Virus record (IMG/VR): IMGVR_UViG_3300048905_000027
Span: 1 to 34,337 of that record
DNA length: 34,337 nucleotides
Direction: 5' to 3' (one strand)
DNA from: a virus
In this document: piece after piece, positions 1 through 34,337 of the stretch
Numbering within the stretch: position 1 is the first letter of the stretch
Layout: every line of letters begins with the position of its first letter
The notes under the pieces: model-generated
Databases searched by the model: none
What the model saw: only the letters and a program-made list of their open reading frames with translations
Told to the model about the DNA's origin: nothing
Translations under genes and position numbers: made by a program

Positions 1-370
1 GCATCACCTGGCTCATCTGTTGGCGATTAGCTGTCCGCTCCTTGGAAATATTCGACCGCATCGACGCAACGACATCGACGCGCTCGAGAGAATGCATCGA
101 AGCCGCGACCGCCTCATCAAAGGCTTTCTGGATGATCTGCGCGACGTGATCGAGGCGCTGGTTTTCGTAATCCTCGCCATCGCCGACGCGGTCGTACCGC
201 TCCCTCTTGGTAGCGTCGATCAGAACAGCATATGCTTGCTGCACGCGATCGAATTGCTCGCGATCGCCGCCGGCATCGGGATGCAAATTACGGACGCGCT
301 GGCGATGCGCGCGCTTGATCTCGGCGGCAGTTGCATCCTTCGGCACCCCTAAATCGTCATAGAGGCTCAC
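1..370 (-). CDS. J-domain (DnaJ-like) protein, 3' end beyond the window
   Basis: Reading from a GTG at 370 gives a protein beginning VSLYDDLGVPKDATAAEIKR, with a J-domain of about 65 residues that includes the diagnostic HPD tripeptide (LHPDAGGD) and a helix IV-like stretch KRERYD. J-domains stimulate the ATPase of DnaK/Hsp70 and recruit it to clients. After the J-domain comes a charged helical region that runs off the left edge, so its client-binding part is not visible. The GTG overlaps the stop of the upstream repressor gene by 4 nt (GTGA), implying translational coupling. No long Gly/Phe region or zinc-finger domain is visible, so it is a J-protein rather than a full DnaJ. The plus-strand ORF over the same bases is its antisense shadow. 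Confidence 0.85.
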   Translation of the reverse strand, partial: MSLYDDLGVPKDATAAEIKRAHRQRVRNLHPDAGGDREQFDRVQQAYAVLIDATKRERYDRVGDGEDYENQRLDHVAQIIQKAFDEAVAASMHSLERVDVVASMRSNISKERTANRQQMSQVM

Positions 371-546
371 TCGGCCACCTTTTTGCCGTGCCTGGCGAGC
401 AGCGCTTCGATGGCCATGCGGGTCGGTTGGCGGATTTTGCCGTTATTCTCGAGCCGGGAAACCGACGTTTGCGTAATCCCGAGCTCGTGCGCGAATGTCG
501 ACTGGCTCATGTCGAGCGCTTCCCGGGCGCGGCGGACGAAGTTCAT
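367..546 (-). CDS. Small XRE-family helix-turn-helix regulator (probable repressor)
   Basis: A 59-residue protein starting MNFVRRAREALDMSQSTFAH. The segment from MSQSTFAHELGITQTSVSRLENN is a textbook XRE/Cro helix-turn-helix: helix 2 with Q-x3-A, the turn at G, and recognition helix TQTSVSRLE. I chose the ATG at 546, not the upstream codon of a longer frame, because AGGAG sits 7 nt before it. It has no dimerisation or peptidase domain, so it is Cro-like in size. It is divergent from the early operon, and the intervening region holds a perfect dyad overlapping a -10 box, the expected site for autoregulation and early-gene control. Its stop overlaps the GTG of the J-domain gene. Repressor versus Cro role is inferred. 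Confidence 0.85.
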   Translation of the reverse strand: MNFVRRAREALDMSQSTFAHELGITQTSVSRLENNGKIRQPTRMAIEALLARHGKKVAE

Positions 547-568
547 GATGGGCTCCTGCGAAAATTTC

Positions 569-606
569 AAAACGCATAATTTGGTCTTGCAACCGATATG
601 CGTTTT
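569..606. promoter_or_regulatory. Perfect 10-bp inverted repeat, probable operator of the XRE regulator
   Basis: AAAACGCATA at 569-578 and its exact complement TATGCGTTTT at 597-606, separated by 18 bp, lie in the 104-bp divergent region between the XRE gene and the first early gene. The right arm abuts and partly overlaps a TATAAT at 606-611, so binding would block rightward transcription. The left arm lies just upstream of the XRE ribosome binding site, so it could also control leftward transcription. Confidence 0.7.
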
Positions 607-612
607 ATAATA
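585..612 (+). promoter_or_regulatory. Probable early rightward promoter
   Basis: A perfect -10 hexamer TATAAT occupies 606-611. A good -35 at standard spacing is not seen: TTGCAA at 587-592 is only 13 bp away and TTGGTC at 581-586 is 19 bp away. The stretch CTTGCA through TATGCGTTTTATAATA recurs with one gap and few changes at 19589-19614, in front of the second rightward gene block. That conservation supports a functional promoter/operator unit, possibly needing an activator. Confidence 0.6.
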
Positions 613-650
613 AGAACGCAATCACCATCAAGAGCGGACGGAACGCTGAC

Positions 651-950
651 ATGCACAATAATCCCAGCCCCCAGCCCATCACAGAATCCGATCTCGACGA
701 TCGGATCCACCGAGCCTTCGGGTCGCCCATCGAAGGTGGAACAAGGCAGGTCATCCGCGTTGAACGGGCATATGATCCGGACGCGGATGACCTGTTTTGG
801 CAATTCCAGCATCAAATCAATGCGGATCGCGAATATCAGTTCGCGGTCGAGCGCGAGATTGAACGGGCGCGGGAGATCATGTGGCGCATCGCTGTTGCGC
901 TCGGCCTGTTCATGGTCGTTCTAGTCATCGTCGCAGCGCTCTGGCAATGA
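651..950 (+). CDS. Hypothetical early protein with C-terminal membrane anchor
   Basis: A 99-residue protein, first gene of the rightward early operon. Residues 1-75 are hydrophilic and charged; residues about 78-97 (WRIAVALGLFMVVLVIVAAL) form one clear membrane helix, so it is a tail-anchored inner-membrane protein with its N-terminal domain probably cytoplasmic. No family recognised. It lies about 40 bp downstream of the -10 box and overlaps the next gene by 4 nt (ATGA at 947-950). Position directly behind the early promoter suggests a role right after infection, but nothing more can be said. Confidence 0.75.
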   Translation: MHNNPSPQPITESDLDDRIHRAFGSPIEGGTRQVIRVERAYDPDADDLFWQFQHQINADREYQFAVEREIERAREIMWRIAVALGLFMVVLVIVAALWQ

Positions 951-1132
951 GGCCCCGCACGAAATCGCGCAAAGGCTTGCTTTTGCAGGTTCAGATGATC
1001 GCGCACAATCTGACGCGGGATTGGAAGCCATACCGGGGTGACTGGCAACCCGGTGATCGTCTGCGTGCAACCACAAAGCGGCGCATTGCCGAGCTTCGCA
1101 TTGCTCTCGACGAATTGGATGCGTCGCTATGA
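947..1132 (+). CDS. Small basic hypothetical protein
   Basis: A 61-residue protein from the ATG in the ATGA overlap at 947. It is Arg/Lys-rich at the N-terminus (MRPRTKSRKG) and ends in a helical TTKRRIAELRIALDELDASL segment. A longer frame opens upstream, but the overlap start matches the coupling pattern of the whole operon. The charge suggests nucleic-acid or acidic-partner binding; no family is recognised. Confidence 0.65.
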   Translation: MRPRTKSRKGLLLQVQMIAHNLTRDWKPYRGDWQPGDRLRATTKRRIAELRIALDELDASL

Positions 1133-1458
1133 TCGACGCGGATACGCCGATCGCCGGCTATTACGCGATGAAGTTCAACCGCTACGGTGTGCTTTGCGCG
1201 GTCCGGATTTGGCACGGGCCGCCGCTTGAGCCCTGGACGGGCGAGGAGATGGATCGCGCGCCCAGATGGAACGCCCAGGTCAATGGCAAGTGGGCCGATA
1301 TCGGCACGGTATGGCCGATGTGCGCCGGCGAGCCGATCAGCGAGGAACGCGCCCGCGAATTGATCGGGCTCGCTAAATGGGGCGAGAAAAATGGCCACGC
1401 CGCCATCGCGGATCCGCGCAAACCTTTGTCGCCGAGCGAGTCACCGCTTTTATTCTGA
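1129..1458 (+). CDS. Hypothetical early phage protein
   Basis: A 109-residue protein starting in an ATGA overlap at 1129. The N-terminal half (GYYAMKFNRYGVLCAVRIWHGPP) looks like a small beta domain, and the sequence continues with WNAQVNGKWADIGTVWPMCAGEPISEERARELI. The opening is typical of small uncharacterised phage early proteins with aromatic-rich beta strands. No catalytic motif seen. It is followed by a 12-nt gap and a strong ribosome binding site for the next gene. Confidence 0.7.
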   Translation: MIDADTPIAGYYAMKFNRYGVLCAVRIWHGPPLEPWTGEEMDRAPRWNAQVNGKWADIGTVWPMCAGEPISEERARELIGLAKWGEKNGHAAIADPRKPLSPSESPLLF

Positions 1459-1470
1459 GGAGGAATTTTC

Positions 1471-2232
1471 GTGCCTAAACCATTCGAGACTACCAAGCCG
1501 CTCGAGCAGCCGGTTGCCGGCATCGGCGACAATAGCCGGAACGCCACGCTCGAGGAGATGGCCCGCGGCGATTTCAACGATGCGATCGACCAGGTGCAGG
1601 GCTTACGCCGGCGCATCACGGATCTGATCGGCGCGGCCGAGCGCGCATCCTGCACCAGCGATAACGAGCTGGCGCGGTGCGCCGAAACCATCCGCCAGAT
1701 GCGCGCCTGCGAGGCGCACGTCGAGGATGCCAGGAAGGCGGTCAAGCAACCTTATCTCGAGGCCGGCCGGGCCGTCGACGATATGGCGAAAACGATCGTG
1801 ATCGACCTTTCGCCGGCGCACGCGAAGGTGCGCAAAATGAGCGAGGACTATGTCCGGCAACAGGAAGCGCTGCGGCGCAAGCGCGAGGCCGAAGCGGCGG
1901 CCGCGCAGCGCGAGGCCGAGCAAGCCCGCATCGCCGAACTTGCCAAGGCCGCCGAAGAAAACCGGGAGCCGGAAGCGCATGTCTATGTGCCGGCCGCGCG
2001 CGAGGCGGTGCCCGATAAGATATCGGTTCGCTCCGATCTCGGCGCGCTCGCTACCACCGCCAAGAAAAAGGTGGCGGTCATCACCGATTACACGAAGGCT
2101 TTCAAATCGGTGAAGACGGTCCCGGCGGTGCAGGAGGCCATCCAGAAGGCGGTCCAAAAGCTGGTGAATGCCGGCCAGACCGAAATCCCGGGCGTCACGA
2201 TCGAAGATGACGTCAGCTTGAGGATCCAGTGA
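1471..2232 (+). CDS. Coiled-coil early protein (partner of the RecT module, function unknown)
   Basis: A 253-residue protein from a GTG at 1471, preceded by GAGGAGGA, the strongest ribosome binding site in the operon. Residues 10-25 contain the PVAGIGDN motif often seen near the N-terminus of phage recombination-module proteins. Residues about 100-175 are a long charged coiled coil rich in Glu/Ala/Arg (KREAEAAAAQREAEQARIAE), and the C-terminal 80 residues are a mixed alpha/beta domain ending DDVSLRIQ. It resembles the unnamed coiled-coil proteins encoded next to recT or recombination nucleases in many phages. A structural or accessory role in recombination is inferred from context only. Confidence 0.75.
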   Translation: MPKPFETTKPLEQPVAGIGDNSRNATLEEMARGDFNDAIDQVQGLRRRITDLIGAAERASCTSDNELARCAETIRQMRACEAHVEDARKAVKQPYLEAGRAVDDMAKTIVIDLSPAHAKVRKMSEDYVRQQEALRRKREAEAAAAQREAEQARIAELAKAAEENREPEAHVYVPAAREAVPDKISVRSDLGALATTAKKKVAVITDYTKAFKSVKTVPAVQEAIQKAVQKLVNAGQTEIPGVTIEDDVSLRIQ

Positions 2233-2522
2233 AAGCCGTGGCGATCGCGGACGAAAAATGCTCGACCTGCCATTGGTGGGATACTTCCGTGAACGATGCG
2301 GCCGGAGAGCTTAGCCGCTGCATCGTCAATCCCCCCGTGTTCGTGCTCGGCATCCCGCGAGGCCAGTGGCCGATGACTGATGCCGACGATAGGTGCGGTC
2401 GCTGGTGCCCATCAGACAATTACCAAAAACAACAATCAGATGCCGAATTCACCGCCGCAAATCCTGATCATTGCCCAACGTGCAAGCAACTCAATTCGCT
2501 CTGCGAATGCCTGCCATTTTGA
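2229..2522 (+). CDS. Small cysteine-rich zinc-binding protein
   Basis: A 97-residue protein starting at the GTG of a GTGA overlap. It has two cysteine clusters: CSTCHWW near residue 11 with further Cys at about 31, 56 and 60, and a C-terminal CPTCKQLNSLCEC. The pattern suggests two small zinc-binding knuckles, typical of phage adaptor or DNA-binding proteins. It lies between the coiled-coil protein and the DnaQ-like protein. No named family recognised. Confidence 0.7.
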   Translation: MKAVAIADEKCSTCHWWDTSVNDAAGELSRCIVNPPVFVLGIPRGQWPMTDADDRCGRWCPSDNYQKQQSDAEFTAANPDHCPTCKQLNSLCECLPF

Positions 2523-2532
2523 AAGGAAGAAT

Positions 2533-3099
2533 ATGCGTATCGTATTTCTGAAAACCGCCACGTCCGGCCTGCCCAATTGGCGGATGCCGAGCGAGGATCC
2601 ATCGCAGCCGGTCATTGTCGAGCTTGCTTACCAAGTTTGGGATGGCCAGCACGGCATTACCAACGAATGTATTCTTGACAATGGAATTGCCATCGCCGCC
2701 GATGCCGCGGCATTGCACGGGCTGGATCAAGAAAAATGCGCGATGGAGGGTGTATATCCTGATCAAGCAATTGATACGATCCTACGCGAAATAGCGGCGT
2801 CCGATCGCTTGGTCGGCTTTAACGTCGCGTTTGACATTCGCATGCTCCGCATAATGGCGGCGCGGGTGCTCAAGCAAGATTGGGAAAACCCGATCCCGGT
2901 CTATGACGTGATGCAGGAATCGGCCAGCCATTGCCGGATCCCATCAAGCGGCCGCGGCGGCAAGCAATGGAAAAACCCGACGCTCGGCCAAGCCTATCTG
3001 CATTTCTTCGGCGAGGCCAAAGACATCGGCTACCGGGCCGGGCCGGTCTGCGAGATCATCCGCCAGATTTACGAGAAGATGAACCCGGTCCTGATTTAA
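2533..3099 (+). CDS. DnaQ-fold 3'-5' exonuclease-like protein with degraded active site
   Basis: A 188-residue protein from the ATG at 2533 (AAAGGAAG just upstream). The fold is recognisable: an N-terminal strand ending SGLP, an AxxLHGLDQEK segment, motif Exo II LVGFNVAFDIRML with Asp101 kept, and a YDVMQES stretch equivalent to the cDTM region of the DnaQ/RNase T family. In the Exo I position, where the family has DxExT, this protein reads FLKTATSGL, so both acidic residues are replaced (Lys7, Ala9). The Exo III His and Asp are also missing: GYRAGPVCEII has Tyr167 where His is expected. It therefore probably cannot coordinate the two catalytic metals and may act as a DNA-binding or structural partner of RecT, encoded immediately downstream. 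Confidence 0.75.
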   Translation: MRIVFLKTATSGLPNWRMPSEDPSQPVIVELAYQVWDGQHGITNECILDNGIAIAADAAALHGLDQEKCAMEGVYPDQAIDTILREIAASDRLVGFNVAFDIRMLRIMAARVLKQDWENPIPVYDVMQESASHCRIPSSGRGGKQWKNPTLGQAYLHFFGEAKDIGYRAGPVCEIIRQIYEKMNPVLI

Positions 3100-3135
3100 C
3101 AATCAGTCCCTCAACCGAGGAAGGAAAAATTAAAC

Positions 3136-4437
3136 GTGGCCAATGAAGTCCAGCAATATAGCCCGAATTCGATCGCGTCCGTGCAACAGGATCTTGCGAA
3201 GCGAGCGGTCAATTTCCAGCACGTGCTGCCGGCGCATATCAGCGTCGAGAAGTTCCAGCGCACGGTCATCACCGCCATCCAGGCGGATCCTGATCTGCTC
3301 TTTGCCGATCGGCGATCGCTCCTGCTCGCGTGCATGCGGCTGGCCCAGGACGGCGTGCTGCCCGACAAGCGCGAGGCCGCGCTGGTGATCTTCAAAGAGC
3401 GCCGGCTCGATAAGACGACAAACAACTGGCACGAATACAAAATCGTCCAGCCGATGGTGATGGTCTACGGCCTGCGCAAGAAAATCCTGCAGTCGGGCGA
3501 GGTCAAGGATATCAAGTGCAACGTCGTCTATCGGAAGGAAGACGCGGAAGGGTATTTCGAATATGAGGAAGGCACCGATGCGGTGCTCAAGCACCGCCCG
3601 CTCTTCGATCTAACCTTGGAAGAAACCGAAGATAGCGAAATCATCTGCGCTTATTCGATCGCGACCTATGCGGATGGCTCGAAATCCTATGAAGTGATGC
3701 GGCGGTTCGAAATCGACCGCATCCGCCAGCGCAGTCAGACCGGCGCCGTTGGTCGGGTTTATCAATATGGGCCGAATAAGGATAAGCCCATCCCGCCCAA
3801 GGGGCCCTGGGTGACGGACTTTGCCGAGATGGCGAAAAAGACCGTGATGCGCCGCCATTCGAAGACGCTGCCGATGTCGGGCGATATCCTGACCGATAGC
3901 GAAACCGACGAACTGACATCAGCCCGTAGCGCAGCCGCCGCGCTCGGCATGGCCCTGCCCGACGATCCGCTGTTGCTCGAAACCCATGACGAAGACGAGG
4001 AAGGCGGCGCGGTCATCCCGAGCAACGATCAGCTGGCGGCCGGCGCGCAAACCGACGCACCAGCGGCCGACAAGAAAAGGCGTGGCCGACCGCCCAAGCA
4101 AGCGCCGGAAGAGAGCTTTGATCCGCAGACCGGCGAAATCATCGACGCTGGCGGCCAGAAACAGGGTGCGCAGGAGCAAAGCAACACCCCTGCGGCCACG
4201 GATAGCCAAAAAGCGCCCGACGCGCCCAGCGGGCCGGAAAATGGCTCAGAGGCAGTCGATGTAAGTCCGCTGGAGCGTGCCAAGGCCGAAATCGATGGCT
4301 GCGACACCAATATCCCGAACATCAATTCGGCCTTCAACCGGATCGAGCCCGGCTTGGTCGACGAGGACGCGGCCGAGTTGCGCGAATATGTGCGCCTCCG
4401 CATCCTCGAGATCAAAGCGAGCACGTCCAATGGCTGA
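3136..4437 (+). CDS. recT: RecT-family single-strand annealing protein with AT-hook tail
   Basis: A 433-residue protein from a GTG at 3136 (AGGAAGG at 3118-3124). Residues about 25-260 match RecT/RedBeta-type annealing proteins: the stretch DRRSLLLACMRLAQDGVLPDKREAAL, the core IVQPMVMVYGLRKKILQSGEV, and the later VTDFAEMAKKTVMRRHSK. It would bind single-stranded DNA and anneal complementary strands during replication-linked recombination. RecT is usually about 270 residues; here about 165 extra residues follow, low-complexity and acidic, with an AT-hook core RGRPP at 316-320 and a small helical domain at 377-430. Its usual exonuclease partner is replaced by a degenerate DnaQ-like protein upstream. 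The stop overlaps the next gene by 8 nt. Confidence 0.9.
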   Translation: MANEVQQYSPNSIASVQQDLAKRAVNFQHVLPAHISVEKFQRTVITAIQADPDLLFADRRSLLLACMRLAQDGVLPDKREAALVIFKERRLDKTTNNWHEYKIVQPMVMVYGLRKKILQSGEVKDIKCNVVYRKEDAEGYFEYEEGTDAVLKHRPLFDLTLEETEDSEIICAYSIATYADGSKSYEVMRRFEIDRIRQRSQTGAVGRVYQYGPNKDKPIPPKGPWVTDFAEMAKKTVMRRHSKTLPMSGDILTDSETDELTSARSAAAALGMALPDDPLLLETHDEDEEGGAVIPSNDQLAAGAQTDAPAADKKRRGRPPKQAPEESFDPQTGEIIDAGGQKQGAQEQSNTPAATDSQKAPDAPSGPENGSEAVDVSPLERAKAEIDGCDTNIPNINSAFNRIEPGLVDEDAAELREYVRLRILEIKASTSNG

Positions 4438-4834
4438 CGCTCAAAACCCGTTTGTCGGGCTTCGGCCTGAAACGCACGCCGTTATCGAGCAGCTGCTTAC
4501 CGATATCTACCGTCTGGGCGAATGGGAGGATGAGCACGAAAAGATCCTCAGCCTATGGCGCGCAGCCCAAGGCGACGCCGCAAAGGACGGCAAATGGATA
4601 TGGTGGATCGGCGTCGTAGATGACGACGCCTATTCATTCGACGCCGGCACGCGCGAGGAAGCCTTAGCGATCGGACATCGCGAATATCACGATGCCGAAG
4701 CCTTCGAGATCATCGAAGCGCGCCTATGGAAAGATGACGTCAAGGGAGGCGATGAGATCGCCGATTTCGCGGAGACGCGCAATCACGAGATCATCACCTT
4801 GGCCGCCAAAAGCGGAGGCCAGGCCGATGGCTGA
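4430..4834 (+). CDS. Hypothetical early protein
   Basis: A 134-residue acidic protein from the ATG at 4430, inside the 3' end of recT. It reads as a small alpha/beta protein: an N-terminal helix (HAVIEQLLTDIYRLGEWEDEHEKIL), an aromatic strand WIWWIGVVDDDAYSFDAG, then a helix (REEALAIGHREYHDAEAF) and a strand FEIIEARL. No family recognised. The 8-nt overlap with recT on one side and 8-nt overlap with the LAGLIDADG gene on the other show that all three are read as one unit. Confidence 0.7.
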   Translation: MADAQNPFVGLRPETHAVIEQLLTDIYRLGEWEDEHEKILSLWRAAQGDAAKDGKWIWWIGVVDDDAYSFDAGTREEALAIGHREYHDAEAFEIIEARLWKDDVKGGDEIADFAETRNHEIITLAAKSGGQADG

Positions 4835-5360
4835 TGCTAGCGCAGCGCGAGAAGTAAAGCGGCAGCAAGACAAGGCGCGATATCAACGCATTCGTGCGAA
4901 GCGGATTGCAATGTGTGAGCCATGCCCGGTTGCAAAGCTTACCGAAATCGAATGCGCCTATATCGCTGGGCTCATTGATGGCGAAGGTTCACTATTCATA
5001 GCCAAGCATGCGGGCGGCCTTCATCCAGCCATTAGCATCAGTATGACATCACGCGATGTTTTGGCGTGGCTTGGCGATTTGCTGGGTGCCGCGCTTTGCC
5101 AGGTTGAGCGCAAAAATGATGGATGGCGGGACCAATTCTCTGTCCGGATACACGGCCAAAAAGCGGTAAACCTTGCCACTAGGATGGTGCCGTATCTGAG
5201 GGTGAAGCGGGAACAAGCAATCCTTTTTGCACAATTCCCCGGCGATCAGCGGATCGCACCCGGTTGTCGTATCGCCAGCGCCGTTTTGATCAAGCGCGCG
5301 GAATTACGCGAGCGCATCAATGGCCTAAACGCGCGGGGAAAGGTGAACACTCATGCATGA
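4827..5360 (+). CDS. LAGLIDADG-type homing endonuclease-like protein (single motif)
   Basis: A 177-residue protein from the ATG at 4827. Residues 45-55 read YIAGLIDGEGS, the signature dodecapeptide of LAGLIDADG enzymes, with Asp51 and Glu53 in the metal-binding region. The following strands (LFIAKHAGGLHPAISISM), SRDVLAWLGDLLGA and the SVRIHGQKAVNLATRM segment match the alpha-beta-beta-alpha core. With one motif it would act as a homodimer. Residues 1-35 form a basic helix extension with a CEPC pair. It is not inside an intron; it overlaps both neighbours by 8 nt and is part of the operon, so it may be a free-standing homing nuclease or a domesticated DNA-binding protein. Confidence 0.8.
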   Translation: MADASAAREVKRQQDKARYQRIRAKRIAMCEPCPVAKLTEIECAYIAGLIDGEGSLFIAKHAGGLHPAISISMTSRDVLAWLGDLLGAALCQVERKNDGWRDQFSVRIHGQKAVNLATRMVPYLRVKREQAILFAQFPGDQRIAPGCRIASAVLIKRAELRERINGLNARGKVNTHA

Positions 5361-5580
5361 TTGCGCCGCTCCCGGTTGCCGAAAATCGGTCAAATCGGAT
5401 CAACTCATGTGCAAGCGGCATTGGTACAAGGTGCCGAAGGACTTGCGCGATGAAGTCTGGGCAACCTGGCGCAACGTCAAGCGCGATCGCGAATCCTACC
5501 ACGACGCCCGCGACCGGGCCATCAAATCGCTGTTGAAGAAAGACGGCGCCGATCCACAGAGGGAGTTCTCATTGCTATGA
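5353..5580 (+). CDS. Small zinc-finger protein
   Basis: A 75-residue protein with a compact N-terminal metal site, CAAPGCRKSVKSDQLMCKRHW (Cys4, Cys9, Cys20, His23), a pattern seen in many small phage proteins. The rest is a basic helix (DLRDEVWATWRNVKRDRESYHDARDRAIKSLL). The arrangement suggests nucleic-acid binding. It starts inside the end of the LAGLIDADG gene and ends in an ATGA overlap with the next gene. Confidence 0.75.
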   Translation: MHDCAAPGCRKSVKSDQLMCKRHWYKVPKDLRDEVWATWRNVKRDRESYHDARDRAIKSLLKKDGADPQREFSLL

Positions 5581-5768
5581 TCCAAGTTCGCAAACGCAAG
5601 GCCGCCGATGATGCCGCACCGCTCTGGTTTTGGGATCTGATCGACGATGAAGGCGAAGTGATCGCCGAAGGGCTCAAAGGCTATTCCCGCCGCGGCGCGT
5701 GCGTGAAAGGCGCGCTGCGCGCCAAGGCGATCATGACGAAGGCCGGCATCGTGGAGCACTTGGCGTAG
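5577..5768 (+). CDS. Small hypothetical protein
   Basis: A 63-residue protein from the ATGA overlap at 5577. Sequence features are a beta-rich middle (PLWFWDLIDDEGEVIAEGLKGY) followed by a basic helix ending in AGIVEHLA. It looks like a compact single domain of the beta-hairpin type common in phage early regions. No function can be assigned; coupling to both neighbours by overlapping codons supports that it is translated. Confidence 0.65.
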   Translation: MIQVRKRKAADDAAPLWFWDLIDDEGEVIAEGLKGYSRRGACVKGALRAKAIMTKAGIVEHLA

Positions 5769-6208
5769 TGGCCGCACTGCCCGAAATGGTGAATTACCCT
5801 TGCATCAGGTGCGAGGTGGCGATGTGGATGCCGAAATCGTGGGATGAACTATTTCGCGCCGATCATCGCACGTTCTATTGCATCAACGGGCATGCGCAGT
5901 GCTATTCACAGCAACCGAGCGAAGCCTCCCGGTTGAGGCAACAGCTCGAGGAGGAGCGCCGCCTGCGCCAGCGCGCCGAACAGAACATCGCCATGTGGCG
6001 CGATGATGCGAACGAAGCGCGCAAGCAAGCCGAGCATCAGCGCGCTCGAGCGAACGGCTATAAGGGATTTGCCAGCCGCATCACGAAGCGCGCCAAGGCC
6101 GGCCTATGCCCATGCTGCAATCGGAGCTTCGTCAAGCTGGCGCAGCACATGGCAACGAAGCATCCAGAATTCACGCCCGACGTTCCCGAACCGGAGAAAG
6201 CTCAATGA
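5768..6208 (+). CDS. Coiled-coil protein with two zinc-binding ends
   Basis: A 146-residue protein from the GTG at 5768 (TAGTG overlap). The N-terminal part has PCIRCEVAMWMP followed by FYCINGH, a likely Cys3-His zinc site. Residues about 55-100 form a coiled coil rich in Arg/Glu/Gln (RLRQQLEEERRLRQRAEQ). The C-terminus carries a C2H2-like finger, CPCCNRSFVKLAQHMATKH. This zinc ribbon, coiled coil, C2H2 layout recurs in phage early regions and suggests a dimeric nucleic-acid-binding regulator. The role is inferred. Confidence 0.75.
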   Translation: MAALPEMVNYPCIRCEVAMWMPKSWDELFRADHRTFYCINGHAQCYSQQPSEASRLRQQLEEERRLRQRAEQNIAMWRDDANEARKQAEHQRARANGYKGFASRITKRAKAGLCPCCNRSFVKLAQHMATKHPEFTPDVPEPEKAQ

Positions 6209-6684
6209 CCGAAATCATGCCGCCACCAGATCGATGCGACGATTACGGCAAAGCCTGGAAGGTCGACCTGGAAGGCGCTGCAGCTCGAGGCGTGCCCCTG
6301 GGCGGCACGCTCGCGCAATGGATCATAGAGGCGGCCTGGGCCCATCCGTTCTGGCATAGCTATGTGTTGACGATGATCCACTTGCGTTCAGTCGATGGTT
6401 TGCCGGATCCGCATATCTATGTGCCAGGCGCACAATATGAATTCTGGCTGTTCGCGCTGCAGCCAGAGCACGACCGCGCCGCCATGGTCCGCGACGCCAG
6501 CGGCATGCAATATCGCCTCACGCCTGGGAACTTCGCTGCCCAATTTTGGGAGGCGAACGACGAAGCGGCGATCAAGCGGATCGAGGAAACGGTCGACCTG
6601 GTGCTGGCAGCAAAGCTCAATCCGGATACGGACGGCCGGCGCGGCTGGATCTCGCTTTACGGCGACGCGGGGATCCGGCGGTGA
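6205..6684 (+). CDS. Hypothetical early phage protein
   Basis: A 159-residue protein from the ATG at 6205 (ATGA overlap). Its N-terminal half is helical and aromatic (TLAQWIIEAAWAHPFWHSYVLTMIHLRSV), followed by PHIYVPGAQYEFWLFALQPEH and a C-terminal helix (EEAIKRIEETVDL-type). The central block resembles conserved phage proteins of unknown function often annotated only as hypothetical. No catalytic motif could be identified. Confidence 0.7.
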   Translation: MTEIMPPPDRCDDYGKAWKVDLEGAAARGVPLGGTLAQWIIEAAWAHPFWHSYVLTMIHLRSVDGLPDPHIYVPGAQYEFWLFALQPEHDRAAMVRDASGMQYRLTPGNFAAQFWEANDEAAIKRIEETVDLVLAAKLNPDTDGRRGWISLYGDAGIRR

Positions 6685-7034
6685 AGTGCCTCCATGATGC
6701 AAGGGGCGGTCACTGCTACGCGCCCACGGCCTGCCGAGATTGGGGCTATTGCCGCCAGCGCAACATCGACGCCGGCGGCATGCGATACGTGACGCCGGTC
6801 ATGCAGGCCGAATGGCGGGCGCTCGACGATCCGGAGCCAAAGATCGACGATCGGCGCTGGCCGTCCACGCCAGGAATCAAGAAAGCTCTAAGGCAGCTGG
6901 AGGCCGATCCAGCGCTTCGTGATCTCAAGATTGGCGATCGGGTGCCGATGCCGCGGCGCAAGCTCGATATCCGGCCGGCGTTCACCGGCGCAGATAAGCC
7001 CAGCTTTAAGCCAGCCCGAAAGGGGAAGAAATGA
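6681..7034 (+). CDS. Small Cys-containing basic hypothetical protein
   Basis: A 117-residue protein from the GTG of a GTGA overlap at 6681. The N-terminus is Cys/His-rich (KCLHDARGGHCYAPTACRDWGYCRQRN), suggesting one metal site or, less likely in the cytoplasm, disulphides. The rest is unstructured or basic, ending KPARKGKK. No family recognised. It overlaps the next gene by 4 nt. Confidence 0.65.
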   Translation: MKCLHDARGGHCYAPTACRDWGYCRQRNIDAGGMRYVTPVMQAEWRALDDPEPKIDDRRWPSTPGIKKALRQLEADPALRDLKIGDRVPMPRRKLDIRPAFTGADKPSFKPARKGKK

Positions 7035-7285
7035 CGATAACCTATTGGAATTTTAAGCCCACGCCGGCCCGCATAGTCCGCGTCATCGTCGGCAAATCGC
7101 CACGCCCCACCTGGTGGTGTGCCGCGTTTGAAGGACAGGAACGCGAGGCGGTCGAGGTCACCTATGGCGGCGCGAAATTCTATCTCGATAACGAGGATGG
7201 AAGCGGCTGGGAAAAGGTGACCGATGGGCGAGGCGGCCCGAATTGGTCGCATAGCGAGCTTCCTGTTTCGCGCGTATTGCCATGA
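7031..7285 (+). CDS. Small beta-rich hypothetical protein
   Basis: An 84-residue protein beginning MTITYWNFKPTPARIVRVIVG. Several short beta-strand-like stretches (RPTWWCAAFEGQEREAVEVTYGG, KFYLDNEDGSGWEKV) suggest a small beta barrel or an SH3-like fold. No function is recognised. It sits between ATGA overlaps on both sides. Confidence 0.65.
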   Translation: MTITYWNFKPTPARIVRVIVGKSPRPTWWCAAFEGQEREAVEVTYGGAKFYLDNEDGSGWEKVTDGRGGPNWSHSELPVSRVLP

Positions 7286-7674
7286 CCGCCAATCCCACGC
7301 CCCTGCCGCCCGAGGGGGTGACGCTGGAGCCTTGCCGAGAATGCGGCGCACCTTGCCGGGTGGAGACATTCCCAGCAAACGGCATCCTTGCGAACGAAAC
7401 GTCGATCTGGCTGTGCTCGCAGCATGCACTATTTGGTGGCCAATGCCTAAATGATCAGGGGTATCTCAGCGCCGATTCCTGGAACGCCCGCATCGCAGGT
7501 GAGAAAGACGTCGAGCAAATCGCTCTCGAATGGCTGCGCAGTTATGCCGAAGAGCGACATGGCGAGCACCCTAACGACGTGCCTGCTTATGGTGTAGACG
7601 AAATGGTCGATGCGTTCATGGCCGGCCGCATCTCGGTTGAGCGGAAGAAAAGTGATTCACCCGGCCGAGCTTAG
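7282..7674 (+). CDS. Zinc-finger protein resembling Lar-type small phage proteins
   Basis: A 130-residue protein from the ATGA at 7282. Its front half resembles the Lar/restriction-alleviation type layout: LEPCRECGAPCRVE, a second Cys pair region (WLCSQHALFGGQC) and the sequence SADSWNARIAG, equivalent to the xAxxWNRR ending of that family. Lar proteins modulate type I restriction. The C-terminal 55 residues are an acidic helical extension not in Lar. The match is by motif shape only, so a generic zinc-binding adaptor is an equally good label. Confidence 0.6.
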   Translation: MTANPTPLPPEGVTLEPCRECGAPCRVETFPANGILANETSIWLCSQHALFGGQCLNDQGYLSADSWNARIAGEKDVEQIALEWLRSYAEERHGEHPNDVPAYGVDEMVDAFMAGRISVERKKSDSPGRA

Positions 7675-7810
7675 AAACTTCCGCGCTGATCGCCGGCGCT
7701 CAAGCGAACCCGATGTGACCGAAGGCCGGGAGATCGCGCACGCCCAGGCCGAAGCACGGGCGCGCCGAGATATGTGGAAGATGCGAAAGGTGCGTCTTGT
7801 CGAGCAATGA
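7652..7810 (+). CDS. Small basic protein, last gene of the early operon
   Basis: A 52-residue protein from a GTG at 7652 with GGAAG 6 nt upstream, overlapping the end of the previous gene by 23 nt. It is helical and very basic (FRADRRRSSEP, ARARRDMWKMRKVRLVEQ). An upstream ATG at 7610 in the same frame would lengthen it but lacks a good ribosome site. Its TGA at 7808-7810 is immediately followed by the stop of the opposing late gene at 7811. Confidence 0.55.
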   Translation: MIHPAELRNFRADRRRSSEPDVTEGREIAHAQAEARARRDMWKMRKVRLVEQ

Positions 7811-8908
7811 CTATTGCGGCTGATATCCGATTCCTGCCACCGCCAGCTGCGCCGCATCCTTAATCTTCGCCACATTGGCCAAGGTGAGCAGCGATAGCTG
7901 GGCGGCGGTCATCACCTGTTGCGGCGTCTTCTGGCCGCCCTTCATGGCGATATTTCCGGTGACCGTTTTCGTGCCGGCGATCGTGCCGATGCGGATCCAG
8001 AACAGATCACCGTCGATCGGCGAAAGCACGCTGTTGCCGCTTACGGTCAGATCGCGGCCATTGCTCACGGTAATGCCGTTCTCCATGCCGTTGCCAACCA
8101 GCATGTTATTCGCGATCTTCACGCGGGTGTAGGGTAGCGATCCAACTTCATCACGCATGAAGATGCCCTGCGTACCGTTTCCGACGCCAGGCAGAAGCAC
8201 GTTGTTGGTGATGACGATATCGGTTGATGGCTTCGTGCTGCCGGCCGTCTGGAACTGGATCGCGTCGGGGTGATCGGTCGAAACGCGCTGAAAGTTGGTG
8301 AAAAAGTTCCTATCAATGCTGGCGCCAACAACCGCCGAAAAGTCGAAACCATCGGTGCGAACTTCGCGCACGTCGTTGCCGGATATGTTCACGTTGCTGA
8401 TGCCGAAGAACTGCGCTGCGCGGCCTAGCTGCTGAAAGCGGCTGTTCGTGACGGCGATATTCTTGCCGCCATTGAAGATCAGGCCGACCGCGTCGTTGCG
8501 CGCGTTGCCATCAAGCGAGCCATGCACATAGACATGATCGAAGCTTAGGTTGCTCGATCCTACGCCCATGGCGATCGTCTGCGAATTCACGTCGACGCCG
8601 GCCGGCACCGATCCACGGGAAAAATTGACCTGCCGGAAGGTCAAGCCTGACACAGAGGTCAGCTTCATATAGCCGATCGAGGCGCGGTGCGTCTGGTCGG
8701 CCGAAACGATGATTACCGGGCTGGAATAGACCTTGCTGCCCATCTTCAGGCTATAGCCGCCAGGCGCCAGCAATATCGTTTCGCCGCCCCGGGCATTCAT
8801 CAGGAGGGTGAGTAATCCGCTCGAGCTTGTGGCGGTCGATGCAGCCGATGCCGGCACGAAAGCAAAAAGCCCCAGCGCGATCGCCAGGGCCCGAACAAAT
8901 TTCATCAT
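7811..8908 (-). CDS. Secreted right-handed beta-helix protein (tail-spike-like)
   Basis: A 365-residue protein starting MMKFVRALAIALGLFAFVPASA, a clear Sec signal peptide with an ASA/AS cleavage site. From about residue 60 it shows stacked beta-helix turns of the pectate-lyase/tail-spike type: repeated N-x-(S/N) and I-x-N patterns such as KNIAVTNSRFQQL, SNVNISGNDVREV, TDIVITNNVLLPG and VKIANNMLVGNG. Such folds bind or cleave polysaccharide, but no catalytic set can be assigned. AGGAGG lies 7 nt before the first ATG. It is the distal gene of the late operon. A signal peptide is unusual for a virion spike, so it may act in the periplasm or outside the cell. Confidence 0.8.
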   Translation of the reverse strand: MMKFVRALAIALGLFAFVPASAASTATSSSGLLTLLMNARGGETILLAPGGYSLKMGSKVYSSPVIIVSADQTHRASIGYMKLTSVSGLTFRQVNFSRGSVPAGVDVNSQTIAMGVGSSNLSFDHVYVHGSLDGNARNDAVGLIFNGGKNIAVTNSRFQQLGRAAQFFGISNVNISGNDVREVRTDGFDFSAVVGASIDRNFFTNFQRVSTDHPDAIQFQTAGSTKPSTDIVITNNVLLPGVGNGTQGIFMRDEVGSLPYTRVKIANNMLVGNGMENGITVSNGRDLTVSGNSVLSPIDGDLFWIRIGTIAGTKTVTGNIAMKGGQKTPQQVMTAAQLSLLTLANVAKIKDAAQLAVAGIGYQPQ

Positions 8909-8922
8909 CGCGAAACCTCCTG

Positions 8923-10143
8923 TTATGAGCCGGTATAGCCCTGCGCGTTGACATAGACCGCGCCGGTCGTGGTGGCAGTCAGCGTCACGAATTCCATCAG
9001 CGTGTTGGCGGTGCCCTTAAGCGGCGGATCGAACGTGATCGCTTGGCCAGCGGTAAGGCCGCCGGTGCCGATCTTGCCGCGCCATAGGACCGTGCCGGCC
9101 GCGCCATCGCGGATCGCTATTTCGGTCGCAGTGCCGAGAGCGTCGGCATAAAGCTGCAGCGTCTTGAGATAGTTTCGCACGCCAGCGCCGGCGGCGGCCT
9201 TGATGGTGACTGCGGTCGTGGTGTTCGTGATGCCGCCGGAGGCTGCGGCATAGTTCCAAAAGTTGGCGCTCGGGGCGGATTGCACTGCGGTGCCGTTGAC
9301 GTCGCCGCGCGCGCGGTCCCAGGTGCTGCCGTTGAAAACGAAGGGATAGATCGTCAGGGCGCGGGTGTTACCGAGATCGCCTTCGCCGTTGATGCCAGCT
9401 GAAAGGCCGTTTGATTGCGCATCCGCAGGAGTGGCTGCGGTTCCATGAAGATAGACCCTGAGCAGGCCGCGGATGGTCGTTTGGAAGTCTGTCCGTTGGC
9501 CATCGCTGAACGTCGGAAGCACCGTGGCGTTATACTTGCCGCCGACCTTTACCGGGTTTCCGCTGTCCGCCGCTCCCGATGCAACAGCGCCCCCGACATA
9601 AGTCCCGCTCGTAGTGTCGCCCCTCACGCGGTCCCATGACGTGCCGTTGAACAGGTAATTACCGACGCCCATCATGGTCGCGGTCGAGCCGCTCGAAACG
9701 ATCGGCGCCGCAAGCGTGCCGTTTCCTTGTGCGTCAGCACCAGCGACGCCGCTTGTCTGCACAGTAATTAAGCTGCCCTTGGCGTTGACCGCCAGTTCCG
9801 CGCGCTGGCCATCGGTATACGTCGGCAAGGTCGCGTTATATTTCGCGCCGATCTTAACAGGATTTCCGCTATCGGTCGCGCCGCTGGCGACGTTGCCGGT
9901 CGCGGTCACCGCGCCGGAATTGACGACGACGCCGTTGGTCGTGCCTGGCGTCGTCTGGTCGATCTGAACAGTACCGCCGCCGGCGCCGACGATCACGCTG
10001 TTGTCGGTATTGAGCGGAATGATCGGCGTGGCCAGCACGTAATTGCCGGCAGCATCCTTTGCGACCGGCAAGGTGACCGGCGTGGCGGCAAATGATGCCG
10101 AGCTAAGCGCCAGGCATGCGATCGCTAGGAAACGGCGCATCAT
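8923..10143 (-). CDS. Secreted tail-fibre-like protein with internal duplication
   Basis: A 406-residue protein with a signal peptide (MMRRFLAIACLALSSASFA/AT). Two copies of a unit of about 92 residues follow, 85-176 and 187-281; each opens with VASGATDSGNPVK or VASGAADSGNPVK, passes through YTDGQR or FSDGQR, and ends in an F-N-G-x-x-W-D-R-x-R-G-D motif. The C-terminal 120 residues are a beta-rich domain (NYLKTLQLYADALGTATEIAI) of the kind found in phage structural proteins. It starts in an ATGA overlap with a GGAGG upstream. The repeats suggest an adhesive or receptor-binding fibre; the Sec signal again argues for export. The exported protein at 18204-19046 shows a shortened version of the same repeat. 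Confidence 0.75.
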   Translation of the reverse strand: MMRRFLAIACLALSSASFAATPVTLPVAKDAAGNYVLATPIIPLNTDNSVIVGAGGGTVQIDQTTPGTTNGVVVNSGAVTATGNVASGATDSGNPVKIGAKYNATLPTYTDGQRAELAVNAKGSLITVQTSGVAGADAQGNGTLAAPIVSSGSTATMMGVGNYLFNGTSWDRVRGDTTSGTYVGGAVASGAADSGNPVKVGGKYNATVLPTFSDGQRTDFQTTIRGLLRVYLHGTAATPADAQSNGLSAGINGEGDLGNTRALTIYPFVFNGSTWDRARGDVNGTAVQSAPSANFWNYAAASGGITNTTTAVTIKAAAGAGVRNYLKTLQLYADALGTATEIAIRDGAAGTVLWRGKIGTGGLTAGQAITFDPPLKGTANTLMEFVTLTATTTGAVYVNAQGYTGS

Positions 10144-10346
10144 TTCGTGGCTTCCTCCAAGGCTGCATCGAATTCGGCGTCGAGCGCATTGCCCTGCGCC
10201 TGGATCGCCGCCAGCTTGGCCTTCGCGTCGGCCAGTTCGGATGCGGACAGCACGCCCTTGGCGGCCGCGATGTTGGTGGTGATCTTGGCGATCAGATCGG
10301 ACACGAGCCCGATATCGTTCAAGATCTCGACGGCTGAAACGCCCAT
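10140..10346 (-). CDS. Small helical hypothetical protein
   Basis: A 68-residue protein from the ATG at 10346, placed 8 nt after GGGAGGG; an in-frame TTG two codons earlier is too close to that site. It is Ala-rich and helical (LIAKITTNIAAAKGVLSASELADAKAKLAAIQAQG), with no signal or membrane helix. It lies between the lipoprotein and the secreted fibre. Small helical proteins of this kind occur near phage lysis genes, but no function is known. Confidence 0.65.
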   Translation of the reverse strand: MGVSAVEILNDIGLVSDLIAKITTNIAAAKGVLSASELADAKAKLAAIQAQGNALDAEFDAALEEATK

Positions 10347-10348
10347 GG

Positions 10349-10720
10349 TCAATTCCCTCCCGACGTCGTTGTGATCAGCGTGATAGAATTGATGGTCAGG
10401 CTGAGAGACTCGAGCGTCGCCGATGCATCCTGGCCAGCGGCCACGAGCGCTCGAGCCTCATTGCGATAAGCACGCGCGGCGCGCATGGCGTCGGCCAATT
10501 GCTGCACCTGGCCCTCGCTGAGATGGCGGCTGCGCAGCGCAGCCGTTGCCGCCGCCTCCGCGCTATTATAAGCGAGTTCTGCCAGCGACAGCGCCGTCGT
10601 CGCGCGCAGTTCGACCTGGCCGGCAACGACAGCCACATTCGAGGCGGTGTTGGTAACATCGCCGGGCTCGCAAGATGCGAGCGCCAGCGCCGCTGCGGTG
10701 ATGATCAATGCATGTTTCAT
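10349..10720 (-). CDS. Phage lipoprotein in the lysis cassette
   Basis: A 123-residue protein with a lipoprotein signal: a hydrophobic stretch and lipobox LASC with Cys17 (MKHALIITAAALALASCEPG). The mature part is helical and Ala-rich (VVAGQVELRATTALSLAELAYN). Asp is absent at +2 (Glu-Pro follows the Cys), so outer-membrane sorting is likely. Its place next to holin and endopeptidase fits an outer-membrane spanin-like component, but it is larger and not proline-rich like Rz1-type o-spanins. Its ATG overlaps the stop of the putative holin gene (ATGA). Confidence 0.7.
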   Translation of the reverse strand: MKHALIITAAALALASCEPGDVTNTASNVAVVAGQVELRATTALSLAELAYNSAEAAATAALRSRHLSEGQVQQLADAMRAARAYRNEARALVAAGQDASATLESLSLTINSITLITTTSGGN

Positions 10721-11049
10721 TTCAAACCCTCGGCTTTGGCTTCGGATGAGGTCAGAACGGGCGTTGTGCCAGGACTGTTCGCAACCGCGATGACTTCCTT
10801 TTTCTTGCGGCGGGTGACGATCTGGCGCCAGATGCTGGTGCCGACCAGCACCAGCACGCCCAGCGCTGGCGCGAATTGCGTTGATTGCAGAAAGGCGACG
10901 ATCTGACCGACGTCACGCGTGCCGAGAACCGCCGTCAAAGCGGGCAGCACGCTTACGACGATCAGCGCATCGCGCAACAGCGCACCGCCCTGATCTTTTG
11001 TCGGGCTTTTTTCAACATAGCTCGGCGCCGGTTCTGTCTGATCGCTCAT
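10717..11049 (-). CDS. Putative holin
   Basis: A 110-residue protein with a charged N-terminus, two hydrophobic segments at about 27-43 (LIVVSVLPALTAVLG) and 52-72 (FLQSTQFAPALGVLVLVGTSIW), and a basic C-terminus starting RQIVTRRKKKE. Size, two membrane segments, charged tail and direct coupling (ATGA) to the endopeptidase gene match class II holins, which permeabilise the inner membrane to trigger lysis. Sequence family not recognised, so the call rests on topology and location. Confidence 0.65.
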   Translation of the reverse strand: MSDQTEPAPSYVEKSPTKDQGGALLRDALIVVSVLPALTAVLGTRDVGQIVAFLQSTQFAPALGVLVLVGTSIWRQIVTRRKKKEVIAVANSPGTTPVLTSSEAKAEGLK

Positions 11050-11510
11050 ACTGCCCCCTTTTTCATCGCTGCCAGTGAATTACCGAACGTCGCCTGGAAG
11101 TGCGGAAGGTCGACTATGCTGTGCCAATCTCCACCCCACTCGAGCCCGCATTCTTTTCCAAGCTGGCCGATCCGATGCCAGCGCCTGATCGCGGCAGGAC
11201 TGACGCTATCCCAATCGGCCGTCCCGTTGTCTTTCAGCGGAACGACGTCGAACGCCAGCCGCCAATTGTGCCAGCTGTCGCCGCCTTTGGCGTTGGTCAC
11301 CGTCTCGCCGCGCTTGTACTTCTGGCCGGTCAAGGGGTTCGTGAACAGCGTTCGCCCGAGCGAATAGAGCATGTTCTGATAGGCGATGCTCGCATAGGTC
11401 CGTGTGACCATCAGGCGGATGCCTTCGCCTGCAGCCGCCGCGATCAGCGCCTTTGCCATGGGCTGCACGCGGGGATCGAGATCATCGATCGATCGGCTGT
11501 TTTCGCTCAT
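11046..11510 (-). CDS. M15-family peptidoglycan endopeptidase (endolysin)
   Basis: A 154-residue protein of the VanY/CwlK M15 peptidase family. The first zinc motif is SWHNWRLAFD (His81 and Asp88), and the third zinc ligand is His137 in the segment WHSIVDLPHFQ, with Asp134 nearby. N-terminal residues about 10-55 carry the family's lid region (DPRVQPMAKALIAAAA, then MVTRTYASIAYQNMLYSLGR). It cleaves peptide stems, as do T5-type endolysins. There is no signal peptide, so release depends on the holin encoded next. Length is normal for the family (about 130-170). Confidence 0.9.
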   Translation of the reverse strand: MSENSRSIDDLDPRVQPMAKALIAAAAGEGIRLMVTRTYASIAYQNMLYSLGRTLFTNPLTGQKYKRGETVTNAKGGDSWHNWRLAFDVVPLKDNGTADWDSVSPAAIRRWHRIGQLGKECGLEWGGDWHSIVDLPHFQATFGNSLAAMKKGAV

Positions 11511-11544
11511 GGCGGCAATCTATATCAGCGAAAGCACCATTCCA

Positions 11545-11838
11545 CTAGATAGGCGGATCGCCCCGCCGATGCCGCGCAATCGCATCGCGCGCGACCTGTT
11601 CGTCGTGGCGCGCCTGCTTCGCCTCTTCAAGATATTCGATCAGAACGCGCATCGTGCCATCCAGCGCGCGCACCGTCGTCATCAGATCGAGGAAGATTTG
11701 TCGCTCCATGATCGTCATCGCGAGCACTTCGGCATCTCCCCTTGGCTTTTGCGGGGGTTTGCGGAGCGCAGACCAAAGGCCGATCAGGGCAGTGCCGATA
11801 GAAGCTCCAATCCAGTATGCCGGGTCAGTTGTATCCAT
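11545..11838 (-). CDS. Small membrane protein of the lysis region
   Basis: A 97-residue protein from the ATG at 11838 (MDTTDPAYWIGASIGTALIG); one N-terminal membrane helix at about residues 9-26 is followed by a helical charged tail (RQIFLDLMTTVRALDGTMRVLIEYLEEAKQARHDEQVARDAI). This topology resembles inner-membrane spanins (Rz-like), with a single N-terminal anchor and long periplasmic coiled coil. If so, the lipoprotein at 10349-10720 could be its outer partner, though they are not overlapping. A longer reading frame to 11913 has no support. It overlaps the upstream gene by 14 nt. Confidence 0.6.
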   Translation of the reverse strand: MDTTDPAYWIGASIGTALIGLWSALRKPPQKPRGDAEVLAMTIMERQIFLDLMTTVRALDGTMRVLIEYLEEAKQARHDEQVARDAIARHRRGDPPI

Positions 11839-12292
11839 GCACCTTTGCCTCGCGAGCATTATCGAACGCTGAGCGGGCGTCCTTCGCCGCGAAGAATAGC
11901 GCAAAGATATCAAAAGCTAAAAGACCGCCGTAGGAATAAACCGCATTTGAATTCCAAGGCAGCCGCAAAGCTCCGTAAAGCAGACCAAGCCAGAAGATTG
12001 TCGACAGCCACGCACCGAACGCGCGCAGCGTCGCCGATCCGCGTGGACGCGATCCGTTGATGATCAGGCAGCACGCGCGCACGAAGCCGATCGATGTCGC
12101 ATAGACGCCCCATTGCATCTGCGGCATGATCTGTTGAAGCGGCCCGTAAAATGGCCCGTCGAATATATGCCGCGGCACATCGGTGTTCAGAGCGTCAGTC
12201 CATGCATTGATGCCCCAACACAGTTGGACGGCGGTCATGATGAATTCAGGGTAACGCTCGCGGAAGGTGCGATAGAAGCGTGCAGTCAGCAT
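11825..12292 (-). CDS. Multi-pass membrane protein
   Basis: A 155-residue protein starting MLTARFYRTFRERYPEF. I chose the ATG at 12292 because GGAAGG stands 8 nt upstream and it begins just after the previous gene's stop; an in-frame ATG at 12319 would overlap it. Hydrophobic segments lie at about 20-32, 70-85, 100-118 and 125-140 (STIFWLGLLYGALRL, GGLLAFDIFALFFAA). It belongs to the lysis/tail-fibre interval. Similar small multi-pass proteins are found in phage lysis regions. Function unknown; could be an accessory holin. Confidence 0.65.
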   Translation of the reverse strand: MLTARFYRTFRERYPEFIMTAVQLCWGINAWTDALNTDVPRHIFDGPFYGPLQQIMPQMQWGVYATSIGFVRACCLIINGSRPRGSATLRAFGAWLSTIFWLGLLYGALRLPWNSNAVYSYGGLLAFDIFALFFAAKDARSAFDNAREAKVHGYN

Positions 12293-12297
12293 GTCGA

Positions 12298-13011
12298 TTA
12301 CCTTCCGACGACGCGCCATTCGAAACCGTCCAGGTTCTGAGACGATCCCGAGCTTTGGATTTGCACGCTAAAGCCGGTCGTACTTTTCGAGCCCCTGATT
12401 ACCTGCACCCAGCAATCGAAGACAAGGCCGGCGCTGGCGATCTGGGCCGTAAGCTGCACATGATAACTGGTTGTCGTCAACGGCACCTGAAAGGTGATCG
12501 GCACGACGGCTTCGGTCGTGGTGTGCGTGTCATAGACGCCCCATTGATCGACCAGGCCATCGGGATATTTGAGATAGTCGGCGCCGATCGTCGGCATGCC
12601 CTGCTTTTCCCAATTGGCGCCGCCGGCATCGGGATTGGTCGTGTTGTTCTCGACGGTATTGTACCAAAACAGCCGCGCATTGCCTGGCGTCGACGATCGC
12701 ACGCATGCGCCAGCCGGATAGCCGCCGATCGCGATCGAATAAGGCGCGTCCCAGAGCACCTGGCCGCCCACCGCGTGCCAGCGGTCCCATGCGGTGATCT
12801 GGTTTAAAATACCATTCATATCCTTGATATCGGGCGGGACGCCGCCCGAGGACCTGGGCGTGGCCGTGAGCGGCGGAAAGCCATCGGTCAGCGATGCAGC
12901 ACCATCGGTAATGCCGATCTGCGAGAGAACGGGAACCGATCGCTTGTATGAACTGCTCGCGGCGTTCGCGAACGGGATCGTCATTTTGCCTGGTGCGTCG
13001 CTAGATTGCAT
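12298..13011 (-). CDS. Tail fibre protein with gp53-like C-terminus
   Basis: A 237-residue protein. The N-terminal half carries the common phage tail-fibre opening (IPFANAASSSYKRSVPVLSQ, then DMNGILNQITAWDRWHAVGG), which in other phages follows baseplate genes. The C-terminal half has YPDGLVDQWGVYDT and a beta-rich ending, matching the gp53-like receptor-binding domain of small tail fibres. No signal peptide, unlike the other fibre-like proteins here, so this is the best candidate for the conventional virion fibre. Start at 13011 has GGGACGGG upstream. It follows the DUF2612 protein as expected. Confidence 0.85.
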   Translation of the reverse strand: MQSSDAPGKMTIPFANAASSSYKRSVPVLSQIGITDGAASLTDGFPPLTATPRSSGGVPPDIKDMNGILNQITAWDRWHAVGGQVLWDAPYSIAIGGYPAGACVRSSTPGNARLFWYNTVENNTTNPDAGGANWEKQGMPTIGADYLKYPDGLVDQWGVYDTHTTTEAVVPITFQVPLTTTSYHVQLTAQIASAGLVFDCWVQVIRGSKSTTGFSVQIQSSGSSQNLDGFEWRVVGR

Positions 13012-13021
13012 AATCCCGTCC

Positions 13022-13660
13022 CTAATCCACGATGGTCAATGTAACGCCTACCGGTTTCGGCAGGATACCGCTCTGCTCGACAACCGACCGCTCGATCGCG
13101 CTTAGTGGCGTCGAGAAGGTATAGGTCATCGTCATATCGAGCCCATCGGTTGCATAGACGTTCCCGTGGCCCGGAAAAAGATTGATCAGGATCTGATTGA
13201 TCGAAGGGATCGAACTATCGGAGATATTGGCCAGCGCCTTGGCGAATAGCAGCCGCCGAAAGGCCGTATCCGAAAGCGCGAAATTGTTCGTGAGAAGATC
13301 GCCCGAATAGAACGGGTTGATATCGAAACCTTCCGCCTCGGTCTGCTCGACATATCCGAAGAAATCAGTCGCGCTCACTTGAATGACGCGCTGCACGCCG
13401 ATGATCTTTCCCCAGATATCGAGGCCATAGCCCTGCGCTGTGTCGATATTCCAGATGAGATTGAAAAAGAGCTCCATATCGGCGTTGGCGTTTAGATAGT
13501 CCGCCATGTTTTCAATGAGGCCGACAAGGATATCGCTGTTCGCATATTGGCTGATGACGGTCGCGAACCAATCGAATTGGTTGCTGGCGGTGGGCTGGAC
13601 TGCCTGCGCCTTGCCGGCCTCGCCAAGTGCAAGCCGGCCGAGTGCGTCGAACCCCTGCAT
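13022..13660 (-). CDS. DUF2612-family baseplate/fibre-connecting protein
   Basis: A 212-residue protein recognised by the segments FFNLIWNIDTAQGYGLDIWG, FRRLLFAKALANISDSSIPS and SGILPKPVGVTL, which are hallmarks of DUF2612 proteins. These are encoded between baseplate J and tail fibre in many contractile-tailed phages and are thought to attach the fibre to the wedge, similar to gpI of P2. The length matches the family (about 200-220). It lies 4 nt after baseplate J and 10 nt before the tail fibre gene. Confidence 0.85.
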   Translation of the reverse strand: MQGFDALGRLALGEAGKAQAVQPTASNQFDWFATVISQYANSDILVGLIENMADYLNANADMELFFNLIWNIDTAQGYGLDIWGKIIGVQRVIQVSATDFFGYVEQTEAEGFDINPFYSGDLLTNNFALSDTAFRRLLFAKALANISDSSIPSINQILINLFPGHGNVYATDGLDMTMTYTFSTPLSAIERSVVEQSGILPKPVGVTLTIVD

Positions 13661-13664
13661 GAGC

Positions 13665-15089
13665 CTAGACCAGCGTTACGCTGATATTGTCAGCGGCGAT
13701 CGTCGGGATCTGATCGATATGCGCGGTCAAGTCATTGAGCGTCGGTAGCACAGCCTTGATAGAACCGCTGGCGAAGGTCTGCGATTTGCTCACGGCATAG
13801 GTTCCGATGCCACCCGTGCCCGATCCGAGCGCGGTGATGACAGTCCCGTCCAGGATACCGCTTCCGGTCAAGGTCTGGCCTACCGCAAGCGTGCCGCTCG
13901 CGACGGACGTTACCGTCATGACCGTGGCTGAGATCGAGGCGGTAACCGACGCCGCGGGCGCGTTGGGCGATCCGATCAGGATGCTGACAATCCGCGCCCA
14001 GCCGCCCAGCGACGCGATGCCGGCATAGAAGCGGCTGGCAAATACGGTCGATCCGATCGCTGCGGCATCTCCGCCATCCTCGCCCGCGAACGCCGCAATG
14101 ATCGCATTCTGAATTTGGGTGGATGCATCGGCCGGCACCGTGGCACTGTTGAAGATCTGCACCGCGAAGATCACCGGCAATGATGCGGCGGTCTGGAAAG
14201 TGACATTGTAGCTCGGATATGGCGTCTGATATCCGCTGTTAGTATCCTGCACCGCCACGGTCGTGTTGCCGGTATAGCCGCAGCCTGGGCTTTTTTTCGA
14301 CCATATGGCCTTGGCGACGTCCGCCGGCACGCCGCCAGCCACGGCGACATAGAGCGAGCGCGCGGCGATCGAGATTCCGCCCACGGTGACCGGCGAGGCG
14401 GTCGGGTTTTCGGTCACATAGGCATCCAGCACGCCGTCGACATTAAGTACGGCCGCCCGGACCGCCGGCAGCGTGCCGGCCGAATTGAGTGCCACCGATG
14501 CCGCCCGCCGGATCTCGAATGCATCCCGGCTTTCGACGTCGCGGCCGACCGCGCCATCGGTGCTGTTCGTGATAGCATCCCAGCCCGGCACAGTGCGGTA
14601 GATCGCATTGAGCGTGCCCGCCGGGCAAATGATGGGCCCAGGCACGACGCATGCGAATTGTACATCGACCGTGCCGCTTGATCCGATCGAAGCGGCGGCA
14701 AGGCTCGAGTAAATATTGCCGTCCGCGGCGAGCGCAAGCGATCCGGCCGGGATCGCCGTGCCGGTCAGGCCAGTGAGCGTGGCCGTGACGACGGTCGACT
14801 CTGCCGGGTTTCGATCCAGGAAGTAGATCCGGCCGATCGCATCCTGCATGCGACCCGAAGCAAAGTCGGGATTGGTCTGGTTGCTGTAGTAGAGCAGGAG
14901 ATCGTTATAGGCGCCGATGATCGCGGTGAGCGACGAAACCAGCTGCCCCTGGGGCGTGTCGAGCGCCTCGTTAAGATTGCCGCCGAACGCCGCCTGGAAA
15001 TCTGCCCAGACGCCGGCCATGATATCGGCTTCAGATGGCGCAACGAACCCCTGCGGACCTAGCGAGGGAACGGGGACATTCGTGCTCAT
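13665..15089 (-). CDS. Baseplate J-like protein with inserted beta module
   Basis: A 474-residue wedge protein of the baseplate J/gp47 family. N-terminal features include [20 protein letters not shown] and a [20 protein letters not shown] motif, followed by the [15 protein letters not shown] segment; the core runs on through [19 protein letters not shown] and the [13 protein letters not shown] strands. It forms the baseplate wedge that triggers sheath contraction. Residues 382-446 are an extra domain ([20 protein letters not shown]) also present in the sheath protein, inserted shortly before the C-terminus. GGGAGGG precedes the ATG. A run of seven A in the coding strand near the middle is in frame and unremarkable. 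Confidence 0.9.
13752..13946 (-). repeat. Beta module shared with the tail sheath (copy in baseplate J)
   Basis: It encodes residues 382-446 of baseplate J. The segment [20 protein letters not shown] followed by [20 protein letters not shown] aligns almost position by position with residues 157-221 of the sheath protein. It is a domain-scale duplication, not an exact nucleotide repeat. Confidence 0.75.
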
Positions 15090-15106
15090 CAGCCCTCCCT
15101 ATCATC

Positions 15107-15508
15107 TTAATGTCGGCTTGTGGAATCCGCCTTGGTGACCGGCATGCCGACGCCTTCCGCATCCAGGAGTTTCTTGCCGTGGCGCACGAACGGCGCATTG
15201 AGCCTGATCGCGCGACCGCGCTCTTTCAGCGATCGCTGATAGTCCACCCGGCAATCATAGACGCGGCAGACGAAAGGCTTGTTTTGCGAGTGGTGCAATT
15301 TGCAGCCGCCGGCCTCAAGATAGGTGCAGTTGCCATCCTTGCCTTTGCGCACGGCCAGGCGGCCGTTCACCATCTGGGTGCGCAGAAAGGTGGGATTGTC
15401 CTGCTCCGTCAAAAAGATCGTATCGCTATGGCAGCAAAGCGTGCAGCCAGCGCAATTAAGCGGTGGCAGGTGATCGGCGTTCCAGTTCTCGGGCCGGTCT
15501 ACTGGCAT
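15107..15508 (-). CDS. CxxCxxCC (YkgJ-like) metal-cluster protein
   Basis: A 133-residue protein with the exact CxxCxxCC signature (CAGCTLCC) near its N-terminus, followed by GNCTYLEAGGCKLHHSQNKP and FVCRVYDCR. This is the putative zinc- or iron-chelating family (PF03692 type) to which YkgJ and the flagellin lysine methylase FliB belong. The start is the ATG at 15508 (AGGA upstream, 10-nt overlap with the previous gene); an ATG at 15532 has no ribosome site. It sits between a Sec-exported beta-helix protein and baseplate J, an unusual place for a likely enzyme; a role in modifying or maturing a tail protein is a guess. Confidence 0.85.
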   Translation of the reverse strand: MPVDRPENWNADHLPPLNCAGCTLCCHSDTIFLTEQDNPTFLRTQMVNGRLAVRKGKDGNCTYLEAGGCKLHHSQNKPFVCRVYDCRVDYQRSLKERGRAIRLNAPFVRHGKKLLDAEGVGMPVTKADSTSRH

Positions 15509-17187
15509 GATGCTGAATTCCTGATCGTCCATCCAGACGGAGTACCGATGCCGCCCGCGCCGAGCGTGCAGATATTGTCGGCGAAATAGCCATTGGTGAA
15601 AACGCCGCTTGATAGAATGGCGCCCGCCTTATCGGACAGGTTGTTTTCGGTCAGATTTACGTTGTCGGCGCCCTGGCTCAAATTAAGCGCATTATAGACG
15701 TTTGCCTGCGCTCCGCCGTTGAAAGTGATGTGCGTGTAGATCGCATTCGTGATCGGCGAACATGGCGTGCAGGACTGGAAAATCCCTTGCTGTGTAACGT
15801 GATCGGTGGCCGTGATATAGGCCATGATGTGATTATAGACCGCCGGCAGATTGGTCATCTGATTGAAATCAGGGTGAGCACCGCAGCAATAAACGACGTT
15901 CCGAACGGTTGCATTCAACACGACGAAAGCATTCTGGAAACTATCGGCGTTGATGCCGTCGACCGTATAGTTGCGGCCGAGCGCGATCTTGTTTTGAGCG
16001 TTGAAGATGCTGCCGATAGACGCATCGGTCCAATATGTGCCGCCCTTGAATGGACCGCCGATGACATTGATCGGATAATCGCATGCGGTCGTTCCCGCAC
16101 CGCTGCCGCCGGTGCCGCAGGTGGCCGATGCGATCCAATCCGTGTTGTCGATCCAGATGGCATTATTGTTCGAAGTGGCGCTCGCATTGACCATGTGCGG
16201 GCCAGCGATCGTCAAGTTCCTGAAATGCGTATATTGAACATAGGCGCCTCTATTGTCGCCCCAGCTGTTGATGATCGTGTTCGCCTTGGCAGCCCCCGGG
16301 CAGGCAGTAATCGTCCACCAGCCGGTTGAGACCGTCTTATAGGTCGTTACCGTGTTCGGGTTGAGATTCCACTTGCCCTCCTGCAGGCAGACTTCCTGAT
16401 TTTGAAAGTTCGACGTGATCTTGTCGCGGGCGCCGATGACGGTGGCGCAGGGGTGCGCGCTATCGAGGCAGCTGTTGCTATCGCTGACAACGACGCCGGT
16501 CCCGCCTACCCAATAGCGCGTCGGGCTATAATTCGCGGTCAGGAAAAGCGAAAAGCGGCCCTTGGCGGTGCTGTTCTGGTAAAGATTCTCAATGCCGTCA
16601 TCTGGCCCCTGCAACACGACCGGCTGGCCATTGGTCGGAATTCCAGTAGCGCGGAGCTCGGTAAATTGATTGGTGCCATAGGATCCTTGCGCGAGATCGA
16701 CGCAATATTCCGGAACGGTGCCGTTCGTTCGATTATTGGTCGTTTGGGTCGTGACGTCGACCGCCGTTCCATTGTCAGCCTGAAACGTCACCTTGGTCAT
16801 GGCGTTCTTGATGCCGATCGCATATTCGGCCGCGTTCGGCTTGTGCCAGGCATAGACGCAAACCCGGTTATCGGTGGCCGTCACGCCCTGCCGCGGCACC
16901 ATATCCCACTGCATGATGACTTCGGTGTTATCGCCACTGCCGACAACGCCTGGCACCGTCGTCGGGCCCCATGATCCAACGGTTGCCGATCCGGGCGTGA
17001 GCACTGGCACGCCGGGCGTTGGCGTAGGGGTAGGCGTCGGCGTGGGCGTAGGCGTCGTATCGGGCTGGCCGAACGACTGGATGATGCCGCCATGATAGCC
17101 AGGAAGGTGCGGGCTGGCCGCTGCGGCCGTATTGATCAACGCGACTGCACTGATGCCGCATAGGAGGGAGATCGCCCTTTTTCTCAT
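15499..17187 (-). CDS. Secreted beta-helix protein with Thr-Pro linker (tail-spike-like)
   Basis: A 562-residue protein: signal peptide at 1-24 (MRKRAISLLCGISAVALINT, cleavage AAA/S), then SPHLPGYHGGIIQSFG, a Thr-Pro repeat linker at 45-58, a beta-sandwich-like domain (about 65-225), and a C-terminal right-handed beta-helix (about 230-562) with turns such as GAYVQYTHFRNLTIAGPH, NYTVDGINADSFQNAFVV and NLTENNLSDKAGAIL. This architecture fits a polysaccharide-binding or -cleaving spike. The PGY motif after cleavage is shared with the next exported gene. Cysteine pairs (CLDSAHPC, CCGAHPD, CTPC) are numerous, consistent with an oxidising compartment outside the cytoplasm. Confidence 0.75.
   Translation of the reverse strand: MRKRAISLLCGISAVALINTAAAASPHLPGYHGGIIQSFGQPDTTPTPTPTPTPTPTPGVPVLTPGSATVGSWGPTTVPGVVGSGDNTEVIMQWDMVPRQGVTATDNRVCVYAWHKPNAAEYAIGIKNAMTKVTFQADNGTAVDVTTQTTNNRTNGTVPEYCVDLAQGSYGTNQFTELRATGIPTNGQPVVLQGPDDGIENLYQNSTAKGRFSLFLTANYSPTRYWVGGTGVVVSDSNSCLDSAHPCATVIGARDKITSNFQNQEVCLQEGKWNLNPNTVTTYKTVSTGWWTITACPGAAKANTIINSWGDNRGAYVQYTHFRNLTIAGPHMVNASATSNNNAIWIDNTDWIASATCGTGGSGAGTTACDYPINVIGGPFKGGTYWTDASIGSIFNAQNKIALGRNYTVDGINADSFQNAFVVLNATVRNVVYCCGAHPDFNQMTNLPAVYNHIMAYITATDHVTQQGIFQSCTPCSPITNAIYTHITFNGGAQANVYNALNLSQGADNVNLTENNLSDKAGAILSSGVFTNGYFADNICTLGAGGIGTPSGWTIRNSASCQ
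17014..17055. repeat. Hexanucleotide tandem repeat encoding a Thr-Pro linker
   Basis: About seven copies of a GGCGTN unit on the plus strand (GGCGTC, GGCGTG, GGCGTA, with one GGGGTA) encode (TP)7 in the beta-helix protein. Such arrays can change length by slippage. A matching array lies at 19109-19147 in the same orientation. Confidence 0.85.
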
Positions 17188-17188
17188 C

Positions 17189-18199
17189 TCAATAAGTCCA
17201 TGCTATGCAGATCGCGCCGTCGCCGCCGATACCTGCCCCATTACTTCCGAGCGCCGATGTTGAACCGCCGCCGGCGCCACCGCCGCCTTGGCCGCCATTG
17301 CCCGGAATGTCGCCGGCATCGGATGCACCGCCGCCACCGCCAGAGCCCATCGTGCCGCCGCACAGTGATGTATCGGTTCCACCATCGCCGCCGTCGCCCT
17401 CGGATACGGCCGAGCCTTGCGTGCCGCCGCCGCCGCCGCCGCCGTTAATACCGTTGGTTGCCGCCGATACGCCGTTGACCGATCCCGCACCCGCACCGGC
17501 TCCAGCATTGTTCAAGCCGCCATTGGCACCGGCCGTATCCGAGGTTGCGGTACCGCCAGCCGTGCTCGATCCGCCATTCGATCCGCCGCCGCCGGATCCC
17601 GAGCGGAACGCTGTCGCGCCATTGCCGCCAGCCTTACCGGTGCCGCTGATGCCGGCCGCGCCACCGCCGCCGCCACCGCCGCGGTTGCCGGTTCCGGTCG
17701 AGCCGGTGCCGCCTGCGCCTCCGCTCGAGCATGTGCCGGTCGATCCCGTGCCAGCTGCGCCAGCCGTGACCGTGGCAGCGTTGCCGCCGGCGCCAGCCTG
17801 GACGATCGTCGCATTGGTCGTATCCTTCAGGAAGGTAGCCAGGCTGCTGCCGCCCGTCCCGATCTGGATGGTAAGCGTGCCGCCGGCGACGAAACCGGAA
17901 AAGCCGGTCGTGGCCTGGCAGAAAGCCCCGCCGCCGCCGCCTGCGCCCGAACGGGTATTCGCAACGCCAGCTGCGCCATTGCCGCCGGCGCCGAGCGCAT
18001 AGACGCCGGTTACGCTGGTGAACGTGGCCGGGATCGGGATTGATGTCGCCGTGGGACCGAATACGTCATAATGCAGCGTTGCCACGCTGCGCGTGCCGAA
18101 ATTCATCACGCCGGCGCGATAGCCCGGCATGGGCGGGTTGGCGTTGACTGCGGTGCCGACCAGGGCGGCGAGAGCCGCAAAAAAGCGCAGGCGCTTCAT
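17189..18199 (-). CDS. Secreted glycine-rich adhesin-like protein
   Basis: A 336-residue protein with a signal peptide (MKRLRFFAALAALVGTAVNA/NP) followed by NPPMPGYRAGVMNFGT. A short beta segment (about 40-80) precedes a long glycine-rich region (about 80-330) of GG-x-GG and NGGGGGGG runs, ending ICIAWTY. Comparable Gly-rich domains in phage adhesins (T4-like S16 gp38 and the glycine-rich tail fibre tips) pack as polyglycine II helices and carry receptor loops. The glycine-rich domain also occurs in the neck fusion at 29460-31436. The long plus-strand Pro-rich ORF opposite is an artefact of GGN codons. Confidence 0.8.
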   Translation of the reverse strand: MKRLRFFAALAALVGTAVNANPPMPGYRAGVMNFGTRSVATLHYDVFGPTATSIPIPATFTSVTGVYALGAGGNGAAGVANTRSGAGGGGGAFCQATTGFSGFVAGGTLTIQIGTGGSSLATFLKDTTNATIVQAGAGGNAATVTAGAAGTGSTGTCSSGGAGGTGSTGTGNRGGGGGGGAAGISGTGKAGGNGATAFRSGSGGGGSNGGSSTAGGTATSDTAGANGGLNNAGAGAGAGSVNGVSAATNGINGGGGGGGTQGSAVSEGDGGDGGTDTSLCGGTMGSGGGGGASDAGDIPGNGGQGGGGAGGGSTSALGSNGAGIGGDGAICIAWTY

Positions 18200-18203
18200 G
18201 CGC

Positions 18204-19046
18204 TTAAATCTTGGTTTTCTGGATGCAGGTGATCACGCCGGCCGCGCCGTAGGCATAGATCGTATTGGTTTGCGGAACGGGAAAAGGATAGTTCACGCCG
18301 CCCGTGTCGAATTCGAGATCGGCGGCATGTGCGCCGGTGCCAACCGTGGCCGATGCGAGCGCACTATCGCCGGATAGGCTGATGCCGACGCCGCCGGTCG
18401 TGAAATAGATTTCCTGCGAGATGATATTGGCCGTGGCTGGGCAGATCGACGCAACCGTATTGGTCGCAAGCAACGTCTTGGTGATCTTGCAGCCATTGGT
18501 GCCGCTCGAATCACATGCGCCGGTGCGCGGACTGTCGAGCACGCCACCGGTGCTGGTGGAAAGCAAGCGCGCATTCGTGCCATCGGTGCCCGCCATCATA
18601 TTGCCGAGCGTGCCGGCTGCGCTTCCAGCCGTGACAACCGCACCATTGCTTACGCGCAACCGGCCATCGGTCTGGCAGCTTAGGAAATTGTTTTGCGCGG
18701 TCGTATAGGACGGAGTGGACGTGGTGACCGCGCAAAGGCCGAGCATGCCATTGCTGCCCGACGTGGTGCTGCCCCCGGCCTTGGTGAGCGACGTCAGCGC
18801 AGTGTCGAGATTGAGCGCATGCAGGTTGATCGTGTTTGCGCCAGGCGTCGCGCTGGCCGCGCCGAGCACTTCGGCGCCGGTCGAATCAATGATCACGTTC
18901 TTGTCGGATTGCACGCCGGCGCCGAGATCTTTCGACGCCTTGGCAATCGTGGTGCCGGTCGCATCCTTCACCAGGAAATTGTCCGCCGCGTAGGCAGGCG
19001 AAAGCGCGAGCAACGCCAGCGCGAAAGCAATTATCTTGGCGTTCAT
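18204..19046 (-). CDS. Secreted beta-rich tail-fibre-like protein
   Basis: A 280-residue protein with a clean signal peptide MNAKIIAFALALLALSPAYA/AD. I chose the ATG at 19046 because AAGGGG lies 7 nt upstream and it gives the signal peptide directly; an ATGA overlap start at 19064 would add six residues (MTKGLT) in front. The mature part is beta-rich and low in charge, with a LSCQTDGRLRVSNG segment resembling the DGQR/GLLRV unit of the exported fibre at 8923-10143. The C-terminus reads TNTIYAYGAAGVITCIQKTK. It is the third exported protein in a row behind the gp25-like gene. Confidence 0.7.
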   Translation of the reverse strand: MNAKIIAFALALLALSPAYAADNFLVKDATGTTIAKASKDLGAGVQSDKNVIIDSTGAEVLGAASATPGANTINLHALNLDTALTSLTKAGGSTTSGSNGMLGLCAVTTSTPSYTTAQNNFLSCQTDGRLRVSNGAVVTAGSAAGTLGNMMAGTDGTNARLLSTSTGGVLDSPRTGACDSSGTNGCKITKTLLATNTVASICPATANIISQEIYFTTGGVGISLSGDSALASATVGTGAHAADLEFDTGGVNYPFPVPQTNTIYAYGAAGVITCIQKTKI

Positions 19047-19060
19047 GGTAAGCCCCTTCG

Positions 19061-19549
19061 TCATATCAGCGGGTTTCCTGGGATCGAGAAATCAAGGATG
19101 CCGACGCTCGGCGTAGGCGTGGGAGTAGGCGTTGGCGTCGGCGTGGGCGAAATCGCCGGATTGGTCGACCGCGCGAGCGGATCCGGTTGCGGGTTGAGCG
19201 GAATGATCACGGTCTCGCCGCTGCTCAATTTGACCTGGACTTGGCCGCCCACTTCGCGATCGCGGCCGACGAAAGTCAGGAAAACTTGCGCACTCACCAC
19301 ATTCGGCACGCGCAGCGCCGCGGCAACCAGCTGGGCTTTGAGCAGCTGGATCGGCTGGGACTTGCCCAGGATCTGATCAAAATAGCGGATGCCCAGCGTG
19401 GTATCGTAATAGAGCTCGCCCATGAACAGGCGGCAAGCCGATGCGACGTCCTGCAAAGCGGCGTAAGGCTCGCTTGCCATCGCGATGTTTCCCGCAACGT
19501 CGAGTGCGAGATCCCAGTCCGTTCGATCGAGCAAGAGCGTGTCCGGCAT
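19061..19549 (-). CDS. gp25-like baseplate wedge protein with Thr-Pro tail
   Basis: A 162-residue protein. The first about 115 residues match gp25/GpW-type baseplate proteins of contractile phages: LLLDRTDWDLALDVAGNIAM, PYAALQDVASACRLFMGELY, YYDTTLGIRYFDQILGK and AALRVPNVVSAQVFL. It bridges wedge and sheath initiation. The family normally ends soon after the last strand; here a linker (LNPQPDPLARSTNPAIS), 13 residues of alternating Pro-Thr and SVGILDFSIPGNPLI are added. The gene is the first minus-strand gene left of the embedded plus-strand cassette. The start at 19549 has a weak ribosome site. Confidence 0.85.
   Translation of the reverse strand: MPDTLLLDRTDWDLALDVAGNIAMASEPYAALQDVASACRLFMGELYYDTTLGIRYFDQILGKSQPIQLLKAQLVAAALRVPNVVSAQVFLTFVGRDREVGGQVQVKLSSGETVIIPLNPQPDPLARSTNPAISPTPTPTPTPTPTPSVGILDFSIPGNPLI
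19109..19147. repeat. Second hexanucleotide repeat encoding a Pro-Thr linker
   Basis: The same GGCGTN-type hexamer array as at 17014-17055, in the same orientation, encoding PTPTPTPTPTPTP near the C-terminus of the gp25-like protein. The two arrays lie about 2.1 kb apart and flank the two exported-protein genes 17189-18199 and 18204-19046. Confidence 0.85.
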
Positions 19550-19554
19550 GGCTG

Positions 19555-19565
19555 GTGATTATCAC
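19555..19565. promoter_or_regulatory. Short palindrome upstream of the gp25-like gene
   Basis: GTGATTATCAC is a perfect 11-bp palindrome directly upstream of the leftward gene, and its complement includes GATAAT, a possible -10. There is no good -35 at the right distance, so a leftward promoter here is only a possibility. Confidence 0.25.
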
Positions 19566-19587
19566 GGCATCGGAATTCTGAAAATGC

Positions 19588-19614
19588 GCTTGCATCGTTA
19601 TGCGTTCTGTAATA
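19588..19614 (+). promoter_or_regulatory. Second copy of the early promoter/operator element
   Basis: TATGCGTTCTGTAATA at 19599-19614 matches TATGCGTTTTATAATA at 597-612 in 14 of 16 positions, and both are preceded by CTTGCA (one-base difference in spacing). The -10-like hexamer is TGTAAT at 19608-19613. A degenerate opposite arm, AAAATGCG, lies at 19581-19588. The element precedes the plus-strand cassette starting at 19665, so both early blocks are likely under the same regulator. Confidence 0.6.
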
Positions 19615-19664
19615 GACCGATGACATCACCGGCGAATGTGCCGACCTGATCGAGGGAGAACGAA

Positions 19665-19886
19665 ATGCGCGGCTATCATCTCATTATTCACGAAGCGACG
19701 GGCGTTACCGACGTGGCCGATCTGGATGAGATCGAAGACACGATGCGGCACGCGGTGTTTCATTCCACCTTGGATTGGCAGACGCGCGAGCAGCTGCATC
19801 AAGGCGCGCGCGAGGCGTGGGAGGTCGTGCAGATCATGCGCGATCCTGCGGCGATGGCTGCGGCCCTCGGCATGGGTGCCGAATAA
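19665..19886 (+). CDS. Small hypothetical protein, first gene of the embedded early cassette
   Basis: A 73-residue protein with a strong ribosome site (GAGGGAGAA, 19653-19661) before the ATG. It is acidic and helical (DVADLDEIEDTMRHAVFHST, REAWEVVQIMRDPAAMAAAL). No family recognised. It lies about 50 bp behind the -10 of the shared early promoter element and overlaps the next start by one base (TAATG). Confidence 0.7.
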   Translation: MRGYHLIIHEATGVTDVADLDEIEDTMRHAVFHSTLDWQTREQLHQGAREAWEVVQIMRDPAAMAAALGMGAE

Positions 19887-20131
19887 TGGGGAAACCCATC
19901 ACTCTGGCGAACTGTTCGCTTAACGAGTTTCCGAAGGTTATGCGCCGCGGCTTGCACCCGACGCGCGAGCGCAGCGCGCTGATCTTCGCCGCAGGCGCGC
20001 TCAATAATTGTAAACTCTTGAAGGATCTCGGATCGCAGGAGCGATCGACTTTCTATGACGGAATGGTCGCGGCAGGCCATCTCGAAGAAAATCCCTATTG
20101 GCCGCGACACAGCAAAAATGGAACCGATTGA
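19886..20131 (+). CDS. Small hypothetical protein
   Basis: An 81-residue protein from the ATG at 19886. Mixed composition with two Cys (LANCSLNEF, LNNCKLLKDL) and a helical LHPTRERSALIFAAGALNN stretch. No recognisable motif. Its stop TGA overlaps the following ATG by one base. A longer upstream frame has no ribosome site. Confidence 0.6.
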   Translation: MGKPITLANCSLNEFPKVMRRGLHPTRERSALIFAAGALNNCKLLKDLGSQERSTFYDGMVAAGHLEENPYWPRHSKNGTD

Positions 20132-20217
20132 TGGACGAAATTATCCATGTTGCCCCAGCATTGATCGGCATCGCCATTGTCGTGCTGGGCTCGCTTATCG
20201 CGAGGCTCAACCAATGA
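20131..20217 (+). CDS. 28-residue single-helix membrane microprotein
   Basis: An ORF of 28 codons reading MDEIIHVAPALIGIAIVVLG followed by SLIARLNQ. It is essentially one membrane helix with an acidic head and a short basic tail. It starts on the last base of the previous stop (TGATG) and ends in an ATGA, fitting the coupled pattern of the cassette, which is the main reason to believe it is translated. The ATG in that ATGA opens only a 12-codon frame; the next clear gene starts at 20245. Confidence 0.55.
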   Translation: MDEIIHVAPALIGIAIVVLGSLIARLNQ

Positions 20218-20244
20218 GCGATATCAACCTGAAGGAAGCCTGCA

Positions 20245-20550
20245 ATGGGTGAAGCCGCCGAAATGATGCTGGACGGCACCTGCTGTTCGTCTTGCGGCGA
20301 ATATCTAGGCGGGAACGAAGGCTATCCGGTGCAATGCGCATCATGCCGCCACGATGACAAATATGCGCCGCGCGTGCCTCGGTTCAACCGCTATGCCATC
20401 AAGGATGCACCGAAGCCGCCGCCGACCGGCGATAAGCTGATCGTCAACGGCAAGATGGCCTGCCCCTATTGCGCCAAGCGCGTGAAGGTCATCGGCATGG
20501 GAGACCATCTGCTCACGCGCCATCGCGACAAACTGGAAGCGACGCCATGA
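20245..20550 (+). CDS. Double zinc-finger protein
   Basis: A 101-residue protein (AAGGAAG upstream). The first site has CCSSCGEYLGG followed by CASCRHDD (two Cys pairs, zinc ribbon type); the second is CPYCAKRVKVIGMGDHLLTRH, a C2H2-like finger near the C-terminus. It resembles the C-terminal finger of the protein at 5768-6208 (CPCCNRSFVKLAQHMATKH), suggesting that the two early blocks carry related fingers. Likely nucleic-acid binding. Confidence 0.75.
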   Translation: MGEAAEMMLDGTCCSSCGEYLGGNEGYPVQCASCRHDDKYAPRVPRFNRYAIKDAPKPPPTGDKLIVNGKMACPYCAKRVKVIGMGDHLLTRHRDKLEATP

Positions 20551-20726
20551 CAGCCGCTGAATTCAAATCGATCCGCCAGCGCCTCGGGCTTTCGACGCGC
20601 CAGCTGGCCGATCGGCTGGGATTGGAGAGCAGCCGCACGATCCAGCGGATCGAGGCCGGCGAAGCGCAGCCGACGCGCATCATGGAACTGGCTATGTGGG
20701 CGCTTGCGGAAGGAGTCGCGCGGTGA
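20547..20726 (+). CDS. Second XRE-family helix-turn-helix regulator
   Basis: A 59-residue protein from the ATG of an ATGA overlap. LGLSTRQLADRLGLESSRTI then QRIEAGEAQPTRIME is a clear XRE helix-turn-helix covering most of the protein. It is the same length as the leftward regulator at 367-546 but differs in sequence, as CI/Cro pairs do, although the two genes lie 20 kb apart. It may act on the shared promoter element or on host genes. Confidence 0.8.
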   Translation: MTAAEFKSIRQRLGLSTRQLADRLGLESSRTIQRIEAGEAQPTRIMELAMWALAEGVAR

Positions 20727-20923
20727 AGGAATATCACGCTAATATATTCATGGCGTTCTTAGGCGTGCTCGCCGGCTGCGCGCTTTCAATGAAGATCGAC
20801 ATTGACCGCATAGCCGAAACCGATGCCGCAAATCTTGAGCTCCATCGACAAGTGGCATGCGTGTCGTGGAAGTCGCAGCATCTGACGAACCTGCCAGACT
20901 TTTGCGCGAAACTGGTCAAATGA
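20723..20923 (+). CDS. Small membrane-anchored or lipoprotein-like protein
   Basis: A 66-residue protein from the GTG at 20723 (GTGA overlap). The N-terminus KEYHANIFMAFLGVLAGCALS has one hydrophobic segment ending in LAGC, which fits a lipobox, followed by a short helical tail with two more Cys. It may be a lipoprotein or a single-pass anchor; N-terminal charge is low for a classical lipoprotein signal. Function unknown. Confidence 0.6.
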   Translation: MKEYHANIFMAFLGVLAGCALSMKIDIDRIAETDAANLELHRQVACVSWKSQHLTNLPDFCAKLVK

Positions 20924-21138
20924 GCCGGCCGCTCACACATCGCACGATCACGCGCGTGGCGACGAAGCGGACGCCCTATGGCACGATCCTGCCCGATGGG
21001 GTGGCCAAGCGGCCGGCCCAGGCCCGGCATGAATTCCATTACGAGCGCGGCGAGGAAATGGTCGTTTGCGTGAACGGCGAGATCATGAGCACCGAAGGCA
21101 TGGTCAAGGTGCGCAAAGGAAAGGTCGATAAGCAATGA
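20920..21138 (+). CDS. Small basic hypothetical protein
   Basis: A 72-residue basic protein from the ATGA at 20920. It is beta-rich (TITRVATKRTPYGTILP, EMVVCVNGEIMSTEGMVKVR) and ends KGKVDKQ. No family recognised; a small nucleic-acid-binding barrel is possible from composition. Coupled on both sides. Confidence 0.6.
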   Translation: MSRPLTHRTITRVATKRTPYGTILPDGVAKRPAQARHEFHYERGEEMVVCVNGEIMSTEGMVKVRKGKVDKQ

Positions 21139-21449
21139 TCAAGACTATCGCCCGCATGATCCGCCGCTTTCGCATGCGCCGCACGTGGCGCGTCGTTCAA
21201 CGCTGGCACAATCGCTGCCTGGTGAACGATCAGGAGGTCGGACAAATTCACATTGTCGGCGAGGAGAACGGATTCGGCGATCGCCGCGTGCGGATCCTGT
21301 CGCAGCCCTACAGCCCTGATAAGTATGGCTGGACGGGAGGCGGCGCCTGGGCCCGGGCAATGGAGTGGGTAGGCGAACCGCAGCTGGCTGGCGAAGTCCT
21401 GGCCAATCTCAAAAAGGCGAAAATCTATGCAAAACCGCCCCATCGTTGA
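21135..21449 (+). CDS. Basic hypothetical protein
   Basis: A 104-residue protein (ATGA at 21135) with a very basic N-terminus (MIRRFRMRRTWRVVQRWHNR), a beta segment (VGQIHIVGEENGFGDRRVRI) and a helical C-terminal half (WARAMEWVGEPQLAGEVLAN). No recognisable motif. It overlaps the next ORF by 23 nt. Confidence 0.6.
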   Translation: MIKTIARMIRRFRMRRTWRVVQRWHNRCLVNDQEVGQIHIVGEENGFGDRRVRILSQPYSPDKYGWTGGGAWARAMEWVGEPQLAGEVLANLKKAKIYAKPPHR

Positions 21450-21624
21450 CGATGGCATGCGCTGCACGCGCAAAGGCATCCATGGAACCCCTGAAATTTG
21501 GCCCTGCGGGCACCCGAGGAGCGCAGAGAACGTCGCGCCGGTAGGTGAGGGCGCCGGAACGCGCTGTCGGCGCTGTCGTGCCCGGATTCGGCGCGAGAGC
21601 TATAGGAGAACGCGCCGTGGCTGA
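21427..21624 (+). CDS. Small Cys-rich protein
   Basis: A 65-residue protein with Cys13, a WPCGH motif and CRRCRARIRR near the C-terminus, compatible with a four-ligand zinc site. The N-terminus lies in the 3' end of the previous gene. Its basic tail (RARIRRESYRRTRRG) fits nucleic-acid binding. Its stop lies inside the start of the next gene. Less certain than its neighbours because the ribosome site is weak. Confidence 0.5.
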   Translation: MQNRPIVDDGMRCTRKGIHGTPEIWPCGHPRSAENVAPVGEGAGTRCRRCRARIRRESYRRTRRG

Positions 21625-22300
21625 TATCGGCCTCCTCTTTTCGGCGCCAATGGTTCGCGCGCTGATCGACGGGCGAAAGACGCAAACGCGGCGCGCGCTC
21701 AATCCGCAGCCGTTTCCGGTCGGTGGCCCGTTCTATCGCCCCTATCCAGTTGCCGATCCTAACTATTGGTACAGCATCAGCCGCCGCGGTCTCGTCTGCA
21801 ATATCCAGAAGGTTCGCTATGCGCCCGGCGATCGCCTCTACGTGCGCGAAGAATGGTCGACGCACCCGGCCTTCGATGGCATCGCGCCGCGCGATCTCAA
21901 GCGCGGGAGCATGATCTATACTCGCGCCGATCATACTTGGCACAATGCCGAAGATTGGATCGGTGCGCCATTTGGTCGCCGCCGGGCCGGCATGCATATG
22001 CCGCGCTGGGCTTCGCGCCTCACGCTTATGGTGACGGACGTGCGCGTTCAGCGATTGCAGGAATGCACTGAGGAAGATGCGATCGCCGAAGGCTGCGTTT
22101 GGGATGATGACAAGGCTGGCTTTTGGGTGCCCGGCGTTGAGCATCATATTAAGAATTTCCCCTATCTCGCCCGCGCGACCGCGCGCGAAATGTATGCCGC
22201 CCTATGGGATACGATCAACGGGTCGGGCGAATGGCTGAAAAACCCCTGGATCGTGGCCATCACCTTCACGGTCGAGAAGCGCAACATCGACCAGATCTAG
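21617..22300 (+). CDS. Conserved phage protein with ASCH/PUA-like features
   Basis: A 227-residue protein from the GTG at 21617 (AGGAGAA upstream). It carries the signatures of a widespread phage family: LLFSAPMVRALIDGRKTQTR, YAPGDRLYVREEW, MPRWASRLTLMVTDVRVQRL, EEDAIAEG and a C-terminal WDTINGSGEWLKNPWIVAIT. The order of strands resembles ASCH/PUA-like RNA- or nucleotide-binding domains; family members are usually annotated hypothetical or morphogenetic. It is the last gene of the embedded cassette, and its TAG shares the CTAG palindrome with the stop of the opposing spike gene. Confidence 0.8.
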   Translation: MADIGLLFSAPMVRALIDGRKTQTRRALNPQPFPVGGPFYRPYPVADPNYWYSISRRGLVCNIQKVRYAPGDRLYVREEWSTHPAFDGIAPRDLKRGSMIYTRADHTWHNAEDWIGAPFGRRRAGMHMPRWASRLTLMVTDVRVQRLQECTEEDAIAEGCVWDDDKAGFWVPGVEHHIKNFPYLARATAREMYAALWDTINGSGEWLKNPWIVAITFTVEKRNIDQI

Positions 22301-22935
22301 GTCGGCGCGCCGGTCGTACCGCCGCCGGTCTGGACGCCGCCATGCGTATGCGTGCTGCCGACATTCTTCCCGTTATCGGTGAGCGTGCCGGTGATTGCGA
22401 CGTTGCCATTTATGGCAACATTCGGCGCGTTGATCGTGAGCGCGGTGGGCGAATTGATTTCGATGCCATCGGCCGAGAATCGCACATATTGCGTCGGCAT
22501 GCCGTTAAGCAGGCCGCCCAGATAGATCGCATCCGACCAATCGAAGCGCCGGCGCGAGCCCGGGTTGCCCGGTTTCTTCGTCCGTTTCACGCTCGAGATG
22601 TCATGGCTCGCAAATAGCGCCAGGCCGATATCGTTCACGGCCGGATCGATGATCACCGCATTAGCGCCGCCCTGCCAGCGCACATAGGGCACGTTGTGGA
22701 TGATGCCGTGCGGCGTCGCGTTGCCGAAGCCGTCGATTTGCGCAACCATCGGGTGAATATCGACCGTGCCGGCGATCGCGGCCGCGCCTGCGCCGCCTGT
22801 CACCTTCACCACTTGCACGAGCGCCACCGTCGCCATCTGGTTGCGCACGACGCGCGCGATGAATTCGATCTGATTGTAATCGTTTCCCGCGCTGAAAAAG
22901 GTGGCCAGGCCGCCGAAGGATTGATCAGCTTGCAC
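22297..22935 (-). CDS. Baseplate central spike protein (gp138/GpV-like)
   Basis: A 212-residue protein from a GTG at 22935. Residues about 15-120 match the gp138 N-terminal OB-fold of spike proteins, with VVKVTGGAGAAAIAGTVDIH, PYVRWQGGANAVIIDPAVND and IGLALFASHDISSVK. The C-terminal part forms the beta-helical needle (INAPNVAINGNVAITGTL), ending in THTHGG, where the two His of HxH bind iron at the needle tip in related spikes. It pierces the outer membrane. The gene overlaps the upstream hub gene by 11 nt and meets the ASCH-like gene tail to tail. Confidence 0.88.
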   Translation of the reverse strand: MQADQSFGGLATFFSAGNDYNQIEFIARVVRNQMATVALVQVVKVTGGAGAAAIAGTVDIHPMVAQIDGFGNATPHGIIHNVPYVRWQGGANAVIIDPAVNDIGLALFASHDISSVKRTKKPGNPGSRRRFDWSDAIYLGGLLNGMPTQYVRFSADGIEINSPTALTINAPNVAINGNVAITGTLTDNGKNVGSTHTHGGVQTGGGTTGAPT

Positions 22936-23830
22936 TGCGCGTCACGATCGGAGCGGTCGAACCAAGGATATTCGCCTGAAACGACGTGAACCACTGGCCG
23001 TCCGGCGTCTCGCTTTCGAGATTGTGCTCAACGCTGTTGACCGTCCACTGGCCATTGACCGGTGCCAGGTCGCTGGTGACCTTCACGATCGTGCCAAGGT
23101 TGATGTTGGGCGTGTAGAGCGTTTTCAGCATGATGCCGCTGTCCATATAGGCCGGATAGCCGATCATGCCCTTTTCGCGCGAAACCTCGACGATCGCGTC
23201 ATCCTTGCGGCCTTTGCCGATCGGCCAGATGATCACGGCGTTGAGGCCGGCATCATCGGTCATGTTGCAGGGAACATGCGCCACCGCGGCTTTCAGCTGT
23301 TGGTCGAGCGTGCCAGGAAAATAGGGGTTTTCGAGCGAGGCCGTAACGCCATGGTTCTGAAACCGCTTTCCCATCTGCGCGGCAATGCCCTTGATGACGG
23401 TGGCCGCATCGACGACGCCGGAATAGCTTGTGGGCGGTACCGGCCGCATTTGGTCGATGATGCCGGTCTGCGCATTGACGATCAGCGAAGCATATGGGGT
23501 ATCGGTGAAGTCGGCGAACGTGTCGGCCGATATTCCGGTAAAGATCGGCGCCAGCGCGCCGCCTTCGTCGCCGGCGAGCAGGGTCACCATGTTGGCGCGT
23601 TTGGACGGGATACCGCCCAGATCATTTTTCAGGATGGTGAGCTTGTTCATGACATCCAGCGGCGCGCCGAAGATCCGGATGGAAGCCTCGCCGGCCGAAG
23701 GCGATCCACCTTGCGTCACGATGGCCTGGACGCGCAGCCCATCCAGCTGCACCGTGTCATATTTCTTGTCGTCGAAGCTGCCTTGCTGCAGCTGGAATTT
23801 GACGCTGATCTTTCGCCGGACGATCGCCAT
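22925..23830 (-). CDS. Baseplate hub protein
   Basis: A 301-residue protein starting MAIVRRKISVKFQLQQG at the ATG at 23830; a longer frame begins with a TTG at 23860 and has no support. It reads as a beta-rich hub protein (LRVQAIVTQGGSPSAGEASI, PYASLIVNAQTGIIDQMRPV, WTVNSVEHNLESETPDGQW), and its place between plug and spike corresponds to the gpD/gp27-like hub of Mu- and Pam3-type baseplates. It forms the trimer that holds the spike. Confidence 0.8.
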   Translation of the reverse strand: MAIVRRKISVKFQLQQGSFDDKKYDTVQLDGLRVQAIVTQGGSPSAGEASIRIFGAPLDVMNKLTILKNDLGGIPSKRANMVTLLAGDEGGALAPIFTGISADTFADFTDTPYASLIVNAQTGIIDQMRPVPPTSYSGVVDAATVIKGIAAQMGKRFQNHGVTASLENPYFPGTLDQQLKAAVAHVPCNMTDDAGLNAVIIWPIGKGRKDDAIVEVSREKGMIGYPAYMDSGIMLKTLYTPNINLGTIVKVTSDLAPVNGQWTVNSVEHNLESETPDGQWFTSFQANILGSTAPIVTRSAS

Positions 23831-23886
23831 GGCCGGCTTTATGCCGCATCCGGAACGCAAGCGGAAGGCGATGCGTTTATGCCGCC

Positions 23887-24057
23887 ATGGAAACGATCGT
23901 CTTTCTTTTGATCGTGCTGCTCGCGGTCTGGCTCGCCACTCAGCTGGTCAACATGCTTTTCGCGAACAATCCGGAAGGCCAGCGGGTAGGCGTGATCATT
24001 GTGCTGGTGGTGGCCCTGATCGCCGTCCTACAGCATTTTTCAGTCGTTCGGTTCTAG
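23887..24057 (+). CDS. Small two-helix membrane protein on the opposite strand
   Basis: An ORF of 56 codons. Two hydrophobic helices, ETIVFLLIVLLAVWLATQLV and VGVIIVLVVALIAVL, are separated by a short polar turn (FANNPEGQR). It fills the 209-bp interval between the hub gene and the plug gene, the only real gap in this otherwise packed block, and overlaps the plug stop by 18 nt. GGAAGG lies 18 nt upstream, too far for a standard ribosome site; this weakens the call. ATGCGTTTAT just upstream (23871-23880) resembles the early operator half-site. Holin-like or superinfection-exclusion protein are both possible. Confidence 0.5.
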   Translation: METIVFLLIVLLAVWLATQLVNMLFANNPEGQRVGVIIVLVVALIAVLQHFSVVRF

Positions 24058-24336
24058 CCAGAGCAGCACGAACCGACTCCCTAAGAGCCCGTAAAAGGGA
24101 TCTTCATTCCCTTGCGTGTCGTTGAAACAGAGATCGCCGATAAAACCCAGATATTCGCTGCGCACGATCTTAACGAGGTTCATGCACAAGGCGCCGGTCA
24201 GGATTTGCTTATCGTCGACCTTCAAATCGAGAAACATCCCATAGGCGCGCTGATAGAGCGTGATCGAGCAGAGCTGCTCGCCCAGCGTCACATTGAAGGT
24301 TTGCGCCGGTACCGGCTGCAGCGGGATCACTTGCAT
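24040..24336 (-). CDS. Baseplate plug protein (Pam3 gp18-like)
   Basis: A 98-residue protein recognised by the conserved segments PLQPVPAQTFNVTLGEQ, GMFLDLKVDDKQILTGALCM and YLGFIGDLCFNDTQGNEDP with LGSRFVLLWLE at the end. This is the small plug family seen in compact contractile phages, which seals the hub below the tail tube. Family length is about 100. Its start overlaps the upstream stop by one base (TGATG). Confidence 0.85.
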   Translation of the reverse strand: MQVIPLQPVPAQTFNVTLGEQLCSITLYQRAYGMFLDLKVDDKQILTGALCMNLVKIVRSEYLGFIGDLCFNDTQGNEDPFYGLLGSRFVLLWLEPND

Positions 24337-24959
24337 CAGTCTGGAGCTCGCGGCGGGAGTTGCTTGGATGTTGGCGCTTGTGCCTGAACCGAACCATTGT
24401 TCGTCGTATCCGCGCCGGAGGCTTCCTTGCTATTCGAGAAGCTGGTGCTGGCTTGCTCGCGCACTTCCTGGAGCTCGAGGCCGACGATGATCATTTGCGC
24501 GCCCGATTCCTGCGTCCGCCGGAAATCGCGCCGCACGACGTTGGCGTTCTCAAACGTCCACTCGGGCATGATGACCGTATAGAGATCGGTCGAATTAATG
24601 AGCGTGTCGATATCGTCGAGAAACTGCTGCCGATCGGCGATGCTGCCGCTCTTGGCCACTTCGAGCCTGATATTATAAGGGCGCGCCACCTTGTTATAAT
24701 TAGCAAAACCGCCCTGCTCGATCGGGTAATCCGGGATCCTGAATTCGTTCATATATTCGAGATTGATCACGCTGTCGGGATCGAGCACCTGGTTGCCGTC
24801 CTGATCGAAGACGCCCCATTCGATCTCGTCGAATTCGCTGCCGAACAGGCTGTCGCCGGTCAGCGCGGTGATGACGTCATTGATCAGGTTCGTGCCGACC
24901 TGGCGCAGGACGGCCGGCACGCCGCTGAATATCGGAACGTCGGGAAAGAGCGCGCTCAT
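24336..24959 (-). CDS. Baseplate/tail hub-proximal protein (Dit-like)
   Basis: A 207-residue protein encoded between tape measure and plug. Its core (NKVARPYNIRLEVAKSGSIA, RQQFLDDIDTLINSTDLYTV, IMPEWTFENANVVRRDFRRT, GAQMIIVGLELQEVR) resembles the Dit-like N-terminal domain found at this position in Mu-, Pam3- and related tails, which adapts the tube to the hub. The C-terminal 40 residues are low-complexity. Starts in an ATGA with the tape measure stop. Family assignment is by pattern and position. Confidence 0.7.
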   Translation of the reverse strand: MSALFPDVPIFSGVPAVLRQVGTNLINDVITALTGDSLFGSEFDEIEWGVFDQDGNQVLDPDSVINLEYMNEFRIPDYPIEQGGFANYNKVARPYNIRLEVAKSGSIADRQQFLDDIDTLINSTDLYTVIMPEWTFENANVVRRDFRRTQESGAQMIIVGLELQEVREQASTSFSNSKEASGADTTNNGSVQAQAPTSKQLPPRAPD

Positions 24960-26677
24960 TGCAGCCCCGGATTGGCTTGCTGGACGATCCCGCGCTTTTT
25001 GAGTGCCGGACCGATGTTGCTCGCGATCTGGTGCGCATCCCTTGCCTGGGTATGGATCACGATATCGCCATTGAGATTGACGGTCGTGCTGCCGCCCGCG
25101 GCCGCGACGCGCGAGCGAAGGGCGGCGGTGGCGCTGTGCGTCGTCCGAGCAGCGGCATGCGTCGGCGCGGCTATGGCGCGCCCGTGCTCAATGCGCGCCT
25201 GCGCCACCAGGAAGCGATCGAGATCAGCTTCGGTAATGCGATCATTCGCGCCTATATGCAGTTGTCTGGCGAGCGAGGCCGCATAAGCGGCGGGATCATT
25301 GCTGCCATCGCCATAGGGCGCCCATTTGTTCGCAATCAATGTCGGCGTGTCATAGCCGCGGCGAAGGTAATTCTGGAGCAGGCGCCTTTGCGCGGCATAG
25401 CCGGCATCCATCGAATTGAAGATCGCAAAGCCGTTGCTCGAGCCCGAATAGCCAGGCTGCGACCGCGCGAAAGATCCATCGCGAATATTGCCCGGGTTGT
25501 TGCGCTTGGCCGAATTAAGGCCGCCGTCAATGGCTCCGGTCCGTTGCTGACCGCCTGGCAGCATATCGGTGAGCGGCGTCTTGCCGTCCCACGTGCCGAG
25601 TTCGGCGAGCAGCTGGCCCGGGTGCTTGATGCCGATCCAGTTATCGAGCTTGCCGAACAGATCCGAGAGGTGCTGCCACGCCTTGGCCAATTCCGGGTTT
25701 TTCTTCCCGAAATCGTCGAGCCATTTCATGATCTTCGGACCATATTGCTCGATGCGCTGCCATAGGCCGTAAATCCCCAAGCCCAGCGCGCCGAAGACGA
25801 TCGCCGCGCCGGATATGGCAGGGAAGGCAACAATCGCAGCGCCGGCTGCGGCAAGTAAGCCGATCCGGATTTTCTTAAGCGCAGCCTCGCCGCCATCCGC
25901 ACCGGTTGCAATGCCGTTCAAATTGTCGACCAGCTTGGTGAGATAAGGCTGCAGCTGGCCCTTGATCAGTGTCGAAATGCGATTGAGGCTTTCTTGAAAC
26001 CGCTGCGCGGCGCGCACGTCGTCATCGGTTACATTCGAGAAACGCTCGCCCTGTGCAACCAAGGCTTGCACGCCCACGCGGCCCTTGGTGAGCAGATTGA
26101 TCATGTCGTCGTTGATGCCGATTCGGTGCGCCAGGTTGACGAAGCGCGTTCGCTCCATGGTCTGCGCGGCCGCCGACAGCTTGAGGAGCATCGCGGTAGG
26201 ATCAGTGAAATCGCTCGGCTGGAATCCGAGCGCGCTATAGGCGGCGTCATCGCTGCCGGTGTGCTGCGTCAGCTTATAATTGCTGATCGCTTGCGTCATG
26301 GTCTGAAGCGCCGCGGTTGCCTGCTCGGCCTGGCCGCCCACGCTCTTGACGGCGTATTGCCATCCGTAGAGCACGCGCGTCGACATCCCCATATTGGCGG
26401 CGAAGCGGCCGGCGGTGGCAGCGCCGAAAATCATATCGGCCGCGAGATCCTTGATGCCCTTGGCACCAGCGAGGAGGGTGACGAAGCCGACCGCCTGGCG
26501 GCTCAGCGACGTGAAACTCTCGCCGACGCGCTTGTATTGCGCCTCCTGCTCGCGCGATGTCTTGATCGCATCTTCGCGCAGGCCCTTTTGGTTTTTCAGG
26601 ATCTCTTTAGTGCCGGCGGTATGCTTTTTGGGATCGAGGCCAAACGCGACAACAAATTCGTCGATGATCGTCCCCAT
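24956..26677 (-). CDS. Tail tape measure protein with lysozyme-like C-terminal domain
   Basis: A 573-residue protein located as expected after the frameshifted chaperones (AAGGAG 6 nt before the ATG). Residues 1-260 are helical, with a Mu gp42-like N-terminus; a membrane-like segment spans about 273-306 (IGLLAAAGAAIVAFPAISGA). Residues about 390-500 form a recognisable muralytic domain: RNNPGNIRDGSFARSQPGY, then FAIFNSMDAGYAAQRRLLQN and TLIANKWAPYGD, as in virion-associated lysozyme-like domains. It would set tail length and locally open the cell wall at DNA entry. It is short for a tape measure, implying a short tail. Confidence 0.88.
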   Translation of the reverse strand: MGTIIDEFVVAFGLDPKKHTAGTKEILKNQKGLREDAIKTSREQEAQYKRVGESFTSLSRQAVGFVTLLAGAKGIKDLAADMIFGAATAGRFAANMGMSTRVLYGWQYAVKSVGGQAEQATAALQTMTQAISNYKLTQHTGSDDAAYSALGFQPSDFTDPTAMLLKLSAAAQTMERTRFVNLAHRIGINDDMINLLTKGRVGVQALVAQGERFSNVTDDDVRAAQRFQESLNRISTLIKGQLQPYLTKLVDNLNGIATGADGGEAALKKIRIGLLAAAGAAIVAFPAISGAAIVFGALGLGIYGLWQRIEQYGPKIMKWLDDFGKKNPELAKAWQHLSDLFGKLDNWIGIKHPGQLLAELGTWDGKTPLTDMLPGGQQRTGAIDGGLNSAKRNNPGNIRDGSFARSQPGYSGSSNGFAIFNSMDAGYAAQRRLLQNYLRRGYDTPTLIANKWAPYGDGSNDPAAYAASLARQLHIGANDRITEADLDRFLVAQARIEHGRAIAAPTHAAARTTHSATAALRSRVAAAGGSTTVNLNGDIVIHTQARDAHQIASNIGPALKKRGIVQQANPGLQ

Positions 26678-27303
26678 TTAATGCTCCTTGCTGGCCAGCC
26701 TTATCAGCGCGTCATTGCAAGCATCAATTACCACGATCTCGAGGAGATCGTACATATCCTCAACCGACAGCACCGTATCGAGCTCGTGAAGCGTCGCCAG
26801 CCGGCTTGATATAACCGTGCCGAGCGCACGGCTTATATTTGGGTAGTCTCGGAGTTGGACTGACCTTGCGCCGCCAGCGATTGAGACATCGACATCCTGG
26901 CGGCCGGCGAAAAACCCACGTGAAGCTCGAAAACCTTGTCGCGCAGGAAGATGCGCGTCGAGACTTCCTCGATATCATGTTCGACCAAGGGCGTGTGAAC
27001 ATCCGGCGCATCGAGCGACGGCAGATAATGAACGCAGCCCATCATTTCATCGAGGAGCGGTTCGGCGTCATGCCAGGCGATCGATCCGAGCGAACGGACG
27101 CCGCGCGCAGCCATCGCGGCCATGCCAAGCTGGCGGTCGTTGTCGTCGATTTCGAAACCGGCATTGACCAGGGCGAGCAGGCAGCGCGCCGCCCACTTCT
27201 CGGCCTTGCTTGCCGGCATTTCGGTGATGAGGAAATTCTTGCCGGCATCCCGGTTCGTCGACGGATCACCGTCGATCGTCACGATCTTAGTCTTGCGTGC
27301 CAT
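26678..27303 (-). CDS. Frameshifted tail assembly chaperone (G-T type), -1 product
   Basis: This product is made by -1 frameshifting at GGGTTTT near the end of the chaperone gene (26911-26917, minus strand). The first 131 codons come from the 27303 start; then the -1 frame stays open for 77 codons to a TAA at 26680-26678. The downstream part reads SSRLATLHELDTVLSVEDMY, then DLLEIVVIDACNDALIRLAS, typical of the T domain of G-T chaperones. The stop abuts the tape measure ATG. The region has no start of its own with a ribosome site. The total is 208 residues. It would recruit tube subunits to the tape measure. Confidence 0.75.
26833..27303 (-). CDS. Tail assembly chaperone (G type)
   Basis: A 156-residue helical protein (MARKTKIVTIDGDPSTNRDA, then ASKAEKWAARCLLALVNAGF and VRSLGSIAWHDAEPLLDEMM) between tail tube and tape measure, the position of chaperone G. 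It contains the slippery heptamer GGGTTTT (codons GTG-GGT-TTT) 24 codons before its stop. The start ATG at 27303 lies 4 nt after the tube gene's stop. Confidence 0.82.
   Translation of the reverse strand: MARKTKIVTIDGDPSTNRDAGKNFLITEMPASKAEKWAARCLLALVNAGFEIDDNDRQLGMAAMAARGVRSLGSIAWHDAEPLLDEMMGCVHYLPSLDAPDVHTPLVEHDIEEVSTRIFLRDKVFELHVGFSPAARMSMSQSLAAQGQSNSETTQI
26911..26917 (-). promoter_or_regulatory. -1 programmed frameshift site GGGTTTT
   Basis: On the minus strand the codons are GTG GGT TTT TCG, so the heptamer G-GGT-TTT is in the phase X-XXY-YYZ needed for tandem slippage. The -1 frame beyond it has no stop until 26678-26680. The position near the 3' end of the chaperone gene and directly before the tape measure gene matches the lambda G/GT arrangement. 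Confidence 0.75.
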
Positions 27304-27307
27304 GGGA

Positions 27308-27748
27308 TTAGACCGGTGCCGAGGTGATCGACTGCCATGTCAGCTGGGCGGCGCGCGGCTGCAGCACGCGCTGGGCGGCCGGCGTCGGGATCCAGTTCGT
27401 AAGGACGCCGCGGCGAAGATTATATTTGCGGTTGACCGATGTCAGCGTGACGCTGCCCTGCGCGATATGCACTTCGCGATCGCTCTGCTGGACGGCGTAC
27501 CAATTTTCGAAGATCAGCACGCTATCGCTATCGGCTTGCAGGCTGATCGTCATCACCACGGGATTCGGCACCCAGCCCGCCGATAGCCGGCCATCGACGC
27601 CCATCTGGCTTTCAGCCGTGACGATCCCGGGAATGTCGAAAATATTCTCGGCCGCGAACCCCTGCAGCTGCACCGGCACCGGGTAAACGCCGTCGATCGT
27701 GAGCAGGATGATCGCATTCGCCGCAGTGATCGTCTTATTGTTGGCCAT
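27308..27748 (-). CDS. Tail tube protein (DUF3277-like)
   Basis: A 146-residue beta-rich protein (TITAANAIILLTIDGVYPVP, PVQLQGFAAENIFDIPGIVT, GWVPNPVVMTISLQADSDSV) immediately downstream of the sheath gene, the fixed position of the inner tube subunit in Mu- and DUF3383-type tails. Length and strand pattern match that tube family. GAGGGCGGCT precedes the ATG. The tube polymerises inside the sheath. Confidence 0.82.
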   Translation of the reverse strand: MANNKTITAANAIILLTIDGVYPVPVQLQGFAAENIFDIPGIVTAESQMGVDGRLSAGWVPNPVVMTISLQADSDSVLIFENWYAVQQSDREVHIAQGSVTLTSVNRKYNLRRGVLTNWIPTPAAQRVLQPRAAQLTWQSITSAPV

Positions 27749-27757
27749 AGCCGCCCT

Positions 27758-29458
27758 CTATTGGATTTGCACGCTGGCAAGGTTGATCTTTTGCACCGCC
27801 TGGCCGTCGACATACCAGAAAGTAATCGGCGGCGATGCCCGATTCGCGCGGGTCTGGGCGGTGGCCGAGCGCACCTGAACATACCAGCCACGCTGCTCGA
27901 GCGTCGGCGCGATCGCGAAGCCGGCGGCCGCGTTCACCTCGGCCTCTTGCAGGGGCGAAAGATCGACGCCGCCGCGGATCGCACCGAAATCAAGCGCCTG
28001 CTGGATGACGTCCAAGAGCGCTGCCTCAATCAACGCATAGCCCTGGGCATTGTAGGGAATGGACTTCACATTGGTGAGGAGCGTCATCAACGAAAGCTGG
28101 AAGGCGTTATTCATCCAGATCTGATTGATGTAGCTGTCGATCCAAAGGAAATTGCTGCTCTCGCTGCCCGGGTAGAGGAAAAGGAAGCGATCGTTTGCGG
28201 TCGCATAGGCGCCAAAGAAATTATAGCCGTTCGCGATCAGCTGGCTGGCGATGCTTTGGTTCGTGACATCGGGCGCCAGGCCGCTTTGCGTCTTGAAGGC
28301 CATCGTCGCGCGGCCGTTGAATTCAGTGAAGTCGATCGAGGCGATCGCGCCCATGAGAAACGCGGCTTTCGATGGATCCGAGGAGCTCACATAAAGCGGG
28401 GCGGTTCCTGCATAATCATTGGCCGCGATCGTATAACCGGCGCTTCCCGTGTTCGCCGAAGTGGTCACGGTCACATCGCTATCCCACATGACATAGAGAT
28501 AGCGGTCGATGGTGCCGTTTACCCAGGCGGCAAAGGCGATCTTGTCGGCTGTCGATGGTTCCCACAGCGTGGTGAAGGTGGCGAAGTCCTGCGTCTGGGC
28601 GATCACCGCCGCCATGTTCGTGGCAGGAACGCCGATCGGCGCGCCCGGGCTTTGGACCGCGCCGGTTGCCGAAGTCAGGAAGAGACTGGCCGCCAACGGC
28701 CCGCTGGCGAAGCCGACAAGACTGTTCACGCCCGGCGTGCCATCGGTAATGACCAGGCCGCCCGAAACGCTGTCATAGGTGACGGTGACAGGACCGGCAG
28801 TCATCGCGGTTGAAGAGGCCGATTGGGAAGGGGTGACCGTATAGGTGCCGGTGCCTCCCGTGCCCGTGCCCAGGGCGGTGATGGTCGTGCCGGCGGTCAC
28901 GCCCGCGCCGCTGATCGTCTGGCCCACGGCGAGCGCGCCCGACGAAACCGCCGTCACGGTTAGCGTGGTGCCCGAGATCGAGCCGGTGAACGCCGCATCC
29001 TTCGCATTGAGCGCGTTTTGAATGAGCAGCGCCGCATTCGAATAGCTTGTGGCCGATGACAGGTTGATCGTGCCCGACGTCACGGTCTGGCCGTTCACCA
29101 CGATCGTGATGGTACCGGTAAGCGCCTGGATCTGGGCCAGCGATAGCGAGCCGAAGTTGCCGCCGCGGAGATAGGCCGGAACGGCCGCGGCCGGATATTG
29201 CGTGAAGCGGATCGCGGCCGGCTTGATGTTCGAATTATCGAAGCCCGAGAAATAGATCGCGGCGGCGGCGGCTTCGACGGTGGCCGGCCCGAAATAGCGC
29301 GCGACGTCGGCGGCGTTAGCGAATGAGACGACGGTGCCGATCGGCACCTGTTTGGAGTTGGTGAGAAACAGCCCGACGAGATCGAGGCCGTTGCCGCCGG
29401 CCGAGATAACATTGGGCGCGACACTTACGATTGCAGATGCCGGAATGCTGGCAACCAT
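27758..29458 (-). CDS. Tail sheath protein (DUF3383-like) with inserted beta module
   Basis: A 566-residue protein whose N-terminus (PASAIVSVAPNVISAGGNGL, then DLVGLFLTNSKQVPIGTVVS, VARYFGPATVEAAAAAIYFS) and C-terminal half (NFLWIDSYINQIWMNNAFQL, YNAQGYALIEAALLDVIQQ) fit the DUF3383 contractile sheath family. It drives tail contraction. Residues 157-221 are an inserted domain (SGALAVGQTISGAGVTAGTT) that is nearly the same as a module in baseplate J; it is probably displayed on the sheath surface. Length exceeds the plain family by about that insert. GGGAG is 8 nt upstream of the ATG. Confidence 0.9.
   Translation of the reverse strand: MVASIPASAIVSVAPNVISAGGNGLDLVGLFLTNSKQVPIGTVVSFANAADVARYFGPATVEAAAAAIYFSGFDNSNIKPAAIRFTQYPAAAVPAYLRGGNFGSLSLAQIQALTGTITIVVNGQTVTSGTINLSSATSYSNAALLIQNALNAKDAAFTGSISGTTLTVTAVSSGALAVGQTISGAGVTAGTTITALGTGTGGTGTYTVTPSQSASSTAMTAGPVTVTYDSVSGGLVITDGTPGVNSLVGFASGPLAASLFLTSATGAVQSPGAPIGVPATNMAAVIAQTQDFATFTTLWEPSTADKIAFAAWVNGTIDRYLYVMWDSDVTVTTSANTGSAGYTIAANDYAGTAPLYVSSSDPSKAAFLMGAIASIDFTEFNGRATMAFKTQSGLAPDVTNQSIASQLIANGYNFFGAYATANDRFLFLYPGSESSNFLWIDSYINQIWMNNAFQLSLMTLLTNVKSIPYNAQGYALIEAALLDVIQQALDFGAIRGGVDLSPLQEAEVNAAAGFAIAPTLEQRGWYVQVRSATAQTRANRASPPITFWYVDGQAVQKINLASVQIQ
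28796..28990 (-). repeat. Beta module shared with baseplate J (copy in tail sheath)
   Basis: It encodes residues 157-221 of the sheath. SGALAVGQTISGAGVTAGTT then ITALGTGTGGTGTYTVTPSQ aligns with the module at residues 382-446 of baseplate J (13752-13946). Confidence 0.75.
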
Positions 29459-29459
29459 C

Positions 29460-31436
29460 CTAATAGCTCCCCACGGGCGGCATGAAAGTGACGTCTAACG
29501 TATCCGCAAAATCCATTCCTGTCGATATGACAGGGTTGACCTGCAATTCCAGCGTCATCGTCCAGCGATTCTCGTACTGCTTTTCGCCGCCGATGAAAGG
29601 CATTTGCTGGCCGTCCGATGCATAAAGCGGCGTGCAGATCGATGGATCAAGCCGCGAAACCGCATAATCGTCGCGCCATAGCGTCGAAATAATCATCGCG
29701 ATATTCCAGCTGCTCGGCCCGTGGATATCGAGTTGAATGCTCATTTGCGTAGGCCGGCGCGCGTCGATCGTCTTGGGGCTGGGGTCGCTCCAATCCCATG
29801 TGTCCTCGTTTGTGGCGAGGCGGCGCCCATGCAATGCCCACATGACGATGAAATCCGGCCCGACCGGTTCTGCCACCCGGTTATCCTGGCCGCGCACGAT
29901 TTCGACGCCAGGCACCATTTCGAGCAGAAGGCGGCGCACTGCGGCGAGCACTTCGCTTTCAGTGACTGGGCGCACGGCGTTGCCGGCATTGGCGATGCTC
30001 ATCACCGCCCGGCCGATCATCTGCGCCATGACCGATGGGAAATTCACCAATTCGGCGGACGCATCAGAAAGAATGGCAAGGTTGCCTATCAGCGCGCCGG
30101 CGCCGATTGCCGTGTTGATATTGCGCCACGGGATCGAAGTGCCGCCGATCAGGATGCCGATCGGCGTGATGTTTACGATGCTGGCGGCCGGCGCCAGAGA
30201 GACCTGGCCGAGACCGGCGAGCACGCCCGCACCGAGCAGCTGGGATTGCGCGGCCATACCGGCGGCACCGATGCCTGCCATGGATCCAGATGCTGCCAGG
30301 ATCGATCCGAGCGATATTCCAGCCGTGCTCTGCCCGGCCAATGCGCCCGATGCTGCAAGTGCGGCTATATCCGCCAGAGACAGGACATTCGCGCCGATCA
30401 TGGAGCCGGCTCCGATTATGGACGCGGCGCTGCTCTGGAACTGCTCGGCCGAAAGTCCGGCAAGCGCGCCCACGCCCTGCAATACCGAGACGTCGGCAAA
30501 GCCTGCAGCCGCTGCGCCCGACAAGACGCCGGCGCCGAGGAGTTGGGCACCATCGGCGATTGCCATCACGCTCGAGCCGGCGATCGCCCCCGTGGTTTCG
30601 GTATAGGTGATGACGATGATGCCAGGCGCGCCGGTCCCGGCGGTACGGCCGCCGCCGCCGCCGCCGCCATATCCGCCACCATTGCCGCCGCGCGTGCTCG
30701 ACGTATTGGTCTGGCCGCCGCCGCCGCCGGATCCTGGCCCAGCTACCGCGCTATCGCTGGTTTGCGTCCATTGCGCATATTGCGAGCCATTGGCGCCATT
30801 CTTGAACGTGGTGCCTGCGCCACCGCCGCCTGATCCGTTCGTGCCGGGCTGGGCGCCAAAGCTGCCGGTGCTGCCAACGCCGCCCGGATCGCTGCCCGGG
30901 CCGACACCGCCATTCGAACCATTGGAACCGCTGCTATTGTCGACGCCGTTGGTCGCAAGCGGTCCGCCCGCTCCGCCGCCGCCGGCCGCGCCCAGATTGG
31001 ACGTGTTGCCGCCGCGCTTGCCTGCGCCGAGAGGGGAGGCCGCGCCGCCGCCGCCACCGGCACCATTGCCCGACGCGGTGCCACCGTTGCCGCCGTCATA
31101 GACGATATCGCCGGTGCTGGATGATGCGAGGCCGCCGGATCCGCCGGCCGTCGTCGTGCCCGGCATGCCGCGTTGCGCGATCAGCGCGCCACTATCGAAA
31201 TTCGTATCGGTGCCCGAGCCACCGGCCCCGTTCACATAGGAAATATTCTGGCCGGGCGTGACAAGGTAATTCGAGAGCTCGGCGTAGGCGCCGCCGCCAC
31301 CGCCGCTAACGAGGCCAGCGGTTGAACGCGAACCGCCGGCCCCGCCTTCCGCGATCGCCTGGACGCGGAGCGAATAGACGTTCGCCGGAACCGTAAATGT
31401 GCCGGTGCCCGTCAGAAAGACGACGGTCGCGGCCAT
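29460..31436 (-). CDS. Neck terminator protein fused to a glycine-rich adhesin and a 20-residue repeat array
   Basis: A 658-residue three-part protein. Residues 1-280: glycine-rich domain opening VVFLTGTGTFTVPANVYSLR, with GGGGG runs and a final GIIVITYTE strand, as in phage Gly-rich adhesins. Residues about 283-460: a hydrophobic Ala/Gly array with a motif of type L-x-G-x-G-x-L-x-G at 299, 319, 340, 360, 380 and 400, a period of 20 residues. Residues about 488-658: the phage neck terminator (gp12-like) domain, seen in DFIVMWALHGRRLATNEDTW, SSWNIAMIISTLWRDDYAVS and GGEKQYENRWTMTLELQVNP. The last part is normally a stand-alone protein of about 170 residues capping the neck. There is no signal peptide. 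Confidence 0.85.
   Translation of the reverse strand: MAATVVFLTGTGTFTVPANVYSLRVQAIAEGGAGGSRSTAGLVSGGGGGAYAELSNYLVTPGQNISYVNGAGGSGTDTNFDSGALIAQRGMPGTTTAGGSGGLASSSTGDIVYDGGNGGTASGNGAGGGGGAASPLGAGKRGGNTSNLGAAGGGGAGGPLATNGVDNSSGSNGSNGGVGPGSDPGGVGSTGSFGAQPGTNGSGGGGAGTTFKNGANGSQYAQWTQTSDSAVAGPGSGGGGGQTNTSSTRGGNGGGYGGGGGGGRTAGTGAPGIIVITYTETTGAIAGSSVMAIADGAQLLGAGVLSGAAAAGFADVSVLQGVGALAGLSAEQFQSSAASIIGAGSMIGANVLSLADIAALAASGALAGQSTAGISLGSILAASGSMAGIGAAGMAAQSQLLGAGVLAGLGQVSLAPAASIVNITPIGILIGGTSIPWRNINTAIGAGALIGNLAILSDASAELVNFPSVMAQMIGRAVMSIANAGNAVRPVTESEVLAAVRRLLLEMVPGVEIVRGQDNRVAEPVGPDFIVMWALHGRRLATNEDTWDWSDPSPKTIDARRPTQMSIQLDIHGPSSWNIAMIISTLWRDDYAVSRLDPSICTPLYASDGQQMPFIGGEKQYENRWTMTLELQVNPVISTGMDFADTLDVTFMPPVGSY
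30057..30590 (-). repeat. 20-residue protein repeat array in the neck fusion
   Basis: It encodes residues about 283-460. Six units start with LLGAGVLSG, LQGVGALAG, IIGAGSMIG, LAASGALAG, LAASGSMAG and LLGAGVLAG at steps of 20-21 residues; a seventh weaker unit (AIGAGALIG) follows at about 442. The repeat is in the protein, with diverged DNA. Confidence 0.85.
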
Positions 31437-31442
31437 AAGGAA

Positions 31443-32126
31443 CTAGCCTAGCAGGGAGACAAGCGCGCCCGCTGCGAAAGAGGGAGTGATGCCGTTGGAG
31501 ATGGCAAGGCCCGCCACGCGGAACGCGATGCCGTCGCCGGCCTGGGTGATCGTGATCGCCGTGCCGCCCTGGGTGGCGGAAATGGTGATGACGTCGCCCG
31601 AAAGCGTCTTGACGAAATAGACCGTCCCTTCGGAAACGCCGGTCGGCAGCACGGAGCCCGGCGTCGCGAAGAATGCAATCTGATCGTTGACGGCGAGACC
31701 GGAAAGATTGCCGATCGTGATATTGCCGGTCGTGGCGCCCGTGAACGGCCCGAGATTGGTGCCGAGCGGACCCGACATGTCGAGGTTGCCGACGCCCGAG
31801 CTTGCCGAGCCCACGCCCCAGAACAGCGGCGTTGCTGAGCCGCCGGTGCAAGCCGGGAAGTTGATGGCCGAAGCATTGGCGGCCTGGCGGCCAGAGACGG
31901 TGAAAGCCGAGCCGCGGGCGACGGCCACGCGAGCATAGCCGGTGTAGGAAATTTCGTTTGTCGTCTGATCGCCGGTAATGCCGGGATCTGCGCTATGGAG
32001 CGAGAAGTAGAGCGAACCGGCGGTGGTCGAAGCGCGCAGGCCAGTTGCGTCGCCGATATTGGCCGCGTTCGCATTGTTGAAATAGAGATTCAGGAGCTTC
32101 TGGACGAAAGTGGTTGTCGCGCTCAC
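31443..32126 (-). CDS. Neck/tail fibre-like structural protein with beta insert
   Basis: A 227-residue protein from a GTG at 32126 (GGGAGC 8 nt upstream). The N-terminal half carries the recognisable sequence YFSLHSADPGITGDQTTNEI then SYTGYARVAVARGSAFTVSG of a phage family annotated as tail fibre or structural protein. From about residue 130 a beta insert of the cadherin-like, surface-exposed type (NITIGNLSGLAVNDQIAFFA, TVYFVKTLSGDVITISA) interrupts the family. It lies upstream of the neck fusion, suggesting a collar or whisker. Confidence 0.78.
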   Translation of the reverse strand: MSATTTFVQKLLNLYFNNANAANIGDATGLRASTTAGSLYFSLHSADPGITGDQTTNEISYTGYARVAVARGSAFTVSGRQAANASAINFPACTGGSATPLFWGVGSASSGVGNLDMSGPLGTNLGPFTGATTGNITIGNLSGLAVNDQIAFFATPGSVLPTGVSEGTVYFVKTLSGDVITISATQGGTAITITQAGDGIAFRVAGLAISNGITPSFAAGALVSLLG

Positions 32127-32167
32127 CGGTTCATGCTCCCGCTCTTAAGGGACGAATGGCGCACAAC

Positions 32168-32578
32168 CTATCCTGAAATGCGGGGCTTGTCGATAAGCGA
32201 CGCCGCGCCGTCCATTTGCAGCGCACCGCCGACGTGGCACCAGCCGGTGGCCCAGGTCGCAAACACGTGCACGACAAGATAGGTGCCGCTCGGCACAATG
32301 ATCAGATCGCCGCCGGCCTGGATTGGCCGCACCGCGCCTTGAATATTCCCATTGAGGAAAAAGCCGCGCATGACGCCTTGGATATTCAGGCTATCGAGAT
32401 GCTCGACTTCCCGACCGGATAGCGGTTGCTCCTGGATGGTTTGATTAGGGAAATCGTCATATTTCGGCTTGCGCGTGCCATCGCTTGCGGTCGTATAGCC
32501 ATTGCTGATCCGGACTAGCCCCAGCTGGTCAGGGTTCACGCTGGCGATGGCACCGCGCACGATCTGGTGCAGGTTCAT
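32168..32578 (-). CDS. Head-tail joining/adaptor-like protein
   Basis: A 136-residue protein (NLHQIVRGAIASVNPDQLGL, EVEHLDSLNIQGVMRGFFLN, RPIQAGGDLIIVPSGTYLVV, FATWATGWCHVGGALQM) of a conserved phage family encoded among head-tail joining genes, apparently a neck or adaptor component. ATGA overlap with the upstream gene. The molecular role is inferred from position. Confidence 0.7.
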   Translation of the reverse strand: MNLHQIVRGAIASVNPDQLGLVRISNGYTTASDGTRKPKYDDFPNQTIQEQPLSGREVEHLDSLNIQGVMRGFFLNGNIQGAVRPIQAGGDLIIVPSGTYLVVHVFATWATGWCHVGGALQMDGAASLIDKPRISG

Positions 32579-33123
32579 GCCGGCATGCCGTCATAGCGCA
32601 CACCATTTGGAGCATGCGGGCGCTCGCAATCGGCCGTGAAGACACCGTTTTGCAGAAAGCCATGATATCGGCCGGTCTGGATGCTTGGCGCGGCCGTGAT
32701 CAATGGCGGATCGCCCGTTACCTGCCAGCCCATGCCATTGCTCGAGACTTGGTCGATAATCCAATGATCGCCATTCGGGCACAGCACATTCAAAGGCGGC
32801 CGGATATGCGACCATTGCCGCCAATAATAGGGCGATAGATAGCCGCGGCTGGTATTGCTCGGATCGAAGAAACTGTCGGGCTGCGAAAGATAATGTTCGC
32901 GCTTTTGCTGATCTTCTGGATTTTTTGGGTCGAAAATCCACCAACATTCATACATTGCGCCAGGGCCGATGAAGCTATTGTTGAGCGCTTGTAATTCAGC
33001 CGGCCAGCCTTGCGAGATATCGACGTCGGGATGGGCGGACCGCCATGTCTTATGGGCTTCGTGGCGCGCATCGTCCCGCCGGCGATATTCGTCTCGATCG
33101 AGAAAATAGACTGCAACCGTCAT
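32575..33123 (-). CDS. Conserved structural-region protein, possibly DUF6527-like
   Basis: A 182-residue protein starting MTVAVYFLDRDEYRRRDDAR, with a middle PPLNVLCPNGDHWIIDQVSS and a C-terminal GFLQNGVFTADCERPH stretch. The CPxGDHW and dG-x-F-x-x-DC pattern recalls DUF6527-type small beta domains, but this is tentative. The gene is translationally linked to the adaptor gene and preceded by GGGAGTGAGG. Its length exceeds that of the DUF by about 70 residues at the N-terminus. Confidence 0.6.
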   Translation of the reverse strand: MTVAVYFLDRDEYRRRDDARHEAHKTWRSAHPDVDISQGWPAELQALNNSFIGPGAMYECWWIFDPKNPEDQQKREHYLSQPDSFFDPSNTSRGYLSPYYWRQWSHIRPPLNVLCPNGDHWIIDQVSSNGMGWQVTGDPPLITAAPSIQTGRYHGFLQNGVFTADCERPHAPNGVRYDGMPA

Positions 33124-33156
33124 TCAACCTCACTCCCGATCGAGGCCAACATATGG

Positions 33157-33756
33157 CTACGGCATATCCAAAGCTGCCTGTGCATCCATTCCGCTCCTAA
33201 TGCGCGAGCGGATCCTAGCATATGGAACAGCCTTTCGCTCACAAGCATCTTTCAGGCAAAGTATGTCACCGTCGACCTTTACCCAAACCGTGCGCCTCGT
33301 ATTTTTCGATTGATGATTGCGGGGGATCCATCTGCAATTATCGGGCGAATACCCCTCATCGTTGTTCTGGCGTTCGATTGAGTACCCTTCTGGGCATTCA
33401 CCCATGTCGGCAAAGAAATTCTCGAAGCTTTCAAGCCATCGATCGCATACCGATATGCGGCCCTCATAATATTTCGATGCCTCGCCATGCGTACCAGCAC
33501 AGCGCGCTTTCATGCCTGTCCATGCTTTGTAGGTGCGGCTTTTCCATCGCCCATGTTTTTTTCGGCGGCGCGATCCTTCGTCACGGGCACAGCCGCAGCT
33601 GATTTGTCGGCCCTCTTTTATCGGCTGAAACGGTCGCGAAATCTCATTTCCGCATGAGCAACGCCACCGCCAGAGAGGATGCCCGAACTTGTTTTTTCCA
33701 TCCCTGCCAATCGCAGTTAGGCGTCCGAATTTCTGGCCCGTGAGGTCTTTGGTCAT
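33157..33756 (-). CDS. HNH homing endonuclease, free-standing
   Basis: A 199-residue protein. N-terminal zinc site: WRCSCGNEIS and ISCGCARDEG (Cys33, Cys35, Cys54, Cys56). Central module: TYKAWTGMKARCAGTHGEAS, VCDRWLESFENFFADMGECP, then YSIERQNNDEGYSPDNCRW, the usual HNH core of phage homing nucleases, with an arrangement seen in mobile HNH genes. The C-terminal 50 residues are a DNA-binding helical tail. No ribosome site is visible, and base composition looks more AT-rich than the flanks, consistent with an inserted mobile gene between two structural genes. The start ATG at 33756 follows a 39-nt gap after the neck protein. Confidence 0.85.
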   Translation of the reverse strand: MTKDLTGQKFGRLTAIGRDGKNKFGHPLWRWRCSCGNEISRPFQPIKEGRQISCGCARDEGSRRRKKHGRWKSRTYKAWTGMKARCAGTHGEASKYYEGRISVCDRWLESFENFFADMGECPEGYSIERQNNDEGYSPDNCRWIPRNHQSKNTRRTVWVKVDGDILCLKDACERKAVPYARIRSRIRSGMDAQAALDMP

Positions 33757-33795
33757 AAGCCGAAAACTAGCATATGACGTGTCAGTGGCAAAGGC

Positions 33796-34332
33796 TTATG
33801 TTACTTCGCTGTCTATGGAAGCCAAAAGCATTCCTGTCCAGATTAACGGTTTCGCGCCGGTGCCCGAGATCGTCGCCTTGACGCCGCGGGCGACGTCCGC
33901 CCATGCCTGCAGCACGTCGCCGAATTTGATATCGTCATGGTTCGGGAAGCGCTCGCGCAGGAGCAAGGTCACCTGGCTCAGCGCCGGTTCGTTCATATCG
34001 ACGATCGCCTGGCGCAGCTGAGCTTTGATGCCTTCTCCCATCAGCGCCAGCGCCTTGTGCGCATCGTAATCGTTGCGCTTGAGGAGCTCGGCCAGCTGCA
34101 CGCCCCAATTGCCGGATTTCTCTTTCACCATTTTCGTGAAAAAGGGGCGGGGCGGGATTCCCTTCGACGGAGCTCCAAAATTGTTGATGGCGGCCACCAT
34201 CGCCACGCTGGTGCCGTCCGGATAGCTTGCACCTTCCAGGAACCCGACCTTAAGCTGCGATGCGCTTTTGACCTTGCGCGAGAGATCCGCAAGATATCGC
34301 TCGAGCCGATCGCCGCCCGAGATTACAGCCAT
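33796..34332 (-). CDS. Neck/minor head-tail joining protein (HK97 gp10-like)
   Basis: A 178-residue protein with conserved segments of the gp10-like neck family: VKSASQLKVGFLEGASYPDG, VAAINNFGAPSKGIPPRPFF and WGVQLAELLKRNDYDAHKAL; the N-FGAP-x5-PPRPFF motif is characteristic. It would lie at the head-tail junction. The ORF is complete and its start is 5 bases from the window edge, so upstream ribosome binding cannot be judged. The adjacent head genes lie beyond the right edge. Confidence 0.8.
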   Translation of the reverse strand: MAVISGGDRLERYLADLSRKVKSASQLKVGFLEGASYPDGTSVAMVAAINNFGAPSKGIPPRPFFTKMVKEKSGNWGVQLAELLKRNDYDAHKALALMGEGIKAQLRQAIVDMNEPALSQVTLLLRERFPNHDDIKFGDVLQAWADVARGVKATISGTGAKPLIWTGMLLASIDSEVT

Positions 34333-34337
34333 GGCCG

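Follow-up and report, generated by a model that had tools for sequence, protein, structure and literature searches.

Five late genes of the 34,337-base IMG/VR virus record analysed here (the window) begin with classical Sec signal peptides, and sequence comparison places them in a recurring class found in dozens of relatives, mostly phages of soil and water Alphaproteobacteria, rather than marking them as a quirk of one contig. In the current view, tailed phages assemble their tail fibres entirely in the cytoplasm, and we know of no tail fibre that is exported from the cytoplasm before lysis. The best overall explanation, which we hold with about even confidence, is that the signal-bearing genes encode an exported class of late fibre, spike or glycan-active proteins, of which the fibres would dock at lysis and the enzymes of the SP1 type would stay free.

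The late genes of the window lie on the minus strand and correspond to a contractile-tailed phage (sheath, tape measure, hub, gp25-like wedge, baseplate J, f2-type fibre and M15 endolysin; Table 1). All five signal-bearing ORFs are present on that strand. The original prediction had them interleaved with baseplate and lysis genes, and this arrangement was confirmed: SP3, SP4 and SP5 are placed between the gp25-like gene and baseplate J, while SP1 and SP2 are located behind the lysis genes.

Table 1. Late genes of the window, with predicted signal sequences (arrow, cleavage site) and supporting matches.
Position	Strand	Feature	Signal and cleavage	Mature Cys	Evidence or remark
7811..8908	minus	SP1: signal peptide and single-domain right-handed beta-helix, lyase-like	MMKFVRALAIALGLFAFVPASA↓AS	0	last late-operon gene, behind lysis cassette
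8923..10143	minus	SP2: signal peptide and repeat-containing virion-type domain	MMRRFLAIACLALSSASFA↓AT	0	relatives signal-free
10349..10720	minus	small lipoprotein, spanin-like position	MKHALIITAAALALAS↓C		type-II signal
11046..11510	minus	endolysin, M15 peptidase, without signal peptide			PHROG_2649 4.7e-32; Peptidase_M15_4 2.7e-14
12298..13011	minus	f2-type tail fibre without signal peptide (internal comparator)			PHROG_12796 2.2e-34; Gp53-like_C 1.5e-7; N-terminus MQSSDAPGKM
13022..13660	minus	baseplate/structural protein adjoining J			PHROG_587 1e-61
13665..15089	minus	baseplate J-like protein, survey anchor			PHROG_6 1e-61
15499..17187	minus	SP3: signal peptide and Cys-rich body, possibly beta-helical	MRKRAISLLCGISAVALINTAAA↓AS	14	signal-peptide rule; even Cys count
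17189..18199	minus	SP4: signal peptide and Gly-rich body	MKRLRFFAALAALVGTAVNA↓NP	4	signal-peptide rule
18204..19046	minus	SP5: signal peptide and Cys-containing body	MNAKIIAFALALLALSPAYA↓AD	6	start 19046; ORF open to 19064
19061..19549	minus	gp25-like baseplate wedge protein			PHROG_120 1.9e-25

Each of the five signals has a short positive n-region, an uncharged hydrophobic core and an AxA-type site, the pattern of a classical Sec/signal-peptidase-I signal. By our own rule set, which underlies all signal counts given here, type-I signals occurred in 5 of the 28 late window genes, those five only, besides one lipoprotein signal (10349–10720). Shuffled N-termini of the same 28 genes gave a mean of 0.26 matches and a maximum of 2 (300 shuffles); the claim that the five genes begin with Sec signal peptides was thus borne out. 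In the same rule-based scan of the window, no signal was found in the endolysin, the f2 fibre or the Gly-rich neck protein at 29460. The longest ORF of SP5 extends beyond its listed start, and it is the start at 19046 that yields the signal. The mature start of SP4, NPPMPGYRAG, resembles that of SP3, ASPHLPGYHGG. The small lipoprotein had no PHROG or Pfam match above the cut-off.

Several other features of the window were observed. The tail operon is interrupted at 19636–22300 by approximately 2.7 kb with plausible genes on the plus strand, of which 21545–22300 matches PHROG_874 of unknown function (5e-57). Within the operon, a protein with a CxxCxxCC zinc/iron-chelating domain (PF03692, 5.5e-6) is encoded at 15107–15532, between SP3 and baseplate J. 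The neck protein at 29460–31436 combines an N-terminal Gly-rich stretch (Gly_rich_2 0.0003, below the cut-off) with a C-terminal neck terminator domain (PF23961, 1e-21). Baseplate J (residues ~377–447) and the tail sheath (27758–29458; residues ~152–221) match the same stretches of PHROGs 21413 and 38233, and one small domain seems to have been inserted in both proteins.

To place these genes in context, we surveyed the surroundings of baseplate J relatives at 125 loci in viral contigs and bacterial genomes, starting from the window protein; genes 1.2–8 kb from J were taken as downstream, and 86 loci had at least 5 kb on that side. Type-I signals were found in 51 of 385 genes downstream of J versus 2 of 517 upstream core tail genes (Fisher 1e-17), and 0.7% of shuffled N-termini were called as signals. 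At least one signal-bearing gene stood downstream of J in 38 loci. Most survey loci are uncultivated contigs, many of them incomplete, so that a signal-free fibre could lie outside the contig. Among the named hosts with signal-bearing genes are Bradyrhizobium oropedii, several Acetobacter species and a Rhizobiales MAG; most Achromobacter loci have no such genes. The class also reaches a different tail type, since siphovirus-like phages (L002/L003) encode a signal-bearing GTGATS-repeat protein directly behind the tail-tip gene. Among the other signal-bearing proteins, one in L044 has a Peptidase_S74 domain (6.5e-10) and those of L113 match tail and tail-spike PHROGs. In the phage phiAO1 of Acetobacter orleanensis NBRC 3170, the protein PhiAO1_380 has a signal peptide and is the counterpart of the tail-spike-like Acetobacter proteins. 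As a separate observation, the tail region of phiAO1 includes a CDS on the minus strand with the annotation catalase (L005:6183–8306); the main text of the phiAO1 paper makes no mention of SDS-PAGE or structural proteins.

Several of the surveyed loci are prophages in bacterial genomes, and bacteria also have exported beta-helix and S74 proteins. Both points are in keeping with lysogenic conversion, that is, with exported adhesins or enzymes that were acquired by prophages, are expressed from the prophage to alter the host surface and are parked in the tail region. We consider this improbable, because the genes run in the same direction inside the late operon, between the baseplate and lysis genes, and because the signal-bearing f2 gene described below is an ordinary fibre gene at its usual position.

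The relation between signal and mature protein is clearest in the fibre family f1. A signal peptide is present in 34 of its 35 distinct members, all ending at one mature start, A↓QSSPxLxYGQVPTAAQWNSYFAAKQDxLGYTPLN. The residue at position -1 is small in all 34 (A25/G4/S4/C1), that at -3 is mostly A (24) or V (4), and +1 is Q in 29. Mean identity is 72% over the first 26 mature residues versus 19% over the last 20 residues of the signal peptide. In L106, the only member lacking a signal, the protein starts where the mature form would begin (M-GNSPGWTFGYVPTAAEWN). Few Hyphomicrobiales genomes have the f1 start motif: it occurs in 3 of 397 in an order sample and in 3 of 392 in a family sample, some of these being partial matches. 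Separately, L167, L169 and L170 match f1 only in part, at positions 33/41/44–75, and a portion of its N-terminal region may exist as an independent module.

The family f2, to which the window fibre at 12298 belongs, corresponds to the Gp53-like/PHROG_12796 contractile-tail fibres, with the same families, bodies and position behind baseplate J and the PHROG_587 gene. These fibres are normally signal-free, and so are almost all of the approximately 100 f2 members; in contrast, a Sec/SPI signal has been added in five phages, in one of which (L157) it was called by eye and not by rule. In L118 and L143 the signal is placed before the retained old start Met, and PHROG_12796 aligns to the L118 protein from residue 25, just after its signal.

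Cysteine counts provided a line of evidence that is independent of the signal rule. Exported proteins of Proteobacteria tend to have even cysteine numbers owing to pairing into disulfides. Using one protein per similarity cluster, we compared mature signal-bearing proteins with signal-free proteins from the same loci. In the curated set, from which five signal-peptide matches were removed as spurious or non-fibre, in which two cleavage sites were corrected, and to which the window and SP1-family proteins were added, the signal-bearing proteins were 29 even and 6 odd, versus 79 even and 112 odd for the signal-free ones (Fisher p = 5e-6). The trend was the same without f1 (27 even, 4 odd), and the uncurated set agreed (33 even and 9 odd versus 229 even and 321 odd, p = 3e-6). 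SP1 and SP2 have no mature cysteine, and parity is therefore uninformative for these two. Cysteine content alone did not separate signal-bearing from signal-free downstream proteins (p = 0.34); only parity did. Even counts are an indirect mark of disulfide-bonded exported proteins.

These data also bear on whether the N-termini might be hydrophobic parts of the virion, for example a baseplate plug, on proteins that remain in the cytoplasm without export. Virion proteins are normally assembled in the cytoplasm, and hydrophobic N-termini can serve assembly. However, the f1 signal drifts beside a frozen mature start while its n-region, core and small -3/-1 residues persist, the same families also exist without the segment, and cysteine parity points to an oxidising compartment; we regard this reading as very improbable. 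Export and cleavage are, in contrast, highly probable, as the signal is conserved across relatives, follows the -3/-1 rule and drifts beside a frozen mature start, and as the cysteine counts are mostly even. The export proposed in the original prediction is supported by these sequence features, but nothing specific was found for its suggestions of decoys, superinfection exclusion or an anti-biofilm system.

We propose that, late in infection, the signal-bearing proteins would pass the host Sec system and be cleaved, and that they would fold and form disulfides in the periplasm while the virions assemble in the cytoplasm. Because of this cytoplasmic assembly, docking would have to be post-lysis, when periplasmic proteins and cytoplasmic virions would meet. 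Fibres with a conserved mature N-terminus would then dock on the finished tails, and simple enzymes such as the SP1 beta-helix would stay unattached and work on the glycans of the envelope or matrix surrounding the lysed cell. We suggest tentatively that exported fibres dock on virions in this manner, namely f1 and f2 and possibly SP2–SP5 of the window.

The main rival to docking is a free role, in which exported fibre homologues never become virion-bound but are released from the periplasm at lysis and mask receptors or bind debris against re-adsorption, or in which they exclude superinfecting phages. Most f1 phages, and the window, also have an f2 fibre without a signal, which can equip the virion, and SP1 has no docking domain. 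Since the window retains its signal-free fibre, its signal-bearing proteins need not be its receptor-binding proteins. Nevertheless, we judge the free role of fibres to be unlikely: the strong conservation of the f1 mature N-terminus is the pattern expected of a docking site, a decoy working only after lysis needs no export, and no signal-free fibre gene was found in the structural modules of G777 and G778. In these two contigs, both possibly incomplete, the only fibre-like genes from the head to the lysis genes are f1 and f2, each with a signal peptide. Should these phages lack any further fibre, the export signals would be on the receptor-binding proteins themselves. Thus the earlier proposal that fibres are added after export or lysis fits f1 and f2. 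G778 also encodes a further signal-bearing protein (MKKYWYSIMTAMLFAAPAFA↓) among its head and neck genes (L178:9793–10530).

It is accordingly conceivable, albeit somewhat short of an even chance, that in some tailed phages the receptor-binding fibres pass through the Sec system of the host and tail assembly is finished outside the cytoplasm at lysis. If true, a widespread class of fibres with signals would provide a second compartment for assembly, make disulfide-stabilised fibres possible and offer a simple means of stopping fibres from binding before lysis. This phage and its relatives may complete their armament, or clear the way for themselves, outside the cytoplasm. The finding flags a gene set that is now listed as hypothetical. 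Spanins, SAR endolysins and the coat proteins of filamentous phages are likewise phage proteins that use the host export route, but no tail fibre or tail spike of a tailed phage is among them. Searches of the open-access literature found no account of tail fibres with signal peptides, and "undescribed" is therefore provisional. The phage phiCbK and the Bcep22-like JC1 were considered as precedents and rejected, as the passages found place signal peptides there only on lysis proteins.

SP1 differs from the fibres in that it appears to be an enzyme. It matches Pfam Beta_helix (2.5e-7), and its AlphaFold2 model is a right-handed beta-helix (pLDDT 78.8, pTM 0.81). The best VIA structural match is the alginate lyase 6kfn (Z 28.2, 259 residues, rmsd 2.5), with AlgE epimerases, PL6 lyases and the biofilm lyase RbmB ranking close behind; no sequence match was found among solved structures. 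SP1 shares its fold with PL6/PL31 alginate lyases, AlgE-type beta-helix enzymes and RbmB (VIA Z 24–28), a likeness that lies in the fold of the model, while sequence identity to them is 9–17% and SP1 is phage-encoded behind lysis genes. The beta-helix cores of tailspike depolymerases (phi29 gp12, Dettilon gp208 and Klebsiella phage depolymerases) likewise match SP1 (Z about 24–25), and the fold alone is therefore not decisive. Unlike these tailspikes, SP1 has a signal peptide and a single beta-helix: its model contains no separate N-terminal docking or C-terminal trimerisation domain, as the mature part opens with the beta-helix and closes with short helices of low confidence.

The relatives of SP1 in L002/L003, L162 and L163 all have a signal peptide, and those in L002/L003 and L163 stand directly behind an Rz-like spanin gene; none was found in phage records. 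The predicted structure and this gene order suggest that SP1 is probably an exported, glycan-active enzyme linked to lysis, and we lean towards the view that it acts as a free, released factor. Of the possibilities in the original prediction, an exported glycan-active factor released at lysis fits SP1, with its bare lyase-like beta-helix and its signal-bearing, spanin-adjacent relatives. With proteins of the SP1 type, the lysis cassette of phages would also include exported enzymes active on glycans.

The bodies of the five proteins had been described beforehand as beta-helix, Gly-rich or fibre-repeat domains. This description holds for the beta-helix of SP1 and the Gly-rich SP4, and SP2 is related to phage proteins. 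The label "fibre-like" is unproven for SP3 and SP5, because neither has a relative in the viral contigs or phage records searched and the single-sequence AlphaFold2 model of mature SP3 was discarded (pLDDT 32). No recognised fibre or spike family in PHROG or Pfam matched SP2, SP3, SP4 or SP5. Pairwise BLASTP was not significant for SP4 and a Gly-rich signal-bearing protein of L031, for SP3 and a protein of L036, or for SP2 and SP5; short motifs common to these three pairs are leads only.

SP2 is 55–58% identical to signal-free proteins of L006–L009. Bodies homologous to SP2 and to the GTGATS fibres occur without a signal in other phages, namely the isolates Scott (a Sphingomonas phage; SPS_19, a relative of SP2) and HMO-2011 (gp43) and the complete record MW202701. 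These signal-free homologues suggest that the signal was added to protein bodies that tailed phages use. In MW202701, a plus-strand fibre-repeat gene (L182:3495–5642) is masked by a CDS on the minus strand with the annotation ribonuclease E.
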